Assembly: GCA_913055905.1 (NCBI GenBank)
Contig: CAJXLB010000002.1
Coordinates: 124,001 to 188,000 of the forward strand
DNA from: an uncultured Winogradskyella sp.
GTDB lineage: Bacteria; Bacteroidota; Bacteroidia; Flavobacteriales; Flavobacteriaceae
Reading direction: 5' to 3'
DNA: 64,000 bases
Part shown: positions 1 to 64,000 of the stretch, in pieces
Layout of the letters: every line of letters begins with the position of its first letter
Position numbering within the stretch: the stretch's first letter is position 1
Notes under the pieces: generated by a model
Database searches by the model: none
Told to the model about the DNA's origin: nothing
Seen by the model: only the letters and a program-made list of their open reading frames with translations
Program-made: the position numbers and the translations under genes

Positions 1-27
1 GGGTGTAGAAACTATTTTCTGAGACAA
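1..27 (-). CDS. Possible 5' end of a downstream gene (RluA-like start?), partial
   Basis: Downstream of panB on the same strand, a short open frame runs off the window edge. It could begin at a TTG codon at 27..25 and reads MSQKIVSTP. In flavobacteria a RluA-family pseudouridine synthase often follows panB and starts with a similar short peptide, so this is a guess from context. Nine codons cannot prove it, and no ATG is available in the visible part. Confidence 0.22.
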
Positions 28-62
28 ATGCTTGTAGCTATTAATTAAAAGTGACGCTTTTG

Positions 63-881
63 TTAGTATTGCTCATTTTCATTAGGGAAATCCAGAGATT
101 TCACATCACTGACATACTGAGAAATAGCATTGGTCATATCTTCGTAAAGATTCATATAACGTCTTAAAAACCTTGGGTTAAATTCGTGAGTCATACCAAT
201 CATATCGTGTAAAACGAGCACTTGGCCATCAACACCATCACCGGCACCGATACCTATTACAGGAATGGTGAGACTTTCTGCAACTTCTTGAGCCAGTTTG
301 GCAGGGATTTTTTCAAGAACAATAGCAAAACAGCCTGCTTTTTCTAACATTAAAGCATCACTTTTTAGGCGTTTCGCTTCCTCTTCCTCTTTTGCTCTTA
401 CCGTATAAGTACCAAATTTATAGATAGATTGAGGTGTTAAACCTAAATGACCCATAACAGGAATACCTGCATTAAGAATTCGCTTTATGGAATCTTTGAT
501 TTCTTTACCACCTTCTAATTTTACGGCATGGCCACCACTTTCTTTCATAATTCTAATGGCAGAACGCAAAGCTTCTTTTGGGTCACTCTGATAGGTTCCA
601 AACGGTAGGTCTACTACGACCAAAGCCCTACTTATGGCGCGTACCACAGATGATGCATGATATATCATCTGATCAAGAGTTATGGGTAAGGTTGTTTCAT
701 GACCGGCCATCACGTTACTTGCAGAATCACCAACCAAAATAACATCAATTCCCGCACCGTCAACAATCTTAGCCATGGTATAGTCATATGCCGTTAGCAT
801 AGATATTTTTTCGCCTTTGGCTTTCATATCTACAAGGGTTTTTACCGTGATTCTTTTGTATCCTTTTTTTGCTGTCGACAT
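63..881 (-). CDS. panB: 3-methyl-2-oxobutanoate hydroxymethyltransferase
   Basis: PanB transfers a hydroxymethyl group from 5,10-methylenetetrahydrofolate to alpha-ketoisovalerate, giving ketopantoate, the first committed step of pantothenate and CoA synthesis. The family signatures are visible: [14 protein letters not shown] near the N terminus, the metal-binding [15 protein letters not shown] stretch, [22 protein letters not shown] and [20 protein letters not shown] start at the ATG at 881 ([10 protein letters not shown]), giving 272 residues, close to the usual 260-275. The longer open frame upstream to 944 adds an AT-rich, non-conserved leader. The upstream gene at 982 is divergent, so the gap of about 100 bases holds both promoters. 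Confidence 0.96.
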
Positions 882-981
882 ATCGTTTATATTAGTGATT
901 GTAAAAATAATGAGATTTGTTAAACTTTTGATTATAGGTTTCAAAAATCAATGGTTGAAACTTATTAAAACACGTAGTAAG

Positions 982-1443
982 ATGAAAAATATTTTGGTTA
1001 TTCTATTCAGTTCTCTTTGTTTAACGGCCTCATCGCAAACAGTATCCTCTGAAGACGTAAAGCAGACTATTCTCGATTTTTTTAAAGCCTTTCATCAGCA
1101 AGATACCACATCGCTGAGGTCAATGGTGAAGGAAGGTATTGTAATGCAAACGATAGTAAAGGATGAAGAAGGGAAAGCTGCTTTAAATACCACGGAGTTC
1201 GGTAACTTTTTGAAATCTATAGCGAGCATACCTGAGCAAAACACATTTGAAGAGAAATTGTTGGATTTTACCATTCAGGTAGATGGTGACATGGCCAATG
1301 CCTGGACGCCCTATGAGTTTTGGTACAACGGAACATTCAGTCACTGCGGCGTAAACTCTTTTCAATTGATGAAGCAAGGCGAAGGATGGAAAATCATATA
1401 TTTAATTGACACAAGACGAAGGTCCAATTGTAACAAGCCATAA
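982..1443 (+). CDS. Secreted NTF2/SnoaL-like (lumazine-binding-type) protein
   Basis: A protein of 153 residues with a signal peptide (MKNILVILFSSLCLTASSQ) and one small domain matching the NTF2-like cone fold. It starts with a helix around VKQTILDFFKAFHQQDTTSL and continues with strands such as ANAWTPYEFWYNGTFSHCGVNSFQL and a C-terminal GWKIIYLIDTRRR. Such proteins are common in Bacteroidota, usually of unknown ligand or activity. The frame is open further upstream to 817, but the signal peptide makes the ATG at 982 the sensible start. It stands alone, divergent from panB, and is followed at once by a hairpin terminator. Function is not assigned beyond the fold. Confidence 0.75.
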   Translation: MKNILVILFSSLCLTASSQTVSSEDVKQTILDFFKAFHQQDTTSLRSMVKEGIVMQTIVKDEEGKAALNTTEFGNFLKSIASIPEQNTFEEKLLDFTIQVDGDMANAWTPYEFWYNGTFSHCGVNSFQLMKQGEGWKIIYLIDTRRRSNCNKP

Positions 1444-1469
1444 AAAAAGCCCTTATTTCAGGGCTTTTT
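1444..1469. terminator. Bidirectional intrinsic terminator
   Basis: A 10-base perfect hairpin (AAAAAGCCCT / AGGGCTTTTT, loop TATTTC) starts directly after the stop codon of the NTF2-like gene. It has a T run on both strands and so can also end the convergent gene that stops at 1490. Confidence 0.85.
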
Positions 1470-1489
1470 AAACTTAAATAACTTATTTA

Positions 1490-2026
1490 TTATTCTTCAA
1501 TCCATATAAGATTTTCAAGTGTCATCAAGGTGTCTAAGCTAGAAACATCTACACCGTTAATGGCATCTGCAGGTACTATCACGAATCTAAAGACTTGGTC
1601 TTGCGTAAAATCGGGTCCTAAGGTGGACAAATCAAAATTGCCGTCAATCAATAATTGTACATCTGCAAAAGTGTGGTTGAATACGTACTGAATTATATCC
1701 GTATCATTAAGAAAAAAGTTTTGCGGTAGTGCAGACCAAGCTTCAGTCGGAATGCCATCAATTTCTACAATCGCTTCTAAGCGATACACTAAAACGACAT
1801 CGCTGTCTAAAATGTCAAACGGTAAATTCACAATTGCTTCTTGCAACCCAGAATCATTAAAATATTGAAAATCCACGATTCTTTCAAAGGAGAGCGCAGC
1901 ATATTCATCGGCATCAAGGCCATCTTGGCCATTGAAACCTGGAGGGCCAGGAGGGCCTTGTGGGCCTTCGCAAGAAGAGAGCATAACAGTAATCAGCAGT
2001 ACTAAAGGGTAAAATAAATTTCTCAT
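1490..2026 (-). CDS. Collagen-like lipoprotein
   Basis: A 178-residue lipoprotein. A hydrophobic leader ends in the lipobox LSSC (lipidated Cys19), followed at once by six uninterrupted Gly-X-Y triplets (residues 21-38: GPQ GPP GPP GFN GQD GLD). The rest, residues about 40-178, is acidic, looks like a beta-rich globular domain and has no motif I recognise. Short collagen-like stretches next to a lipid anchor occur in many Bacteroidota lipoproteins; they are thought to act as stalks or trimerisation segments, though six triplets is short for a stable triple helix. It is a single gene, convergent with the NTF2-like gene and divergent from dnaK. No function can be given. Confidence 0.8.
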   Translation of the reverse strand: MRNLFYPLVLLITVMLSSCEGPQGPPGPPGFNGQDGLDADEYAALSFERIVDFQYFNDSGLQEAIVNLPFDILDSDVVLVYRLEAIVEIDGIPTEAWSALPQNFFLNDTDIIQYVFNHTFADVQLLIDGNFDLSTLGPDFTQDQVFRFVIVPADAINGVDVSSLDTLMTLENLIWIEE

Positions 2027-2093
2027 AATTGTTAGATTTTAAAAGTTAAGAGCAAATCGCGTACCAAAAACCGAGGAGGCGATAAAAAAAATT

Positions 2094-2120
2094 ATGACAA
2101 GCTGTCATATTTTGTGTCAT
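2094..2120 (+). promoter_or_regulatory. Inverted and repeated TGTCAT elements upstream of dnaK
   Basis: ATGACA-AGC-TGTCAT (2094-2108) is an inverted repeat with 6-base arms, and a second TGTCAT follows at 2115-2120. They lie 64-90 bases before the dnaK start, where a promoter or heat-shock operator would be expected. No CIRCE element is present, and no clean TAnnTTTG box is seen here (nearest is AATACTTG at 2126). The role in heat-shock control is inferred from position only. Confidence 0.45.
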
Positions 2121-2183
2121 GGCATAATACTTGACTCATTGAAGTTGAAGTTAAATTAAAAATAAGTAAAGCACACAAATATT

Positions 2184-4094
2184 ATGAGTAAAATTATTGG
2201 AATCGACTTAGGAACAACCAACTCTTGTGTTTCCGTAATGGAAGGTAATGAGCCAGTGGTTATCCCTAACGCAGAAGGTAAGCGCACAACACCATCTGTA
2301 ATAGCCTTTGTGGAAGGTGGTGAGATTAAAGTTGGTGATCCTGCCAAAAGACAAGCAGTAACTAATCCTAACAAAACGGTTTATTCGATAAAGCGTTTTA
2401 TGGGAAACAAATATTCTGAAGTTAAAAGTGAAGCAGAACGCGTACCTTATAAGGTAGTAAAAGGTGATAATGATACACCTAGAGTTGATATTGATGGCCG
2501 TTTGTACACGCCACAAGAATTATCTGCAATGATTCTTCAAAAAATGAAGAAAACCGCAGAAGATTATCTAGGACAAGATGTTTCGAGAGCTGTAATCACA
2601 GTTCCGGCCTATTTTAATGACGCCCAAAGACAAGCTACGAAGGAAGCAGGTGAAATTGCAGGCTTGAAGGTAGAAAGAATCATTAATGAGCCTACTGCAG
2701 CAGCATTGGCATATGGTTTAGATAAAAAATCTACAGACCAAAAGATTGTAGTATTTGATTTTGGTGGTGGTACGCATGACGTTTCCATCTTGGAATTAGG
2801 TGATGGTGTATTTGAAGTATTAGCAACAGATGGAGACACACACTTAGGAGGTGATGACGTAGATGAAAGAATTATAGACTGGTTGGCAGAAGAGTTCATG
2901 AAAGATGAAGACATGGATTTGCGCAAAGACCCAATGGCTTTACAGCGTCTTAAAGAGGCTGCAGAGAAAGCTAAAATAGAATTGTCCTCATCATCTCAAA
3001 CCGAAATCAATTTACCTTATGTAACAGCTACGGCAAGCGGACCAAAGCACTTGGTACGCACCTTGAGCCGCTCAAAATTTGAACAGCTGATTGATGATTT
3101 GGTAAAACGCACTATTGAGCCATGTGAATCTGCTTTAAAAGCAGCCGGTTTATCAAAAAGTGATATCGACGAGATAATCTTAGTCGGTGGGTCTACACGT
3201 ATCCCTGCTGTACAAGCTGCCGTAGAAAAATTCTTCGGAAAAGCACCAAGTAAAGGTGTAAACCCTGATGAAGTGGTATCCTTAGGTGCTGGAATACAGG
3301 GTGGTGTGTTAACAGGTGATGTAAAAGATGTATTGCTCTTAGACGTAACACCGTTATCACTCGGTATTGAGACCATGGGTAATGTTATGACAAAGCTTAT
3401 TGAAGCTAATACAACCATACCTACAAAAAAATCCCAAGTGTTCTCAACTGCAGCAGATAATCAACCGTCGGTAGAAATCCATGTGTTACAAGGAGAGCGC
3501 CCAATGGCAGCAGATAACAAGACTATAGGACGTTTCCACTTAGATGGCATTCCACCAGCAAAACGCGGTGTACCGCAAATCGAGGTAACCTTTGATATCG
3601 ATGCCAATGGTATTATCAAGGTGTCTGCAACAGATAAAGCAACAGGAAAATCACAGGATATTAGGATTGAAGCCTCTTCTGGATTGACAGAGGAAGAAAT
3701 CAAAAAGATGAAGGCCGAAGCGGAAGCTAATGCAGAAGCAGATGCTAAAGCTAAAGAGAAGGCTGAAAAACTCAATCAGGCAGATGCCATGATTTTCCAG
3801 ACCGAAAAACAACTTGAGGAGTTTGGAGATAAATTATCTGATGATAAAAAGAAACCTATCGAAGAGGCTCTTGAGGAGTTGAAAAAAGCTTACGAGTCTA
3901 AAGATGTTGCTGTTGTGGAGCCAGCTTTGGAAAAAATCAATGAAGCTTGGAAAGTAGCAAGTGAAGAGATGTACAAAGCACAGGCAGAAGCACAACAAGG
4001 TGGCGCTCAACCTGGTCCAGACGCAAGTCAAAACAGCGAGCCATCTGATGAAAATAGCGATGTCGAAGATGTAGACTTTGAGGAAGTGAAGTAA
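2184..4094 (+). CDS. dnaK: Molecular chaperone DnaK (Hsp70)
   Basis: DnaK is the ATP-dependent Hsp70 chaperone that binds exposed hydrophobic peptides, working with DnaJ and GrpE, neither of which is nearby. The nucleotide-binding domain opens with [18 protein letters not shown] and contains [29 protein letters not shown] and [15 protein letters not shown]. The latter carries His where many DnaKs have Phe or Tyr (GGGTFD). It continues with [13 protein letters not shown] and, after the linker [15 protein letters not shown], the substrate-binding domain and a charged helical lid. The acidic tail ends EEVK, as expected. At 636 residues it is full length. It stands alone, with a terminator after it. 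Confidence 0.98.
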
Positions 4095-4131
4095 TTAATT
4101 CTGTAATAGAATTTATAAATTTTGTAATATT

Positions 4132-4162
4132 AAAACGCAATCTGTAAATGATTGCGTTTTTT
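4132..4162 (+). terminator. Intrinsic terminator after dnaK
   Basis: Hairpin AAAACGCAAT / ATTGCGTTTT (loop 4142-4150) followed by six T, 37 bases after the dnaK stop and just before the next gene. Confidence 0.85.
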
Positions 4163-4170
4163 ATTTAAGA

Positions 4171-5376
4171 ATGATCCCTAAAGCCAATAGACTCGCCATA
4201 AAACTAACATCCAGAGGAGAACGCTATGTAAAGCAAGGCCATCCTTGGGTGTTTTCAGATGCCATAATTAAAATTGGTAAAGATGCCAAAACGGGCGATT
4301 TAGCTGTTATTTTTGATAGACGAAATAACCAACTGATAGGTTTGGGCCTATATGACGCAGATTCACCGATAAGAATAAAAATTCTTCACAGTGGCTCTGA
4401 CAATGTTAAAATCGACAATGACTTTTTTAGGTCTAAAACCGAAGCCGCTTTCAAAAAGAGGCTCCCTCTATTATCAGCGCAGACCAATAGCTTTAGGTTA
4501 ATTTTTGGAGAAAATGATGGGTTTCCAGGTTTAATTGTAGATGTTTATAACCAAGTTGTGGTTGTTAAGCTTTATTCTGGAATATGGCTTCCTTATTTTT
4601 CAGGTATAATTAGTTCCATACAAGCCTTAACTAACTCTCAAGCAATAGTGCTGAGGCTGAGTCGTCAAATGGAAACTAATTCAAACCTAAACCTCAAAGA
4701 TGGTCAGGTGTTATCCGGAGTTTTAGAAGGTGAAGAGGTATATTTTAAAGAATATAATGTTCAGTTTAAGGCTAACGTAATAAAGGGACATAAAACTGGC
4801 TTTTTTTTAGACCACAGGGAAAATAGGCGGCAAGTGGGACTATTGAGCAAGGGGAAAACAGTCTTGGATGTTTTTGCTTACGCAGGTGGTTTTGCTATCC
4901 ACGCTTTAGTCAATGGTGCAACTGAAGTGACAAGTGTAGATATTAGTCAAAAAGCACTGGAAGTAGCAAAATCAAATGCTAATCTTAATAATTTTATAGG
5001 AACTCATCACACAATTTGTGGTGATGCTTTTACGATTTTGGAACAGCTTAAAGAAGAAGGAAAAACTTTTGATGTCGTAGTTATAGACCCTCCTAGCTTT
5101 GCAAAGCAAAAATCAGAAATTCAAATAGCAAAAAAGAAATATAGACAGTTGGCTCAATTAGGTTTGGACTTAACAGCTCCTAACGGCTTACTTGTTTTAG
5201 CTTCTTGTTCTTCTAGGGTAAGTTCGAAAAGCTTTTTCGATATCAATAAAAATGTGCTTGATAATTCGCAAAGACCTTATAATCTTTTCAAGACTACGGG
5301 TCATGATACTGATCATCCAACGACATTTCCAGAGGCACAATATCTTAAATGTGCTTATTATCGCTTTAAGGATTAG
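4171..5376 (+). CDS. Class I rRNA large-subunit methyltransferase, RlmI-like
   Basis: A SAM-dependent methyltransferase of the RlmI/RlmK (YccW) type, which makes 5-methylcytosine in 23S rRNA. The N-terminal PUA RNA-binding domain (about residues 1-80) carries the characteristic GHPWVFSDAI stretch. The Rossmann domain has VLDVFAYAGGFAIHAL (SAM-binding motif I), VTSVDIS and the catalytic-region motif VVIDPPSF around residue 308. At 401 residues it matches the family (about 395). It lies alone between the dnaK terminator and the nitronate monooxygenase-like gene, with about 70 bases of AT-rich DNA downstream. Exact target base is inferred from the family. Confidence 0.87.
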   Translation: MIPKANRLAIKLTSRGERYVKQGHPWVFSDAIIKIGKDAKTGDLAVIFDRRNNQLIGLGLYDADSPIRIKILHSGSDNVKIDNDFFRSKTEAAFKKRLPLLSAQTNSFRLIFGENDGFPGLIVDVYNQVVVVKLYSGIWLPYFSGIISSIQALTNSQAIVLRLSRQMETNSNLNLKDGQVLSGVLEGEEVYFKEYNVQFKANVIKGHKTGFFLDHRENRRQVGLLSKGKTVLDVFAYAGGFAIHALVNGATEVTSVDISQKALEVAKSNANLNNFIGTHHTICGDAFTILEQLKEEGKTFDVVVIDPPSFAKQKSEIQIAKKKYRQLAQLGLDLTAPNGLLVLASCSSRVSSKSFFDINKNVLDNSQRPYNLFKTTGHDTDHPTTFPEAQYLKCAYYRFKD

Positions 5377-5444
5377 ATTATTATGCACGCATAGTATAAT
5401 TATATATATTTGTTCATCTATAGAAAAAATATATTGTCTACAAT

Positions 5445-6392
5445 ATGGAAACTAAACTCACGCGCTTACTCAACATAAAATATCCCATTATTCAAGCTCC
5501 TATGTTTTTGGTATCCAATGTAGCAATGGTAACAGAGGCAATGAAAGCTGGAATTGCCGGCTGTATCCCAGCTTTGAATTACAGAACTTTGGAAGAACTT
5601 AGGGAGGCCATTTTGAAGCTAAAACAAAATAAAGTTGAGGGCGGTTCTTTTGGGTTTAACTTAATTGTAAACAAGTCTAATATTAAATATAAAGGCCAAT
5701 TAGAGGTCCTGTGCGAATTGGGCTGCGATTTTATAATCACCTCATTGGGCAATCCCGAAGAGACAATTAACGAAGCGCATAAGGCAGGAATCAAAGTATT
5801 TTGCGACGTCACAGACCTTCGTTTTGCAAAAAAGGTAGAGGCTCTTGGTGCCGATGCCTTGATAGCTGTGAACAATGAGGCTGGTGGACATCGCGGCAAT
5901 ATTTCCCCAAAAGATTTAATAGAACAATTAAATGCCAATTGTAATATTCCAGTAATTTCGGCAGGCGGCGTTGGGACGAAGCAAGATTTAGATAAAATGC
6001 TCTCTTACGGTGCAGAAGGGGTATCGGTTGGAAGTCCTTTTATTGCATCTTTGGAAGCTGAGGTCACGGAAGACTATAAACAAGCCTGTGTAGATTATGG
6101 CGCTGAGGATATAGTCATGACGGAACGTATTTCAGGGACTCCATGTACGGTTATAAACACACCTTATGTGCAGAAAATTGGAACAAAATCACCTTGGATT
6201 GAACGCTTGCTCAATAAAAACAGGAAATTAAAAAAGTGGGTAAAAATGATTCGTTTTTCAATAGGTATGAAGGCAACGGAAAAAGCTGCGAAGCAGGCTA
6301 CATACAAAACCGTATGGGTTGCCGGACCAAGCATTGAGCATACTAAACAGATTTTATCTACTAAGGAAATTGTGGCTAGACTTATATCTTAA
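5445..6392 (+). CDS. Nitronate monooxygenase-family FMN flavoprotein
   Basis: An FMN-dependent TIM-barrel enzyme of the 2-nitropropane dioxygenase/FabK family: it opens with LLNIKYPIIQAPMFLVSN and has the barrel motifs DALIAVNNEAGGHRGN (catalytic His region), PVISAGGVGT and GAEGVSVGSPFIAS. Members oxidise alkyl nitronates to carbonyl plus nitrite, or act as enoyl-ACP reductases. The AGGHRG motif favours nitronate monooxygenase, but substrate cannot be fixed. The C-terminal about 70 residues are basic. Its 3' end overlaps the 3' end of the convergent small gene by 39 bases, so the two transcripts are complementary there. Confidence 0.87.
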   Translation: METKLTRLLNIKYPIIQAPMFLVSNVAMVTEAMKAGIAGCIPALNYRTLEELREAILKLKQNKVEGGSFGFNLIVNKSNIKYKGQLEVLCELGCDFIITSLGNPEETINEAHKAGIKVFCDVTDLRFAKKVEALGADALIAVNNEAGGHRGNISPKDLIEQLNANCNIPVISAGGVGTKQDLDKMLSYGAEGVSVGSPFIASLEAEVTEDYKQACVDYGAEDIVMTERISGTPCTVINTPYVQKIGTKSPWIERLLNKNRKLKKWVKMIRFSIGMKATEKAAKQATYKTVWVAGPSIEHTKQILSTKEIVARLIS

Positions 6393-6740
6393 TGCGTTAA
6401 GTCGCTCTTTCTCTTTTTTCTTCTTATTTCCAGTAAACAAATCAAAGCTTAAAGTAACCACTAAACCGCCTAGAACAGTTGAGGCAAATTCCCTACCATC
6501 AAAATAACCTCCAAAAGCAGATTCATCGAGAATTTCTTTTGTAAGACCAGCAAGTGTCGGGACCGCTAGACTATACCAAAATGCCTTGCTTTTATTTTGC
6601 GTTTTACCGTAAACAATTGCGTAGGTCGCGCCTGATAATACTGCGCCTCCAGCAAAATGTAACATTTCGTCTTCAGATATGGCCTGAGCCTTACAGAAAA
6701 AGGAAAGGCTCAAGGCAATAATGCTTAGTTTAAATTTCAT
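6354..6740 (-). CDS. Small exported protein, possibly YfiM/DUF2279-like
   Basis: A 128-residue protein when started at the ATG at 6740, which gives a clean signal peptide (MKFKLSIIALSLSFFCKAQA). The mature part has DEMLHFAGGAVLSGATYAI, a hydrophobic stretch WYSLAVPTLAGLTKEILDES, then GGYFDGREFASTVLGGLVVTL and a very basic end. The order His-Phe-Ala, Lys-Glu-x-x-Asp and D-G-R-E-F-x-x-x-x-x-G resembles the YfiM family of small envelope proteins, whose role is unknown. The link is from memory of the motif pattern and is tentative. The longer open frame to 6779 would destroy the signal peptide. Confidence 0.65.
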   Translation of the reverse strand: MKFKLSIIALSLSFFCKAQAISEDEMLHFAGGAVLSGATYAIVYGKTQNKSKAFWYSLAVPTLAGLTKEILDESAFGGYFDGREFASTVLGGLVVTLSFDLFTGNKKKKEKERLNALRYKSSHNFLSR

Positions 6741-6885
6741 GAATGATGGGGTTTGTGCTTGTAATATCCCCTTATTCATGATTTACGCCAAAAAAAATCG
6801 GTAATCTTTTGTTTTTCTTGATTTAAGACCATTTTAGAATGGTATTTTCAGCTTTATCATGATAAATTAAAATAATTGTAGATAG

Positions 6886-7524
6886 CTAAAGATTTTTGAT
6901 GAAATCCACATTAACCATATGATTGCCTTCAAAAGGGCATACCTTCAGCTGTTCAGGAAATAAGGCCTTGGCCTTCTCAAATTCATCCTTTAAGCGCTCC
7001 TCTGTTAAATACTCGTCATTATTACCATACACCAAGTATACTTTGCAATTCGGGTTTAAATACTTAAAATCTTGTGATTCTAATTCTTTAGGTATTCCTC
7101 CCGAATGAATTATCAATTTATCACATTGGATTTGTCGTTTTGCCAAATATCTCAGCGCAACACTCACGCCTTGAGAGTAGCCTAGTACAATGAATTCTTT
7201 GTCTTTTGGAGGAAGACTTTCGTTTTTAAATATAGCATCGAAATAATTGATGATATTACCCATTCCTTGTAATGTATTATCTCTTGTTAGCCAATTGGCA
7301 CCGACGTACATTTTTGGTTGTTGGTAGTATTTGCTAGGTGCCTGAGGTGCGATAATATAATTGTCTTGCTCATTCAACCCTTTGAAATACTTAAGAAAAT
7401 AACGGCTTAAATAACCCATGCCATGGCAAACAAACCAAACCCTTTGCGTGTCTTGTGTTAGGTTATTCAATGTGGAATAAGAGTTGTAACTCGTGTAAGA
7501 GATATCTTTTTCAGTGGAATTCAT
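6886..7524 (-). CDS. Alpha/beta-hydrolase (phospholipase/carboxylesterase-type serine esterase)
   Basis: A 212-residue cytosolic alpha/beta-hydrolase. The nucleophile elbow GYSQG places the catalytic serine at Ser117; Asp170 (YGNNDEY) and His202 (EGNHMV) complete a plausible triad, and FVCHGMG near residue 35 forms the oxyanion region. Size and motif spacing match the phospholipase/carboxylesterase subfamily rather than lipases with lids. It is transcribed away from the menaquinone genes with a shared intergenic region of 44 bases. Because the men locus lacks a recognisable MenH, itself an alpha/beta-hydrolase, this gene is a candidate to watch, but its sequence does not look like a classic MenH. 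Confidence 0.8.
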   Translation of the reverse strand: MNSTEKDISYTSYNSYSTLNNLTQDTQRVWFVCHGMGYLSRYFLKYFKGLNEQDNYIIAPQAPSKYYQQPKMYVGANWLTRDNTLQGMGNIINYFDAIFKNESLPPKDKEFIVLGYSQGVSVALRYLAKRQIQCDKLIIHSGGIPKELESQDFKYLNPNCKVYLVYGNNDEYLTEERLKDEFEKAKALFPEQLKVCPFEGNHMVNVDFIKNL

Positions 7525-7533
7525 TATTCTAAG

Positions 7534-7541
7534 TATCTTTG
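7534..7541 (+). promoter_or_regulatory. Bacteroidota -7 promoter box (TATCTTTG) for the hotdog thioesterase-menF operon
   Basis: Perfect match to TAnnTTTG, 27 bases before the ATG at 7569. No clear -33 TTG is visible at the usual distance. Confidence 0.6.
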
Positions 7542-7568
7542 CAGTCGACTTTAAAAATAGTGTTTTCT

Positions 7569-7994
7569 ATGCAACAAAATAAAGAAGAATTCTTAGCAAA
7601 GGTCAATGCTGTAAGCAAAAACACCTTAATGGAAACCTTGAACATAGAAATTGTAGATTTTGGTGATGACTTTTTGGTCGCTAGGATGCCTGTAACTTCT
7701 AAAGTTCACCAACCAGATGGTGTTTTACACGGCGGCGCTACTGCTGCTTTAGCCGAAAGTGTTGGTAGCTTTGCGTCACATATATTTACGGATATAGAAA
7801 AGTATTTTGTTCGTGGACTGGAGGTGACTGCCAATCATCTTAAGAGTGTTAAGGATGGTTTTGTCTATGCCAAAGCAACGTTTTTGCATAAAGGTAGAAC
7901 GACTCAGCTTTTGGATATTAGAGTAACCGATGATAACGACAATTTAATCTCAATATGTAGATTATCTACCATAACGCTGCCAAAAAAAAAATAG
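7569..7994 (+). CDS. PaaI-family hotdog thioesterase, probable DHNA-CoA thioesterase
   Basis: A 141-residue single-hotdog acyl-CoA thioesterase. The key segment HQPDGVLHGGATAALAESVGSFAS contains the conserved His-Gly-Gly turn and the helix Glu that serves as general base in the 4HBT-II/PaaI group. It is followed four bases later by menF and lies in the men locus, so hydrolysis of 1,4-dihydroxy-2-naphthoyl-CoA (the MenI step between MenB and MenA) is the likeliest job, inferred from position. I start at the ATG at 7569 (MQQNKEEF); the upstream codons to 7539 lie on top of the promoter box. Confidence 0.82.
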   Translation: MQQNKEEFLAKVNAVSKNTLMETLNIEIVDFGDDFLVARMPVTSKVHQPDGVLHGGATAALAESVGSFASHIFTDIEKYFVRGLEVTANHLKSVKDGFVYAKATFLHKGRTTQLLDIRVTDDNDNLISICRLSTITLPKKK

Positions 7995-7997
7995 GTA

Positions 7998-9119
7998 ATG
8001 CTAGAACAGCATCAATTCTTTGATAATCTAGAGAAACAATTTAAGTATAAACTACCTTTCGTTGTTTACAGTAGACCTATACAATCAACTATAAAGAGTT
8101 GGCTTCAGGAGGATGATGCCTTAGTTCTCACTAATTCCTTTACTGAAAGCGGATTTGTATTTGCACCATTTGATTTAAAAAGCCCTTCAGTACTATTTCA
8201 ACAATCAAAATGCAAATTTGAAACTACTGAAATAACACATGCTTTTAATTTTGGTGACCAAGAGTCCTATGAGACATTGGTTTCAAATGGAAAGAATAAG
8301 CACATGGAGCTTGTTTCAAAAGGATTACAACACATTAAAGAAGGAGACTTTAGTAAGGTGGTACTGTCTAGGGTAGAGCATAAGGAAATTAAGACTATAA
8401 ACCCCATTACCATCTTCAAAAAGCTTGTTAGTACGTACAAGAGCGCTATGGTGTATTGTTGGTATCATCCTAAAATTGGTTTATGGTTTGGTGCCACACC
8501 AGAGCTTCTTTTCAAAATTGAGGGCCGCAAGCTAACGGCTATTTCATTAGCAGGAACCCAAGCCGTGCAAAACAACAAAGAGCCCAATTGGAGTTCTAAA
8601 GAATTAGAGGAGCAACAGATAGTTACCGATTTTCTCGAAGAACAACTTAAACCATTTTCCACCACCATTAGCGTTTCAAAGGCAGAATCTGTACAGGCTG
8701 GTAACTTGTGGCATTTAAAATCGAGACTTACCAGTTATCTTGACAGGGATTCAAGTTTAAAAGATATAATCGACGCTTTACATCCTACACCTGCAGTATG
8801 TGGGTTTCCTAAAGAAAATGCGAAAGCCTTTATATTGGAACATGAAGGGTACAATAGAGAGTTTTACACAGGCTTTTTGGGAGAGTTAAATCTGAAAATA
8901 ACCAACTACCGAAATAGAAACAGGCATAACGTTGAAAACAATGCCTATAAATCTGTGCAAACCTCTTCTAATTTTTATGTAAATTTAAGATGTATGCAAA
9001 TTAAGGACGGTAAAGCTTTTATCTATGTAGGAGGAGGGATTACAAGAGATTCCGAACCAGAAGACGAGTATAAAGAAACCCAGAATAAAGCTAAGACAAT
9101 TAGCACAATCTTAGGATAA
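7998..9119 (+). CDS. menF: Isochorismate synthase
   Basis: Converts chorismate to isochorismate, entering menaquinone synthesis. The C-terminal chorismate-utilising domain is clear: DFSKVVLSRVEHKEI, WFGATPELLFKIEGRKLTAISLAGTQ, IVTDFLEEQL, LHPTPAVCGFPKENAKAFI (chorismate-binding signature) and the glycine-rich end FIYVGGGITRDSEPEDEYKETQNKA. The N-terminal part is short, giving 373 residues against about 430 in E. coli, normal for Bacteroidota MenF. It starts three bases after the hotdog thioesterase and is surely in the same transcript. Confidence 0.95.
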   Translation: MLEQHQFFDNLEKQFKYKLPFVVYSRPIQSTIKSWLQEDDALVLTNSFTESGFVFAPFDLKSPSVLFQQSKCKFETTEITHAFNFGDQESYETLVSNGKNKHMELVSKGLQHIKEGDFSKVVLSRVEHKEIKTINPITIFKKLVSTYKSAMVYCWYHPKIGLWFGATPELLFKIEGRKLTAISLAGTQAVQNNKEPNWSSKELEEQQIVTDFLEEQLKPFSTTISVSKAESVQAGNLWHLKSRLTSYLDRDSSLKDIIDALHPTPAVCGFPKENAKAFILEHEGYNREFYTGFLGELNLKITNYRNRNRHNVENNAYKSVQTSSNFYVNLRCMQIKDGKAFIYVGGGITRDSEPEDEYKETQNKAKTISTILG

Positions 9120-9137
9120 TTACCATAGGTATTTCAT

Positions 9138-9145
9138 TATCTTTG
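9138..9145 (+). promoter_or_regulatory. Bacteroidota -7 promoter box (TATCTTTG) directly before menD
   Basis: Perfect TAnnTTTG ending seven bases before the menD ATG. If used, the transcript would start at or within a few bases of the ATG (leaderless or nearly so). Confidence 0.55.
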
Positions 9146-9152
9146 ACTGTCG

Positions 9153-10910
9153 ATGAAGTATCCAAAAATTCCATTAGCCCAAACAACAGTAGCCTTATGT
9201 AAAAGGCACGATATTTCTCAAATCGTCATATCACCAGGCAGTAGAAATGCTCCCTTAACAATTGGGTTTACGCATGACGACTTTTTTTCTTGCTATAGCA
9301 TAGTTGACGAGCGTTGCGCCGGTTTTTTTGCATTAGGAATGGCGCAACAGTTAAGAAAACCTGTGGCTTTGGTATGTACGAGCGGAAGTGCCTTGTTAAA
9401 TTATTACCCCGCCATTTCAGAAGCCTATTACAGTAACATACCTTTGGTCGTTTTATCTGCGGACAGGCCTAAATATCTCATAGATATAGGAGATGGGCAA
9501 ACCATAAAACAGCAAAATGTCTATGGCCCTCATGTACACTATTCTGCAAACTTAAAGTTAGATATTAGAGAGGACGCTTACAACCGTCAAGTTGAAGTTC
9601 CGATTTTAAAATCGATTGAAAATAAAATAGAGCGTTTTTTAGGTCTTCAAAAAGATATACAAACTTACAATGAAGCAGAGATAAATGAAGCTTTAGGCAT
9701 AGCAAAAGTAAAGTCTGGGCCTGTTCATTTAAACCTTCCTTTTGATGAGCCCTTGTACGACAAACTTGATGAACCAAGTATAAAGCCAAAACCTTATAAT
9801 TTTGATAATCCTCGAGAGATTTTAAACGAATTTGAGTTGAAATCTTGTGCCGATATATGGCATAATGCCAAAAGAAAAATGGTTTTGGTAGGTGAGTTGG
9901 CTCCAAACGCGGTGGACCAAAAATGGATAAATGAGCTCGTAGATGATGACAGTGTTATCGTCTTTACAGAAACAACCTCTAACTTGCATCATCAAGATAT
10001 TTTTCCAGGAATAGATAAAATCATAGCGCCTTTAGAGGAATCTGAATTTAAAGACCTTCAGCCAGAAGTACTGCTCACATTAGGTGGAATGATCGTGTCT
10101 AAGAAGATTAAAGCCTTTCTAAGAAAATTCAAACCAAAACACCACTGGCATATAGGATTATTTGAAGCTAATGATACTTTCTTTTGTCTTGAGAAACATT
10201 TTAAAGTAAAGCCAAACACCTTCTTTACAAGCTTTTTACCGCTACTTACACACCAAGTTAAAAGTGATTACAAGCCAAACTGGTTAAAGGTAAGACTTAA
10301 ACGCAGGGAAAAACATGTGGCTTATTTAAGTTCCATTCCGTTTTCCGATTTTACTACTTTCAGTATATTGCTAAAGTCGTTGCCTAAGCAAAGTATGCTT
10401 CAGGTTGGTAATAGCTCTGCGATTAGGTACCTGCAATTATTTCAACTTAGAAAAGACATCAAAGTGTTTTGTAACAGGGGAACCAGTGGAATTGATGGTT
10501 CTACAAGTACGGCTATAGGTGCTGCTGTAATTTCAAAGGAGAGGACCACTTTTATAACAGGCGATTTAAGCTTTTTCTATGATAGTAATGCGCTGTGGAA
10601 TAATTATATACCAGCTTCATTTAGGATTATAGTAGTTAACAATGCTGGTGGCGGTATTTTTAGAATATTACCTGGTCATAAGAACACTGAAAATTTTGAT
10701 ACCTTTTTTGAAACCAAGCACAATCTCAACGCCAAACAATTGTGTGACATGTATGGTTTAGTTTATCTTGAAGCACGAAACCAATCGGATTTAGAGAATG
10801 CTTTGAGTACTTTCTATAAGTTGAATGATAAGCCTAAACTTCTTGAAGTTTTTACGCCTTCCACAACTAATGATGAGGTGCTACTAGACTATTTCAAATT
10901 TATAAAGTAA
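9153..10910 (+). CDS. menD: 2-succinyl-5-enolpyruvyl-6-hydroxy-3-cyclohexene-1-carboxylate synthase
   Basis: A thiamine-diphosphate enzyme joining isochorismate and 2-oxoglutarate with loss of CO2 and pyruvate release deferred to MenH. At 585 residues it is full length. The N-terminal pyrimidine-binding domain has ISPGSRNAPLTIGF, VDERCAGFFALGMAQ and VALVCTSGSALLNYYPAISEAYYSNIPLVVLSADRP (described here in parts; it runs through residues 60-110). The diphosphate-binding domain has NRGTSGIDGSTSTAIGAA and GDLSFFYDSNALWNN near residue 470, followed by VVNNAGGGIF. It lies 33 bases after menF, with its own promoter box in the gap. Confidence 0.97.
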   Translation: MKYPKIPLAQTTVALCKRHDISQIVISPGSRNAPLTIGFTHDDFFSCYSIVDERCAGFFALGMAQQLRKPVALVCTSGSALLNYYPAISEAYYSNIPLVVLSADRPKYLIDIGDGQTIKQQNVYGPHVHYSANLKLDIREDAYNRQVEVPILKSIENKIERFLGLQKDIQTYNEAEINEALGIAKVKSGPVHLNLPFDEPLYDKLDEPSIKPKPYNFDNPREILNEFELKSCADIWHNAKRKMVLVGELAPNAVDQKWINELVDDDSVIVFTETTSNLHHQDIFPGIDKIIAPLEESEFKDLQPEVLLTLGGMIVSKKIKAFLRKFKPKHHWHIGLFEANDTFFCLEKHFKVKPNTFFTSFLPLLTHQVKSDYKPNWLKVRLKRREKHVAYLSSIPFSDFTTFSILLKSLPKQSMLQVGNSSAIRYLQLFQLRKDIKVFCNRGTSGIDGSTSTAIGAAVISKERTTFITGDLSFFYDSNALWNNYIPASFRIIVVNNAGGGIFRILPGHKNTENFDTFFETKHNLNAKQLCDMYGLVYLEARNQSDLENALSTFYKLNDKPKLLEVFTPSTTNDEVLLDYFKFIK

Positions 10911-11013
10911 CCTTAAGGTTAAATATCCAAAAAGGTGTCTGCTTCTTGGGTAATATCTGTTATTTTTAGTTATCTTACAATCCGTAAATTATTTAATCTT
11001 AAAACTTTTAAAC

Positions 11014-11352
11014 ATGAGCAAAAGAGATGAGCTAATCGCTAAGTACGCTGCAGATTTAAAGGAGAAATGTGGTGTCAATGCAGACATGGATTTATTAACT
11101 AAAGTTGTTGTAGGCTTAGGGCCTTCCATCTACAACCAAGATTCATCAACTGTTTCTGGTTCTGATGATAAAGAATTAGCAACAGTAAAGAATAACTTCT
11201 TGATTAAAAAATTAGGACTTTCTGAAAGTGATGATCTAGATGGTGCCATTGCATCTGTTATGGATACTTACGGTCAGTCTAACCGCAATAAATATAGAGC
11301 TGTAGTATATTATTTATTGGTAAAACATTTCAATAAGGAATCTGTTTATTAG
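11014..11352 (+). CDS. DUF2853 family protein
   Basis: A 112-residue soluble, helical, acidic protein matching the DUF2853 family of small Bacteroidota and proteobacterial proteins of unknown function. Recognisable stretches are MSKRDELIAKYAADLKEKCG at the start and GLGPSIYNQDSSTVSGSDDKEL in the middle, with a conserved C-terminal YRAVVYYLLVKHF. It lies 103 bases after menD and is followed by its own terminator. A TTG at 10946-10948 and TATCTTAC at 10971-10978 could be a weak promoter. There is no evidence it takes part in menaquinone synthesis. Confidence 0.85.
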   Translation: MSKRDELIAKYAADLKEKCGVNADMDLLTKVVVGLGPSIYNQDSSTVSGSDDKELATVKNNFLIKKLGLSESDDLDGAIASVMDTYGQSNRNKYRAVVYYLLVKHFNKESVY

Positions 11353-11374
11353 GATAGTAACAATAACTTATTTA

Positions 11375-11408
11375 AAAACGTCACAATTCAAAATTGTGGC
11401 GTTTTTTT
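11375..11408 (+). terminator. Intrinsic terminator after the DUF2853 gene
   Basis: Hairpin AAAACGTCACAATT / AATTGTGGCGTTTT with one T-G pair, followed by a T run. Confidence 0.85.
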
Positions 11409-11495
11409 AAGCTCTTTTTTCGCCTAAATAGTATTAGCTTGTCTGTTGTTGATTAGATATCGCTTATATTAGGCGTAAATTAAAATTCATCGAGA

Positions 11496-12329
11496 ATGTT
11501 AGGTATAGGGGAATACTGTGAACTAAAAATTTTAAGAGATACCGAGCCAGGTTTGTTTTTGGGTGATGATGAGGGCAACGAAGTACTGCTTCCAAATCGT
11601 TACGTTCCCGATACTTTTGAAGTTGGAGAAAAGCTTGAGGTTTTTATCTATCTTGATAACGAAGAACGTTTAGTTGCAACCACTGATAAGCCTTTTGTCA
11701 CCAAGGGTGATTTTGCCTTATTGCGATGTAATCAGGTGAATAAATTTGGTGCTTTTTTGGATTGGGGATTGGTTAAGGAATTGTTTTGTCCGTTCAAGGA
11801 ACAGGCCTTCAAAATGAAAAAGGGAGGTTGGTATTTAATTTATTGTTACTTAGACGAGGAAACCAATAGGCTCGTTGCCTCGAGTAAAACCAACCGATTC
11901 TTGGATAATTCAGAATTGACAGTTTCTAGATTTGACGAAGTAGACCTAATCGTCTCTCACCCTTCAGAAATCGGCATGAATGTCATTGTGAATAAAAAGC
12001 ATTTAGGGTTGGTTTATAAAGATGATATTTTTAAGGATATTCAAGTAGGGGACAAATTAAAGGGCATAGTAAAAAAAATTAGGCGCGACAATAAATTAGA
12101 CATTTCCTTAAGCCAAATAGGATATAGAAATATAGAACCAAACGCTCAATTTATCTTAAATGAGCTCAAGAAAAAAAACGGATTTCTTCCCTTGCACGAT
12201 AAATCGAGCCCAGAGACGATAAAGGAACAGGTGCAAATGAGCAAGAAGAGCTTTAAAAAAGCCATTGGGTCACTCTATAAAGACCGTCAAATAGAAATCA
12301 AGGACGATGGGATTTATTTAAAACCCTAA
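11496..12329 (+). CDS. cvfB: S1-domain RNA-binding protein, CvfB family
   Basis: A 277-residue CvfB-type protein built of tandem S1/OB domains and a C-terminal winged helix. The first OB domain (about residues 1-65) contains GLFLGDDEGNEVLLPNRYVP; the second has VNKFGAFLDWGLVKELFCPF; a third near residues 150-215 has IGMNVIVNKKHLGLVYKDDI and KLDISLSQIG. The winged helix at the end (KKSFKKAIGSLYKDRQIEI) is the usual CvfB finish. CvfB proteins bind RNA; in Staphylococcus the gene affects virulence expression. The role here is unknown. Its last four bases overlap the end of the convergent gene that follows. Confidence 0.9.
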   Translation: MLGIGEYCELKILRDTEPGLFLGDDEGNEVLLPNRYVPDTFEVGEKLEVFIYLDNEERLVATTDKPFVTKGDFALLRCNQVNKFGAFLDWGLVKELFCPFKEQAFKMKKGGWYLIYCYLDEETNRLVASSKTNRFLDNSELTVSRFDEVDLIVSHPSEIGMNVIVNKKHLGLVYKDDIFKDIQVGDKLKGIVKKIRRDNKLDISLSQIGYRNIEPNAQFILNELKKKNGFLPLHDKSSPETIKEQVQMSKKSFKKAIGSLYKDRQIEIKDDGIYLKP

Positions 12330-12724
12330 TTGTCTTTCTTTAGAATCGCTTCAACCCATTTTACGGCATCATTCATTTCGTTAAAGGCCTTACGATTAAA
12401 TTCGAAAAAAATGTTCTCCAATTCAAATATTTTTTCGCTCAAAGACTTATAGACTACTACGGCATAGGCTTTTAGATTAGGGTAGCTTATATTGAAGAGT
12501 TCAGCGTGATTTAAATTTATGGAATAAGAATTAATTCGATTGGAGATAAAACCAAAAGGGGAATCACCAAAATGCTCTTGCACCAAATCATGGATTTCCT
12601 GGAAATTAAAGAAATCGATATCTGTACCTTCATTAAACTCTGCAATGAAATAATTTTCGAAAAAATACACAGTGCCAAGACTTAAATGATACTGCTTAAA
12701 GTTTTTGTTTATAGTTGATTTCAT
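12326..12724 (-). CDS. Hypothetical protein, possibly STAS/SpoIIAA-like fold
   Basis: A soluble 132-residue protein when started at the ATG at 12724 (MKSTINKNF). It contains alternating strands and helices (GTVYFFENYFIAEFNEG, FNFQEIHDLVQEHFGDSPFGFISNR, LKAYAVVVYKS) and ends with a helix, DAVKWVEAIL. This layout resembles the SpoIIAA-like STAS proteins that Bacteroidota genomes often encode singly, but I cannot confirm it from motifs. It is transcribed against cvfB (four-base overlap) and divergently from menB. No function assigned. Confidence 0.68.
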   Translation of the reverse strand: MKSTINKNFKQYHLSLGTVYFFENYFIAEFNEGTDIDFFNFQEIHDLVQEHFGDSPFGFISNRINSYSINLNHAELFNISYPNLKAYAVVVYKSLSEKIFELENIFFEFNRKAFNEMNDAVKWVEAILKKDN

Positions 12725-12819
12725 AATGATATGGGCCACTCAAATCGATTGCAAAAATAGTGTCTAATTACGATTGCACAAGCATAAAAAATGAGATAAA
12801 TTCATTATTATTAATTCCT

Positions 12820-12827
12820 TATTTTTG
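12820..12827 (+). promoter_or_regulatory. Bacteroidota -7 promoter box (TATTTTTG) for menB-menA
   Basis: Perfect TAnnTTTG 20 bases before the menB ATG at 12848. Confidence 0.55.
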
Positions 12828-12847
12828 CACTTAAATTCTTGAAAACA

Positions 12848-13687
12848 ATGAGCCAAATCAACTGGAAGGTTGCTAAAACCTATAAAGATATCACCTACAA
12901 GAAATGTGATGGTGTAGCAAGAATAGCTTTTAATCGTCCAGATGTCCGAAATGCCTTTCGTCCAAATACGACTTCAGAGCTTTACGACGCTTTTTATGAT
13001 GCTAATGAAGACACAAGTATTGGTGTGGTACTTTTAAGTGCAGAAGGTCCTTCGTCTAAGGATGGTATCTGGAGTTTCTGTTCTGGTGGAGATCAAAAGG
13101 CAAGGGGTAAGGAAGGCTATGTAGGCGAGGATGGTTACCATAGACTCAATATTTTAGAGGTTCAGCGCTTAATTCGTTTTATGCCTAAGGCTGTTATCGC
13201 CGTTGTTCCAGGTTGGGCTGTCGGTGGCGGCCATAGTTTACATGTAGTTTGCGATTTAACTTTAGCAAGTAAGGAGCATGCTATTTTTAAGCAAACAGAT
13301 GCCGATGTTACAAGTTTTGACGGTGGTTATGGCTCGGCATATCTGGCGAAAATGGTTGGTCAGAAAAAAGCACGTGAGATCTTTTTTTTAGGTAGGAATT
13401 ATTCGGCTCAAGAAGCCTACGAGATGGGTATGGTAAATGCTGTTATACCTCATAATGAATTAGAACAAACAGCCTATCAATGGGCGCAGGAAATCCTTGC
13501 AAAGTCGCCTATATCCATAAAAATGTTGAAATTCGCTATGAATTTAACTGACGACGGAATGGTTGGGCAACAAGTATTTGCAGGAGAAGCAACGCGTTTA
13601 GCTTACATGACGGACGAAGCAAAAGAAGGTAGAGATGCCTTTTTAGAAAAGCGAAAGCCTAATTTTAACAAAAAATGGATTCCATAA
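12848..13687 (+). CDS. menB: 1,4-dihydroxy-2-naphthoyl-CoA synthase
   Basis: A crotonase-fold enzyme that closes the second ring of o-succinylbenzoyl-CoA to give DHNA-CoA. Signatures: GVARIAFNRPDVRNAFRPNT, FCSGGDQKARGKEGY (CoA and oxyanion region), VPGWAVGGGHSLHVVCDLTLAS and TDADVTSFDGGYGSAYLA, ending with KRKPNFNKKWIP. The order SGGDQ...GGGH...DGGYGS is diagnostic for MenB within the enoyl-CoA hydratase superfamily. With the ATG at 12848 (MSQINWK) it has 279 residues; a TTG at 12839 would add three. menA follows after 15 bases. Confidence 0.97.
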   Translation: MSQINWKVAKTYKDITYKKCDGVARIAFNRPDVRNAFRPNTTSELYDAFYDANEDTSIGVVLLSAEGPSSKDGIWSFCSGGDQKARGKEGYVGEDGYHRLNILEVQRLIRFMPKAVIAVVPGWAVGGGHSLHVVCDLTLASKEHAIFKQTDADVTSFDGGYGSAYLAKMVGQKKAREIFFLGRNYSAQEAYEMGMVNAVIPHNELEQTAYQWAQEILAKSPISIKMLKFAMNLTDDGMVGQQVFAGEATRLAYMTDEAKEGRDAFLEKRKPNFNKKWIP

Positions 13688-13702
13688 ATAGAATCTAGTT
13701 TC

Positions 13703-14608
13703 ATGAAAAAGATTAGACCTTGGCTTTCGGCAATGCGTTTAAGAACGCTGCCTCTTTCCGTTTCTGGAATTATTTTGGGTACCTGCTTTGCTTATTATAA
13801 TGGTAAGTTTAATTGGTGGGTTTTGGCTTTAGCCATATTAACCACTATAAGCCTTCAAATCCTTTCCAATTTGGCTAATGATTATGGAGATGGTATCAAG
13901 GGCACTGATAACGAGGATCGTCTCGGTCCTAAGCGCGCCATTCAAAGTGGTTCTATTTCGCCAGAGGAAATGCTCGAGGCTATAAAGACCAATATTGTCA
14001 TCATCATTATTCTGACCATTTGTCTTATTTGGGCGGCCTTTGGTCCAACGAACTTCCTGTTTTTACTGTTGTTTGTGGCACTTGGTGGTTTGTCGGTTTA
14101 TGCAGCCCTAAACTACACAATGGGAGACTCACCTTATGGTTATCGAGCTCTTGGTGATATTTTTGTCTTTATATTTTTTGGCTTATTGAGTACTATAGGA
14201 AGTTATGTGCTCTACGTGCACACTGTTGATCATCTTGTTATTCTTCCAGCAATTGCACTCGGACTTCTTAGTGTAGGTGTTTTAAACCTTAACAATATGA
14301 GAGACATAGAGTCGGACAAGAAGGTAGGCAAAATCACACTTGCCGTTAAATTAGGTCTTAAGCGCTCTAAAACATACCATTATGTTTTGATAGGTGGAGC
14401 AATGCTTATTGCACTGATTTTTTCACTATTATATTATGTAGAACCATTCAACTTCTTGTTTTTAATCTCGTATGTGCCATTTTCACTACATCTTTTGAAG
14501 ATTAAAAAGGCTAAAGAGGCTAAGGATTTTGATAGTCAGCTCAAAGTTTTAGCCTTATCTACATTTCTATTTTCTTTACTTTTAGGTATTGGCTATATTT
14601 TGTATTAA
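13703..14608 (+). CDS. menA: 1,4-dihydroxy-2-naphthoate polyprenyltransferase
   Basis: A UbiA-superfamily inner-membrane prenyltransferase that attaches the isoprenoid tail to DHNA, giving demethylmenaquinone. Both Asp-rich, Mg2+-diphosphate-binding motifs are present: NLANDYGDGIKGTDNEDR (about residues 55-72) and LNNMRDIESDKKVGKITLAVKLG (about residues 195-217). Hydrophobic segments suggest eight or nine membrane spans. At 301 residues it is full length. It is in an operon with menB (15-base gap) and probably with the UPF0173 gene 36 bases downstream. Confidence 0.96.
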   Translation: MKKIRPWLSAMRLRTLPLSVSGIILGTCFAYYNGKFNWWVLALAILTTISLQILSNLANDYGDGIKGTDNEDRLGPKRAIQSGSISPEEMLEAIKTNIVIIIILTICLIWAAFGPTNFLFLLLFVALGGLSVYAALNYTMGDSPYGYRALGDIFVFIFFGLLSTIGSYVLYVHTVDHLVILPAIALGLLSVGVLNLNNMRDIESDKKVGKITLAVKLGLKRSKTYHYVLIGGAMLIALIFSLLYYVEPFNFLFLISYVPFSLHLLKIKKAKEAKDFDSQLKVLALSTFLFSLLLGIGYILY

Positions 14609-14644
14609 ATTTAGACTACAAAAAAGAGTTTAAATACACACGTC

Positions 14645-15319
14645 ATGAAAATCACATATTACGGCCACGCCTGTTTAGGCATTCAAATTAAGGATACAAA
14701 TATATTGGTAGATCCTTTTATAACTGGGAATGAAAAAGCCGCTCACATTGATATTAATACCATCGAGGCCGATTATATTTTGGTAACTCATGCACATCAG
14801 GACCATACACTGGATGTCGAAGCTATAGCAAAACGCACAGGAGCTACTATAGTCTCTAATTATGAAATAGTTACGTATTATCAAAATATGGGTTTTAAAG
14901 GACATCCCATGAATCATGGCGGGTCTTGGCAATTCGATTTTGCCAAGGTAAAATATGTTAACGCTATCCATACGTCCTCATTTGCAGATGGTACATATGG
15001 AGGTAATCCAGGTGGCTTCATCATTGAATCTGATAAGACTATTTATATCGCTGGCGATACCGCATTGACGTATGACATGCGTTTAATTAGAAAACAATTT
15101 GATCTTGATTTAGCGGTTTTGCCTATAGGTGATAACTTTACTATGGGAGTAGACGATGCTATTCAAGCTGCGAGATACGTTGATTGCGATCGTGTTCTTG
15201 GCGTACATTATGATACTTTTGGTTACATAGAAATTGATAAGCCAAGAGCTAAGGCCAAATTCGATTCTAAATTAAAGCGTCTTATTCTATTGGATATTGG
15301 AGCGACTCTAGATGTTTAA
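14645..15319 (+). CDS. UPF0173 metal-dependent hydrolase (metallo-beta-lactamase fold)
   Basis: A 224-residue metallo-beta-lactamase-fold hydrolase of the UPF0173/YtkL group. It opens with MKITYYGHACLGIQI, has the Zn-binding THAHQDHTLD motif (HxHxDH), then HTSSFADGTYGGNPGGFII, IYIAGDTALTYDM and the late metal ligand in VLGVHYDTFGYI. The physiological substrate is unknown. It follows menA by 36 bases and may be cotranscribed with the men genes. Its stop codon directly abuts the stop of the convergent SDR gene, with no base between. Confidence 0.9.
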   Translation: MKITYYGHACLGIQIKDTNILVDPFITGNEKAAHIDINTIEADYILVTHAHQDHTLDVEAIAKRTGATIVSNYEIVTYYQNMGFKGHPMNHGGSWQFDFAKVKYVNAIHTSSFADGTYGGNPGGFIIESDKTIYIAGDTALTYDMRLIRKQFDLDLAVLPIGDNFTMGVDDAIQAARYVDCDRVLGVHYDTFGYIEIDKPRAKAKFDSKLKRLILLDIGATLDV

Positions 15320-16114
15320 TTACTTCACCTTGCTCCGTAATACTAAATAATGTAATAATTTTGGAGATAGGCGCTTTACATAAACGCCTATTTTTTCAAA
15401 CTTGGCAATGTAGGCTTCAAATTTCCTTTTAGCAATGGCTTTGAGCATGCGCTTGGCAAACACATTAACGTCAAGGCCTTGTTCTGTCATCTCATCTTGA
15501 TAACCTTGTGGTGTACCATCTGCAGTTAGAGCGTTACGAGCCACATTGGTATTAACAAAGCCAGGGCAAATCATCGTTACCTTAATATTGTCTTTATCGT
15601 GTTCTAACCGCAAAGCATCAAAAAATCCATGCAGGGCATGTTTAGCGCCACAGTATGCAGAACGATAGGGCGAACTGAATTTTCCCATTAAACTGGTTAC
15701 TACCACAAAGTGGCCAGATTGCCACTTAACAAAATAGGGCAGAAGCGCTTTGCTCAGCGCTACGGTGCCCAAGTAGTCTATTTCCATTAATTTACGATCT
15801 ACCTCTAAACGGGTTTCCATTATTGGTGATCGCTGACTTATACCGCCGTTATTAATTAAAATATCTATCCTTCCAAAGGAAGATACAGCGACTTCCACAA
15901 TCGACTCCATAGCCTCATGTTCAGCTAAATCTAAAGGGACTACAGCCACATTTTCAGGAGTATTGCAAGCTTCTTTTACATTTTGGAGCTGCAGCGTGTT
16001 TCTAGAAGAAAGAATTAATTTGCAGTCTAAGCGGGAGAGTTGCAACGCTAAAGCTTTACCAATGCCAGAAGAGGCTCCCGTAATCCAAATGATCTTATTT
16101 TTAAAATAATCCAT
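15320..16114 (-). CDS. Short-chain dehydrogenase/reductase
   Basis: A classical SDR of 264 residues: the cofactor motif WITGASSGIGKALALQLS is at the N terminus, NNGG near residue 90 stabilises the fold, and the active site is Ser in VVTSLMGK with YRSAYCGAKHALHG (Tyr-x-x-x-Lys) after it. Absence of an acidic residue after strand 2 (LILSSRNTLQ) suggests NADP(H). It resembles membrane-associated DHRS7-like lipid or steroid reductases. One base separates it from the upstream sterol desaturase gene, so the two proteins probably act on one lipid-like substrate, which is not identifiable. Confidence 0.88.
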   Translation of the reverse strand: MDYFKNKIIWITGASSGIGKALALQLSRLDCKLILSSRNTLQLQNVKEACNTPENVAVVPLDLAEHEAMESIVEVAVSSFGRIDILINNGGISQRSPIMETRLEVDRKLMEIDYLGTVALSKALLPYFVKWQSGHFVVVTSLMGKFSSPYRSAYCGAKHALHGFFDALRLEHDKDNIKVTMICPGFVNTNVARNALTADGTPQGYQDEMTEQGLDVNVFAKRMLKAIAKRKFEAYIAKFEKIGVYVKRLSPKLLHYLVLRSKVK

Positions 16115-16115
16115 A

Positions 16116-17027
16116 TTAGGAAATATTTCGGCCTTTCTTGGATAACCATTCTGCTCTTAGCTCAGAACTAACTTTACCACTGCCATCATGGCGCCAACCG
16201 GGTGGCTTGATTAAATATCTAAGCCTGTCTTTAAATGACTTTTTACCAGTAAAGGCATCCCTAAACATATACCACCATTCTATAAAAGCGATTTTTACAG
16301 GGTTGAAGGTGTCTATGTTTTTTACCAAGCCATAAACGACTTTCTCTTCCTTTATTTCTGGTTGAAAGGTTCCAAATAACTTATCCCAGATAATTAGTAT
16401 GCCTGCATGGTTTCTATCGAGATAAAGTGGATTGCTCCCATGATGAACTCTGTGATGTGAAGGCGTATTGAATATAGCTTCAAACCATTTTGGCATTTTG
16501 TCTATCGTTTCAGTATGAATCCAAAATTGATAAAGTAAACTGATGCTCATTTGTAATAATATCATGGCTGGATGAAACCCTAGCAAAGGAAGCCATAACC
16601 AAAAAATAAACGTGTAAAACCCACCAGACCACGTTTGGCGCAATGCAGTACTCAAGTTATAATGCTTTGAAGAATGATGAACAACATGGGATGCCCAGAA
16701 CAAGCGACATTCATGTGAAATCCTATGAAACCAATAATAAGAAAAATCGTCAGCAAAGAAGATTAGAACAAAAGACCACCATGCAATTGGTATGGTAAAA
16801 ATCCTAAAATTATCATAGACCCAAAACAAGGCTAAAAGCACCAATGCCTTAGAACCAAAACCTAAAATTACGTTTCCTAAGCCCATGGCGATTGATGAAA
16901 ATGCATCTTTGGTTTCGTAACCTTTTGTTGATCTATAGCGATCTCTAGTTGTAACATAGAGTTCTAAAAGCATTGCCAGTATAAAAAAAGGAATGGCATA
17001 AAGAATTATGTTAGGAAAATTTGGCAT
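16116..17027 (-). CDS. Sterol desaturase / fatty acid hydroxylase superfamily membrane protein
   Basis: A 303-residue integral membrane di-iron enzyme. The superfamily histidine clusters are all present: HRISH (HxxxH), HVVHHSSKH (HxxHH), HTET and SHHRVHHGSNPLYLDRNHAG. Four or more hydrophobic segments surround them. Members hydroxylate or desaturate lipids, or cleave ether lipids (alkylglycerol monooxygenase type, which this histidine layout resembles). It forms a two-gene unit with the SDR and is inverted in the middle of the men locus. The substrate is unknown. Confidence 0.87.
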   Translation of the reverse strand: MPNFPNIILYAIPFFILAMLLELYVTTRDRYRSTKGYETKDAFSSIAMGLGNVILGFGSKALVLLALFWVYDNFRIFTIPIAWWSFVLIFFADDFSYYWFHRISHECRLFWASHVVHHSSKHYNLSTALRQTWSGGFYTFIFWLWLPLLGFHPAMILLQMSISLLYQFWIHTETIDKMPKWFEAIFNTPSHHRVHHGSNPLYLDRNHAGILIIWDKLFGTFQPEIKEEKVVYGLVKNIDTFNPVKIAFIEWWYMFRDAFTGKKSFKDRLRYLIKPPGWRHDGSGKVSSELRAEWLSKKGRNIS

Positions 17028-17069
17028 AATCTTAAATTATTGGTCACCTAAAATACAAATTTTTATAAG

Positions 17070-17077
17070 TAATTTTG
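17070..17077 (+). promoter_or_regulatory. Bacteroidota -7 promoter box (TAATTTTG) for the menC operon
   Basis: Perfect TAnnTTTG ending nine bases before the menC ATG at 17087. It marks a start of the menC-CPBP-menE operon and predicts a leader of only a few bases. Confidence 0.55.
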
Positions 17078-17086
17078 AAATTCATT

Positions 17087-18127
17087 ATGAAAGCAAAATA
17101 CAAGCGCTACGTACTAGATTTTAAAAGGCCCAGCGGGACTTCTAGGGGAATTATGACTTCTAAAGAAACCTGGTTTATAATCCTAGAAGAAAATAGTAAA
17201 ATTGGTATAGGAGAGTGTGGTATTTTAAGGGGCTTGTCAATTGACGATAGAATAGGTTATGAAGATAAGCTGAAATGGACCTGTGAGCACATAAATAAAG
17301 GCTTAGACACTTTGCTCAAAGAGTTAATAGACTGGCCAAGCATACAATTTGGATTAGAAATGGCGTTTAAATCGCTTAGGTCTAATTCGCCATTTGTTTT
17401 GCTTCCTTCAAAATTTACAGATGGATTGGATGCCATAAAAATCAATGGGTTGATTTGGATGGGTGACGATAAATTTATGCGCCAACAAATTAAAGAGAAA
17501 ATTGAAGCGGGTTTTGATTGCATTAAGCTTAAAATTGGTGCCATAGATTTTCAAACTGAATTAGATATCTTGAAATCTATCCGAAAGGAATTTTCACCTT
17601 CTGACATTGAGTTGCGTGTAGATGCCAATGGCGCATTTAAACCTAATGAAGCTTTGGAAAAGCTCAAGTATCTGTCAGAATACCAATTGCATTCTATAGA
17701 ACAACCTGTAAAACCGGGTCAAATTGAATCAATGGCGGCATTATGTGAAGCCTCACCACTACCAATTGCTCTCGACGAGGAGCTTATAGGCGTTTTTGAC
17801 CTTCAATCAAAGGAGCAACTTTTAGCAGATATTAAACCGCAATTTATAATTCTAAAGCCAAGTTTAATCGGTGGATATAAGGGAAGTGAGGAGTGGATTT
17901 CTACTGCCGAAGACTTAAACATAAAGTGGTGGATAACCAGTGCTTTAGAAAGTAACGTAGGTCTAAATGCAATAGCACAATGGACCTATACCTTAGGTAA
18001 TTTAATGCCACAAGGACTAGGAACAGGTGGGCTATTTACCAATAATTTTCATTCGCCATTAAACGTAAAAAATGGTACTTTGCAATATGATATTTCAAAA
18101 CAATGGAACTTTAATCTAAATAAATGA
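17087..18127 (+). CDS. menC: o-Succinylbenzoate synthase
   Basis: An enolase-superfamily enzyme that dehydrates SHCHC to o-succinylbenzoate. The catalytic Lys pair is in CIKLKIGAIDFQ (KxK). Metal ligands are in LRVDANGAFKPNEAL (Asp), SIEQPV (Glu) and PIALDEELIG (Asp), and ILKPSLIGGY carries the second catalytic Lys. WWITSALESNVGLNAIAQW near the end is typical of MenC. Started at the ATG at 17087 it has 346 residues; the TTG at 17075 falls inside the promoter box. The stop overlaps the start of the next gene (ATGA), so translation is coupled. Confidence 0.94.
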   Translation: MKAKYKRYVLDFKRPSGTSRGIMTSKETWFIILEENSKIGIGECGILRGLSIDDRIGYEDKLKWTCEHINKGLDTLLKELIDWPSIQFGLEMAFKSLRSNSPFVLLPSKFTDGLDAIKINGLIWMGDDKFMRQQIKEKIEAGFDCIKLKIGAIDFQTELDILKSIRKEFSPSDIELRVDANGAFKPNEALEKLKYLSEYQLHSIEQPVKPGQIESMAALCEASPLPIALDEELIGVFDLQSKEQLLADIKPQFIILKPSLIGGYKGSEEWISTAEDLNIKWWITSALESNVGLNAIAQWTYTLGNLMPQGLGTGGLFTNNFHSPLNVKNGTLQYDISKQWNFNLNK

Positions 18128-19059
18128 ATTATATACAACTAGCCTACAAAGGAAGACGGGAAGTATGGATGTTTTTGATCACCACATTTCTAGTGGGAGG
18201 GATTTTTCTCTTCAATTTTATATTCTATCTCACAACAGACCCTTCTGAATTGGATGCAGCTTATGAGTTAATGAAACAAATGCCCAATAACCTTTCTTTA
18301 TTTGTGAATTTAATTCCCTTTGCTTTTTTATTAGGACTTCTATTTCTGCTAGTCCGCTATATGCACGAGAGAAGTCTATTGTCCTTAACAACCATAAGAA
18401 ACAAGGTAGATTTTGGGAGGATATTTTTTTCCTTTATGATGATAACCATCTTTACAGTGGGCACATTTTTAATCGGTTATGCCATTGACCCTTCGGAAAT
18501 AGAACTTCAATTCAATCCTAGTAAATTTGCCATACTATGTGTTATAGGTATCCTGCTATTTCCATTTCAGATTGGCTTAGAAGAATATCTTTTTAGAGGC
18601 TACCTCATGCAACACGTAGGAATCTTGGTTAAGAACAAATGGTTTCCTTTGGTTTTAACTTCGGTGTTGTTCGGTATTGCACATAGTGCCAACCCAGAGG
18701 TGGCCAATATTGGATTTTTTAAAATGATGATTTTTTATATTGGTACTGGCTTTCTTTTAGGTATAATGACTCTTATGGATGACGGCTTGGAATTGGCCTT
18801 AGGATTTCATTTAGGGAATAATCTAATCGGTTCGTTGCTGGTCACTGCAGATTGGACAGCATTGCAAACAGATGCCATTTTTAAAAGTACGGCAGAGCCT
18901 TCCATGAGTTTGCTTTCTGAATTATTGATTCCGGTTCTTGTAGTATATCCAATTATGCTTTTGATTTTAGCTAAGCGCTATAATTGGTCTAATTGGAAAG
19001 AACGTTTATTTGGAAAGGTTGAAGAGCCAGTTGAGGAGAATTATAAAATTATAGAATAG
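18124..19059 (+). CDS. CPBP-family intramembrane metalloprotease
   Basis: A 311-residue polytopic membrane protein of the CAAX-protease and bacteriocin-processing (CPBP, Abi) family. Motif 1 is EEYLFRGYLMQH (Glu-Glu and Arg), motif 2 is the FGIAHSANPE stretch (His) and motif 3 is FHLGNNL (His), the expected intramembrane active site. Family members cleave prenylated or hydrophobic peptides, but most bacterial ones have no known substrate. It is locked between menC (ATGA overlap) and menE (one-base gap). This order recurs in flavobacteria, although a role in quinone synthesis is not established. Confidence 0.9.
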   Translation: MNYIQLAYKGRREVWMFLITTFLVGGIFLFNFIFYLTTDPSELDAAYELMKQMPNNLSLFVNLIPFAFLLGLLFLLVRYMHERSLLSLTTIRNKVDFGRIFFSFMMITIFTVGTFLIGYAIDPSEIELQFNPSKFAILCVIGILLFPFQIGLEEYLFRGYLMQHVGILVKNKWFPLVLTSVLFGIAHSANPEVANIGFFKMMIFYIGTGFLLGIMTLMDDGLELALGFHLGNNLIGSLLVTADWTALQTDAIFKSTAEPSMSLLSELLIPVLVVYPIMLLILAKRYNWSNWKERLFGKVEEPVEENYKIIE

Positions 19060-19060
19060 T

Positions 19061-20143
19061 ATGACACCTAGGTACGATAAAATTCATAATCGCTTTAAGC
19101 TAAATGGACTACACTTCAGTCATGAAGATTTGAAGGAGGTGGCATATAGCCTCATAAAAGAGGGTGAAGGCCATGAAAAAACCACAGGAAATTTTTTGAT
19201 AGACTGGCTAAATGATGACGATTATCTCATAGTCAATACATCTGGCTCTACAGGAAAACCCAAAGCCGTAAAACTGAAAAAACAAGCCATGGTTAATTCG
19301 GCTATAGCTACTGGTGATTTTTTTGGGTTAGAGCCTGGCGATAAGGCTTTAGACTGTTTGCCTAGCCATTACATAGCAGGTAAGATGATGCTTGTAAGAG
19401 CAATGATTTTAGGTTTGGAAATCGATTGTGTGGAGCCCAGCAGTCATCCTATCTTTGATTATGAAAAGGCCTATGATTTTTGTGCAATGATACCTTTGCA
19501 ATTAAGTCATACCATTAAATATACCTATAACATAAAAACCATAATCGTTGGTGGAGCCAAGATTACGGAGCCTTTATTAGAGCGTATTAAATTATCTAAC
19601 TCCAGGGTTTACGAAACTTACGGTATGACAGAAACCGTGACACATGTCGCCGTGAGACAGCTTCAGTCAAAAATAGCTAAAGGTGAACGCTATTTTAAAG
19701 CCTTGCCGAATATAAAGTTTTCAAAAGACGACAGAAACTGCCTTGTTATTGAAGCTTCTAAACTGGTCGAAGAAAAATTGGTGACTAACGATGTTGTTGA
19801 TTTAAAATCTGAAACGAGTTTCGATTTACTCGGCAGATATGATAATGTTGTAAATTCCGGTGGGATAAAACTCTTCCCAGAACTCATTGAAGAAAAATTA
19901 CATTCTGTTATTGATGAAAGGTTCATTGTTGCAGGTCAGCCAGATGACGAGTTAGGCGAGAGGTTGATTTTGATCGTAGAAGACCCAAGAGATTCTTTGG
20001 AAAGTATACAGAATAGAATTCGTTACGTCAAGGGCTTAACCCGTTATGAAGTGCCAAAGAAGGTTTTTAGAATAGACAACTTCGAGGAGACTGTTAATGG
20101 TAAAATACAACGCCAAAAGACCATTTCTAAGGTGTTAAGTTAG
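19061..20143 (+). CDS. menE: o-Succinylbenzoate-CoA ligase
   Basis: An ANL-superfamily ligase that adenylates o-succinylbenzoate and transfers it to CoA. The P-loop LIVNTSGSTGKPKAVKLKK is at about residues 56-74, the adenine-binding YETYGMTETVTHVA at about 187, LLGRYDNVVNSGGIKLFPE is the hinge Asp region, and ETVNGKIQRQKT carries the catalytic C-terminal Lys. At 360 residues it lacks much of the N-terminal subdomain found in the roughly 450-490-residue proteobacterial and Bacillus MenE. This compact form is usual in Bacteroidota. Last gene of the men operon. Confidence 0.93.
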   Translation: MTPRYDKIHNRFKLNGLHFSHEDLKEVAYSLIKEGEGHEKTTGNFLIDWLNDDDYLIVNTSGSTGKPKAVKLKKQAMVNSAIATGDFFGLEPGDKALDCLPSHYIAGKMMLVRAMILGLEIDCVEPSSHPIFDYEKAYDFCAMIPLQLSHTIKYTYNIKTIIVGGAKITEPLLERIKLSNSRVYETYGMTETVTHVAVRQLQSKIAKGERYFKALPNIKFSKDDRNCLVIEASKLVEEKLVTNDVVDLKSETSFDLLGRYDNVVNSGGIKLFPELIEEKLHSVIDERFIVAGQPDDELGERLILIVEDPRDSLESIQNRIRYVKGLTRYEVPKKVFRIDNFEETVNGKIQRQKTISKVLS

Positions 20144-20234
20144 TTTACTCACCCAAATTGCCCGTTTACTCAATACCCATTTTAAATAGGTTTAGTGCTT
20201 TATAGTTTTATATAAACTTTAAAATACTAGACCG

Positions 20235-20837
20235 ATGAAAACGCTTTTAACTTCTCTTTTTCTTTTTTACGCCGTTTCAGCTGTTTGGGGTCAGCATCAA
20301 CAAATTGAAACAAAGTCTACAACGATTGATGAATTTTTCAACGTTGTGGTAAATCATTCTGTAAGCGATACAGAAACCCCTATCCCTCAAAACATAACAT
20401 TCTTACTAGAGACTTATGCTCTAGATTTTAGTACCGAAGACAAAACGATACTTAAACACGGACTAAAATTCCTATCTAAAAAATTAGGTGAAGCCGATTT
20501 CATATCACTCATTGGCTATGGTAAATACAATGGTATAATTCTTCATAAGACGGAGGCTACCAACACTAAACGACTTTTAAATAGTATAGAAGATTTACAT
20601 ATTCGAGGAAGTGATGAAACCCATGATGGCATAGAACTAGCCTATAAAGTGGCCAAATCAAATTACCTGGAAGATGGAAGTAATTATGTTGTTATGGTAA
20701 GAAATCCAAACGGAAAACCGAGTACGGATGTTCAAGCTCTTACCGCAGACCACAAGGAAACCAAACCTGGTAGTAACACTCTAGTGCTAACCGCTATTGC
20801 GCTTCTTCCGGAAATAATCAAGGTCATTAAAGACTAA
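20235..20837 (+). CDS. Secreted degenerate VWA-domain protein
   Basis: A 200-residue exported protein with signal peptide MKTLLTSLFLFYAVSAVWGQ. The body (about residues 50-165) aligns by eye with the VWA domain of the next gene: NITFLLE with NLTFLID, DFISLIGYG with DKVSIVVYA, then RGSDETHDGIELAYKVAKSN with GGSTAGGEGIELAYKLAEKH. The metal-site residues are gone: DVSGS is replaced by ETYAL, and the TDG of the last MIDAS loop by RNPNG. It probably keeps the fold but cannot bind metal in the usual way. The gap to the next gene is 25 bases, so an operon and a partnership are likely. Function unknown. Confidence 0.75.
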   Translation: MKTLLTSLFLFYAVSAVWGQHQQIETKSTTIDEFFNVVVNHSVSDTETPIPQNITFLLETYALDFSTEDKTILKHGLKFLSKKLGEADFISLIGYGKYNGIILHKTEATNTKRLLNSIEDLHIRGSDETHDGIELAYKVAKSNYLEDGSNYVVMVRNPNGKPSTDVQALTADHKETKPGSNTLVLTAIALLPEIIKVIKD

Positions 20838-20862
20838 AATAAATCAATAAACATTAGAAATT

Positions 20863-22917
20863 ATGAAAACATTTAAATTAACAATGCTGCTATGTTTGCT
20901 TACCATAGTTGCTCATAGCCAAAAAAAGGAAATATCAGGAACCGTAACGTCTGCTGATGACGGACTACCATTGCCTTCAGTGAATATAATTGTAAAAGGC
21001 ACCTCCGTTGGAACACAATCCGATTTTGATGGACGCTACAAGATTACTGCCAAAGAAGGCGACATCTTATCCTTTTCTAACGTAGGTATGGTCACTTCAG
21101 AAATAAAAATTGGCAATGCAGCGGTGTACGATATAGCCTTAAAAGCAGACAATGCAACACTTGATGAACTGGTTATTGTGGGATATTCAGGTCAGGTGAG
21201 AGCTAAGTCCAATATGGCTTCAATCTTATCGGGACAAGCAACTGGTGTACAAGTTACGGCTCAAAAAGAAGAAAATACAATAAGGATAAGAGGGAATAGT
21301 AAAACATCTAGTGAACCCTTATATATTCTAGATGGAAAACCCATTTCGGAGTCCGAATTTCAGAATCTTAAAACTAAAAAAATTAAGCATATCGAAATTC
21401 TAAATCCGCTTCAGGGAAATGCTATCTACGGTTACGAAGGTAATAAAGGGGTTGTTTGCCTGCGCACCATAGGAGAAAAGAATCAGGTAGACTTTAGTAT
21501 GATTAACGACTTTTTAAATGAATCCTACAGTCAAATTCAAGAAAACTCTTTTAAGCGAACATCGTATGAAGCCTTATCAACCTTTTCGATTGATGTGGAT
21601 AAGGCCGCTTACAGTAATGTTAGGCGCATGATAAATAACGGACAAAAAGTGCCTGCTAATGCCGTAAAAATCGAAGAGATGATTAATTACTTTGATTATA
21701 ACTATCCACAGCCCAATAATGAGCATCCTTTTTCCATTAATACCGAAGTTGTAAGAACACCATGGAACAACGATACTCAATTGGTACGGATAGGTCTTCA
21801 AGGAAAAACCTATAAAAACGAAGAATTGCCAGCTTCTAATCTTACGTTTCTAATTGATGTGTCCGGGTCAATGGGTGCAGCCAATAAACTTCCTTTGCTA
21901 AAGGGAGCATTTAAATTATTGGTCAATCAACTACGAGAAAAAGACAAGGTGTCAATTGTGGTATATGCTGGAGCTGCAGGCGTAGTTTTAGAGCCAACCT
22001 CTGGGAGAAATAAGGAAAAAATACTGAGTGCTCTCGATAAATTAAGGGCAGGAGGGTCAACCGCAGGAGGAGAAGGTATTGAATTGGCGTATAAACTGGC
22101 AGAAAAGCACTTTAAAAAGAACGGAAACAACAGGGTTATTTTAGCTACTGATGGCGATTTCAACGTTGGTGCTTCAAGCGATGAGGCCATGCAAAAACTT
22201 ATAGAGGAGAAAAGGAAAACTGGAGTTTTTCTTTCGGTACTTGGATTTGGCTATGGTAATTACAAGGACTCAAAACTAGAAACGCTTGCAGATAAAGGTA
22301 ACGGAAACCATGCGTATATAGATACAATGCAGGAAGCGCAAAAAGTGTTTGGAAAGGAATTTGGAGGCACTTTATTTACAATTGCCAAGGATGTAAAGAT
22401 ACAAGTAGAGTTCAATCCTAAGCACGTCCAAGCCTATAGACTCATTGGTTACGAAAACAGACTGTTGGCCGATGAAGACTTTTTGAACGATACGGTTGAT
22501 GCTGGCGAGTTGGGTTCTGGCCATACGGTTACGGCCCTTTACGAAATCATTCCAGTAGGTGTTAAAAGTGATTTCCTCAAGTCTATACCAGACTTAAAAT
22601 ACACGGCGTCTAACACCTTGGACAAGAATTATAGCAATGAATTGTTTACAGTTAAATTCCGTTATAAGAAACCCGATGAGAATGAGAGTATTGAGATGAT
22701 TCATGTACAGGATACTAGGGTTTCCGAAGCATCAGAAGATATGAACTTTGCCTCCGCTGTTGCCTTATTTGGTATGCAATTGAGAAGTTCTAAATACGCC
22801 AATAACTCAAAGCTTCCCATGGTTGTTGCCTTATCCAAACTAGGAAAAGGAGAGGATGTAAACGGTTACAGGGCAGAATTTATCAGATTGGTCAGTGCTT
22901 ACGACTTTTTAAAATAG
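20863..22917 (+). CDS. SusC-like N terminus fused to a VWA domain (YfbK/DUF3520 type)
   Basis: A 684-residue exported protein. After the signal peptide comes a carboxypeptidase-regulatory-like domain (residues 20-95: ISGTVTSADDGLPLPSVNIIVKG, listed here as two joined halves), then a TonB plug-like segment (about 100-205, with GVQVT, IRIRGNSK, PLYILDGKPIS and IEILNP). Next is the VWA N-terminal domain (YEALSTFSIDVDKAAYSNVR). The VWA proper has an intact MIDAS (Asp332-x-Ser334-x-Ser336, TDG with Asp430). A DUF3520-type C-terminal domain ends AEFIRLVSAYDFLK. No outer-membrane barrel follows the plug. Such proteins may be periplasmic or surface adhesion/assembly factors; function here unknown. 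A terminator follows. Confidence 0.88.
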   Translation: MKTFKLTMLLCLLTIVAHSQKKEISGTVTSADDGLPLPSVNIIVKGTSVGTQSDFDGRYKITAKEGDILSFSNVGMVTSEIKIGNAAVYDIALKADNATLDELVIVGYSGQVRAKSNMASILSGQATGVQVTAQKEENTIRIRGNSKTSSEPLYILDGKPISESEFQNLKTKKIKHIEILNPLQGNAIYGYEGNKGVVCLRTIGEKNQVDFSMINDFLNESYSQIQENSFKRTSYEALSTFSIDVDKAAYSNVRRMINNGQKVPANAVKIEEMINYFDYNYPQPNNEHPFSINTEVVRTPWNNDTQLVRIGLQGKTYKNEELPASNLTFLIDVSGSMGAANKLPLLKGAFKLLVNQLREKDKVSIVVYAGAAGVVLEPTSGRNKEKILSALDKLRAGGSTAGGEGIELAYKLAEKHFKKNGNNRVILATDGDFNVGASSDEAMQKLIEEKRKTGVFLSVLGFGYGNYKDSKLETLADKGNGNHAYIDTMQEAQKVFGKEFGGTLFTIAKDVKIQVEFNPKHVQAYRLIGYENRLLADEDFLNDTVDAGELGSGHTVTALYEIIPVGVKSDFLKSIPDLKYTASNTLDKNYSNELFTVKFRYKKPDENESIEMIHVQDTRVSEASEDMNFASAVALFGMQLRSSKYANNSKLPMVVALSKLGKGEDVNGYRAEFIRLVSAYDFLK

Positions 22918-22922
22918 CATAA

Positions 22923-22953
22923 AAAAACCCAAGGTTAAACGCCTTGGGTTTTT
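22923..22953. terminator. Bidirectional intrinsic terminator
   Basis: Twelve-base perfect hairpin AAAAACCCAAGG / CCTTGGGTTTTT (loop TTAAACG) between the convergent VWA and OmpA genes. Confidence 0.9.
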
Positions 22954-22971
22954 AATTTTATGATTTTTAGA

Positions 22972-23829
22972 TTAGTTACCTGCTGATAGATTTTTCATTT
23001 CTTCTTCAATCATTTCGTAAAACTCATCGATCTTAGGCAACACAATAATCCTTGTTCTTCTATTTTTAGCTCTATTTTCAGCCGTGTCGTTGGCAACCAA
23101 TGGTACGTGGTAACTTCTACCAGCGGCAATAAGCTTCTGCGGATTAACATCTAAATCCTCTAATACCCTAACTACAGAGGTTGCTCTTTTTACACTGAGG
23201 TCCCAATTGTCTAATAGTGGTGGCTTGCTGTAAGGTACATTATCGGTATGAGACTCTACCATGGCCTCAAAGTTTGGCTTACCTTTTATTACCGTTGCTA
23301 CTTTACCTAATATTTCTTTGGCTCTGTTGGTTACATTGTAGCTACCGCTCTTAAACAACAACTTGTCTGCAATAGAAATAAAAACGACACCTTTTTCTAC
23401 ATTGATTTCAATATCTGGATCGTCTATACCAACTTCTTTTTTAAGACTGGTTACTAGGGCCAAGGTAACGCTATCCTTTTTATTTAAAGCATCTTGGAGA
23501 CGAGAAATTTTCAGATCCTTTTCTTTTAAGCTTTCCAAGGATTTTTCAAGGTTTTCAGCGCCTTTTTGCGTTAAGGTCGTTAAATTACCCTTAGTATCTA
23601 TTAAATCTTGGTTAGCTTTTCTTAAGTCGGCTAACTGGTCTTTCATGGTTTCAACTCTAGCAGTTGCAGCAGCAGCATCAGAAAGACATTTGTTCAATTT
23701 TACGGTAGCGCTATTTAGTAAGTCTTGTGTTTCTTTTTGCTTTGCTTCTAATGCAGCATATTCTTTTTTAGATACACAAGAGGCGAGAAGCACCATTGCA
23801 CAAACACTCAATACTCTCAATTTTTTCAT
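22972..23829 (-). CDS. OmpA-family peptidoglycan-binding lipoprotein
   Basis: A 285-residue lipoprotein: the leader ends in the lipobox LASC, and residues about 25-115 form an Ala- and Lys-rich coiled coil. The C-terminal OmpA/MotB domain follows (ISIADKLLFKSGSYNV, then FEAMVESHTDNVPYS with the conserved Asp, NWDLSVKRATSVVRVL, AAGRSYHVPLVANDT and KNRRTRIIVLP). It should sit in the outer membrane and bind diaminopimelate in peptidoglycan, linking the two. The NWDLSxxRAxxVVRxL pattern is of the MotB-like kind. It is a single gene; 104 bases of AT-rich DNA separate it from the glycosyltransferase downstream of it on the map. Confidence 0.92.
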   Translation of the reverse strand: MKKLRVLSVCAMVLLASCVSKKEYAALEAKQKETQDLLNSATVKLNKCLSDAAAATARVETMKDQLADLRKANQDLIDTKGNLTTLTQKGAENLEKSLESLKEKDLKISRLQDALNKKDSVTLALVTSLKKEVGIDDPDIEINVEKGVVFISIADKLLFKSGSYNVTNRAKEILGKVATVIKGKPNFEAMVESHTDNVPYSKPPLLDNWDLSVKRATSVVRVLEDLDVNPQKLIAAGRSYHVPLVANDTAENRAKNRRTRIIVLPKIDEFYEMIEEEMKNLSAGN

Positions 23830-23933
23830 AATTCAATTTAAGTTTAAGTTGTTAATTATAACCCTCCAAAGTTAGCCAAAAGAAAATTTCAGCCTACAGA
23901 CGTTAACACTTTTTTTTAAACTTTTATAAACAC

Positions 23934-24926
23934 CTAAAATTGAGTTTTTTTCAGTATAAAGTAAGACCAGACAATTGAACTTATCTTATAGTAGCCAGCT
24001 CTTTGAATTAGCCCTCTGCGTTGTTTTAGTAATCGCGGAAATTTAGAATAAAAACTAAAATGGGCTTTTAAAATAGAAAAGAAGTGTGAAATTTTTAATT
24101 GAAGCAAAAACCGTAAGCCAGCAATGCCATCGAGAATGAGCCTTACAAATAGACGCCCAAACAGATTTTTATCAGTGTTTTTTGTTAAGGCATAAAGGCT
24201 GTTTCTAAAGTTGAGATAGGTTTTTTTTGGATTTTGATTGCTGAGTGTGGCGCCTCCTATGTGATATACAGTAGAATAACCAGCGTACACTATTTTAAAA
24301 TTCTGGTTAAAGGCACGCCAACACAAATCAATTTCTTCCATGTGTGCAAAAAATGAGTTGTCAAAACCACCAAGCTTTTTGTAAACCGAGCTTTTAATAA
24401 AAAAGCAAGCACCCGAAGCCCATAAAATCTCCTTTACATCATCATATTGACCAGTGTCTTTTTCTATATGATTAAAAATACGTCCTCTACAGTAGGGATA
24501 ACCATATTTGTCGATGAAGCCACCAGCTGCACCAGCATATTCAAATGTGTCTCTTTTGTTGTAGTCTAGGATTTTAGGCTGTACAATAGCTAGGTTTTCT
24601 TGAGTGTTGTAAAGGTCTAAAATAGGTTCTAACCATTGTGGTGTTACCTCTGCATCATTATTAAGAAGGCAAAATAGAGGCTCTTTCACGGATGCTAAAG
24701 CTAAATTATAACCTTCGGCAAAACCAAGATTTTTACTGTTTTTAATAATGGTGATATTCGGATAATTCGTTTTTATAAAGGCAATGGAATCATCAGTAGA
24801 TGCGTTGTCGGCAACGTATATTTGGGCGTTATTGGAATAGTTGACTACCGAAGGCAAGCATTGCTCTAACAGCGATTTTCCATTCCAGTTTAAAATTACT
24901 ATGGCTATATCCTTGTAACTATACAT
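23934..24926 (-). CDS. Family 2 glycosyltransferase
   Basis: A 330-residue GT-A glycosyltransferase: IAIVILNWNGKSLLEQCLPSV at the start, VADNASTDDSI, NLGFAEGYNLAL and LLNNDAEVTPQWL (DxD-like metal site). Then comes the acceptor region ASGACFFIKSSVYKKLGGFD with HMEEIDLCWRA. This is the rhamnosyltransferase-like (WbbL-type) subgroup that builds surface polysaccharides or lipid-linked glycans from nucleotide sugars. The C-terminal part is basic and partly hydrophobic, suggesting membrane association. It directly abuts the upstream nuclease-like gene with no gap. Sugar donor and acceptor unknown. Confidence 0.92.
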   Translation of the reverse strand: MYSYKDIAIVILNWNGKSLLEQCLPSVVNYSNNAQIYVADNASTDDSIAFIKTNYPNITIIKNSKNLGFAEGYNLALASVKEPLFCLLNNDAEVTPQWLEPILDLYNTQENLAIVQPKILDYNKRDTFEYAGAAGGFIDKYGYPYCRGRIFNHIEKDTGQYDDVKEILWASGACFFIKSSVYKKLGGFDNSFFAHMEEIDLCWRAFNQNFKIVYAGYSTVYHIGGATLSNQNPKKTYLNFRNSLYALTKNTDKNLFGRLFVRLILDGIAGLRFLLQLKISHFFSILKAHFSFYSKFPRLLKQRRGLIQRAGYYKISSIVWSYFILKKTQF

Positions 24927-25376
24927 TTAATCATTTTGATAGTTGGGAATATCCCTAAGGAAAACATAGCGTTCTCCTATTTTATCTATTTGGCAATAAT
25001 AGTGATTTATTCCGTTGGTTACCATAAGAAATGAAGCGTCTAAAACAAGATTGTACTGTGCAATTTGATCAAAGGTTTGTTGACTAATTTCAACTGATGG
25101 AGCTTTGCACTCCACAATAATATTTAAGCTACCATCTTTATTGTAAACAACAATATCGTAGCGCTTCTTGAGGCCGTTAAGGTAGAGCTCTTTTTCAACA
25201 TTAATAAGAGACTTAGGATAGTTTTTTTCAGTAATGAGATAATGAATACAATGTTGACGTACCCATTCCTCTGGCTGTAGCACAACAAATTTTTTGCGTA
25301 TAACATCAAAAATGGCTGTGTTATTTTCTGTACTTTTGAAACGGTATTTAAAAGGAGGAAAATTTAGATTTTGCAC
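24927..25376 (-). CDS. Stand-alone HsdR N-terminal-like PD-(D/E)XK nuclease domain protein
   Basis: A 149-residue protein consisting only of the type I restriction HsdR N-terminal fold. The PD-(D/E)XK core is visible: Glu in NVEKELYLNG, Asp in KKRYDIVVYNKDGSLN and IIVECKAP (ExK), followed by the helix TFDQIAQYNLVLDASFLMVTNG (a 22-residue stretch, core QIAQYN). No helicase, HsdS or HsdM gene is near, so this is not a restriction system. Such singletons are widely conserved in Bacteroidota, and a housekeeping DNA role has been assumed but not shown. It is cotranscribed with the glycosyltransferase and divergent from holA. Confidence 0.85.
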   Translation of the reverse strand: MQNLNFPPFKYRFKSTENNTAIFDVIRKKFVVLQPEEWVRQHCIHYLITEKNYPKSLINVEKELYLNGLKKRYDIVVYNKDGSLNIIVECKAPSVEISQQTFDQIAQYNLVLDASFLMVTNGINHYYCQIDKIGERYVFLRDIPNYQND

Positions 25377-25470
25377 AATTTTCGCGATTGTTCAATGTCA
25401 ATAGTATGGCTTAAAATTACGATTAATAATTGTCACCTCTTATCAAAATATCTGTTAAAATCGTCTTTGG

Positions 25471-26475
25471 TTGGAAGAAGTAAAACAAATAGTAAACGAT
25501 ATAAAAAAAGGAAATGTTAAGCCCATTTACTTTTTAATGGGTGAGGAACCTTATTATATCGATAAAATTTCAGAATTTATTGAAGATACGGTGTTGGATG
25601 AGTCCGAAAAAGGGTTCAATCAAATGGTATTATATGGCAGGGACGTTAGCATTGAAGATATAGTAAGCAATGCCAAACGCTTTCCAATGATGGCCGAACG
25701 CCAAGTTATCATAGTAAAAGAAGCTCAAGACTTAAGTAGAACGATTGAAAAATTAACATCTTACGCCAAGCAGCCTCAGCCTACAACGGTTTTGGTGTTT
25801 AATTATAAATACAAGAAACTTGATAAGCGCAAAAGCCTTTACAAGGCTCTTGCCGATGCTGGTGTTGTGTTTGAGAGTAAGAAACTTTATGAAAATCAGG
25901 TTGGTGATTGGATAAGGCGTGTCTTGTCTGGTAAGAATTATGATATTTCACCAAAAGCTGCGCAAATGCTGGTAGAATTTCTGGGCACGGATTTGAGCAA
26001 AATAGACAATGAGCTTAATAAACTAAGAATTGTTTTACCAGAGGGAACACAAATAACTCCAGAGCATATTGAAGAAAATATAGGAATAAGTAAGGATTAC
26101 AATAATTTTGAATTGAGGAAAGCGATTGGAGAGCGAAACATTTTAAAAGCGTACCGAATTGCAAAGTATTTTGGAGATAATCCCAAGGATAATCCATTTG
26201 TAGTAACCATGGCTTTGTTGTTTAATTTCTTTTCGCAATTACTGCACTTGCATGGTATGGTGGACAAATCACCTAGAAACGTTGCATCTGCCTTACGTAT
26301 CAATCCTTATTTCGTAAATGAATATTTAACAGCCTCCCGAAACTATCCGATGAAAAAAGTCAGTGCGACTATTGCCTTACTTCGAGAGTACGATGTTAAG
26401 GGTAAAGGTGTTGGGTCCAATGCCGTATCCCAAGGCGATTTATTAAAGGAATTGCTTGTAAAGATTTTTAAATAA
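25471..26475 (+). CDS. holA: DNA polymerase III delta subunit
   Basis: The clamp-loader delta subunit, which opens the beta sliding clamp. The protein (334 residues) shows PIYFLMGEEPYYIDKI at the N terminus (delta-type Walker-A-like region), MMAERQVIIVKEAQDL, TVLVFNYKYKKLDKRKSLYKAL and the C-terminal collar helices (MALLFNFFSQLLHLHG, NPYFVNEYLTASRNYP). The likely start is a TTG at 25471, because the first ATG is 22 codons later and would remove the conserved EEVKQIVNDIKKGNVKPIYFL segment. Divergent from the HsdR-N-like gene. Confidence 0.93.
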   Translation: MEEVKQIVNDIKKGNVKPIYFLMGEEPYYIDKISEFIEDTVLDESEKGFNQMVLYGRDVSIEDIVSNAKRFPMMAERQVIIVKEAQDLSRTIEKLTSYAKQPQPTTVLVFNYKYKKLDKRKSLYKALADAGVVFESKKLYENQVGDWIRRVLSGKNYDISPKAAQMLVEFLGTDLSKIDNELNKLRIVLPEGTQITPEHIEENIGISKDYNNFELRKAIGERNILKAYRIAKYFGDNPKDNPFVVTMALLFNFFSQLLHLHGMVDKSPRNVASALRINPYFVNEYLTASRNYPMKKVSATIALLREYDVKGKGVGSNAVSQGDLLKELLVKIFK

Positions 26476-26481
26476 AATAAA

Positions 26482-27576
26482 CTATCTAGCGATAATCAGT
26501 TGCTGCGATAAGATGTTAGACGGATTGGTCTTTTCAATGAGTTTCATTACATAAAAACCGTTGGAAATTCCAGAAATGTCCAAAACTCTGGAGTCATAGG
26601 ATTTTACCAATTGTCCTGTAAGTGAGTAAATCTTTGAAAAATAATTATCAGAACTAATTTCTACAATGTTTTTGGCGGGATTTGGAAAGACCTTGACCAA
26701 CCCATAATCCACCTTTTCATTACTTAAGGTGCTAAGATTAATACTATAAAGGCCTTGTGGGTCACCATTAGCCGCTTCAGCTGATACAAAATAGTCGCTA
26801 GTGGAAATGGGAGTTATGCCTTCAGTTTGAAAAGAGTAACCCGTTGGAGGTGCAATATTTGTTTTTATTACAGTACCATTGGAAAACAGACCAGCACTAA
26901 AATTACTAAGTTCAATTACGAAAGGGCCTAATCCATCATATCCGCAAAGTACAATTTTAGAATCGTCCATACTTTTAGTTGCTCCAGTGACCAAACCTTG
27001 GCTATTTACAACATCTATAATTGATAAACTATAGGTTCCTGGAATCTTGGGCAATTCATATATATTGGTATTGCCGTCTGCCCAATTTTTGGTAAAAATG
27101 AAAAGGCTATTGTCTATGTGCACAAGCGCTTCAGCATCGAAATTGGTAGTAAACTCTTGTACCGAAAAATCAGTTTGCTCATTGTAGCTGAAACTTATCA
27201 CATCGGCTGTAACTTCCGTAGAACTAAAGTAGTCGCTTTTAGCTATTCGGTACACCCTAAGATTGGTTCTTGTGGCATCAAAATTTCCAAAATCACCGAT
27301 GTAAATATAAGTTTCATCATGAGTTAGATCTTCCCAATCTGCATTAGAAGCATTAATCACCGTAACAACCCTTGAGACGTTTCCGGTTGTTAAATCAATT
27401 TCAAATAGCTGGTTGCTGTTGGCCGAATCATTGTGTGTAATAAGGGTGTTATTAATAAATAGGAGCCCAGATGTTTCACTGACGGCATTGTCTAGCGGTG
27501 ATTCTAAAGTATAGGTTTGACCGTTTAAGACGGCAGATATAAAGCCTGTAAATAAAAAGGATAAAAGAAACTTCAT
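26482..27576 (-). CDS. Secreted beta-propeller-like protein with type IX secretion sorting domain
   Basis: A 364-residue protein with a signal peptide (MKFLLSFLFTGFISAVLNGQ). The main domain (about 25-285) is a beta-rich, propeller-like repeat structure with ADWEDLTHDETYIYIGDFGN, FDAEALVHIDNSLFIFTKNW and LVTGATKSMDDSKIVLCGYD. The C-terminal 75 residues are a type A T9SS sorting domain (KVFPNPAKNIVEISSD, YSLTGQLVKSYD, ISNGFYVMKL), so the protein crosses the outer membrane by the T9SS and is probably anchored or released at the cell surface. The specific activity is unknown. It starts 18 bases after the amidohydrolase stop on the same strand. Confidence 0.87.
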   Translation of the reverse strand: MKFLLSFLFTGFISAVLNGQTYTLESPLDNAVSETSGLLFINNTLITHNDSANSNQLFEIDLTTGNVSRVVTVINASNADWEDLTHDETYIYIGDFGNFDATRTNLRVYRIAKSDYFSSTEVTADVISFSYNEQTDFSVQEFTTNFDAEALVHIDNSLFIFTKNWADGNTNIYELPKIPGTYSLSIIDVVNSQGLVTGATKSMDDSKIVLCGYDGLGPFVIELSNFSAGLFSNGTVIKTNIAPPTGYSFQTEGITPISTSDYFVSAEAANGDPQGLYSINLSTLSNEKVDYGLVKVFPNPAKNIVEISSDNYFSKIYSLTGQLVKSYDSRVLDISGISNGFYVMKLIEKTNPSNILSQQLIIAR

Positions 27577-27594
27577 TATTAATGTTATAGCTTT

Positions 27595-29322
27595 CTATTC
27601 ATTTGAATAGACAACCTTTCCGTTAAATATGGTTTTGGCTATTGTTGTGTTTAGAATTTCAGACTCTGGGACCGTCATTAAATCCTGATTATAAATGGTG
27701 AAATCCGCAAGTTTTCCTTTAGTAATAGACCCTTTTATATCTTCTTCAAAAGCACCATAAGCAGCGTCTAGTGTGTAAGACTTTAAGGCTTGTTCACGTG
27801 TCATTTTTTGTTCAGGCTCATAACCTTCTTCTGGTGTGCCTTTTAGCGTTTTACGACTTACGCTAGCATAAAAGCTAGCAATAGGATTAATAGGCTCAAC
27901 AGGAACATCTGTACCGTTTACAATAGGAACACCGCTTTGCAATAAAGTTTGCCACATGTAAGCACCTTCTTTAATTCGCTTTTCGCCAAGCCTATCGATG
28001 GCCCATGGTCTATCTGATGACATATGGATGGCTTGCATCGCAGGTATAACATTGAGCTCAGCAAATCTTGGAATATCTTCTGGGTGTAAGTGTTGGGCAT
28101 GCTCAATTCTAAATCGATGGTTTTTGGCTTTTTCCGGTATTTTGTTGAAGGCAAGTTCATAACGGTCCAGAATTTCTCTGTTGGCCCTGTCTCCAATTGC
28201 GTGTGAGCAAACTTGAAAACCATGCTCTAGTCCTTTCAAGGCTGTTTCCCTCACAAATTCCATGGGCAAGGTTTCGTGACCAAAATGACCTGGACGGTCT
28301 GAGTAAGGTTCTAATAACCATGCACCTCGCGAGCCAAGAGCGCCATCACAGTTTAGTTTTATGGAACGAATGGTGAAACGATGATCTTTGTCTATCATGA
28401 GGCCCTTGTCATACCATTCGTTGAGCAATTCTTTGTCCCATCCCGTCAACATGGCATAAATCCTCACATCTAGCTTATTTTCAGCCTTCATTTTGGTGTA
28501 AAGCTCAATCGTTTCGCGAGGAATCCCTGCATCATGGAAAGAAGTTATGCCATTTTCATGGCATGCATTTACCGCGAGTTCAAATGCCATACGGTCACTA
28601 GCCTCGGTGCGCTCAGGGATGTGTTTGGTAATTAAATTCATGGCTGCTGGTTCGTTAAAAACGCCAGTGGGTCGTCCAGCAGCATCCACAATGACTTCCC
28701 CACCTTCAACTTTATAGGATTTAATACCGTCCTTACTAAGTGAAATAAGTCCGGCAATTTCCATGGCCTTCTCATTGGCAAAACCTGCATGGCCGCTAGC
28801 ATGTCTCAAATAAACTGGGTTGTTTGGAGACACTTCGCTTAATCTATGATGGGTCTGAAAACCGTTAACCATATCATTAGGAAGCGAATCCCACTTGCTC
28901 TGGTGCCAACCTCTTCCTGTTATCCATTCTCCAGGTTCCGCAGATTTAACCCGTTCTGCTACAGCATCGATTATGTCCTGATAACTTTTTGTGCCCAGCA
29001 AGTCTAAGTTCAATTCATTATAACCAAGACCCATAAAGTGACCATGGCCCTCAATTAGGCCTGGGGTCATTGTTTTACCTTCTAAATCAATTAATTCTGT
29101 TTCTTTTGTTTTGTACTTCTCAGCTTCTTCTAAGGTTCCCGCAAAAAGAATAATGCTGTCTTTAACGGCAACGGCCTCTACGATTGGATTGGAATCGTCA
29201 ACCGTGTAAATAGTGCCGCCGTAAATGAGCATCGTAGCTGTTTCTTCAGATTTGGGTGAACAGCTAAAAGCTAAAATCACAATGGAAACTAATAGTAATT
29301 GTAGGAATCGGTAGGATGTCAT
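27595..29322 (-). CDS. YtcJ-like amidohydrolase lipoprotein
   Basis: A 575-residue metal-dependent amidohydrolase of the YtcJ/amidohydrolase-3 group. It has the first metal site GLIEGHGHFMGLG, then TGRGWHQSKWD, GITSFHDAGIPRE, NCDGALGSRGAWLLEPYSD, CSHAIGDRANREILD, FRIEHAQHLHPEDIPRF and VNGTDVPVEPINP (final Asp). A lipoprotein signal with Cys in LAFSCSPKSEE implies periplasmic or outer-membrane location, typical for the Bacteroidota members. I start at the ATG at 29322 (MTSYRFLQ), because the longer frame to 29370 breaks the signal peptide. The substrate is unknown; relatives hydrolyse formamides or N-acyl compounds. Confidence 0.9.
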   Translation of the reverse strand: MTSYRFLQLLLVSIVILAFSCSPKSEETATMLIYGGTIYTVDDSNPIVEAVAVKDSIILFAGTLEEAEKYKTKETELIDLEGKTMTPGLIEGHGHFMGLGYNELNLDLLGTKSYQDIIDAVAERVKSAEPGEWITGRGWHQSKWDSLPNDMVNGFQTHHRLSEVSPNNPVYLRHASGHAGFANEKAMEIAGLISLSKDGIKSYKVEGGEVIVDAAGRPTGVFNEPAAMNLITKHIPERTEASDRMAFELAVNACHENGITSFHDAGIPRETIELYTKMKAENKLDVRIYAMLTGWDKELLNEWYDKGLMIDKDHRFTIRSIKLNCDGALGSRGAWLLEPYSDRPGHFGHETLPMEFVRETALKGLEHGFQVCSHAIGDRANREILDRYELAFNKIPEKAKNHRFRIEHAQHLHPEDIPRFAELNVIPAMQAIHMSSDRPWAIDRLGEKRIKEGAYMWQTLLQSGVPIVNGTDVPVEPINPIASFYASVSRKTLKGTPEEGYEPEQKMTREQALKSYTLDAAYGAFEEDIKGSITKGKLADFTIYNQDLMTVPESEILNTTIAKTIFNGKVVYSNE

Positions 29323-29406
29323 AGCAATAAGAATTTTAGAGGCATAAGTTACTATAAAAATAGAAATCATAAGACTCTTTTTAGGGAATTGAAGCAGACT
29401 ATACGA

Positions 29407-29414
29407 TAATTTTG
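29407..29414 (+). promoter_or_regulatory. Bacteroidota -7 promoter box (TAATTTTG) for the AGCS symporter
   Basis: Perfect TAnnTTTG; a TTG lies 15 bases upstream at 29389-29391 (slightly short spacing). Transcription would begin at about 29420, just after the first possible ATG (29418), which favours the later ATG at 29439. Confidence 0.55.
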
Positions 29415-29438
29415 TAGATGATTACTACCTTTAGACAT

Positions 29439-30812
29439 ATGCAATGGCTCGATGACTTATTGGCAAATTTTTCGTCCTTAGCTTGGGGTTTACCACTTTT
29501 GATTATACTTATTGGTGGTGGTACATATTTATTAATTCGCTCTAGGTTTTTGCCTTTTAGGTATTTAGGGCACGCAATTGATGTTCTTAGAGGAAAATAT
29601 GACGATGCCAATGATTTAGGCGAGATTTCTCATTTCCAAGCGCTATCTACTGCTTTGTCTTCAACAATAGGTATGGGAAATATTGCAGGTGTTGCTGTCG
29701 CGATTGCCATTGGAGGTCCTGGCGCGGTATTTTGGATGTGGATAAGCGCTTTGATTGGCATGAATACCAAATTTTTCACGTCAACCTTAGCGGTGCTGTA
29801 TCGAGGAAGAGATAGTGCAGGTGACATTCAGGGAGGTCCTATGTATTTTATAATTGAAGGTTTAGGCCAAAAATGGAAGCCCTTAGCCGTTGCGTTTAGC
29901 GCATTCGGATTAATTGGTGCATTGCCTGTTTTTAATGTAAACCAATTAACCCAAGCGATTAATGATATTCTATTAATCCCTCATGGAGTTGAGGTAACCT
30001 TCTCTAGCAATCTTTTTATTGGAGCTATACTAGTTGTGATAACAGGCTTAGTAATCATAGGGGGAATAACCAGGATTGGAAAGGTTGCTTCTAAGTTAGT
30101 CCCTTTCATGGTGGTTCTTTATTTTGTGTTGGTTGCTATTATTTTAGGCTACCATTTTAACGAATTGTGGTATTACTTAAAACTAATTTTTACGGATGCT
30201 TTTTCGGCGAATTATTATCCTGAGGATGATAAGTTTATGGGAGGTGTCCTTGGTGCCTTGATATTGCACGGCATTAAGCGAGGTGCATTTTCAAATGAAG
30301 CAGGGATAGGAACAGCACCCTTGGCGCATGGTGCGGCCAAAACGAACAAACCTGTAAGGGAAGGTCTTGTTGCCATGCTCGGGCCTGCTATTGATACCTT
30401 ATTGGTCTGTACCTTAACCGCTCTGGCTATTTTGGTGACTGATGTATGGCAAACTACAGCCTACAATGGGGTAAGCCTAACGGCCTCTGCTTTTTCATCT
30501 GTGATGCCTAGTTTTGGTGTATATGGTCTCCTTCTTTGCATCGTAGTTTTTAGTATGAGCTCCTTGTTTTCATATTCATATTACGGTTCAAAGTGTATGG
30601 CGTTTTTATTCGGAGCTCACCGCAAGCCCTATTACATTTATGTTTATGTGTTTAGTATATTGATTGGTGCAACCACAACGCTGGATATGATGATAAATCT
30701 CATTGACGGTGTATTTGCCTTAATGGCCATTCCAACAATGACAGCGACCTTAATTTTGGCCCCAAAGGTCATCAATGAAGCCAAAACATATTTCAATTCT
30801 CTGAATGCGTGA
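29439..30812 (+). CDS. Sodium:alanine/glycine symporter (AGCS family)
   Basis: An inner-membrane Na+-coupled amino-acid carrier of 457 residues with about 11 hydrophobic segments. Family signatures: STALSSTIGMGNIAGVAVAIAIGGPGAVFWMW (a long stretch around residues 70-100, core GMGNIAGVA), GGPMYFIIEGLG, GVLGALILHGIKRGAFSNEAGIGTAPLAHG (core GAFSNEAGIGTAP), YYGSKCMAFLFG. These match AGCS transporters of alanine or glycine. The start at 29439 (MQWLDDLL) is preferred because the promoter box lies too close to the earlier ATG at 29418. It is a single gene, 93 bases before the HTH gene. Substrate by family only. Confidence 0.92.
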   Translation: MQWLDDLLANFSSLAWGLPLLIILIGGGTYLLIRSRFLPFRYLGHAIDVLRGKYDDANDLGEISHFQALSTALSSTIGMGNIAGVAVAIAIGGPGAVFWMWISALIGMNTKFFTSTLAVLYRGRDSAGDIQGGPMYFIIEGLGQKWKPLAVAFSAFGLIGALPVFNVNQLTQAINDILLIPHGVEVTFSSNLFIGAILVVITGLVIIGGITRIGKVASKLVPFMVVLYFVLVAIILGYHFNELWYYLKLIFTDAFSANYYPEDDKFMGGVLGALILHGIKRGAFSNEAGIGTAPLAHGAAKTNKPVREGLVAMLGPAIDTLLVCTLTALAILVTDVWQTTAYNGVSLTASAFSSVMPSFGVYGLLLCIVVFSMSSLFSYSYYGSKCMAFLFGAHRKPYYIYVYVFSILIGATTTLDMMINLIDGVFALMAIPTMTATLILAPKVINEAKTYFNSLNA

Positions 30813-30870
30813 TGTTTGTTTAGGCTTATTAGAGAATTGCTCCAACAAAACTTTTTAAAATATAATATAT

Positions 30871-30905
30871 TGCTAAATTGATATATTTATGCTAAATTAG
30901 TATAT
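30871..30905 (+). repeat. Tandem TGCTAA-N3-(GA/AG)TATA motifs before the InsA-like gene
   Basis: Two direct copies, TGCTAAATTGATATAT (30871-30886) and TGCTAAATTAGTATAT (30890-30905), 19 bases apart. The second ends at the start codon of the HTH gene (ATG 30906). A third, inverted copy lies just after the gene. They could be operators or element ends. Confidence 0.75.
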
Positions 30906-31325
30906 ATGAAAATAGACAGTTGTCCCAATTGTGGGTCGGACCATTATATAAAGAGCGGAGTAATCAAAGACAGGCAGCGCTATAAGTGCAAGCATTGCAA
31001 CTATTTCTTCACTGTAAATAAAATAGGGAAGAAAATAGATGACTACTACGTTAATAAGGCATTGCAACTGTATCTAGAGGGTTTGACCTATCGGGAAATT
31101 GAGCGGATTTTGGGCATTTCCCATGTAAGTATTATGAACTGGGTGCGCAAGTACAATATTAAACGTCCGTATAATTCCAAATACCATCCCACCTATAAAA
31201 TCTTAAGTTCAGAGGAATTGACAAAATTCTTTTCTGAAACCAACAATCTTTCTGGAGCTGGTGTTGTGGTGACTGAACTTGGCGATAAGTTTATGCTCAT
31301 TAAATGGGAGCGTTTTCGGGAATAA
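30906..31325 (+). CDS. IS1 InsA-like zinc-ribbon/HTH protein without a transposase domain
   Basis: A 139-residue protein resembling the InsA half of IS1-type transposases. It has an N-terminal zinc ribbon with Cys6, Cys9, Cys28 and Cys31 (CPNC...CKHC), then a helix-turn-helix (about residues 50-90: ALQLYLEGLTYREIERILGI, SHVSIMNWVRKYN). After it, residues 95-139 form a different C-terminal domain (SEELTKFFSETNNLSGAG, VVVTELGDKFMLIKWERFRE) in place of a DDE catalytic domain. No second transposase frame follows. It is probably a domesticated DNA-binding regulator of the neighbouring porin-symporter-kinase-acs genes, inferred from position and from repeated motifs on both sides. A decayed mobile element is the alternative. 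Confidence 0.78.
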   Translation: MKIDSCPNCGSDHYIKSGVIKDRQRYKCKHCNYFFTVNKIGKKIDDYYVNKALQLYLEGLTYREIERILGISHVSIMNWVRKYNIKRPYNSKYHPTYKILSSEELTKFFSETNNLSGAGVVVTELGDKFMLIKWERFRE

Positions 31326-31328
31326 AAC

Positions 31329-31343
31329 TATACTGTATTAGCA
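31329..31343 (-). repeat. Inverted copy of the TGCTAA-N3-AGTATA motif before the porin gene
   Basis: TATACTGTATTAGCA reads TGCTAATACAGTATA on the minus strand. It is identical to the 30890 copy at both 6-base ends and differs only in the three central bases. It lies four bases after the HTH gene and about 93 bases before the porin ATG. Confidence 0.7.
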
Positions 31344-31393
31344 AAAAAATATATTAACTTTTTTTTAGGGAATAGTTTTTCAGAGTTTAGTGG

Positions 31394-31410
31394 TGCACAC
31401 AAAACCAATG
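31394..31410 (+). promoter_or_regulatory. 17-base motif shared with the acs operon (copy 1)
   Basis: TGCACACAAAACCAATG, 26 bases before the porin ATG. The exact reverse complement occurs at 38169-38185, before the acs operon. Confidence 0.65.
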
Positions 31411-31435
31411 TACAACTAACTAAATTCTAAACTCT

Positions 31436-32647
31436 ATGAAAAAAACAGCCTTTATACTGATGGGATTATTATTGTCCTGTCAGTTATTTTTTGCCCAAGG
31501 TATAGATGAATATACTGGTGGGTACAAGGTAAAATTTAACGAGGATGGTTCAAAATATCTTCGAATTATTGCTTGGGGCCAGTTCTGGGCCCAATACAAT
31601 GACGACGCTCCAGATCGTGATAGTAAATTAGACCTTAGCGTAAGGCGTGCCAGGGTTTTAACCTACACTCAGCTCAATAAGAAATTTTTAATCCTTACAC
31701 ATTTTGGTTTAAACAATTTAAACGGTGATAATACATCTCCATTGGGCTATGGAGAAAACTCCCAACTTTTCTTCCATGATTTTTGGGGAGAATGGGCTTT
31801 AACGGATAATCATTCAGCTGGTTTTGGACTTCACTATTGGAACGGTATTTCAAGAGCCAATAACCAAAGTACGCTAAACATGATGACCCTTGATAACAAC
31901 AGGCAGTCATGGGCAACGTTAGGATTGTCTGATCAATTTGCAAGGCATCTTGGGATCTATTTAAAGGGAAAAATTGGCAGACTGCAATACCGTGTAGCCT
32001 ACAATGAAGCTAACGCCAGTACGCTGGACAACAGAGATCCTTTAACTGATGCCACAACCGTTTATGGCGGGAGAGCAATTTTAGGCTCTGGAGAGGCTGG
32101 TAAAGTCTTTCAAGGTTATTTTGATTACAATTTTTTAGATGAAGAATCAAACTTTCTGCCTTACAAGGTTGGAACATACCTTGGCAGTAAAAAGGTATTT
32201 AATATCGGAGCCGGTTTCTTTAATCATGCTAATGGTGTTGTAGAAGCCAATGGCGAGGGAGCAGATGTAACCATATTTGCCGTTGATGCTTTTTATGATG
32301 CACCTCTGAGTGGTAACAATGATGCCATAACCGCTTATGCTGTTTACCAAAACAATGATTATGGAGAAAACTTTTTATTAGGACCATATTCATCAGGGAG
32401 TATGTTTTATACTCACGTAGGATATCTTATTCCAGGTGATAAAACCAAAGCACGCTTTCAGCCTTATGTGTCCTATAACAACAGTCAAGTTGATGCCATA
32501 GATGATAGTTCCACACGATTAGGCATCGGCGGAAATATATTTTTAACCGGTCATCATTCAAAAATCAGTATAGAGTATGCCAATACCAAATTTGGCAACG
32601 CAGATGCTACCGGTCTATTAACGGTACAAGCAATGATATTCCTATAA
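31436..32647 (+). CDS. Outer-membrane porin (OprP/OprO-like beta barrel)
   Basis: A 403-residue outer-membrane beta-barrel protein with a signal peptide (MKKTAFILMGLLLSCQLFFAQ). It has barrel strands throughout, such as LRIIAWGQFWAQYND, LSVRRARVLTYTQLN and FFHDFWGEWALTDNH, and ends VQAMIFL with an aromatic near the C terminus. The RRARV element after the first strand is typical of the phosphate-selective-porin-like family. Position directly before an acetate-type symporter suggests it admits small carboxylates, an inference from the operon. It carries two candidate regulatory motifs upstream and is followed 13 bases later by the DUF4212 gene. Confidence 0.86.
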   Translation: MKKTAFILMGLLLSCQLFFAQGIDEYTGGYKVKFNEDGSKYLRIIAWGQFWAQYNDDAPDRDSKLDLSVRRARVLTYTQLNKKFLILTHFGLNNLNGDNTSPLGYGENSQLFFHDFWGEWALTDNHSAGFGLHYWNGISRANNQSTLNMMTLDNNRQSWATLGLSDQFARHLGIYLKGKIGRLQYRVAYNEANASTLDNRDPLTDATTVYGGRAILGSGEAGKVFQGYFDYNFLDEESNFLPYKVGTYLGSKKVFNIGAGFFNHANGVVEANGEGADVTIFAVDAFYDAPLSGNNDAITAYAVYQNNDYGENFLLGPYSSGSMFYTHVGYLIPGDKTKARFQPYVSYNNSQVDAIDDSSTRLGIGGNIFLTGHHSKISIEYANTKFGNADATGLLTVQAMIFL

Positions 32648-32660
32648 AAACTTCAAAATT

Positions 32661-32921
32661 ATGTCAGAAAAACAAAAACATGCAACAGCATATTGGAAGG
32701 AAAATGTCAAGTATCTTTCCATTCTTTTGGCCATTTGGTTCCTTGTGTCCTATGGCTGTGGAATCCTCTTTAAGGATGCCTTAAATGAGTTTAGATTAGG
32801 CGGCTTCAAGCTAGGCTTTTGGTTCGCGCAACAAGGATCTATTTACGTATTCGTGATTTTAATTTTCGTTTACGTACGGATTATGAATAAACTAGATAAA
32901 AAATACGGTTTTGACGAATAG
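32661..32921 (+). CDS. DUF4212 small membrane subunit of a sodium:solute symporter
   Basis: An 86-residue protein with two membrane spans (LSILLAIWFLVSYGCGILF and FWFAQQGSIYVFVILIFVYV) and a charged tail ending NKLDKKYGFDE. It matches DUF4212, the small protein almost always encoded just before ActP/VC_2705-type acetate symporters, and it is presumed to form a complex with the larger protein. The symporter follows after 26 bases. Confidence 0.93.
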   Translation: MSEKQKHATAYWKENVKYLSILLAIWFLVSYGCGILFKDALNEFRLGGFKLGFWFAQQGSIYVFVILIFVYVRIMNKLDKKYGFDE

Positions 32922-32947
32922 TCAACCTCTAATAAAAAACTAAAATT

Positions 32948-34714
32948 ATGAGTGTACAAGTATGGACATGGTTATTAGTAGGTGTGACATTCGCACTTTA
33001 CTTCGGAATAGCAATTTGGGCTAGAGCAGGCTCAACAAAAGACTTTTATGTTGCTGGTGGTGGTGTTTCGCCATTGGCAAACGGTATGGCAACAGCAGCG
33101 GATTGGATGAGTGCTGCCTCGTTTATATCAATGGCTGGTATTATTTCCTTTACTGGTTATGATGGTTCGGTTTATCTCATGGGCTGGACAGGTGGTTATG
33201 TACTATTGGCTTTATTGTTAGCACCTTATCTCAGAAAATTTGGAAAATTTACGGTCCCTGATTTTATTGGAGACAGGTATTATTCCAATGTCGCAAGAAC
33301 AGTAGCGGTAATCTGTGCGCTGATTGTATCTTTTACTTATGTCGCAGGGCAGATGCGCGGTGTTGGTGTGGTATTTTCACAATTCTTGCAGGTCGATATC
33401 ACTTTAGGAGTAGTGATTGGTATGGCAGTTGTTCTGGTTTTTGCCTTTTTAGGTGGAATGAAAGGCATTACATACACCCAGGTAGCACAATACTGTGTTT
33501 TGATTTTCGCATTTATGGTGCCAGCATTTTTCATCTCCATTCAAATGACAGGTAATATAATTCCTCAAATTGGTATGGGAGGTACGGTCGAAGATGGTAC
33601 TTTTTTACTTGACAAACTGGATGCACTGCATACCGAATTGGGCTTTAAGGAATACACCGATGGCACAAAATCTACTTGGGATGTTTTCGCAATTACACTA
33701 GCCCTTATGGTTGGTACTGCTGGGCTTCCTCATGTTATCGTTCGTTTCTTTACCGTGCCTAAAGTTAAGGATGCCAGAAAATCAGCAGGTTATGCCTTAT
33801 TGCTTATTGCTATATTATATACTACGGCTCCAGCAATTGCAGTTTTTGCAAGAACAAATCTTATTGAAACAGTTAGGGACACTGAATATGCAGAAGTACC
33901 TGCATGGTTTAAAAACTGGGAAGATACAGGCCTAATCGCCTGGTCTGATAAAAATGGTGACGGTAAGATTCAGTATGTTGCCGGAGGAGCCATAGAAGGG
34001 AAGAAACCTGTTTATAGTGATGCCAGAGGTGAATACGGTCAGCGTTTAATAACCAATGCCAATGCCAATGCCAACGAATTATATGTAGATAGGGATATCA
34101 TGGTATTGGCCAATCCAGAAATTGCAAAATTGCCAAATTGGGTGATTGCACTTGTGGCTGCCGGTGGTCTAGCCGCAGCACTATCTACTGCAGCAGGACT
34201 TTTACTGGTTATTTCAACGTCAATTTCACATGATTTAATCAAAAAACAAATCAAACCAGATATTTCCGATAAAGGGGAGTTGATGTGGGCAAGAATAGCC
34301 ATAGTTGGTGCAGTTCTTATCGCCGGTTACTTTGGTATTAATCCACCAGGATTTGTCGCAGCTGTGGTGGCACTCGCTTTCGGTCTCGCAGCAGCTTCAT
34401 TTTTCCCTGCAATCATTTTAGGAATCTTTGATAAACGGATGAACAAAGAAGGTGCTATTGCTGGTATGGTAGTCGGTATTACCTTGATGTTATTTTACAT
34501 GATGAAATTTAAATTGGATTTCTTTGGAGGAGGTACTCAAGAGGATTGGTGGTTTGGTACTTCACCAGAAGGTTTTGGTACAATTGCAATGCTGGTTAAT
34601 GTGGTTATTTCTGTTGTTGTGTCTAGAGCTACTGCCGCACCACCACAGCATGTGCAAGAAATAGTGGAAAACATTAGAATTCCATCTGGAGCAGGAGAAG
34701 CACAGTCTCATTAA
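32948..34714 (+). CDS. Sodium:solute symporter, ActP/VC_2705-like (probable acetate/short-chain carboxylate uptake)
   Basis: A 588-residue Na+/solute symporter (SSS) of the acetate-permease-like group with about 13 membrane segments: GMATAADWMSAASFISMAG, FGKFTVPDFIGDRYYSN, GMKGITYTQVAQYCVLIFA (SSS signature region) and LAAALSTAAGLLLVISTSISHD. An extra soluble loop (about residues 315-375) contains an EF-hand-like stretch, Asp334-KNGDGKIQ, without the acidic twelfth residue. It works with DUF4212. Acetate or propionate as substrate is inferred from the family and from acs, prpE and aceBA nearby. A terminator follows at 34785. Confidence 0.92.
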   Translation: MSVQVWTWLLVGVTFALYFGIAIWARAGSTKDFYVAGGGVSPLANGMATAADWMSAASFISMAGIISFTGYDGSVYLMGWTGGYVLLALLLAPYLRKFGKFTVPDFIGDRYYSNVARTVAVICALIVSFTYVAGQMRGVGVVFSQFLQVDITLGVVIGMAVVLVFAFLGGMKGITYTQVAQYCVLIFAFMVPAFFISIQMTGNIIPQIGMGGTVEDGTFLLDKLDALHTELGFKEYTDGTKSTWDVFAITLALMVGTAGLPHVIVRFFTVPKVKDARKSAGYALLLIAILYTTAPAIAVFARTNLIETVRDTEYAEVPAWFKNWEDTGLIAWSDKNGDGKIQYVAGGAIEGKKPVYSDARGEYGQRLITNANANANELYVDRDIMVLANPEIAKLPNWVIALVAAGGLAAALSTAAGLLLVISTSISHDLIKKQIKPDISDKGELMWARIAIVGAVLIAGYFGINPPGFVAAVVALAFGLAAASFFPAIILGIFDKRMNKEGAIAGMVVGITLMLFYMMKFKLDFFGGGTQEDWWFGTSPEGFGTIAMLVNVVISVVVSRATAAPPQHVQEIVENIRIPSGAGEAQSH

Positions 34715-34784
34715 AAATGATGATGGGATTGTTTGAATGATACATCAAAAACACCTATGAAATATTAATAGGTTTTAATTAGCT

Positions 34785-34819
34785 AAAAACAGTGCTGCAA
34801 CAAAGCGACACTGTTTTTT
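34785..34819 (+). terminator. Intrinsic terminator after the symporter gene
   Basis: Hairpin AAAAACAGTG / CACTGTTTTT (14-base loop) followed by T residues; it separates the porin-symporter operon from the kinase operon. Confidence 0.8.
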
Positions 34820-34888
34820 GGTTATATTCTCAAGACATTGATTAACTTTTGGCCTATCTTTAGTTTATAGTTTGAATTATACTTTACC

Positions 34889-35083
34889 TTGAAAAAAAGA
34901 CACGAACAGAAATTAGTGGTTTTAAGCCTGGGGCTTTTCCTTATTTTAAACATGCCATTCATTCTTATTTTTGATTTTGAAGGTATGGTGTTAGGTATCC
35001 CGACTCTTTATTTTGCCATATTCTGCATTTGGGCCCTATCTATAATTATTTCATACATAGTATTAAGGCGGCATTATGAGTAA
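34889..35083 (+). CDS. Small two-span membrane protein coupled to the symporter-kinase
   Basis: A 64-residue protein starting at a TTG (MKKRHEQKLV...), with two membrane helices (LVVLSLGLFLILNMPFILIF and LYFAIFCIWALSIIISYIVL) and a basic end. No family recognised. Its last eight bases overlap the start of the histidine kinase gene, so the two are translationally coupled. By analogy with DUF4212 it may be a small subunit for the kinase's own symporter domain, which is an inference. A decayed promoter-like TATCTTTA lies at 34855. Confidence 0.75.
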   Translation: MKKRHEQKLVVLSLGLFLILNMPFILIFDFEGMVLGIPTLYFAIFCIWALSIIISYIVLRRHYE

Positions 35084-37766
35084 TTACTTATTGTTTTCCA
35101 TAATTGTCCTGTATTTGGCAAGCCTTTTTGTCATAGCTTTTTTAGCCGAAAAAAACGCTAAAAGTAAGTGGGTAAATAATTCCGTGGTCTACACGCTGTC
35201 CCTTGGTGTCTATTGTACGGCATGGACCTATTATGGAAGCATTGGTATAGCAGCCAATTCAGGTGTTAATTTCTTGCCTATTTATTTGGGGCCGGTTATT
35301 GCGGCTCCCTTATGGATTGTACTTCTCAGAAAAATTATAAGAATTTCCAAACAGCATAAAATAAGTTCTATAGCTGATTTTTTAAGTTTAAGATATGGCA
35401 ATAACAGGTTTTTAGGAGCGCTAGTAACGGTTGTTTGCTTATTAGGTATTGTACCTTATATATCGCTTCAGCTTAAGGCTGTTTCTGAAACCTTTCAACT
35501 ATTATCGGACGATTCCAGTTATGTATCAACCACCGTTTATGACGATTCTACATTTTACATAGCAGTCTTGTTAGCTGTTTTTGCTACTTTTTTCGGAACC
35601 CAAACCACAGATGCCTCAGAAAAACACAAAGGGATTGTAATGACAGTGGCTATTGAGTCCGTTCTTAAATTGGTGTTTTTTATTTGTGTAGGTGCTTATG
35701 TGACCTATGTTCTTTTTGATGGTACAGGAGATATCTATAAAAAAATGGCAGAAGCGCCTAACTTTAGTGCCTTAACAAGTGTCAATGGTTTTGAAAATGG
35801 CTTTATATGGTTATACACTATTTTATTGTCGTTTTTTGCCATTTTTCTTTTACCACGACAATTTCAGGTTTCTGTGGTTGAAAATGTTAGGAGTAAGCAT
35901 TTAAAGAATGCTATTTGGATGTTTCCGTTATACCTTTTGCTTTTCAATGTTTTTGTCATATTCGTGGCTTGGGCCGGAAACTTAAACATTGGCATTCCTG
36001 ATCAGGCAGAATATTACGCACTCTTGTTGCCTTTGCAAAATGGGAATACATTCCTTGCTTCCCTTGTGTTTCTTGGCGGCTTGTCGGCTGTTATATCTAT
36101 GGTAGTGGTTTCTACCTTGGCATTATCCGTGATGGTGAGTAATAATCTGGTTATTCCTTATGGGTTCTTAGACAGGTTTATTCAAAATCACCCAGAGCGT
36201 AATGCCAAGTATATTAAGAATATCAGGCGAATCTCCATATTTTCAATCATTATAATTGCTTATGCTTTTTATGTCAACTTTTCCTATGAATTGTCGTTGT
36301 ATTCCATTGGTCTAATTGCATTTGTCATCATAGCACAATTGGCACCGTCATTTTTTGTTGGACTATTTTGGAATCGAGGATCTTCTAAAGGAGCCATTAT
36401 TGGTATAATAGCTGGTTTTGCCATTACTTTTTACACCTTGATTCTGCCTTTTTCAATCCAAGCGTTTACAGGATCTAACGAATTTGTAGAGAATGGGTTT
36501 TTGGGAATTGAGTCTCTAAAGCCGCATGCACTTTTAGGTATCGATTTTTTAAGCCCACCGACTCATGCGTTTTTTTGGAGTATGTTGGCCAATGGCTTTT
36601 GTTACCTTTTGTTTTCTTTGCTGTACAAAGGGAATTACAGGGAACGCAATTATGCAGAGATGTTTGTAGACAGCCGTAATTATTCCGATTTGCAGGATGG
36701 GGCTTTAGTCTGGAAAGGTGAAGCTTATGTGGCTGAAATTAAAAAAGTGCTCAACAAATTTTTAGGTGAGGAGAGGACTGAGCGCGCATTAAGCTTGTTC
36801 TTCAGAAAATATAATCTTGCCCCAGATACTCAGATGGCCGATGCTAGATTAATCAATTTTTCTGAAAAGTTGCTTACAGGGAGTATTGGAAGTGCCTCTG
36901 CTAAGATTTTAATAGCAAGTGTCGTCAAGGAAGAGGAAGTAAGCCTAATCGAAGTGCTTAAAATTCTCGAAGAATCTAAAGAAACCATATCGCGAAACAA
37001 GCTACTGCGCGAAAAATCAGAGGAGTTGACCCAATTGACCTCTAAGCTTAAGGAGGCTAATGTGGAGTTGGTTGAAAAAGACAAACAAAAGGATGAATTC
37101 CTGGATACTGTAGCCCATGAGTTGAAAACACCTATAACAGGAATAAGAGCGGCCACAGAACTTTTGATGAGTGAATCTGATGAAATGCCTTCTGATCTGA
37201 GAAGCCAATTCTTAAAAAACATGATGCAGGATAGCGATCGGCTTTCCCGTCTTATTCATAATATCTTGGATTTTGAAAAGTTGTCCAAGGGAAGAGCGGA
37301 TCTAAACATTGCGAAATTTAATATTAGAGATACGATTTTAAAAGCAATTCAGAATCTAGAGCCGATTGCGGCCAAAAAACAAGTTAGTATTATCAACTCC
37401 AATAACAGTGATCTATTTGCAGAATATGATGAGGACCGCATACTTCAAGTACTTACCAATTTAGTTTCCAATGCTATTAAGTTTTGCAGGTCTGAAGAAG
37501 GGGAAATAGTTTTGGACTACAAATTTGAAAAAGGGTTTCTTCAGGTTACCGTGAAGGACAATGGAAGCGGAATTCCAAAACAAGATATACCTCATATTTT
37601 CGATAAGTTTTACCAATCTAAAAATCAAAATATAATAAAACCAGAGGGTAGTGGTTTGGGCTTAGCAATCTCAAAAACCATCATTGAAAATCACAAGGGG
37701 GAGATTTGGGTAAAAAACAACAAGAAAAGTGGTGTAACCTTTGGTTTTCAACTACCTTTTAAGTAA
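35076..37766 (+). CDS. Symporter-domain sensor histidine kinase (CrbS/CbrA-like)
   Basis: An 896-residue membrane kinase. Residues 1-560 are a complete SSS-type transporter domain of about 13 spans (SLGVYCTAWTYYGSIGIAAN, ISSIADFLSLRYGNN, SGVVV-type core SAVISMVVVSTLALSVMVSN). Residues about 575-650 look like the STAC linker domain. Then come a short coiled coil, a HisKA dimerisation domain with the phospho-accepting His681 (DTVAHELKTPITG) and an HATPase domain (NLVSNAIKF, DNGSGIP, GSGLGLAISKTI). In gamma-proteobacteria CrbS-CrbR kinases of this architecture control acs and acetate use; the location beside actP-like and acs genes fits the same role. The upstream small gene overlaps it; the receiver gene follows after 20 bases. 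Confidence 0.94.
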   Translation: MSNYLLFSIIVLYLASLFVIAFLAEKNAKSKWVNNSVVYTLSLGVYCTAWTYYGSIGIAANSGVNFLPIYLGPVIAAPLWIVLLRKIIRISKQHKISSIADFLSLRYGNNRFLGALVTVVCLLGIVPYISLQLKAVSETFQLLSDDSSYVSTTVYDDSTFYIAVLLAVFATFFGTQTTDASEKHKGIVMTVAIESVLKLVFFICVGAYVTYVLFDGTGDIYKKMAEAPNFSALTSVNGFENGFIWLYTILLSFFAIFLLPRQFQVSVVENVRSKHLKNAIWMFPLYLLLFNVFVIFVAWAGNLNIGIPDQAEYYALLLPLQNGNTFLASLVFLGGLSAVISMVVVSTLALSVMVSNNLVIPYGFLDRFIQNHPERNAKYIKNIRRISIFSIIIIAYAFYVNFSYELSLYSIGLIAFVIIAQLAPSFFVGLFWNRGSSKGAIIGIIAGFAITFYTLILPFSIQAFTGSNEFVENGFLGIESLKPHALLGIDFLSPPTHAFFWSMLANGFCYLLFSLLYKGNYRERNYAEMFVDSRNYSDLQDGALVWKGEAYVAEIKKVLNKFLGEERTERALSLFFRKYNLAPDTQMADARLINFSEKLLTGSIGSASAKILIASVVKEEEVSLIEVLKILEESKETISRNKLLREKSEELTQLTSKLKEANVELVEKDKQKDEFLDTVAHELKTPITGIRAATELLMSESDEMPSDLRSQFLKNMMQDSDRLSRLIHNILDFEKLSKGRADLNIAKFNIRDTILKAIQNLEPIAAKKQVSIINSNNSDLFAEYDEDRILQVLTNLVSNAIKFCRSEEGEIVLDYKFEKGFLQVTVKDNGSGIPKQDIPHIFDKFYQSKNQNIIKPEGSGLGLAISKTIIENHKGEIWVKNNKKSGVTFGFQLPFK

Positions 37767-37786
37767 ATTGTAATTCAATTAAAGCA

Positions 37787-38152
37787 ATGAAAAAGATTGT
37801 CATCGTTGACGATGAACCAAACATAGTGATGACATTGGAATATACCTTTAAAAAACAAAATTTTGAAGTGTATATCGCAAGGGATGGAAGTGAGGCTTTA
37901 GAGATTTTAAAGACCGTAATTCCAAATGTTATCTTGTTAGATGTTATGATGCCTAAAGTAGATGGTTATCAAACACTTAAGATAGTTAAAGAAAACAATA
38001 AGTTAAAAGACACTAAAGTGGTGTTTTTAACGGCAAAAAATAAAGCTTCAGATATTGAAAAAGGCTTAAAACTTGGAGCAGATAAATATTTAACAAAGCC
38101 ATTTTCAGTAAAAAAAATAGTTTCAGAAATTAATGAATTAATCTCTTCTTGA
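37787..38152 (+). CDS. Receiver-only response regulator
   Basis: A 121-residue CheY-like protein: acidic pair IVDDEPN, phospho-acceptor Asp52 (LLDVMMPKVDGY), VVFLTAKN and Lys104 (KYLTKPF). It has no DNA-binding or enzymatic output domain, unlike CrbR, which ends in a LuxR-type HTH. It follows the symporter-kinase by 20 bases and must be its partner. Its output is unknown: it may pass phosphate on, act by protein contact, or work with the InsA-like HTH protein of this region. Confidence 0.95.
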   Translation: MKKIVIVDDEPNIVMTLEYTFKKQNFEVYIARDGSEALEILKTVIPNVILLDVMMPKVDGYQTLKIVKENNKLKDTKVVFLTAKNKASDIEKGLKLGADKYLTKPFSVKKIVSEINELISS

Positions 38153-38168
38153 TTTCTGCTTTAATCAC

Positions 38169-38185
38169 CATTGGTTTTGTGTGCA
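38169..38185 (-). promoter_or_regulatory. 17-base motif shared with the porin operon (copy 2)
   Basis: CATTGGTTTTGTGTGCA, the exact reverse complement of 31394-31410, ending 31 bases before the ATG at 38217 that begins the acs operon. Confidence 0.65.
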
Positions 38186-38216
38186 AACAAACAATGTGTA
38201 ATTAAAGTAAAATAAA

Positions 38217-38444
38217 ATGAAACGACTTCGATTAAATGGTACAACTTCTGATATTCTTATCAGTGCATATGTTGTTGTGACCTTATATTTCCGTTTTAAA
38301 TTTGAGAATGCCTCCGCCACAGGTGTACTGGAATCCATTGTTATGGGTCTGTGCTTTGTGGTCATTTTATGGGTGCTGATTAAACTTAAATTTTTAAACC
38401 CCAATTGGTTTGGTTTGTTTAATTCCAAAACTTCAGAGCTATGA
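38217..38444 (+). CDS. Small membrane protein at the head of the acs operon
   Basis: A 75-residue protein with two hydrophobic segments (SDILISAYVVVTLYFRF and SIVMGLCFVVILWVLIKL), basic ends and no family that I recognise. The stop overlaps the prpE-like start by four bases (ATGA), so it is translated in concert with the acyl-CoA synthetases. The candidate 17-base operator is directly upstream. Function unknown. Confidence 0.75.
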   Translation: MKRLRLNGTTSDILISAYVVVTLYFRFKFENASATGVLESIVMGLCFVVILWVLIKLKFLNPNWFGLFNSKTSEL

Positions 38445-40354
38445 GTTATAATAAAATGTACGCTCAAAGTATTGATGCTAAAGAGGAATTCTGGAGAGAG
38501 CAAGCCAACGCATTAAGTTGGTATAAAAAACCAAAAACGATTTTAGGAAACGATGAGTATGGTTATCCGCAATGGTTTCAAGATGGAAAGCTTAACGTCA
38601 GTTATTTGTGTATAGATAAGCACATAGAGGACGGTTACGGAGATCAAAATGCCATAATATACGATTCGCCAGTGACCAATACCAAAACGTTTATTACATT
38701 TAATAAGCTGCATGAAGAAGTTTCAAAATTGGCAGGTGGTCTTCAAGCTCTCGGATTGTCTAAAGGTGATACGGTTATAATTTATATGCCAATGATTCCT
38801 CAGGCGCTCTATGCGATGTTAGCCTGCGCTCGGCTTGGTGTAATTCATTCTGTTGTCTTTGGTGGTTTTGCGCCACACGAACTGGCCATAAGAATTGATG
38901 ACTGCAAACCCAAGGCCATTATCACAGCGTCTAACGGAATTGAAATTGAGAAAATTATTCCTTATAAACCTTTTGTAGATGAGGCCATTAGTACAGCCCA
39001 AAGCAAACCAGAGCATGTTATTGTTTTTGATAGGCAATTAGGTGTTCCCATACCGCACAAACCTTATGACGTAGATTATACCGATTTAGTATCAAAATCG
39101 GTTAGTATTGAACCCGTTCCTGTGGAATCTAATCATCCACTGTATATTTTATATACCTCAGGAACTACAGGAAAACCAAAGGGTATTATTAGGGATACTG
39201 GTGGTTATGCCACAGCTTTAAAATTCTCTATGAAACACGTTTACGGCGTAGAATCCGGAGAGGTGTATTGGGCTGCTAGTGATGTGGGTTGGGTCGTGGG
39301 CCATAGTTACATAGTCTATGGGCCTTTGCTCAATAGAAATACAACTATTATTTTTGAAGGCAAGCCCATTAAAACGCCAGATGCCTCGACTTTTTGGCGT
39401 GTCATCAGTGAGCACAAAGTTGCCGTTATGTTTACCGCACCCACTGCAATCCGTGCCATAAAAAAAGAAGACCCTTCAGGTTCCTTTATTGAAAAATACG
39501 ATTTATCCACTCTGAAATATCAGTTTTTAGCTGGTGAACGTTGTGATGTAGCCACTTTGAATTGGGCCGAACAACATTTAAAGGTCCCGGTCATTGACCA
39601 TTGGTGGCAAACAGAAAGCGGTTGGCCTATGGTGGCAAATATGGTTGGTGTTGAACTGTTACCTGTAAAGCCTGGCTCCGCATCTTTTCCTGTCTGTGGG
39701 TACGATATTCAAATTTTAAACGAAAATGGAGTGCAAGTTCCTGCCGATGTAGAGGGTTTTGTAGCCGTTAAACTGCCGCTGCCTCCAGGATGTCTTTTAA
39801 ATTTATGGGGAAATCCTGAGCGTTTTAAAGCTGGCTATTTGAGTCGTTTTCCAGGTTACTATTTCTCAGGAGATGGTGGTTATGTAGACGAGGATGGCTA
39901 TGTGTTTATAACAGGTCGAGTAGATGATATCATCAATGTCGCTGGGCATCGTTTATCTACGGCAGAAATGGAAGAAATTGTTTCGAGCCACAATGATGTT
40001 GCAGAATGTGCTGTTTTTGGTGTACACTGCGACTTAAAAGGTCAAAAGCCACTGGCTCTTGTTGTTTTAAAATCCGAAACAAGTTCAGGTCACGATGCCA
40101 TCACTAAAGAAATAATTGCCGAAGTGCGGCACGAAATTGGAGCAGTAGCGTCACTTAAAGATGTTTTGGTAGTTCAACGATTACCGAAAACGCGATCTGG
40201 CAAAATTTTACGTAAATTACTTCGTCATATTTCGGATGATTTAGAATATAATGTCCCTTCAACTATTGACGATATAACTATTATTTCAGAAATAGAACAA
40301 GTATATAAGCAAAATCAAATAGGTATCCATAAAAACATAATCAATCATGAGTAA
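38441..40354 (+). CDS. prpE: Propionyl-CoA/acyl-CoA synthetase (PrpE/ACSS3-like)
   Basis: A 637-residue AMP-forming acyl-CoA synthetase. It has the P-loop ILYTSGTTGKPKGIIRDTGG, WAASDVGWVVGHSYIVYGP, DHWWQTESGWPM (A5), FSGDGGYVDEDGYVFITGR (hinge) and the catalytic C-terminal Lys588 in TRSGKILRKLLR. The N terminus (MSYNKMYAQSIDAKEEFW) and SYLCIDKHIEDGYGDQNAI match PrpE/ACSS3-type propionyl-CoA synthetases more than Acs. It makes propionyl-CoA, possibly also acetyl-CoA. Its last eight bases overlap the acs start, so the two synthetases are translated together. The exact acyl preference is inferred. Confidence 0.87.
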   Translation: MSYNKMYAQSIDAKEEFWREQANALSWYKKPKTILGNDEYGYPQWFQDGKLNVSYLCIDKHIEDGYGDQNAIIYDSPVTNTKTFITFNKLHEEVSKLAGGLQALGLSKGDTVIIYMPMIPQALYAMLACARLGVIHSVVFGGFAPHELAIRIDDCKPKAIITASNGIEIEKIIPYKPFVDEAISTAQSKPEHVIVFDRQLGVPIPHKPYDVDYTDLVSKSVSIEPVPVESNHPLYILYTSGTTGKPKGIIRDTGGYATALKFSMKHVYGVESGEVYWAASDVGWVVGHSYIVYGPLLNRNTTIIFEGKPIKTPDASTFWRVISEHKVAVMFTAPTAIRAIKKEDPSGSFIEKYDLSTLKYQFLAGERCDVATLNWAEQHLKVPVIDHWWQTESGWPMVANMVGVELLPVKPGSASFPVCGYDIQILNENGVQVPADVEGFVAVKLPLPPGCLLNLWGNPERFKAGYLSRFPGYYFSGDGGYVDEDGYVFITGRVDDIINVAGHRLSTAEMEEIVSSHNDVAECAVFGVHCDLKGQKPLALVVLKSETSSGHDAITKEIIAEVRHEIGAVASLKDVLVVQRLPKTRSGKILRKLLRHISDDLEYNVPSTIDDITIISEIEQVYKQNQIGIHKNIINHE

Positions 40355-42254
40355 TTATCATATCAAGCATTTTGAAGAATATTTTCAAGTGTATCGTAAA
40401 TCTGTTAATAACCCAGAGTCTTTCTGGGAAGAAATAGCCGAAGAACATTTCGTTTGGCGCAAGAAATGGAATAACGTATTGCGTTGGGATTTTCAGAAAC
40501 CAGAAATTAAATGGTTTGAAGGTGCTCAACTCAACATAACGGAAAATTGCCTCGACAGGCATTTGCATACAAGGGGTGACAAAACGGCTATTTTATTTGA
40601 GCCTAACGATCCTAACGAACCTGCGGAGCACATTACCTATAAACAGCTCTATGATAGAGTGTGTAAATTTGCTAATGTTCTTCACGATAAGGGAATTTCA
40701 AAAGGCGATCGTGTTTGTATTTATCTTCCAATGATTCCAGAATTGGCAGTAGCTGTATTGGCTTGTGCACGAATTGGAGCCATTCATTCCGTCGTATTTG
40801 CAGGTTTTTCATCTACCGCCTTATCCACACGTATTAATGACTGTGATGCTAAAATGGTTATCTGTGCAGATGGATCTTACAGAGGGTCCAAAACGATTGA
40901 TTTAAAAGGTATAGTAGATGAGGCTTTAAAGGATTGTCCTGGTGTGGAATCCGTTTTGGTTGCTAAGCGCATTAACTCGGATATTGCAATGAAGGAAGGG
41001 CGTGACGAGTGGCTCCAGCCACTTTTAGATGAGGCTTACCGAGAGTATTCAGCGGTAATTATGGATGCCGAAGACCCACTTTTTATTTTGTATACTTCAG
41101 GTTCCACTGGAATGCCGAAGGGCATGCTTCATACCATCGGAGGTTATATGGTTTATACAGCTTATACCTTTAAGAATGTGTTTCAGTATAAAGAAGAGGA
41201 CGTTTATTGGTGTACTGCGGATATAGGTTGGATTACAGGTCACAGTTACATCGTCTATGGTCCGTTATGCAATGGCGCCACAACCGTTATGTTTGAAGGT
41301 GTTCCTAGTTATCCTGATTTCGGTCGTTTCTGGGAAATTGTAGACAAGCACAAGGTTAACCAGTTTTACACGGCGCCAACAGCAATAAGGGCTTTGGCTA
41401 AGCACGGAACTGAATTAATCGAGAAATACGACTTGTCTTCACTGAAAGTACTTGGCTCCGTCGGTGAACCCATAAACGAAGAGGCTTGGCATTGGTATAA
41501 CGATAATGTGGGAAAAAAGAAAAGTCCGATTGTAGATACCTGGTGGCAAACAGAAACAGGTGGTATTATGATAACGCCAATCCCATTTTCTACGCCCACC
41601 AAACCAACCTATGCAACCTTGCCATTCATTGGGATTCAACCAGCCTTAATGGATGAAAATGGACAAGAGATTAAGGGAAATCAAGTCGATGGACGTCTTT
41701 GTATTAAATTTCCTTGGCCGTCAATGGCGCGTACAATCTGGGGCAATCATCAGCGCTATAAGGATACTTATTTCTCGGCCTTCGAAAACATGTACTTCAC
41801 AGGAGATGGCGCTTTGCGTGATGAGGTAGGGTATTACCGAATTACCGGGCGAGTAGATGATGTTATTATAGTTTCTGGCCATAACTTAGGTACTGCACCA
41901 ATTGAAGATGCCATTAACGAGCATAATGCCGTTGCAGAGTCTGCCATTGTTGGTTTTCCTCATGATGTTAAAGGTAATGCGCTCTATGGATTTATCACCC
42001 TTAAAGACGTTGGGGAAACGAGACAGCACGACAATGTGAGAAAGGAAATTAATCAGCTCATTACAGATCGAATTGGTCCTATAGCTAAATTGGATAAAAT
42101 ACAGTTTACTTCAGGATTGCCTAAAACACGTTCTGGTAAAATTATGAGACGAATATTAAGGAAAATAGCGTCCCACGAAACTGAAAATTTAGGTGACACA
42201 AGTACTTTGCTCAACCCTGAGGTGGTCCAAGAAATCATGGACAACGTCAAATAG
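40347..42254 (+). CDS. acs: Acetyl-CoA synthetase
   Basis: AMP-forming acetate-CoA ligase of 635 residues: N-terminal YRKSVNNPESFWEEIAEEHFVWRKKW, P-loop FILYTSGSTGMPKGMLHTIGG, WCTADIGWITGHSYIVYGPL, the acetate-pocket region TWWQTETGGIMITP and hinge FTGDGALRDEVGYYRITGR. The C-terminal Lys598 in KTRSGKIMRRILRKIA is the classic acetylation target. It supplies acetyl-CoA for the glyoxylate shunt genes 2 kb downstream. Last gene of the operon; a terminator follows. Confidence 0.96.
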   Translation: MSNYHIKHFEEYFQVYRKSVNNPESFWEEIAEEHFVWRKKWNNVLRWDFQKPEIKWFEGAQLNITENCLDRHLHTRGDKTAILFEPNDPNEPAEHITYKQLYDRVCKFANVLHDKGISKGDRVCIYLPMIPELAVAVLACARIGAIHSVVFAGFSSTALSTRINDCDAKMVICADGSYRGSKTIDLKGIVDEALKDCPGVESVLVAKRINSDIAMKEGRDEWLQPLLDEAYREYSAVIMDAEDPLFILYTSGSTGMPKGMLHTIGGYMVYTAYTFKNVFQYKEEDVYWCTADIGWITGHSYIVYGPLCNGATTVMFEGVPSYPDFGRFWEIVDKHKVNQFYTAPTAIRALAKHGTELIEKYDLSSLKVLGSVGEPINEEAWHWYNDNVGKKKSPIVDTWWQTETGGIMITPIPFSTPTKPTYATLPFIGIQPALMDENGQEIKGNQVDGRLCIKFPWPSMARTIWGNHQRYKDTYFSAFENMYFTGDGALRDEVGYYRITGRVDDVIIVSGHNLGTAPIEDAINEHNAVAESAIVGFPHDVKGNALYGFITLKDVGETRQHDNVRKEINQLITDRIGPIAKLDKIQFTSGLPKTRSGKIMRRILRKIASHETENLGDTSTLLNPEVVQEIMDNVK

Positions 42255-42275
42255 CACCCTTTGATTAGTAGCTTC

Positions 42276-42326
42276 AATCCGAATTCGACTCATTTTCTTA
42301 TGGGTTCGTAATTCGGATTTTTTTTT
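42276..42326 (+). terminator. Intrinsic terminator after acs
   Basis: Ten-base arms AATCCGAATT (42276-42285) / AATTCGGATT (42310-42319) with a 24-base loop and a nine-base T run. Confidence 0.8.
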
Positions 42327-42377
42327 AATAGGTATATCATTGTTGTTTTTGGTTATATCTTCGGCCAAAATTACCCT

Positions 42378-43034
42378 ATGTTAAAAGCTGTTTTATTTGA
42401 TATGGATGGTGTTATTGTGGATACCGAACCTCTGCATTACAAGGCGTATCATCGCATGTTCAATGATGTTGGTATAAATGTAAGCGAAGAGCTATATGAT
42501 TCTTTTACAGGCCAATCAACACTAAATATTTGCAGGCGACTGGTTAATCACTTTGAGTTGCGCAATCCTGCGGAGGAATTGATTCGTCTTAAGCGTCAAC
42601 ATTTTAAATATTTGTTTGATAATGATCAAGACCTTACACTCATCGATGGCGTTTTGGACATCATAAAAGAGTATTACAGTAACGGTATTACCTTGGTAGT
42701 GGCTTCCTCAGCTTCTATGCCCAATATCAATCGTATTTTCAATAGGTTTGATCTAAACCAATATTTCAGTGGAAAATTTAGTGGAGCCGATTTGAAACAG
42801 TCCAAGCCACATCCCGAAATTTTCTTAAAAGCGGCTGCCCATACAGGTTTTAACAAGTGTCAGTGTATGGTTATCGAAGATTCAACAAATGGGATTGCTG
42901 CCGCAAAGGCTGCCGGTATTTTTTGTGTTGGGTACAAAAGTTTGCATTCGCACGGCCAGGATTATTCAAAAGCGGATGTGGTTATTTCGGATTTTAATGA
43001 GATAGCTTATCCTAAGGTCAAAGTGTTATTTTGA
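42378..43034 (+). CDS. HAD-family phosphatase (beta-phosphoglucomutase-like)
   Basis: A 218-residue HAD hydrolase: FDMDGVIVDTEPLHYKAY holds nucleophile Asp8 and Asp10, SSASMPNINRIF is motif II, SKPHPEIFLKAA contains the motif III Lys, and VIEDSTNGIAAAKAAG gives the acidic motif IV. The helical cap is type C1, as in beta-phosphoglucomutase, GPH and 2-deoxyglucose-6-phosphate phosphatases. Substrate unknown. Its last nine bases overlap the 3' end of the convergent regulator gene. TATCTTCG at 42356 is one base off a -7 box. Confidence 0.9.
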   Translation: MLKAVLFDMDGVIVDTEPLHYKAYHRMFNDVGINVSEELYDSFTGQSTLNICRRLVNHFELRNPAEELIRLKRQHFKYLFDNDQDLTLIDGVLDIIKEYYSNGITLVVASSASMPNINRIFNRFDLNQYFSGKFSGADLKQSKPHPEIFLKAAAHTGFNKCQCMVIEDSTNGIAAAKAAGIFCVGYKSLHSHGQDYSKADVVISDFNEIAYPKVKVLF

Positions 43035-44513
43035 TAGATTGCTGTATTTTTTCTGAATCTCATCTACCACCTTAGCGGTGTCCATTTCTTTCTTTCGTTT
43101 TTCTAAAATCACAGGGTCAGCCTGCCTTACACTGCAATTTATAATGGAGCAGCGTTCACAAGTTACACCAACATCTACCGTTTTAAGGCTTTTGTGATTT
43201 AAAAAATTGGCTTTTCGTTTAAGCTGAGCGTTTAACTCAATCCCTATGGATATACTTCTGTATTGATTGGCTTTAAATGGGTCTGCTGTTGCCGAAGCTA
43301 AAACCAAATATTGACGTTCTTCAACCGGATAATTGGATATTTGTATGTCAAATTCATGGTCCGCTCCAGACTGGCCAATGGCTTTAAGGGTTTTTAAAGA
43401 CACCCAGCGCTGGCAGTAATGTTCATTGGTTTCCCTCGCTCTGGGCGATTGCTTTTTTGTGAGATGGAGCTCTTTGTTCAACACAAATTTTTCAGAGCCC
43501 TTCTTGTGTGCAAATCTGAGAAAGAACAAATTTTTAAGACCAAAATCCTTTGGAAGGATATTTGTCAAGCGTTGGTAAACAGACTCTGGAGACGCATTGT
43601 AATGATTGAGTAACGACTGAAACTCCTTGGCATTAAAGCGTTTTTTGGCGAACAACTTTTTTAATTGTTCTACCAAACTTTGACGCGGAATGATTAGGGC
43701 TCCAGAAAAATAGGAAGCGTAAAAATTGTTGAGCACTTCATCAAAATTATCAAAAGCAATCCAAGAGAATGTGTATAAACGGTCTTTTATGTTGAGGTAG
43801 TTATAGGCGAGCTCCTTGCCATAAATGAAAGCACGTTGGGCATCATCTATATCTTTTGTTATTAGTAAGGTTTTAGACTTTGGTATAAAAATGGAGCGCA
43901 GTTTGTCTAGTTCGCTGTGTGTCTCCAATTCGTCATAATTAATGGTGTAGCCAAACTCTTCGACCAAAATTTCCTCTAATTCCTGTGCACTTATTTTTTT
44001 GGTTAAATCAATCTGATAGGTCTTGGCAAACTTAAGGACAGCTTCTTCTAGGTGGTCAAAATAGTTGTTATTGGCCTCTTGGAAGGAGCGTACCGAAGCA
44101 AGGTAGAAATTCTCTTTGCTGAAACTGTAATTCTTGGCAATTTCTATAATGGTGCTAATGAACGCTGTAATTTTTTGAGGGGCGTTGGAGATGATGTCTA
44201 TCAAGGTATTTTCTTGAAGGCCCAATAATTCCAAAGGGATTTCCTTTAGGAGTTTAGACTGAAGAATTTCGCCAACAGGTGCCAGATTTTTGTCCAATTT
44301 TAGAGAGACCAAATCGTCATAAGGCACATCTAGGTGCTCTGATAAAGCAGCAATTTTATCTGGTTTGGGATATTTTTTTCCTTTTTCTATTTCATTGAGA
44401 TAGGATTTTGAAAGGCCAGACAATTTAGAAAGCCCAAACAAAGACAAACCTCGCTCTGTGCGGATTTGCTTGAGTTTTAATCCAAAAATCAACTTAATAT
44501 AATCCTGTTCCAT
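43026..44513 (-). CDS. XRE-family regulator with degenerate IrrE domain (RamB/ScfR-like)
   Basis: A 495-residue regulator of the short-chain fatty acyl (ScfR) or RamB type. The Cro/cI helix-turn-helix is at residues about 10-65 (LKQIRTERGLSLFGLSKLSG). Residues about 150-290 form the ImmA/IrrE peptidase-like domain, but its expected HEXXH is KELAY (233-237), so no zinc protease activity is likely. The C-terminal domain (about 300-470) ends with a cysteine cluster, Cys452, Cys455 and Cys460 (TCERCSIINC). Relatives sense acyl-CoA or related metabolites and control aceA/aceB; this gene is divergent from aceB across 119 bases containing strong repeats. It should regulate the glyoxylate shunt and itself. 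Confidence 0.9.
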   Translation of the reverse strand: MEQDYIKLIFGLKLKQIRTERGLSLFGLSKLSGLSKSYLNEIEKGKKYPKPDKIAALSEHLDVPYDDLVSLKLDKNLAPVGEILQSKLLKEIPLELLGLQENTLIDIISNAPQKITAFISTIIEIAKNYSFSKENFYLASVRSFQEANNNYFDHLEEAVLKFAKTYQIDLTKKISAQELEEILVEEFGYTINYDELETHSELDKLRSIFIPKSKTLLITKDIDDAQRAFIYGKELAYNYLNIKDRLYTFSWIAFDNFDEVLNNFYASYFSGALIIPRQSLVEQLKKLFAKKRFNAKEFQSLLNHYNASPESVYQRLTNILPKDFGLKNLFFLRFAHKKGSEKFVLNKELHLTKKQSPRARETNEHYCQRWVSLKTLKAIGQSGADHEFDIQISNYPVEERQYLVLASATADPFKANQYRSISIGIELNAQLKRKANFLNHKSLKTVDVGVTCERCSIINCSVRQADPVILEKRKKEMDTAKVVDEIQKKYSNLSK

Positions 44514-44532
44514 AAGAACAAATATAACACTA

Positions 44533-44585
44533 TTTGCGAACTATCATAAATAGCGAAAAATAAAAAATAGCGAACGTTCGCTTGT
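44533..44585 (+). promoter_or_regulatory. Three GCGAA repeats with a 17-base period and a 14-base palindrome
   Basis: GCGAA begins at 44537, 44554 and 44571, each in the context T(T/A)GCGAA, exactly 17 bases apart on one strand. The last is part of the perfect palindrome AGCGAACGTTCGCT (44570-44583). They fill the region between the regulator and aceB and are the probable operator of the RamB/ScfR-like protein. Confidence 0.7.
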
Positions 44586-44632
44586 TTTTTTAAAAAATAG
44601 TTTATAACATTGTATCATAAAATCAAGCTATT

Positions 44633-46231
44633 ATGAATTATACCGTTGCCACTCCAGATCAATTAACCTTCTCAGAAGAGGTTGTTCAGTTTTATCCCAA
44701 CATATTAACAGAGGAAGCTTTAGAGTTTATTAAGCAGCTTCATAAGAACTTCAACAAAGAGCGTTTGGAGCTTTTAAATAAGCGGTTAAAGCAGCAAGAG
44801 TTTTTCGATAAGGGAAATTTCCCATCCTTCCCCGAAGAAACCAAGTCTATAAGAGAAAGTGACTGGCAAATAGAATCCATTCCGGACGATTTGTTGGATA
44901 GACGAGTTGAAATCACTGGGCCTGTGGACCGCAAGATGGTCATCAATGCCTTAAATTCTGGAGCCAAGACGTTCATGGCAGATTTTGAAGACAGTAATGC
45001 TCCTAGTTGGAAAAATACCCTTGAGGGTCAGCAAAACCTCTTTGATGCCAACAACAAGACCATAGAACTTATAGATGAGCAACGCGGTAAGCATTATAAG
45101 CTAAATGATAATACAGCCGTTTTATTGGTTAGGCCAAGAGGATTGCATCTTAATGAAAGGCATGTTTTGGTGGATGGCCACGAAGTTTCTGGTAGTTTGT
45201 TTGATTTTGGCCTTTACGTTTTCCATAACACCAAAATTCTGATGGAACAAGGTACGGCACCGTATTTTTACTTGCCTAAATTAGAACACTATCTAGAGGC
45301 TAGATGGTGGAATGCTGTATTTGAATATGCACAAGCCTATCTAGGTGTTCCTCAAGGCACGTTCAAGGCCACACTCCTTATTGAAACCATAACAGCCAGT
45401 TTTCAACTGAATGAATTTATCTATGAATTGAAAGACCATATCGTTGGCCTCAATTGTGGTAGATGGGATTATATTTTCTCATACATCAAAAAATTTAGAA
45501 ACCATAAGAATTTCGTGGTACCAAACAGGGACCAAGTGACCATGACTACGCCTTTTATGGCGGCATATTCCAACTTGGTCATAAAAGTGTGCCATAAAAG
45601 AGGAATCCATGCTATGGGAGGAATGGCCGCACAAATACCAATTAAAAATAATCCAAAAGCAAATGCTGAGGCATTGGAAAAAGTGAGGTTGGATAAAGAG
45701 CGCGAGGCAAAAAATGGCCATGATGGTACTTGGGTAGCGCATCCTGCACTTGTTGAGGTGGCTATGAAAGAATTTGATAAGTACATGCCAACACCAAATC
45801 AAATTTTTAAGAAACGCGAAGATATTGAGGTTACTGAAGCCGATTTGGTAGAGCTGCCACAAGGCACTATAACAGAAGCAGGGATAAGAAAGAATATAAA
45901 CGTGGGCATACTTTATATGGAAGCATGGCTTAGAGGTTATGGTGCTGTAGCCCTCTACCACCTGATGGAAGATGCTGCCACTGCCGAAATTTCAAGAACA
46001 CAAGTATGGCAATGGTTAAAAGTTGAAGCACGTCTTGAGGACGGTCGTTCTTTTGATAGGGCTCTTTTTGATAATATATTTTCAGATGAAGTCGAAAAAA
46101 TTATCACGGAGGTAGGTGAGGATAAAATTGAAGCTACCAAATTTCCGCAGGCCATAGAATTATTTAAGCGTCTTGTAACGCAAGAGGAATTTGAAGAGTT
46201 CTTAACTATATCAGCTTACAGACAATTGTAA
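44633..46231 (+). CDS. aceB: Malate synthase A
   Basis: Condenses glyoxylate with acetyl-CoA to malate, the second glyoxylate-shunt step. At 532 residues it is the size of the bacterial A form. Signatures: GAKTFMADFEDSNAPSWKN (catalytic Arg/Glu region follows), VRPRGLHLNERHV, FYLPKLEHYLEARWWNAVF, TFKATLLIETITASFQLNE, GLNCGRWDYIFSYIKKF, and RGIHAMGGMAAQIPIK. The late catalytic Asp lies in the YHLMEDAATAEISRTQVWQW region. It is divergent from the RamB/ScfR-like regulator and 69 bases before aceA. Confidence 0.97.
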   Translation: MNYTVATPDQLTFSEEVVQFYPNILTEEALEFIKQLHKNFNKERLELLNKRLKQQEFFDKGNFPSFPEETKSIRESDWQIESIPDDLLDRRVEITGPVDRKMVINALNSGAKTFMADFEDSNAPSWKNTLEGQQNLFDANNKTIELIDEQRGKHYKLNDNTAVLLVRPRGLHLNERHVLVDGHEVSGSLFDFGLYVFHNTKILMEQGTAPYFYLPKLEHYLEARWWNAVFEYAQAYLGVPQGTFKATLLIETITASFQLNEFIYELKDHIVGLNCGRWDYIFSYIKKFRNHKNFVVPNRDQVTMTTPFMAAYSNLVIKVCHKRGIHAMGGMAAQIPIKNNPKANAEALEKVRLDKEREAKNGHDGTWVAHPALVEVAMKEFDKYMPTPNQIFKKREDIEVTEADLVELPQGTITEAGIRKNINVGILYMEAWLRGYGAVALYHLMEDAATAEISRTQVWQWLKVEARLEDGRSFDRALFDNIFSDEVEKIITEVGEDKIEATKFPQAIELFKRLVTQEEFEEFLTISAYRQL

Positions 46232-46300
46232 AAAAATAATCCCGCTTATGCGGCAACATAATACGGGACTAATATTAAATCAATAATACAACTCAAAATT

Positions 46301-47932
46301 ATGAAAAATCTACAACTAAACAATTACAGCTCGGCTTTAGAGACCGTAAAAAATCTTAAGAAAAAGTACGGAAGTACGTGGAATGCCATACAGCCAGAAA
46401 ACGCGGCAAGAATGGCTTTTCAGAATAAATTTAAAACAGGTTTGGATATTGCTAAGTATACAGCGGCCATAATGCGTAAGGATATGGCCGAATATGATGC
46501 AAATCCAGAAAATTACACACAATCTTTAGGGTGCTGGCATGGTTTTGTGGCGCAGCAAAAAATGATTGCAGTTAAAAAACACCATAAGACAACCAGTAAA
46601 AGGTATCTCTATCTATCAGGATGGATGGTTGCAGCGTTGCGTTCTGAATTTGGACCTCTTCCAGACCAGTCCATGCATGAGAAAACAGCTGTACCTGCAT
46701 TGATAGAAGAAATCTATGATTTTCTTAGACAAGCAGACGCAATTGAATTAAACGATCTTTTTAGACGTCTAGAAAAGGGTGAAGACGTACAAGACCAAAT
46801 AGATAATTTTGAAACGCATATTGTACCCATTATTGCAGATATTGATGCTGGATTTGGAAATGAGGAAGCAACTTACCTCTTAGCAAAGAAAATGATTCAA
46901 GCCGGTGCTTGTGCTATACAAATTGAGAATCAGGTGTCAGATGCTAAGCAATGTGGCCACCAAGATGGCAAGGTTACGGTTCCGCATGAAGATTTTATAG
47001 CCAAGCTAAATGCAGTTCGTTATGCATTTCTTGAGCTAGGTGTTGAGGATGGTGTTATCGTGGCAAGAACAGATTCTGAAGGTGCTGGCCTCACTCAAAA
47101 ACTTCCGGTAAGTCAAGAGCCTGGTGACTTGGCTTCTCAGTACCTCTCGTTTATAGATGCAGAGGAAATTAACATCGACGATGCCAAGGAAGATGACGTC
47201 TTATTAAAACGAGATGGAAAATTGATGCGTCCAAAGCGCTTGCCAAATGGATTATATAAATTTAAGGAAGGCTCCAATATAGATAGGGTAGTGCTCGATT
47301 GTATCACAAGTTTACGAAATGGTGCCGATTTACTATGGATAGAAACACCAACACCTAACGTAAAACAAATAGCCCACATGATCAATAGGGTTAAGGAAGT
47401 GGTGCCTAACGCTAAATTGGTATATAATAATTCGCCATCATTTAATTGGACCTTGAATTTCCGTAATCAAGTCTATGAAGATATGGTTGTAAACGGTGAA
47501 GACGTTTCGGCATACGACAAAAATAATCTTATGGATGTGAAGTACGATAACTCCGAGTTGAGTAAACGAGCCGACCAAAGAATTAAGACTTTTCAATTGG
47601 ATGGTGCTACTCAGGCAAGTATTTTCCACCACTTGATTACGCTTCCTACCTATCATACAACGGCGCTTCATATGAACGATTTAACTGAAGGGTACTTTGG
47701 TGAGGAAGGCATGTTGGCTTATGTTAAGGGTGTACAGCGACAAGAAATAAGAAAAGGTGTGTCTTGCGTAAAACATCAAAGAATGGCTGGCTCTGATTTA
47801 GGAGATGACCATAAAACATTTTTCGCTGGAGAAAAAGCGCTTAAGGCAGGAGGTGCTAAAAACACTTCCAATCAATTTGAAGTGAAGGTGACTCCAAAGT
47901 CCGATGATAAGCCTTTAAGACCAGTGGCATAA
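46301..47932 (+). CDS. aceA: Isocitrate lyase (long form)
   Basis: Cleaves isocitrate to succinate and glyoxylate. The catalytic motif is KQCGHQDGKVTVPHEDF with Cys218. PIIADIDAGFGNEEATYLL, GVIVARTDSEGAGLTQKLPV, WIETPTPNVKQIAHMI and YNNSPSFNWT are present. At 543 residues it belongs to the longer Pseudomonas-type group (about 530) rather than the 430-residue E. coli type. The KQCGH variant in place of KKCGH fits this group. The gap from aceB contains a small GC hairpin (CCGCTTATGCGG, 46242-46253) that may tune expression of the second gene. Confidence 0.96.
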   Translation: MKNLQLNNYSSALETVKNLKKKYGSTWNAIQPENAARMAFQNKFKTGLDIAKYTAAIMRKDMAEYDANPENYTQSLGCWHGFVAQQKMIAVKKHHKTTSKRYLYLSGWMVAALRSEFGPLPDQSMHEKTAVPALIEEIYDFLRQADAIELNDLFRRLEKGEDVQDQIDNFETHIVPIIADIDAGFGNEEATYLLAKKMIQAGACAIQIENQVSDAKQCGHQDGKVTVPHEDFIAKLNAVRYAFLELGVEDGVIVARTDSEGAGLTQKLPVSQEPGDLASQYLSFIDAEEINIDDAKEDDVLLKRDGKLMRPKRLPNGLYKFKEGSNIDRVVLDCITSLRNGADLLWIETPTPNVKQIAHMINRVKEVVPNAKLVYNNSPSFNWTLNFRNQVYEDMVVNGEDVSAYDKNNLMDVKYDNSELSKRADQRIKTFQLDGATQASIFHHLITLPTYHTTALHMNDLTEGYFGEEGMLAYVKGVQRQEIRKGVSCVKHQRMAGSDLGDDHKTFFAGEKALKAGGAKNTSNQFEVKVTPKSDDKPLRPVA

Positions 47933-48008
47933 AATAATGTTTAATAACGCATTGAAAGTGAAGAAATAAATTCGCAATCTATTATAATTGTTTATTAGTT
48001 TAGTTAGG

Positions 48009-48040
48009 AAAAGCATGCCCAAATTGGGTGTGCTTTTTTT
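48009..48040. terminator. Bidirectional intrinsic terminator after aceA
   Basis: Hairpin AAAGCATGCCCA / TGGGTGTGCTTT (two wobble pairs) with a seven-T run. The end touches the stop codon of the convergent exonuclease gene at 48039. Confidence 0.8.
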
Positions 48041-48701
48041 ATAATAAACCGATACGCCTATTGCTTTTTGAAAGTTCTCGAAGCGTTATATTTTTAGACT
48101 TTTGCATTTGGGCTACAAGCTTTAAAAACAAAAGGGCCGTAATGTAAGCATCTCCTGAAGCTGTATGCCTATCGTGTAGTTGGATGTTAAATTGATTAGC
48201 CAACTCATCCAAGCTAAAATGGGTCTTGCTGGTGTTTAACCTTGTCTTTTGAAATAAATGACCTGTATCCAAGGTTCTGTTCTTTAATTTAGGAAGATCG
48301 AGTCTTTGAAGTGCCGCGTTTATCATAGCCACATCAAATGCAGCATGATGTGCTACCAGAACAGCGTTTTCAATATAGCTTAAAAAATGTTGAATGGCGC
48401 TAGTTTCGCTTATTTTAGTGGCGGTCCCTTCCTTTAAAAGGCCATGTATTTTTACGGTGCTGGAATTAAATTGCTCTTGTTCAACATACGTTTCCAATTG
48501 ATCGGAAACTTTAATTTTTAAATCTTGTATTCCAACGCAGCCAATAGATAATATTCTATCCGTTTTAATGTCTAGTCCCGTGGTTTCCGTATCGAATACA
48601 ACAAATCGTATTTTAGAAATATCTTGCTCTTGACCATTTTTAAAATGATTTAGATAATCTTCCCAATATGCAGGATATGATTTTCGCTTAAACCAGGACA
48701 T
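48039..48701 (-). CDS. DnaQ-like 3'-5' exonuclease (DEDDh family)
   Basis: A 220-residue exonuclease domain protein: Exo I FVVFDTETTGLDIKTDRIL (Asp-x-Glu), Exo II VAHHAAFDVAMINAAL and Exo III SLDELANQFNIQLHDRHTASGDAYITALLF with the DEDDh His and Asp. It resembles the PolC/epsilon group but has no polymerase partner here. Its ATG overlaps the stop of the cNMP/CBS/DUF294 gene (TAATG), so the two are coupled. This pair accompanies ActP-like symporters in many proteobacteria too. The shared function is unknown. Confidence 0.92.
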   Translation of the reverse strand: MSWFKRKSYPAYWEDYLNHFKNGQEQDISKIRFVVFDTETTGLDIKTDRILSIGCVGIQDLKIKVSDQLETYVEQEQFNSSTVKIHGLLKEGTATKISETSAIQHFLSYIENAVLVAHHAAFDVAMINAALQRLDLPKLKNRTLDTGHLFQKTRLNTSKTHFSLDELANQFNIQLHDRHTASGDAYITALLFLKLVAQMQKSKNITLRELSKSNRRIGLL

Positions 48702-50590
48702 TACATTAATTGTGAGAGTTTAAATCGGGTTCTTATTAATTCTTGAATAGATTTAACAGCCTTAAAACAGCGCTTTAATTTTAGCCGATCGCCTTTATTT
48801 AATGATTTTAAATCTATAAATCTACCAGAGTCATTATGAGCTAAACCATGCTCAGTTCTAAACCGTAATAAATCTTTGTAGGATTGGATACAAAAAAGAT
48901 AAGTATCCTTGTTTTGCGGTTCTAGCTTAACCAACTTTTCAAAGCGCTCCAAGGTGTTATTAATGGATTTAATGTTATGGGATAAAATGAGTAAGCGAGC
49001 AGCATCGACTAAGGGCATCATGGCTCTTGCCTTAATGTCAAACTGATCTTTATGTTCACCGCTCTCCTCAACTAAAAACTGTCTAAAAAAACTTAAAGGT
49101 GGTGGATTTTGAAGAGCATTTCTACCAAGATAAGTAAGAAAGATATCGTATTTCTCGATGCTTTCAAAAATACTATCCGAAAGTGATTCAACTAAGGCTT
49201 TTTGCCCATAGACATATTCATAATCAAAGAAAATTGTGCATAGCATTAAATTATCTTGGTCTGGTGTTGCAATCCAGCGGTAAAATTGATTCTTCCATTC
49301 CTTAAGGGACAAGCACCATTCAGGGTTACTTCCCATCATATTGGCAGGGCAAAGTTCAAAACCAACTTGCTCTAGCCCGTTGTTAATCTTATTGGCTAAG
49401 GTTAAAAAATAGTTTTTGACATTATCGTATTCATTTTTCTCAACATCTTCGAACACTAAGGCATTGTCTTGGTCCGTTAACAACAATTGTTCTTGCCTAC
49501 CTTGGCTTCCAATAGAAAGCCAAGCGAATTGACAAGGTGGAGCTTGCTTCATCTCTGAAATAGCATCGGTAATTATTTTTTGGGTAATCGCATCGTTAAG
49601 AGCAGAAAGAAGTCTTGCCATAAAATCAATAGGGATATCTTGAGTCAAATAACGTTTAATCAAGTCTTCTGCTCGTTGTCTTACCGCCTTTAATTGTTCT
49701 GTAGACTTTGACCTTTTGATTTCTTTCAGTAGGCTAGAGGCATTATTTTCCCGTAAAACAATGATATCATGTTCAGATAGAATCCCTGTTAATTCTGAAG
49801 CTGTGGTGCCATCTTTGGTAATGCACAAATGTGTTATCTTGTTTTTGAGCATCGCAAGTTGGGCTTCCGCTACTGAAATTGTTTCTGGATAGGTCTTCAC
49901 GGGTTGGGACATAATGGTTGTAACACTATCTGTAATTGCAAATTTTCCTGTGGCTATTTTTGTGCGTAAGTCTTTGTCGGTTATAATGCCTACTGGTTTT
50001 TTATTTTCAACAATTATGATGGAGCCTACATGATTGGAGGTCATTATAGTTGCTGCCTGTTGTATCGAGGTGTCTTTGGTACAGGTGATAGGATTTTTTG
50101 AGTAATCGGCAGTTTGAAGTTCCGATAGTTCATTATTTAACTTAACCGGACCAATCTGGCCAGAATTTCCAGCTGCCATGGGTCTGGTATTGGAGATAAA
50201 GCTAGACATTAAAAATTGGCTGGCTTCCGCATTGCTAGCAATAAATTTTTCAAATACGTCGTTTGAAATGCTGTATACAATACTTTCTTCAATAGCAGTG
50301 GCCTGGAGTCTATACTCTCCTTTGCGCAATAAGGCTCTTAGACCAAATATATCGCCTTCATCGCACTGGTCAACTAACACATTATTTTCTCTAAACAGTC
50401 CTATGGCGCCATCCTTTACAACATAAAATTGATTTTCAATTGCTTGTCCAATTTCAAATAAGGACTTGCCTTTTTCGAGGTAAACAACGTCGATGGTCTT
50501 ACAGACTTCAAAAAGTTGCTCTCGGCTCAAAACGTCAAATGGTGGAAAATTTTTGAGAAAATCGTAAATGCGTTCTGCGATGGTGTTCAT
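48701..50590 (-). CDS. cNMP-binding/CBS/DUF294 nucleotidyltransferase-like protein
   Basis: A 629-residue cytosolic protein. Residues about 15-130 form a cyclic-nucleotide-binding domain (GKSLFEIGQAIENQFYVVKDGAIGLF). Two CBS domains follow (about 165-285; CTKDTSIQQAATIMTSNHVGSIIIV, core HVGSIIIV). Next is the DUF294 nucleotidyltransferase-like domain (about 300-460) with WLSIGSQGRQEQLLLTDQDNALVF, the GSxxRxE...DxD metal-binding motif. A helical C-terminal DUF294_C domain ends the protein. It resembles GlnD-like uridylyltransferases, so nucleotide-sensed modification of a partner is plausible. It is the usual neighbour of DUF4212/ActP genes, but no substrate is known. Divergent from the hydrolase gene at 50686. 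Confidence 0.93.
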   Translation of the reverse strand: MNTIAERIYDFLKNFPPFDVLSREQLFEVCKTIDVVYLEKGKSLFEIGQAIENQFYVVKDGAIGLFRENNVLVDQCDEGDIFGLRALLRKGEYRLQATAIEESIVYSISNDVFEKFIASNAEASQFLMSSFISNTRPMAAGNSGQIGPVKLNNELSELQTADYSKNPITCTKDTSIQQAATIMTSNHVGSIIIVENKKPVGIITDKDLRTKIATGKFAITDSVTTIMSQPVKTYPETISVAEAQLAMLKNKITHLCITKDGTTASELTGILSEHDIIVLRENNASSLLKEIKRSKSTEQLKAVRQRAEDLIKRYLTQDIPIDFMARLLSALNDAITQKIITDAISEMKQAPPCQFAWLSIGSQGRQEQLLLTDQDNALVFEDVEKNEYDNVKNYFLTLANKINNGLEQVGFELCPANMMGSNPEWCLSLKEWKNQFYRWIATPDQDNLMLCTIFFDYEYVYGQKALVESLSDSIFESIEKYDIFLTYLGRNALQNPPPLSFFRQFLVEESGEHKDQFDIKARAMMPLVDAARLLILSHNIKSINNTLERFEKLVKLEPQNKDTYLFCIQSYKDLLRFRTEHGLAHNDSGRFIDLKSLNKGDRLKLKRCFKAVKSIQELIRTRFKLSQLM

Positions 50591-50685
50591 TGTTTAAAAA
50601 TAGACAGAGTTTCTAGATTGAATTATGAGAAATGTCATAATCTTTATCTAAGTGATATTTAGTAACTTTAGGAAAATTTAATCTT

Positions 50686-51741
50686 ATGCTGCGATACACT
50701 TTTTTCATTGTTTTATTGGTTTTCCTTGGCTGTAAAGAAAATCAAACATCCATTAAAGATACTGAATCTACCTCAGTTACACTTGAAAGTTATTTTGACT
50801 ACAGCAACAAGGATGATCAATTTACAGGTGGTATTAAAATGATACCTATTTCGACACCTAAAGGCGAATTTAAAGTTTGGACAAAACGAGTAGGAAATAA
50901 TCCTAAAATGAAAGTTTTGCTACTGCATGGAGGTCCTGGTTTTACCCACGAGGTTTATGAGTGTTTTGATGGTTATCTGCCACAAGAAGGCATAGAATAT
51001 TATTACTACGATCAGTTAGGGTCTTATTATAGCGATCAGCCCAAGGACTTATCGTTGTGGGATTTAGATCGTTTTGTTGAAGAAGTAGAGCAGGTGAGGG
51101 TGGCGTTGGGCCTTAATAAGGATAATTTTTACTTGCTAGGTCAATCTTGGGGTGGAATTTTAGGGATGCAGTATGCATTAAAATATCAAGATAACTTAAA
51201 AGGATTGATCATCTCCAACATGGTATCTTCAATAGAAGACTACAATACTTACTCAGCAGAGGTTCTTGCGCCAAAATTGCCAGAGGATGTACTCGAAACT
51301 ATCATGACCTACGAAGCAAATGAAGATTACACCAATGAGGAATACCTTTCACTTGTAATGGAACATTATTATCCAAAACATGTTCTAAGAATGCCTCTGG
51401 AGGAGTGGCCAGAACCAGTCAATAGGTCGGTTAAGCATATGAATCCAGATGTTTATGTTACCATGCAAGGACCAAGTGAATTTGGTTGTAAGGGTAATGC
51501 CAACTTATTGAATTGGAACGTAAAAGACCGTTTAAGTGAAATAAAAGTACCTACCTTAACCATTGGCGCTACCCATGACACTATGGACCCAAAACACATG
51601 GAATGGATATCGACTGAAGTTCAAAATGGACGATTTCTACTATGCCCAAATGGAAGCCACTTGTCTCAATTTGATGACCAAAAAACGTATTTTGAAGGTC
51701 TAATTAAGTTTATAAAAGACGTAGATGCAGGTGTTCTTTAA
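50686..51741 (+). CDS. Exported alpha/beta-hydrolase, proline iminopeptidase-like
   Basis: A 351-residue lipoprotein (leader ending LVFLGC) with an S33-family hydrolase fold. HGGPGFTHEVY is the HGGPG oxyanion motif, and GQSWGGILGMQYAL places the nucleophile at Ser154. LTIGATHDTMDP supplies the Asp and PNGSHLSQFDD the His. This is the proline-iminopeptidase group, which removes N-terminal proline from peptides; exported forms probably degrade peptides in the periplasm. A promoter-like TAACTTTA lies at about 50661. It is 58 bases before a serine hydrolase gene and may share its transcript. Confidence 0.88.
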   Translation: MLRYTFFIVLLVFLGCKENQTSIKDTESTSVTLESYFDYSNKDDQFTGGIKMIPISTPKGEFKVWTKRVGNNPKMKVLLLHGGPGFTHEVYECFDGYLPQEGIEYYYYDQLGSYYSDQPKDLSLWDLDRFVEEVEQVRVALGLNKDNFYLLGQSWGGILGMQYALKYQDNLKGLIISNMVSSIEDYNTYSAEVLAPKLPEDVLETIMTYEANEDYTNEEYLSLVMEHYYPKHVLRMPLEEWPEPVNRSVKHMNPDVYVTMQGPSEFGCKGNANLLNWNVKDRLSEIKVPTLTIGATHDTMDPKHMEWISTEVQNGRFLLCPNGSHLSQFDDQKTYFEGLIKFIKDVDAGVL

Positions 51742-51799
51742 TGTACGGCTGTAAAAGAAGTTCTGTTCCTCTTTAAATGTATTAAAATCCATAACCAAT

Positions 51800-53173
51800 A
51801 TGATAAATAGAAAGATTGCTTTAACCATATTAGGGTTTCTTTGTGCCTCTTTGGCTACCACGCAGGAAACTAATATTAAACCCGAGCTTAAAACTTACAT
51901 TGAACAAAGGGTTAACAATGGAGTTAATCCCTCCATTGCCATGGCCACCTTAAAAGGGGATTCTGCCGAATTTTTTAATTATGGCACCACTGAGTTGAAT
52001 GACGGCGAAGCGGTATCAAAATCTACTGTTTACGAAATAGGTTCTATATCTAAGGTTTTTACATGTATTCTGCTGGCAGAAGAAGTTGTGAAAGGCCAGA
52101 TGTCACTAGACGATCCCATTGCAAAATATTTACCATCAGATGTAAAGGTGCCATCTAAAAACGGAAAGGAAATCACGCTAAAACATTTGGCCACCCATAC
52201 GTCTGCACTTCCAAGGATGCCCACAAATTTTAATCCTGCGGATATGGAGAACCCCTTTGCAGATTACACAACTAAGGATTTATATGAATTTTTGAGTACC
52301 TATTCCTTGCCAAGGGATGTAGGATCCCAGTACGAGTATTCCAATATCGGGACGGGATTATTGGGTCATATCCTAGAAAGGCATACTGGTAAAACATATG
52401 AAGAATTAGTTGTGGAGCGCATTGCAATGCCGTTGCAAATGATGGATACAAAGGTTGAATTCTCTGAAAACATGCGTAAAAATCTGGCATTGGGATACAA
52501 CGAGGAACTTAAGGCTACGAAGAACTGGGACATTCCAGTATTGGCAGGTGCGGGCGCTTTGCGCTCTACAACAAGCGATATGGTAAAATTTCTTAGGGCA
52601 AATATGTCAGATAACACTTCCGACTTACATAAAGCCATGAGACTGACTCATGAAGTTCATTTTGAATCAGAAGATGATAACTTTAAAATTGGGCTGGGAT
52701 GGCATTACGCTAACGATAACGCCATAATTTGGCATAATGGTGGTACGGGTGGTTACAGAGCGTTTGCTGGATTTGTGGCTGAAACTAATGAAGCTGTAGT
52801 TGTTTTAACTAATTCTGCTTATAGTATTGATGGAATTGGCTTGGTGCAACTTGGGCAAGATTTAGACCTAAAAATGCCAAAGGTTAAGGTTTTTCCAAAA
52901 ATTGTAGATGTTGCTGATGATATTCTCGAAACCTATGTTGGTAATTACCAATTGCTGCCTGCAGTTTTTATTGAAGTTTCAAAGGAAGAAAAGCAGCTTA
53001 GCGTTCAGGTCACTGGACAACCGAAAGTTGCCATCTATCCCTCTTCAACAAACGAATTTTTTTTCAAGGTTGTTGAGGCGAGCATTGTTTTTAATCAGAA
53101 TGACAATGGCCAAATAGAGAGCTTAACTTTAAATCAAAATGGACAGAATTTACAAGCCAATAAAGTAGATTGA
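51800..53173 (+). CDS. Serine hydrolase (class C beta-lactamase/penicillin-binding-protein fold)
   Basis: A 457-residue exported protein with a leader (MINRKIALTILGFLCASLAT). Ser82-x-x-Lys85 (SISK) is the acylation site, Tyr180-Ser-Asn182 (YSN) the second motif and His312-Asn-Gly-Gly (HNGG) the third, a variant of KTG common in esterases and D-aminopeptidases of this fold. The C-terminal about 100 residues (from ETYVGNYQLLPAVFIEV) are a small beta domain (DUF3471-like). Substrate is not known; a beta-lactam resistance role is not implied. A terminator follows. Confidence 0.9.
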   Translation: MINRKIALTILGFLCASLATTQETNIKPELKTYIEQRVNNGVNPSIAMATLKGDSAEFFNYGTTELNDGEAVSKSTVYEIGSISKVFTCILLAEEVVKGQMSLDDPIAKYLPSDVKVPSKNGKEITLKHLATHTSALPRMPTNFNPADMENPFADYTTKDLYEFLSTYSLPRDVGSQYEYSNIGTGLLGHILERHTGKTYEELVVERIAMPLQMMDTKVEFSENMRKNLALGYNEELKATKNWDIPVLAGAGALRSTTSDMVKFLRANMSDNTSDLHKAMRLTHEVHFESEDDNFKIGLGWHYANDNAIIWHNGGTGGYRAFAGFVAETNEAVVVLTNSAYSIDGIGLVQLGQDLDLKMPKVKVFPKIVDVADDILETYVGNYQLLPAVFIEVSKEEKQLSVQVTGQPKVAIYPSSTNEFFFKVVEASIVFNQNDNGQIESLTLNQNGQNLQANKVD

Positions 53174-53195
53174 GAAAGACTTAATTAAAAAAGAA

Positions 53196-53225
53196 AAAGC
53201 TCTTCGGTAAGAAGAGCTTTGATTT
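53196..53225. terminator. Intrinsic terminator (bidirectional)
   Basis: Ten-base perfect arms AAAGCTCTTC / GAAGAGCTTT, loop GGTAA, between two convergent genes. Confidence 0.8.
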
Positions 53226-53679
53226 AGTTTTTGTTCTTTTGTTTCCGCTTTCGTTTCTTTTTCTTTTCGCGAATAACCTCCTTCTCGTCAAAATCGCCCT
53301 TGATGAGTTCTTGAATTTTTTCCATATCACTTTCAGAAACCACACCTTCTAGTTCTTTAAAATGTGTTGAGTCCAGTTTTTTTATGGCGTCCATGCGCTC
53401 AACGGTTCTACTGTATTCAGTTGCGAAAATTTTCTCTTTTTCATCAAAATACGAATCAAGGTGTTGCTTGATTATCACTTGTTGAAATTCGCCAGCCTCC
53501 AATGTGGTGAGGAATGTATTGATGTATTCCTCAAGGCGCTCTTCCATTTTTTGCTTTTGACGTTCCATATCTTTTTCGGTTGGCTGTTGTGCCAAGCGAG
53601 AGCGATTGGGATTTCTACGAAACTGACTGTTGGCATTAAGGGCCATCATTAGCGTTAAAATCAATAAAGTAATTCTCAT
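53224..53679 (-). CDS. Exported, highly charged coiled-coil protein
   Basis: A 151-residue protein with signal peptide (MRITLLILTLMMALNANSQ) and an almost wholly helical, charged body: KDMERQKQKMEERLEEYINT, KQHLDSYFDEKEKIFATEY, then a tail of Lys and Arg (KKKKRKRKQKNKN). Such Bacteroidota proteins are exported helical proteins of unknown role. It is the last gene of the prfB-arsC-hypothetical operon (gap 11 bases). No function assigned. Confidence 0.72.
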   Translation of the reverse strand: MRITLLILTLMMALNANSQFRRNPNRSRLAQQPTEKDMERQKQKMEERLEEYINTFLTTLEAGEFQQVIIKQHLDSYFDEKEKIFATEYSRTVERMDAIKKLDSTHFKELEGVVSESDMEKIQELIKGDFDEKEVIREKKKKRKRKQKNKN

Positions 53680-53690
53680 TTTTTTTTGCT

Positions 53691-54032
53691 TTATATAATG
53701 TCTAAAATAGATTCTGCTGGTCTTCCTATAACAGCTTTATTATTAGCGATGACAATAGGCCGTTCAATTAGTTTGGGATGTTCTACCATAGCTTTAATTA
53801 AGGCTTTGTCCGATAAGGTTTTTCCCTTGTATTTCTCTTTCCAGATGACCTCCGATTTTCTAACAAGTGCCATGGGTTCAATATCAAGTTTTTTAATGAT
53901 GCCACTAAGTTCTTCCTCATCAACTTTGTCATCTAGATATTTTCTTACCTCAAAATCCTTACCAGAATTTTCGAGTATTGCAAGACCCTCTCTAGATTTT
54001 CTACATCTTGGGTTATGAAGTATTGTAATCAT
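53691..54032 (-). CDS. arsC: ArsC/Spx-fold reductase (glutaredoxin-type arsenate reductase family)
   Basis: A 113-residue ArsC-family protein: ITILHNPRCRKSREGLAILE has the catalytic Cys10 with the downstream Arg, SEVIWKEKYKG is the middle motif, and KLIERPIVIANNKAVIGRPAE is the typical C-terminal Arg-Pro segment. E. coli-type ArsC reduces arsenate with glutaredoxin. There are no arsB or arsR neighbours, so a general thiol-reductase role (YffB-like) is possible. In operon with prfB (22-base gap). Confidence 0.9.
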   Translation of the reverse strand: MITILHNPRCRKSREGLAILENSGKDFEVRKYLDDKVDEEELSGIIKKLDIEPMALVRKSEVIWKEKYKGKTLSDKALIKAMVEHPKLIERPIVIANNKAVIGRPAESILDII

Positions 54033-54054
54033 ATTAATATAACATTTTTCACAA

Positions 54055-55154
54055 TTATACCGAATCTTTTTGTCCCATCATCATAAGATAAGATTTTAAA
54101 AAAGGTTCTATATCACCATCCATGACGGCATCAACATTTCCTGTTTCATGGTTCGTCCTAACATCTTTGACTAGCTTGTAAGGATGCATAACATAATTTC
54201 TGATCTGGCTACCCCATTCAATTTTCATTTTGCCAGCTTCAATGTCATCGCGTTGCGCCATGCGTTTCTGAAGTTCTATTTCATAAAGTTGCGATTTAAG
54301 CATTTGAAGCGCCCTAGCTCTATTGTCGTGCTGGGAACGGGTTTCTGAGCATTGAATTTGAATTCCGCTGGGTTTGTGCACCAGTTGTACCTTGGTTTCT
54401 ACCTTGTTTACATTTTGGCCACCTGCACCACTGGATCTTGCAGTTGTTATTTCTATATCTGCCGGATTTATTTCAATTTCTATGGAGTCATCTACCAAGG
54501 GATAGACATAGACCGATGCAAAACTCGTATGGCGTTTGGCATTGCTATCAAAAGGGGAGATGCGTACCAAGCGGTGGACACCATTTTCACCTTTTAACCA
54601 GCCAAAAGCATAATCACCTTCAATTTCCAATGTAACGGTTTTAATTCCTGCAACATCGCCTTCTTGTAAATTGAGTTCTTTTACTTTGAAGCCGTTCTTT
54701 TCTGCATACATGAGGTACATGCGCATGAGCATACTCGCCCAATCGCAACTTTCGGTACCACCAGCACCAGCTGTTATTTGCAAAACTGCGCTTAAGCTGT
54801 CGCCTTCTTCAGAAAGCATATTTTTAAACTCAAGTTTTTCTATAGCGTTAAGTGCTTTGTTGTAGCGCGCTTCTAGATTTTCTATTGGAGCTTCACCTTC
54901 TTTGTAGAATTCATAAATTACTTCTAAATCCTCGTAGAAGGTTTTTGCCGCTTCAAAATCATTTACCCAACTTTTCTTTTCGCGTATAGAGCGCATGACC
55001 TGTTCTGCTTTTTTGGAATCATTCCAAAAATTAGGGTCAAATGTTTGCTCTTCCTCGTTGGAAATTTCTATAAGCTTGGCATCTAAGTCAAAGATACTGC
55101 CTTAGCTTAGCTAGGCGGGTATTAAGGTTTTTTATCTGATCTGCTGTAATCATC
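54055..55154 (-). CDS. prfB: Peptide chain release factor 2, with programmed +1 frameshift
   Basis: RF2 reads UGA and UAA stop codons. The 3' frame (54055-55089) holds the domains: PSGIQIQ, the catalytic GGQ ([15 protein letters not shown]) and the stop-recognition SPF (RISPFDSN). The 5' frame begins at the ATG at 55154 ([21 protein letters not shown]) and meets an in-frame TGA at 55090-55088. The sequence there is AGG CAG TAT CTT TGA C, the classic RF2 autoregulatory site: a +1 slip on CTT continues as GAC TTA GAT ([10 protein letters not shown]). The joined product is 365 residues, the normal RF2 length. An ORF caller sees only the part after 54996. Confidence 0.95.
55087..55103 (-). promoter_or_regulatory. 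prfB programmed +1 frameshift site
   Basis: On the minus strand AAGGCAGTATCTTTGAC: slippery CTT, in-frame TGA followed by C (weak UGA-C context), and an upstream purine-rich AAGG. Low RF2 lets the ribosome slip and make more RF2. Confidence 0.92.
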
Positions 55155-55258
55155 AATCCATAAATTTCCACAAAGATAATATGATGTAGTGGTGTCACTG
55201 AAATTTTAGAACGTTTTTTTCATAATTTCCCTTAGCTTTAGAGTTTAAATTTATCAGT

Positions 55259-57667
55259 ATGAAAAAACAGGTTCTCTTTTTAAGTTTTATACTTACAGTA
55301 AATTTTGTCTGGTCGCAAATCCTAGGAAAGAAAAATCTTAAATCCTATGAGGGGTTCTTCAATTTCTATTATGAAGAGGAGTCAGATAAAATTTATCTGC
55401 AGGTAAGACATTTAAACGAAGACTTTCTGTATATTAATTCATTGGCCACGGGAATAGGTAGCAATGACATAGGTTTAGATAGGGGTCAATTAGGTAAGCA
55501 GCGCCTAGTTCATTTTAAAAAAGCTGGAAATAAGCTGTTACTTATACAGCCAAATCTAAATTATCGTGCTAATACATCTAACGCCTTAGAGCAAAAAAGC
55601 ATAGAACAGGCTTTTGCCAAATCTGTCTTATATGGTTTTAAAATTTTAGAAACCAAGAATAACACTTATGTTATCGATTTCACTCCATTTTTAATGCAAG
55701 ATACGCATGGTGTGGCAACTACCTTGAAACGTAAAAAGGAGGGTACATTTAGTTTGGATAAATCCAAGAGCGCACTTTCCTTGGAACGCACAAAAGCCTT
55801 CCCCGAAAATGTAGAGTTTGAGGCCTTACTCACTTTTAAGGGTGAACCTACGGGGAAAAATTTGAGATCAGTGACACCTACACCATCATTGGTGTCAGTT
55901 ATTCAACATCATTCTTTCATTCAGTTGCCAGATTCTGATTATAAGCCTAGGAAATTTGATCCGCGGAGTGGTGCTATTTCGATGTCCTATATGGATTACG
56001 CTGCACCCATTCAAGACCCGATTAAGAAGCAATTTATAATAAGACATAGACTGCAAAAGAAAAATCCGAAAGACTCAATTAGCGAACCGGTTGAGCCCAT
56101 TGTTTATTATTTAGACCCTGGGACTCCAGAGCCTGTAAGATCGGCACTATTGAATGGTGCTCGATGGTGGAATGAGGCATTCGAGGCTATAGGCTTCAAA
56201 AATGCATTTAGGGTTGAGATGCTTCCTGAAGAGGCTGATCCAATGGATTGTAGATATAATGTAATTCAATGGGTGCATCGCAGCACTAGAGGCTGGAGTT
56301 ACGGCGCTAGTGTTGTAGACCCTAGAACTGGCGAAATTATTAAAGGCCACGTTAGTTTGGGTAGTTTAAGGGTGCGGCAAGATTTTTTAATCGCTCAGGC
56401 TTTGATGAATAAACCCTTTGAATTGAGTGACGATGCTTATCAGCCGATGTTGGATATGGCCTTGGCAAGAATTCGGCAATTAAGTGCTCATGAAGTAGGG
56501 CATACTTTAGGTTTCACCCATAATTTTGCAGCAAGTTCGTTGGATAGAGCCTCCGTTATGGATTATCCGCATCCGAAGCTAAGCTTAAAGAATGGACAAT
56601 TAAATTTAAGTGAGGCTTACGATGAAGGCATTGGCGAATGGGATAAGGTCACAGTGGCTTATAGTTATTCTCATTTTAAGGAGAGCACAAACGAAGAAAA
56701 GGCTTTACAAGGTATTTTGGATGAGGCTTTTTCTAAAGGTTTAAGGTTTATAACAGATTCTGATGCACGTGCTGAAGGCGGAGCGCATGTCTTTGCTCAT
56801 TTATGGGATAATGGAAACTATCCACACGAGGAATTAGACGCTGTTTTAGCTTTAAGACACGACGCTATAGCCAATTTTTCAGAGCACAATATCCGATCAT
56901 CGGAACCTTATTCTGTGCTGGAAGATGTGTTTGTTCCTTTATATTTCTTTCATAGATATCAAGCTGAAGCAGCAACCAAGGTCATTGGCGGATTAGACTA
57001 TAATTATAAAATTAAGGGTGATTCACAAGTTGCTACCCAAGCTGTTGATGATGCTATACAACGAAAGGCGCTAGAATCAATATTGAAAACGCTATCAGCG
57101 AATACGCTTGCCATCCCAAAGAGCAAGCTTGGTCTGTTTCCGCCACGTTCCTATGGATTTAAGGGGTCAAGGGAATCGTTTAAAGGCAGAACAGGAGTAG
57201 CTTTTGACCCTTTATCGGCGGCTTCAACTGCTAGTAATCTAACCCTGGAATTTCTTCTGCATCCAGAACGTGCGAATAGATTGGTACTTCAAAAGAGTTT
57301 GGATGCTAATCAATTAGGTCTTCGTGAGGTGTTAGATGCTATCAATGAAGAATCAATACATAAAAAATACACTGACCTCTATTTAATCGAGGTTCAAGCT
57401 CAGATTACCTATAATTTTCTTAGTCACCTTATGAGTTTAGCGACTTCAGATAAGTCCTATTTTCAGGTAAAGGCGATAGTGAATAAATTTTTGTCGGATT
57501 TTGCAATGGCGATGTCATCATTGAACTTTCCAAAAGCCTATAAAACACAGTTTGGACTGATGATAAAGGAGTACTTTGATGAACCGCAAAAATTTAAAGT
57601 GGTTCCAGTTCCAAAAATTCCAGACGGATCTCCAATTGGTATGGATAGTTGTAGCTTTAATTATTGA
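55259..57667 (+). CDS. Zinc-dependent metalloprotease (DUF5117/DUF5118-type)
   Basis: An 802-residue exported protein with signal peptide (MKKQVLFLSFILTVNFVWSQ). The metzincin-like motif HEVGHTLGFTHN supplies His411, Glu412, His415 and His421, and SVMDYPHPKLSL carries a Met-turn. N-terminal DUF5118/5117-type regions (YLQVRHLNEDFLYINSLATG, VVDPRTGEIIKGHVSLGS) surround it. C-terminal residues (about 560-800) form the DUF4953 helical region. The family is common in Bacteroidota and acts in the periplasm or at the surface on unknown substrates. It is transcribed alone between prfB (divergent) and the aldolase. Confidence 0.9.
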   Translation: MKKQVLFLSFILTVNFVWSQILGKKNLKSYEGFFNFYYEEESDKIYLQVRHLNEDFLYINSLATGIGSNDIGLDRGQLGKQRLVHFKKAGNKLLLIQPNLNYRANTSNALEQKSIEQAFAKSVLYGFKILETKNNTYVIDFTPFLMQDTHGVATTLKRKKEGTFSLDKSKSALSLERTKAFPENVEFEALLTFKGEPTGKNLRSVTPTPSLVSVIQHHSFIQLPDSDYKPRKFDPRSGAISMSYMDYAAPIQDPIKKQFIIRHRLQKKNPKDSISEPVEPIVYYLDPGTPEPVRSALLNGARWWNEAFEAIGFKNAFRVEMLPEEADPMDCRYNVIQWVHRSTRGWSYGASVVDPRTGEIIKGHVSLGSLRVRQDFLIAQALMNKPFELSDDAYQPMLDMALARIRQLSAHEVGHTLGFTHNFAASSLDRASVMDYPHPKLSLKNGQLNLSEAYDEGIGEWDKVTVAYSYSHFKESTNEEKALQGILDEAFSKGLRFITDSDARAEGGAHVFAHLWDNGNYPHEELDAVLALRHDAIANFSEHNIRSSEPYSVLEDVFVPLYFFHRYQAEAATKVIGGLDYNYKIKGDSQVATQAVDDAIQRKALESILKTLSANTLAIPKSKLGLFPPRSYGFKGSRESFKGRTGVAFDPLSAASTASNLTLEFLLHPERANRLVLQKSLDANQLGLREVLDAINEESIHKKYTDLYLIEVQAQITYNFLSHLMSLATSDKSYFQVKAIVNKFLSDFAMAMSSLNFPKAYKTQFGLMIKEYFDEPQKFKVVPVPKIPDGSPIGMDSCSFNY

Positions 57668-57727
57668 AGTTTTAAGACTTAATTGAAAATTAAAGATTAG
57701 TATCTTAGCAAAAATACTGCTGACGAT

Positions 57728-58747
57728 ATGGTTATAGACCTTAGAAGCGATACTGTAACAAAACCTACAAAAGGAATGTTGGATGCCATGCTGAATGCTC
57801 AAGTAGGTGATGATGTGTACAAAGAAGACCCTTCGGTTAATGCTTTGGAGAAGCGACTGGCAGAAATGTTTGGTATGGACCAAGCGTTGTTCTTTCCAAC
57901 AGGAAGTATGGCAAACCAAACGGCTCTTAAGTTGCACACACAACCTGGAGAACAGGTTATTTGCGATAAATATGCGCATATTTATAATTATGAAGGCGGA
58001 GGAGCTTCCTTTAATAGTGGTATTTCCTGCAAACTCCTAGACGGAAAACGAGGCATGTTTACAGCAAGCCAAGCCAAAGAGGCAATTAATCCACCAGATT
58101 TTTATCACAGTCCACTAACCACTTTAATTGAGGTCGAAAATACGACCAATAAAGGCGGTGGCGCGTGTTGGGATTTTAATGAACTTCAAAAGCTCAGAAC
58201 TGTTGCCGATATCCATAATTTAGGCTATCACTTAGATGGTGCCAGACTATGGAACGCCCTTGTTGCCAAGAATGAAACACCACAACAATACGGAGAACTC
58301 TTTGATACGATATCGGTTTGTCTTAGTAAAGGTTTGGGCTGTCCTATGGGTTCAGTGCTTTTAGGTAAAGGGGAACTCATGGAAAATGCTATTAGGGTCC
58401 GAAAAATACTAGGTGGCGGAATGCGCCAGGTTGGCTTTGCTGCGGCAGCAGGTTTATATGCTTTAGATCACCATCTGAATCGGTTGGCAGAAGATCACCA
58501 AAAAGCACAAGAAATAGGAGAGGTCTTAGCGTCTAGAAGCAAGATAAAAAAAGTAGAGCCTATAGAAACCAATATCATTATTTTTGAATTGGATGATGGG
58601 GTTGATGAAAAAGAATTCCTGAACCACTTGGAATCTAAGGGTATCAAGATTATAGGAATGGGTAGTAATAAATTAAGAATGGTTACGCACTTGGATTATA
58701 CCAGTGCGATGCACAGACATTTTTTATCGCTATTAAAAACTATTTAA
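57728..58747 (+). CDS. ltaE: Low-specificity L-threonine aldolase
   Basis: A PLP-dependent fold-type-I enzyme of 339 residues: [19 protein letters not shown] at the start (family signature), [41 protein letters not shown] (core GSMANQ), [11 protein letters not shown] and the PLP-binding [15 protein letters not shown] with Lys201. It cleaves threonine or allo-threonine to glycine and acetaldehyde, linking to glycine/one-carbon supply. The 3' end overlaps the convergent YbaB gene by eight bases. A near-consensus TATCTTAG box lies 20 bases before the ATG. Confidence 0.94.
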
Positions 58748-59063
58748 ACATATCCATCCCTGGGATATCAGGCATGCCTTCTTTAGCAACAGCCGCCAAT
58801 TCTGTTTCATTGACTTTAGTAGCCTGCTCTATGGCTTTGTTCAAGGTAAGGATTAAATAATCTTCTAGCATTTCCTTATCTTCCAAGAGTTCGTCATCAA
58901 TAGAAATTGATTTCACGTTGCGGTTTGCTGTGATGGTAACCTTAAGTTTTTTGTCTTGACTTGATTCTTCAAGAATTACGGTATCTAAACGTTTTTTAGT
59001 GTCTTCAACTTTTTTCTGGGCTTCCTTTAATTTATTCATCATGCCCATCATATCTCCAAACAT
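58740..59063 (-). CDS. YbaB/EbfC nucleoid-associated protein
   Basis: A 107-residue DNA-binding protein with the compact YbaB form: [20 protein letters not shown] (N-terminal amphipathic helix), [20 protein letters not shown], and ending [20 protein letters not shown]. The family binds DNA as a dimer and is often paired with dnaX or recR; neither is here, so its role is general nucleoid organisation. A perfect -7 box (TAATTTTG on the minus strand, 59096-59089) lies 25 bases before the ATG. Confidence 0.93.
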
Positions 59064-59088
59064 ATCTTTTAGCTTATAGATTTGACAG

Positions 59089-59096
59089 CAAAATTA
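59089..59096 (-). promoter_or_regulatory. Bacteroidota -7 promoter box for the YbaB gene
   Basis: TAATTTTG on the minus strand, a perfect TAnnTTTG, 25 bases before the start codon at 59063. Confidence 0.55.
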
Positions 59097-59139
59097 GTAA
59101 ATTGCGCTTCTTTTTTAGATTAATATTTCTTAAAATCGT

Positions 59140-61200
59140 ATGAGTAAACAGTCTGCCATAAATCCTCCTATAGCAAAAAAAATACCGCACAAATTTGAAC
59201 TTCACGGCGATACAAGAATAGACAACTATTTTTGGATGAAAGACAGGGATAACCCTGAAGTTATAGATTATATTAAAGCCGAAAATTCGTTTTACGAATC
59301 TGAAACAAAGGAAACAAAGGCCTTCCAGGAAAATCTATTCCAGGAAATTAAATCTAGAATAAAAGAGGACGATTCGTCCGTTCCTTACAAGTACAATGGA
59401 TATTGGTACATCACTAAATTTGAGAAAGGAAAGGATTACCCTATTTACGTCAGGAAAAAAGAGACGTTAAAGGCTCCAGAAGAATTGTTGTTTGACTGCA
59501 ATGAAATGGCCAAGGGTCTTCCTTACTTTAAGTTGGTAGGAATAAGCGTCAGCCCAGACAATAAAAAAGTTGCATTTGGGACAGATACCACTGGCAGACG
59601 TCAATATACCATACAAATAAAAGACCTCGAAACTCAAGAAATCTTTGGTGATACTATAGAAGATACAACTGGTTCGTCAGCATGGGCTAGCGATAGCAAA
59701 ACCTTTTTTTATACAAAAAAGGACAGTGTAACGCTGCGGTCTTACCAAGTTTATAGACATAAAATTGGCGAGAATCAAGATACCTTGGTTTTTGAAGAAG
59801 GTGATGAAACCTTTGGTGTTACCGTTTACAAGTCAAAGTCTAAAAAGTACATTATTATAGCCTGTTACAGTACGGTTACTAATGAATACCATATTCTGGA
59901 TTCAAGCAATCCTACGGGTAAATTTGAAGTGTTTTGCCCTAGAGTTAGAGGCATCGAGTACAGTATTTCGCACTATAAGAATCACTTTTATATCCTAACA
60001 AACAAGGATAAAGCCACTAATTTTAAACTGATGCGTACCTCAGAAGTGGAGAGGGATATGGACAAATGGGAAGTAGTTCTGCCACATAGAAAAGAGGTTT
60101 TGATTGAGGCCATTGACATTTTTAAGGATTTTTTGGTTGTAAGTGAACGTGAAAATGGATTGAATCAAATCAGAGTTAAGCGATGGGATGGAACTGAGGA
60201 CTACTATCTACCTTTTGAAAGTGAGACTTACACCTGTTACACTAGCATAAATCCTGAGTTTGATACAGAATTGTTAAGGTTCAGTTATAATGCACTGACC
60301 ACACCTCCTTCCGTCATTGAATTTAATATGGAAACCAAAACCAAAAAGGTATTAAAACAAAAAGAAGTTTTAGGAGGCCAGTTTAAACAAAGCAATTATG
60401 AATCCGAGCGTATTTGGGCTAAAGCTAGGGATGGAGAAAACATTCCAATATCACTGGTTTACAAAAAAGGTATTTCCTTAGATGGAACCAATCCATTACT
60501 ACAATACGCTTACGGTAGTTATGGGCACACCGTAGATCCTCATTTTTCTTCGGTGCGTTTGAGCCTGATAGATAGAGGGTTTATTTTTGCCATAGCTCAC
60601 GTCAGAGGTGGAGAATATCTTGGTAGGGAGTGGTACGAGAACGGAAAGCTACTCAAAAAAAAGAATACGTTTACAGACTTTATTGATTGCTCCATACATC
60701 TCATTAAAAAGAGATATACAAGTTCACAGCACCTTTATGCAATGGGAGGTAGCGCTGGCGGACTTTTAGTTGGAGCCGTAATTAATGAAGCTCCGGAGCT
60801 ATACAATGGTGTAATAGCAGCTGTGCCTTTTGTAGATGTGGTGACTACTATGTTAGATAACTCCATACCACTGACGACAGGAGAATACGATGAATGGGGC
60901 AACCCAAATGATAAATTGTACTATGAGTACATGAAATCATACTCACCTTATGATAACGTCGCGGCCCAAGATTATCCTAATATGTTGGTTACTTCTGGTT
61001 TGCATGATTCGCAGGTTCAGTATTGGGAACCTACAAAATGGGTGGCAAAATTAAGAGCCGTAAAAACAGATTCTAAGCAATTATTTCTTAAAACCAATAT
61101 GGATGCTGGGCATGGTGGTGCTTCTGGCCGTTTCGAGAGCTTGAGGGAGGACGCAGAGGAGTTTGCCTTTCTTTTGTCGCTAGAAGGAATAAGCAAATAA
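59140..61200 (+). CDS. S9-family oligopeptidase (oligopeptidase B-like)
   Basis: A 686-residue prolyl-oligopeptidase-family serine protease. An N-terminal seven-bladed propeller (about residues 60-400) gates the active site. The catalytic domain has YGSYGHTVDPHFS, AHVRGGEYLGREWYENGKLL, the nucleophile Ser538 in GGSAGGLLVGAVINEAP, Asp623 in SGLHDSQVQYWEPTKW and His658 in DAGHGGASGRF. This matches oligopeptidase B (PtrB), which cleaves peptides after basic residues. There is no signal peptide, so it is cytosolic. It is divergent from the YbaB gene across 76 bases. Confidence 0.92.
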   Translation: MSKQSAINPPIAKKIPHKFELHGDTRIDNYFWMKDRDNPEVIDYIKAENSFYESETKETKAFQENLFQEIKSRIKEDDSSVPYKYNGYWYITKFEKGKDYPIYVRKKETLKAPEELLFDCNEMAKGLPYFKLVGISVSPDNKKVAFGTDTTGRRQYTIQIKDLETQEIFGDTIEDTTGSSAWASDSKTFFYTKKDSVTLRSYQVYRHKIGENQDTLVFEEGDETFGVTVYKSKSKKYIIIACYSTVTNEYHILDSSNPTGKFEVFCPRVRGIEYSISHYKNHFYILTNKDKATNFKLMRTSEVERDMDKWEVVLPHRKEVLIEAIDIFKDFLVVSERENGLNQIRVKRWDGTEDYYLPFESETYTCYTSINPEFDTELLRFSYNALTTPPSVIEFNMETKTKKVLKQKEVLGGQFKQSNYESERIWAKARDGENIPISLVYKKGISLDGTNPLLQYAYGSYGHTVDPHFSSVRLSLIDRGFIFAIAHVRGGEYLGREWYENGKLLKKKNTFTDFIDCSIHLIKKRYTSSQHLYAMGGSAGGLLVGAVINEAPELYNGVIAAVPFVDVVTTMLDNSIPLTTGEYDEWGNPNDKLYYEYMKSYSPYDNVAAQDYPNMLVTSGLHDSQVQYWEPTKWVAKLRAVKTDSKQLFLKTNMDAGHGGASGRFESLREDAEEFAFLLSLEGISK

Positions 61201-61210
61201 AAAAAAATAT

Positions 61211-61218
61211 TACCTTTG
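61211..61218 (+). promoter_or_regulatory. Bacteroidota -7 promoter box (TACCTTTG) for the cysteine-synthase-like gene
   Basis: Perfect TAnnTTTG, 51 bases before the ATG at 61270. Confidence 0.55.
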
Positions 61219-61269
61219 CCACGTTTTAAAGGTCCAATTCATTAAATTGGTTACCGATAAATAGATTTT

Positions 61270-62307
61270 ATGGACAAATCACAGAATGTATTTGATAATG
61301 TACTGCAGCTCATAGGTAGTACACCTTTAATCAAATTAAACAGAATTACTGCTGATATCGAAGGTGAATTCTATGCCAAGGTTGAAGCGTTTAACCCAGG
61401 ACATTCTTCCAAAGACCGAATCGCATTGCACATTATCGAAGAAGCTGAAAGGCAAGGGATTTTATCTCCTGGAGACACTATCATAGAAACTACGTCTGGT
61501 AATACAGGCTTCAGCTTAGCCATGGTGAGCATTATCAAAGGATATGAATGTATTTTGGCAGTAAGCTCTAAATCATCTGCAGATAAAATAGACATGCTTA
61601 AATCAATGGGTGCTAAGGTTTATGTTTGCCCTGCCCACGTAAGTGCAGATGACCCAAGGTCTTATTATCAAGTGGCAAAAAGACTTCACGAGGAAATCAA
61701 GGGGTCTATTTATATCAACCAGTATTTTAATCAATTAAATATTGATGCGCACTACAATAGTACTGGTCCAGAAATTTGGCAGCAAACCAATGGAGAAATA
61801 ACACATCTAGTGGCCTGTAGTGGTACAGGAGGAACCATTTCTGGGATTGCCAAGTACTTAAAGGAGCAAAATCCAGATATCAAAATAATCGGTGTTGATG
61901 CGTATGGCTCTGTTTTAAAGAAATACCACGAAACACGTGAGTTTGATGATAAAGAAATATATCCTTATCGCATAGAAGGCTTAGGTAAGAACTTAATACC
62001 AACAGCTACTGATTTTGACGCTATTGATAAGTTTGTAAAGGTAACCGATGAGGAAAGTGCACATTGTGCTAGGGAAATCTCTAATACAGAGGGTATGTTT
62101 GTTGGTTACACGAGCGGTGCCGCAATGCAGGCTATCAAGCAACTCGGTGCAGAAGGAGAATTTAAGGCCTCAGATAAGGTTGTAGTGGTTTTTCCAGACC
62201 ATGGGTCGCGTTATATGAGTAAAGTGTACAGTGACAAATGGATGGAGGAGCAAGGCTTTTTTGATAGTAAGACTGAAGTACAGAGTACAATAGAATATAT
62301 AAAGTAA
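61270..62307 (+). CDS. PLP-dependent cysteine synthase-family enzyme (possible cysteate synthase)
   Basis: A 345-residue fold-type-II PLP enzyme of the cysteine synthase/cystathionine beta-synthase family. It has [13 protein letters not shown], the PLP Lys48 in [14 protein letters not shown] (most family members have NPGGSVKDR), then [20 protein letters not shown], the phosphate loop [19 protein letters not shown] and [10 protein letters not shown] with the late Ser/Thr. Choices are cysteine synthase, cystathionine beta-synthase, or cysteate synthase from O-phosphoserine and sulfite. The next gene is an alpha-oxoamine synthase, which is the context expected for sulfonolipid synthesis, so cysteate synthase is a real possibility. 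A terminator lies between the two genes. Confidence 0.85.
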
Positions 62308-62329
62308 GTTAAATAATCCAATAGAATTG

Positions 62330-62362
62330 GCCTGCAGATAATTCTTAAATGCAGGCTTTTTT
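62330..62362 (+). terminator. Intrinsic terminator
   Basis: Hairpin GCCTGCA / TGCAGGC with a 13-base loop and six T, 22 bases after the cysteine-synthase-like gene. Confidence 0.8.
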
Positions 62363-62522
62363 ATGGACCTGTGGCAGGTAAAATGGGTTCAGGCAAATAA
62401 ATTATGCTGTCATAATATTATTACCTAATTTTGCAAGCACTAACAGAACTAAGTTAACTTTAAATTAATAGGTTGTAAACCTCCATTTAACAAAGTGGTT
62501 ACAACGGTTAATAGCATTAAGA

Positions 62523-63785
62523 TTGATGAAGGATTTATTTGATAAGATTTACAGGGACAAGGGACCATTGGGGAAATGGGCCTCTCAAGCAGAGGGCTAT
62601 TTTGTGTTTCCTAAACTAGAGGGACAAATATCCAACCGGATGAAATTTCAAGGTAAGGAAGTCATTACCTGGAGTATCAATGACTATCTAGGATTAGCAA
62701 ATCATCCTGAAGTTCGAAAAGTTGATGCCGAAGCGGCAGCTCAATATGGTTCTGCTTATCCTATGGGTGCTCGTATGATGTCTGGCCATACCGATTTGCA
62801 CGAGAAGCTACAAAACGAATTAGCTGATTTTGTAAATAAAGAAGCGGCCTATCTTCTCAATTTTGGCTATCAGGGAATTATGTCAACTATTGATGCCTTG
62901 GTATCGAAAGATGATATTATTGTTTACGATGTAGATTCACATGCTTGTATTATAGATGGTGTAAGATTGCACATGGGTAAGAGGTTTACCTACAAGCACA
63001 ATGATATAGAAAGTTTAGAAAAGAATTTAGAGCGGGCGACAAAAATGGCCGAGCAAACTGGAGGAGGCATCCTGGTCATTTCAGAAGGTGTTTTTGGTAT
63101 GCGCGGTGAGCAAGGTAGATTGAAAGAAATCGTAGCTTTAAAAAAGAAGTTCAACTTTAGATTTTTGGTTGATGATGCACATGGCTTTGGCACTTTAGGT
63201 AAAACTGGAGCAGGAGCAGGTGAGGAGCAAGGTGTTCAGGATGATATCGATGTTTATTTTGCAACCTTCGCAAAGTCTATGGCTAGCACAGGAGCTTTTA
63301 TTGCGGGTGATCAAGAAATAATAGATTATTTAAAATACAACTTGCGTTCCCAGATGTTTGCAAAATCCTTGCAAATGCAATTAACCGTAGGTGCGTTAAA
63401 GCGTTTAGAAATGCTGAGAACAATGCCAGAGTTAAAAGAGAACCTTTGGAAAATTGTTAATGCCTTACAATCTGGTTTAAGAGCGCGTGGCTTTGACCTC
63501 GGAACGACACAGAGTTGTGTGACGCCTGTATATTTAAAAGGTAGTATTCCAGAGGCCATGGCATTAGTAAGAGATTTAAGAGAGAATCACGGTATCTTTT
63601 GTTCTATTGTGGTTTATCCAGTAATACCAAAAGGTCTCATATTGTTAAGAATGATACCTACAGCGACACATACTTTAGAAGATGTCGAAGAAACTTTAGA
63701 AGCTTTTGATGCTATTAGAACGAGACTTCAAAATGGAACCTATAAGCGAATGTCTGCTTCTATCATGGCTTCTATGGAAGATTAA
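62523..63785 (+). CDS. Alpha-oxoamine synthase (possible cysteate/serine C-acyltransferase)
   Basis: A 420-residue PLP-dependent enzyme of the alpha-oxoamine synthase family (serine palmitoyltransferase, KBL, AONS). It has the substrate-gate region WSINDYLGLANHPEV, GSAYPMGARMMSGHTDLHEKL, the conserved VDDAHGFGTLGKTGAGAGEEQG (Asp-x-x-His) and the PLP Lys251 in FATFAKSMASTGAF. It decarboxylatively joins an amino acid to an acyl-CoA or acyl-ACP. Flavobacteria use related enzymes on cysteate to begin capnine-type sulfonolipids, needed for gliding in F. johnsoniae. Serine (sphingolipid) is the alternative. The neighbouring cysteine-synthase-like gene favours cysteate. Not biotin or threonine pathway: no bio or tdh neighbours. 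Confidence 0.85.
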   Translation: MMKDLFDKIYRDKGPLGKWASQAEGYFVFPKLEGQISNRMKFQGKEVITWSINDYLGLANHPEVRKVDAEAAAQYGSAYPMGARMMSGHTDLHEKLQNELADFVNKEAAYLLNFGYQGIMSTIDALVSKDDIIVYDVDSHACIIDGVRLHMGKRFTYKHNDIESLEKNLERATKMAEQTGGGILVISEGVFGMRGEQGRLKEIVALKKKFNFRFLVDDAHGFGTLGKTGAGAGEEQGVQDDIDVYFATFAKSMASTGAFIAGDQEIIDYLKYNLRSQMFAKSLQMQLTVGALKRLEMLRTMPELKENLWKIVNALQSGLRARGFDLGTTQSCVTPVYLKGSIPEAMALVRDLRENHGIFCSIVVYPVIPKGLILLRMIPTATHTLEDVEETLEAFDAIRTRLQNGTYKRMSASIMASMED

Positions 63786-63810
63786 TGAAACTAATTCATA
63801 ATATTAAAAT

Positions 63811-63842
63811 AAAAAAAGCTGCTCCAACAGAGCAGCTTTTTT
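63811..63842. terminator. Bidirectional intrinsic terminator
   Basis: Long perfect hairpin AAAAAAGCTGCTC / GAGCAGCTTTTTT, loop CAACA. The T run overlaps the stop codon of the minus-strand gene that follows. Confidence 0.88.
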
Positions 63843-64000
63843 ATTTCATCAGATTTTTTCTATAGGTCTTACGTCTTTTGTATACTTCAGGTTTAAAGTG
63901 TTTCCATATTTTTTTAATGGCCTCGTTATCTTCGAGTTCCGCAGTTCTGTAACATTGCTCTATGCCTCTTTGTTTGAAGATATCATAGTATTCATTAAAA
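63841..64000 (-). CDS. C-terminal part of an unidentified protein (runs off the window)
   Basis: An open minus-strand frame ends with TAA at 63843..63841 and continues past 64000. The visible 52 residues start FNEYYDIFKQRGIEQCYRTA and continue ELEDNEAIKKIWKHFKPEVY, ending KRRKTYRKNLMK, a basic soluble C terminus. No family can be named from this. It is convergent with the alpha-oxoamine synthase and shares its terminator. Confidence 0.7.
   Translation of the reverse strand, partial: FNEYYDIFKQRGIEQCYRTAELEDNEAIKKIWKHFKPEVYKRRKTYRKNLMK

Follow-up and report, generated by a model that had tools for sequence, protein, structure and literature searches.

An InsA-like candidate autorepressor, apparently derived from IS1, at a porin and acetate operon of Bacteroidota

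Why should a gene resembling the DNA-binding half of an IS1 transposase lie, framed by copies of one motif, directly in front of a transport operon and acetate genes? In the window analyzed here (the whole stretch of 64,000 nucleotides), two readings had been offered by the original prediction, namely, a protein that binds the motif as a regulator, which was favored, and a miniature element with the motif copies as its terminal repeats. We propose that the gene probably encodes an InsA-like autorepressor that was derived from IS1 and recruited to control the porin-acetate operon. The observations that carry this reading are homology, single copy, synteny, motif conservation, fixed spacing, co-occurrence with a kinase, and purifying selection (two pairs). 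The genes concerned are the following:

30906 to 31325, plus strand: domesticated IS1-type regulator, 139 aa, ATG start (Pfam, NCBIfam, hhalign, AlphaFold model, orthologue tree)
31436 to 32647, plus strand: outer-membrane porin (ExtI-like), first gene of the transport operon (NF040900 at 2.6e-16, below cut-off; no Pfam match)
32661 to 32921, plus strand: small symporter subunit (DUF4212, TIGR03647; Pfam, NCBIfam)
32948 to 34714, plus strand: sodium/solute symporter (TIGR03648; NCBIfam)
34889 to 35083, plus strand: membrane-like protein of 64 aa, conserved in 77 of 80 loci and encoded between symporter and kinase (no NCBIfam match; in Pfam only PAP2 at 0.011)
35076 to 37766, plus strand: SLC5-type transporter fused to a histidine kinase (PF00474, HisKA, HATPase_c)
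37787 to 38152, plus strand: receiver-only response regulator, 121 aa (PF00072 at residues 4-115; no output domain found)
38441 to 42254, plus strand: two acetyl-CoA-synthetase-like genes, 38441-40354 and 40347-42254 (PF16177, PF00501, PF13193)

The regulator is laid out as a zinc ribbon (residues about 6-36), HTH helices (46-82), and a C-terminal strand-helix-strand-strand unit (93-136). The InsA-type zinc ribbon and HTH that had been predicted are borne out by NF050000, the NCBIfam model of the IS1/IS1595 zinc domain, which is above cut-off at residues 6-36, and by Pfam HTH_28 and HTH_23, also above cut-off (HTH at residues 51-85), with Zn_ribbon_IS1595 barely and Zn_ribbon_InsA far below it; hhalign against seven IS1 transposases covers residues 1-115 (prob 98.5, E 2e-15). 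The NCBIfam IS1 transposase model, NF033558, matches at 5.4e-21, below cut-off, and aligns residues 6-124 of 139 with model positions 1-122 of 199; as the match stops there, most of the catalytic part must be missing from the regulator, in agreement with the predicted loss of the catalytic half. An archaeal IS1-family transposase aligns with residues 5-136 at 38% identity (tblastn), and thus the C-terminal part of the regulator is collinear with the start of the catalytic domain. The catalytic “DE” of IS1 coincides with residues 103-104 in the alignment to the IS1 profile as well as in that to the archaeal IS1; of 40 orthologues, 3 have Asp and 11 have Glu at position 103, whose neighbor, E104, does not vary. 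A complete DDE catalytic domain is absent, the later catalytic regions being missing. Because the IS1 model reaches the regulator genes, if below its cut-off, some of them may be annotated as transposases.

The AlphaFold model (mean pLDDT 80.5, pTM 0.48) shows a zinc ribbon, three helices, and the strand-helix-strand-strand unit, and its top Foldseek matches are Lrp/AsnC proteins (E 0.034, prob 0.82). These matches raise the alternative that the protein senses acetate, acetyl-CoA, or acyl-CoA through its C-terminal domain, as an Lrp-like one-component regulator independent of the kinase, and a distant locus (L155) with the regulator beside a permease and Acs and no kinase nearby would suit such a role. 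We consider it unlikely: the Lrp-type TM-scores are only about 0.22-0.27, the match of the regulator profile to five Lrp proteins is confined to HTH residues 59-83, and the collinear IS1 match accounts for the C-terminal domain as the retained beginning of a catalytic domain that was cut short. Taken alone, the C-terminal domain gives no significant profile match to either IS1 (0.11) or Lrp (0.3), and the RAM ligand-binding domain (PF01037) is not among the Pfam matches of the regulator up to E 0.1. With the profile match limited to the HTH and the fold match weak, an Lrp/RAM domain in the regulator is unsupported.

When 37 DNA-binding regions were placed in a tree, all 20 orthologues sampled grouped apart from the 17 IS1 rows (100/97). 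IS1 rows from Tenacibaculum, Methylobacter, Hymenobacter, and Methylobacterium share the regulator side of a 94/80 fork in no clear order, some of them on long branches; one locus (L293), whose excerpt had a stop ahead of the start, is not in the tree. As far as sampled, the IS1 DNA-binding half was probably domesticated once in Bacteroidota. The regulator is under purifying selection in the only two measurable pairs of 66 possible among 12 relatives (dN/dS 0.03 and 0.06). Its C-terminus is likewise conserved across orthologues (dN/dS 0.07-0.08 in two pairs), and the eight scored pairs of the window with a relative gave no usable synonymous distance, a ninth (L090) being left out. Many dispersed copies, which had been named as the mark of a mobile element, are not what we find: the gene is single in its own genome, where two other matches lie at E above 0.1, and among 395 genomes of the order, 115 match the Tenacibaculum IS1 DNA-binding region at 1e-12, 113 of them at one place and two (G417 and G687) at two places each. 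Two of the 115 (G083 and G556) are weak matches near 4e-13 that may be IS1 genes. In G417, the domesticated gene stands at 17745 and 3401328 of contig C1, near opposite ends of a single contig of ~3.4 Mb. A search of phages gave no regulator homologue at 1e-5.

Synteny with the porin, DUF4212, and symporter genes, which had been proposed as a check, was found in all of the best 80 of 538 loci encoding a regulator relative: the three genes follow the regulator on the same strand in 80/80, the porin at below 50% identity in 11. The SLC5 histidine kinase lies downstream in 77 of the 80; two of the exceptions (L033 and L082) end inside the symporter gene, and the third (L041) runs ~1.9 kb past it without a match. 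The agcS gene lies at most 400 nt upstream of the regulator in 18 of the 80. Zobellia barbeyronii is among the bacteria that carry the locus (L098). Among 15 more distant regions, regulator, porin, kinase, and receiver occur together in 11. As for the others, L149 has kinase and receiver with no porin match; the L156 stretch ends after the symporter; L159 runs regulator-receiver-acs-acs, and its genome (G052) lacks a kinase at the cut-off; and L155 has the regulator, an MFS permease, and Acs, with no kinase or receiver match in the fetched stretch. DUF4212 and the symporter are unmatched in 7 of the 15 that have porin or kinase matches (L148, L149, L150, L151, L153, L154, and L162). At L148, the one of these seven that was looked into, an MFS-type permease (10193-11773) takes the place of the symporter, and regulator, porin, kinase, and receiver are still together. 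Two regions of stop-bearing distant matches (L157 and L164), outside the 15, show none of the neighbors.

The noncoding features that bear on control of these genes are the following:

30871 to 30904, plus strand: candidate left operator, direct boxes TGCTAAATTGATATA (30871-30885) and TGCTAAATTAGTATA (30890-30904), 19 bp apart (sequence, conservation)
30870 to 30900, plus strand: putative sigma-A promoter in the left operator, TTG at 30870-30872, 20 nt, and TAAATTAG at 30893-30900 (sequence; inference)
31329 to 31363, minus strand: candidate right operator, inverted box TGCTAATACAGTATA (31329-31343) and a degenerate second half to about 31363 (conservation, spacing)
31364 to 31435, plus strand: presumed porin promoter and leader, with GCACACAAAACCAAT at 31395 (31395-31409; consensus of 62 loci with the anchor)

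Two direct copies of TGCTAA-N3-AGTATA had been described before the gene and one inverted copy after it; those at 30890 and 31329 (minus strand) fit exactly and that at 30871 fits with 2 mismatches, and the agreement claimed, 12 of 15 bases with mismatches only in the center, is true of 30890 versus 31329. The pattern alone is weak, with 14 matches at 2 or fewer mismatches in 64 kb versus 9.2 expected and, at 1 or fewer in the whole genome, 17 matches versus 18 for a reversed control; the sole two exact copies in the genome are those at 30890 and 31329 (minus strand). Its conservation among relatives is much the stronger argument. In the window, the left operator ends 1 nt before the regulator ATG. 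The corresponding 34-bp two-box element is at least 29/34 identical in 79 of the 80 related loci, the remaining one (L072) beginning inside the element. In 69 of the 80, a single base separates it from the ATG; across these 69, mean column identity is 0.94 in the element versus 0.51 in the 75 nt upstream, and 23 of the 34 columns are invariant in 30 loci. Across relatives, the consensus of the box is TGCTAAwTTnnTATA, i.e., TGCTAA-wTT-nn-TATA; hence, the motif as first written stands as a conserved one, with the corrections that part of its “N3” is conserved and its “AG” is not. At least one upstream box is present in 14 of the 15 distant loci, and two boxes exactly 19 bp apart are present in 12, including L150 at 60% GC; L155 (63% GC) has one box above threshold and a degenerate second at ~20 bp, L154 has one weaker box, and in L156, the locus without a box, only ~50 nt precede the matched start. 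Loss of the motif from relatives that keep the gene, which had been set as evidence against a regulator, is thus not seen in either set.

The left boxes overlap the predicted promoter of the regulator itself, whose TTG we take to be the -33 element used for flavobacterial promoter assignment. The F. psychrophilum -7 box, TAnnTTTG, is placed at -12 to -5 in the passages of the source that describe it (PMC9723704), and by the same placement, transcription would start at about 30905 and yield a nearly leaderless regulator mRNA. A scan for E. coli-type promoters returned no more matches than chance, RNA-style pairing of the boxes found no support, and an Rfam search of 30600-31700 gave no known RNA element. 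Given this overlap, a regulator sitting on the two head-to-tail boxes would most likely repress its own predicted promoter, as InsA does in IS1.

Downstream of the regulator stop, the inverted box scores above 99% of shuffles at 69 of 80 loci when the minus strand is read and at 0 of 80 when the plus strand is. A 35-bp right-operator matrix was built from those 69 loci and applied to the whole regulator-porin gap in each of the 80. In 73, the top-scoring site is no more than 5 nt from the regulator stop; in the other 7, all of them outside the training set, it is 67-103 nt away. Of the 62 loci that have the GCACAC-type anchor in the porin leader, 59, among them all 7 with a displaced site, show 31 nt between right operator and anchor, two show 30, and one shows 33; the anchor is absent in 18 of the 80 loci, and one locus (L075) is without a good right element. 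This constant distance, displaced sites included, implies that the right operator goes with the porin promoter. In the window, the porin ATG lies 93 bases past the inverted copy (31436-31343), as had been stated. In view of the fixed distance to the porin leader, we propose that in Flavobacteriaceae the regulator would also set expression of the porin, DUF4212, and symporter genes. Some evidence counts against the autorepressor reading: a clear inverted right box is found in only 2 of the 15 distant loci (L158 and L161), and the second right box is degenerate. L148 has a weak right box 216 nt after the regulator stop, and L154 has two direct boxes 19 bp apart after the regulator. We infer that the protein would bind these operators; any one sign of the porin effect, and acetate as the signal, would stand on the same footing.

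The closest full-length IS1 elements that we found are near-identical copies on two Tenacibaculum finnmarkense plasmids (L292 and L295), whose transposase is 51-52% identical to the regulator over residues 6-84. Their ends are GGCATTGCTAATTTAATATAG (left) and GGCATTGCTAATTCAATAAAG (right), and the left end includes TGCTAATTTAATATA, which is identical to the operator box in, e.g., L056. The operator scores are 21.2 bits for the left end and 6.2 for the right; in a Markov null for the box score in 35 nt, the score was reached in 2 of 60000 trials. Of 17 IS1 loci, 8 (L292, L295, L293, L294, L329, L331, L332, and L333) yielded a repeat pair scoring higher than the shuffled maximum, and the remaining 9 did not. 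Methylobacter IS1 ends, GGCATTGTTAATTTAGT and GGCATTGTTAATTAAGT, resemble the TGTTAATTTAATATA form of the right operator, and two cyanobacterial IS1 elements have GGCRTTG-type ends that are otherwise different. All three window boxes lack the GGCA tip and retain the inner repeat sequence; by this match, they would correspond to the subterminal, or inner, part of one IS1 terminal inverted repeat without its tip. We favor their descent from such a repeat, with the match coming from one IS lineage and chiefly from its left end. Since no IS1 end apart from that of Tenacibaculum scores above 7.8 bits in the 17 loci, site and repeat may instead have converged.

Could the boxes be the terminal repeats of a miniature or decayed element, mobile or recently fixed? 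They match the inner IS1 end and flank the gene as inverted copies, and so the terminal-repeat claim keeps its part on ancestry, the box matching the subterminal part of one end of the nearest full-length IS1 found. Its part on mobility falls: the gene is single copy with the same neighbors in 80/80 loci, the catalytic half and the GGCA tip are lost, and the right box keeps a constant distance to the porin and not to the regulator gene. Dispersed repeat pairs are absent, the exact pattern occurring only twice in the genome, with one strong match to the operator model R1. A still-mobile element is rejected on these grounds, and we regard the insertion reading as a whole as exceedingly improbable.

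R1 at E of 0.002 or less matches 19 of 21 orthologue genomes and 0 of 39 relatives without the gene, which, along with the single copy and the kept motif, upholds the preference for a regulator over a miniature element. Weak R1 matches of up to 0.01 occur in two of the 39 (G014 and G059), and the orthologue genomes missed are G040 and G053, of which G040 (L162) nonetheless has readable boxes. The same counts bear on the idea that the left boxes are simply a strong, conserved promoter and that the regulator acts elsewhere. TTG-N20-TAAATTAG does fit a flavobacterial promoter, judged by the -7 box as described in parts of PMC9723704; against this, the invariant columns, the 19-bp spacing kept in distant loci, the resemblance to an IS1 end, the inverted box by the porin, and the want of R1 matches in genomes without the gene make a promoter-only role very unlikely. 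With R1, no regulon beyond the locus was found in the own genome (150 of 4562 candidates scored), in a search that did not list the window's own right operator and can miss weak sites. Two candidates were set aside, the second-best R1 site in the own genome (18 bits), within a DNA polymerase III alpha-like ORF, and a box at 47410, inside the isocitrate lyase gene. G022, which has the gene, shows a second, partial R1 match off the locus (C239:794-815, 22.7 bits, E 2.5e-4).

Returning to the autorepressor reading, we propose that the regulator would be part of an acetate module with the SLC5 histidine kinase, the receiver-only response regulator, and the acetyl-CoA synthetases. In 60 relatives, own genome included, the regulator is present in 21 and the kinase in 20, with both in 20, the regulator only in 1, the kinase only in 0, and neither in 39. 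The symporter family occurs in 30, of which 18 have the regulator and 12 do not, and three regulator genomes lack it. Fisher p values, uncorrected for phylogeny, are 5e-15 for regulator-kinase and 9e-5 for regulator-symporter; the regulator tracks the kinase, not the symporter. In a phylum sample of 296 genomes, 22 of the own class have the regulator (1e-50 or better) and 21 the kinase, the genome of L155 (G223) having the regulator and no kinase at the cut-off. Another 11 genomes, all from outside the class, have the kinase but not the regulator, and one 4-kb contig (G346), also from outside it, has the regulator; three further regulator matches (G207, G237, and G249) are weak or broken.

This co-occurrence invites another possibility, that the regulator is the DNA-binding output of the two-component system, with the phosphorylated receiver docking on its C-terminal domain and thereby switching repression or activation. 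The receiver found without an output domain, the tracking of the kinase in the 60 relatives, the conserved C-terminus with its low dN/dS in two pairs, the persistence of regulator, porin, kinase, and receiver at L148 despite the permease in place of the symporter, and the regulator-receiver-acs-acs order at L159 are all consistent with it. It sits poorly with the kinase genomes outside the class, all 11 of which are without the regulator, and with L155 and its genome, where the regulator occurs without a kinase match. A receiver-only ORF is present in 8 of 9 fetched kinase regions outside the class, where the regulator was not found; hence, an output-less receiver does not by itself call for the regulator, and the IS1-derived protein fails as a universal explanation of such receivers. 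We therefore hold the split-output reading to be a doubtful, if real, possibility. More tentative by a shade is the notion that SLC5 kinase, receiver, and an IS1-derived protein acting on exapted IS1 repeats make up one acetate signaling chain, with the protein and its sites from one IS.

The nearest parallel is E. coli IS1, in which, according to the passages of the source that treat it, InsA uses its zinc finger and HTH to bind both inverted repeats, and the promoter that it represses overlaps IRL (PMC12428005). Like InsA, the regulator has a zinc ribbon and HTH and inverted repeats on its two flanks, with a promoter that is predicted to overlap the left one. InsA, unlike the regulator, comes from an element that is mobile and that produces InsAB' as well, through a frameshift, whereas the regulator is without the catalytic half or GGCA tips, stands at one fixed locus, and has its right repeat at a host operon. 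The module also resembles CrbS/CrbR of Vibrio and Pseudomonas, where an SLC5-type histidine kinase is linked to Acs and an acetate-type symporter and where CrbR, in the passages describing it, is a LuxR-type activator needing an inverted repeat (PMC5715377); the window's response regulator, in contrast, is receiver-only at 121 aa. Also unlike CrbS/CrbR, the candidate DNA-binding partner at the window is IS1-derived. The transcription factor TldR originates from transposon TnpB. It is likewise a mobile-element protein serving as a transcription factor, as described in part of PMC13418256, but TldR is RNA-guided, whereas the window regulator is apparently guided by retained transposon-end DNA. 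The Xre-type Ner/SfsB and RamB, the latter in acetate metabolism, are further cases of DNA-binding proteins from mobile elements being put to use in carbon metabolism (parts of PMC8987985); these, unlike the window regulator, carry phage or antitoxin Xre domains. The term “IS1” is absent from that review, and its passages describe no DNA-binding domain of a transposase that was retained along with the repeats. Among the matches listed by a literature search, no title concerned an IS1-derived regulator with retained ends. Thus, mobile-element proteins turned regulators are already known, and the retained DNA ends are the unusual part.

Taking these findings together, we postulate that the InsA-like DNA-binding half of an IS1 transposase became a chromosomal transcription factor, its operators being the inner part of the transposon's terminal inverted repeat with the GGCA tip lost. 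Both recognition halves of the transposon, protein and DNA ends, would then have been retained while catalysis and tips were lost, and the pair would apparently have been wired into carbon uptake in a large bacterial group, the Bacteroidota, for whose control of acetate uptake it offers a specific candidate.

Two further observations concern the surroundings of these genes. In six same-genus regions without the regulator (L249-L252, L254, and L255), agcS, DUF4212, and the symporter adjoin, with no porin, kinase, or receiver match in the fetched stretch, and a seventh same-genus genome without it (G047) has a distant porin at agcS-DUF4212-symporter; the arrangement looks as if regulator-porin and kinase-receiver blocks had been inserted or lost as units. 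The window also encodes a large Xre-type HTH regulator (43026-44513, minus strand) beside malate synthase and isocitrate lyase, which resembles the RamB/ScfR short-chain fatty acid regulators. At one locus (L289), a homologue of this Xre-type regulator adjoins aceB, aceA, and the SLC5 kinase.
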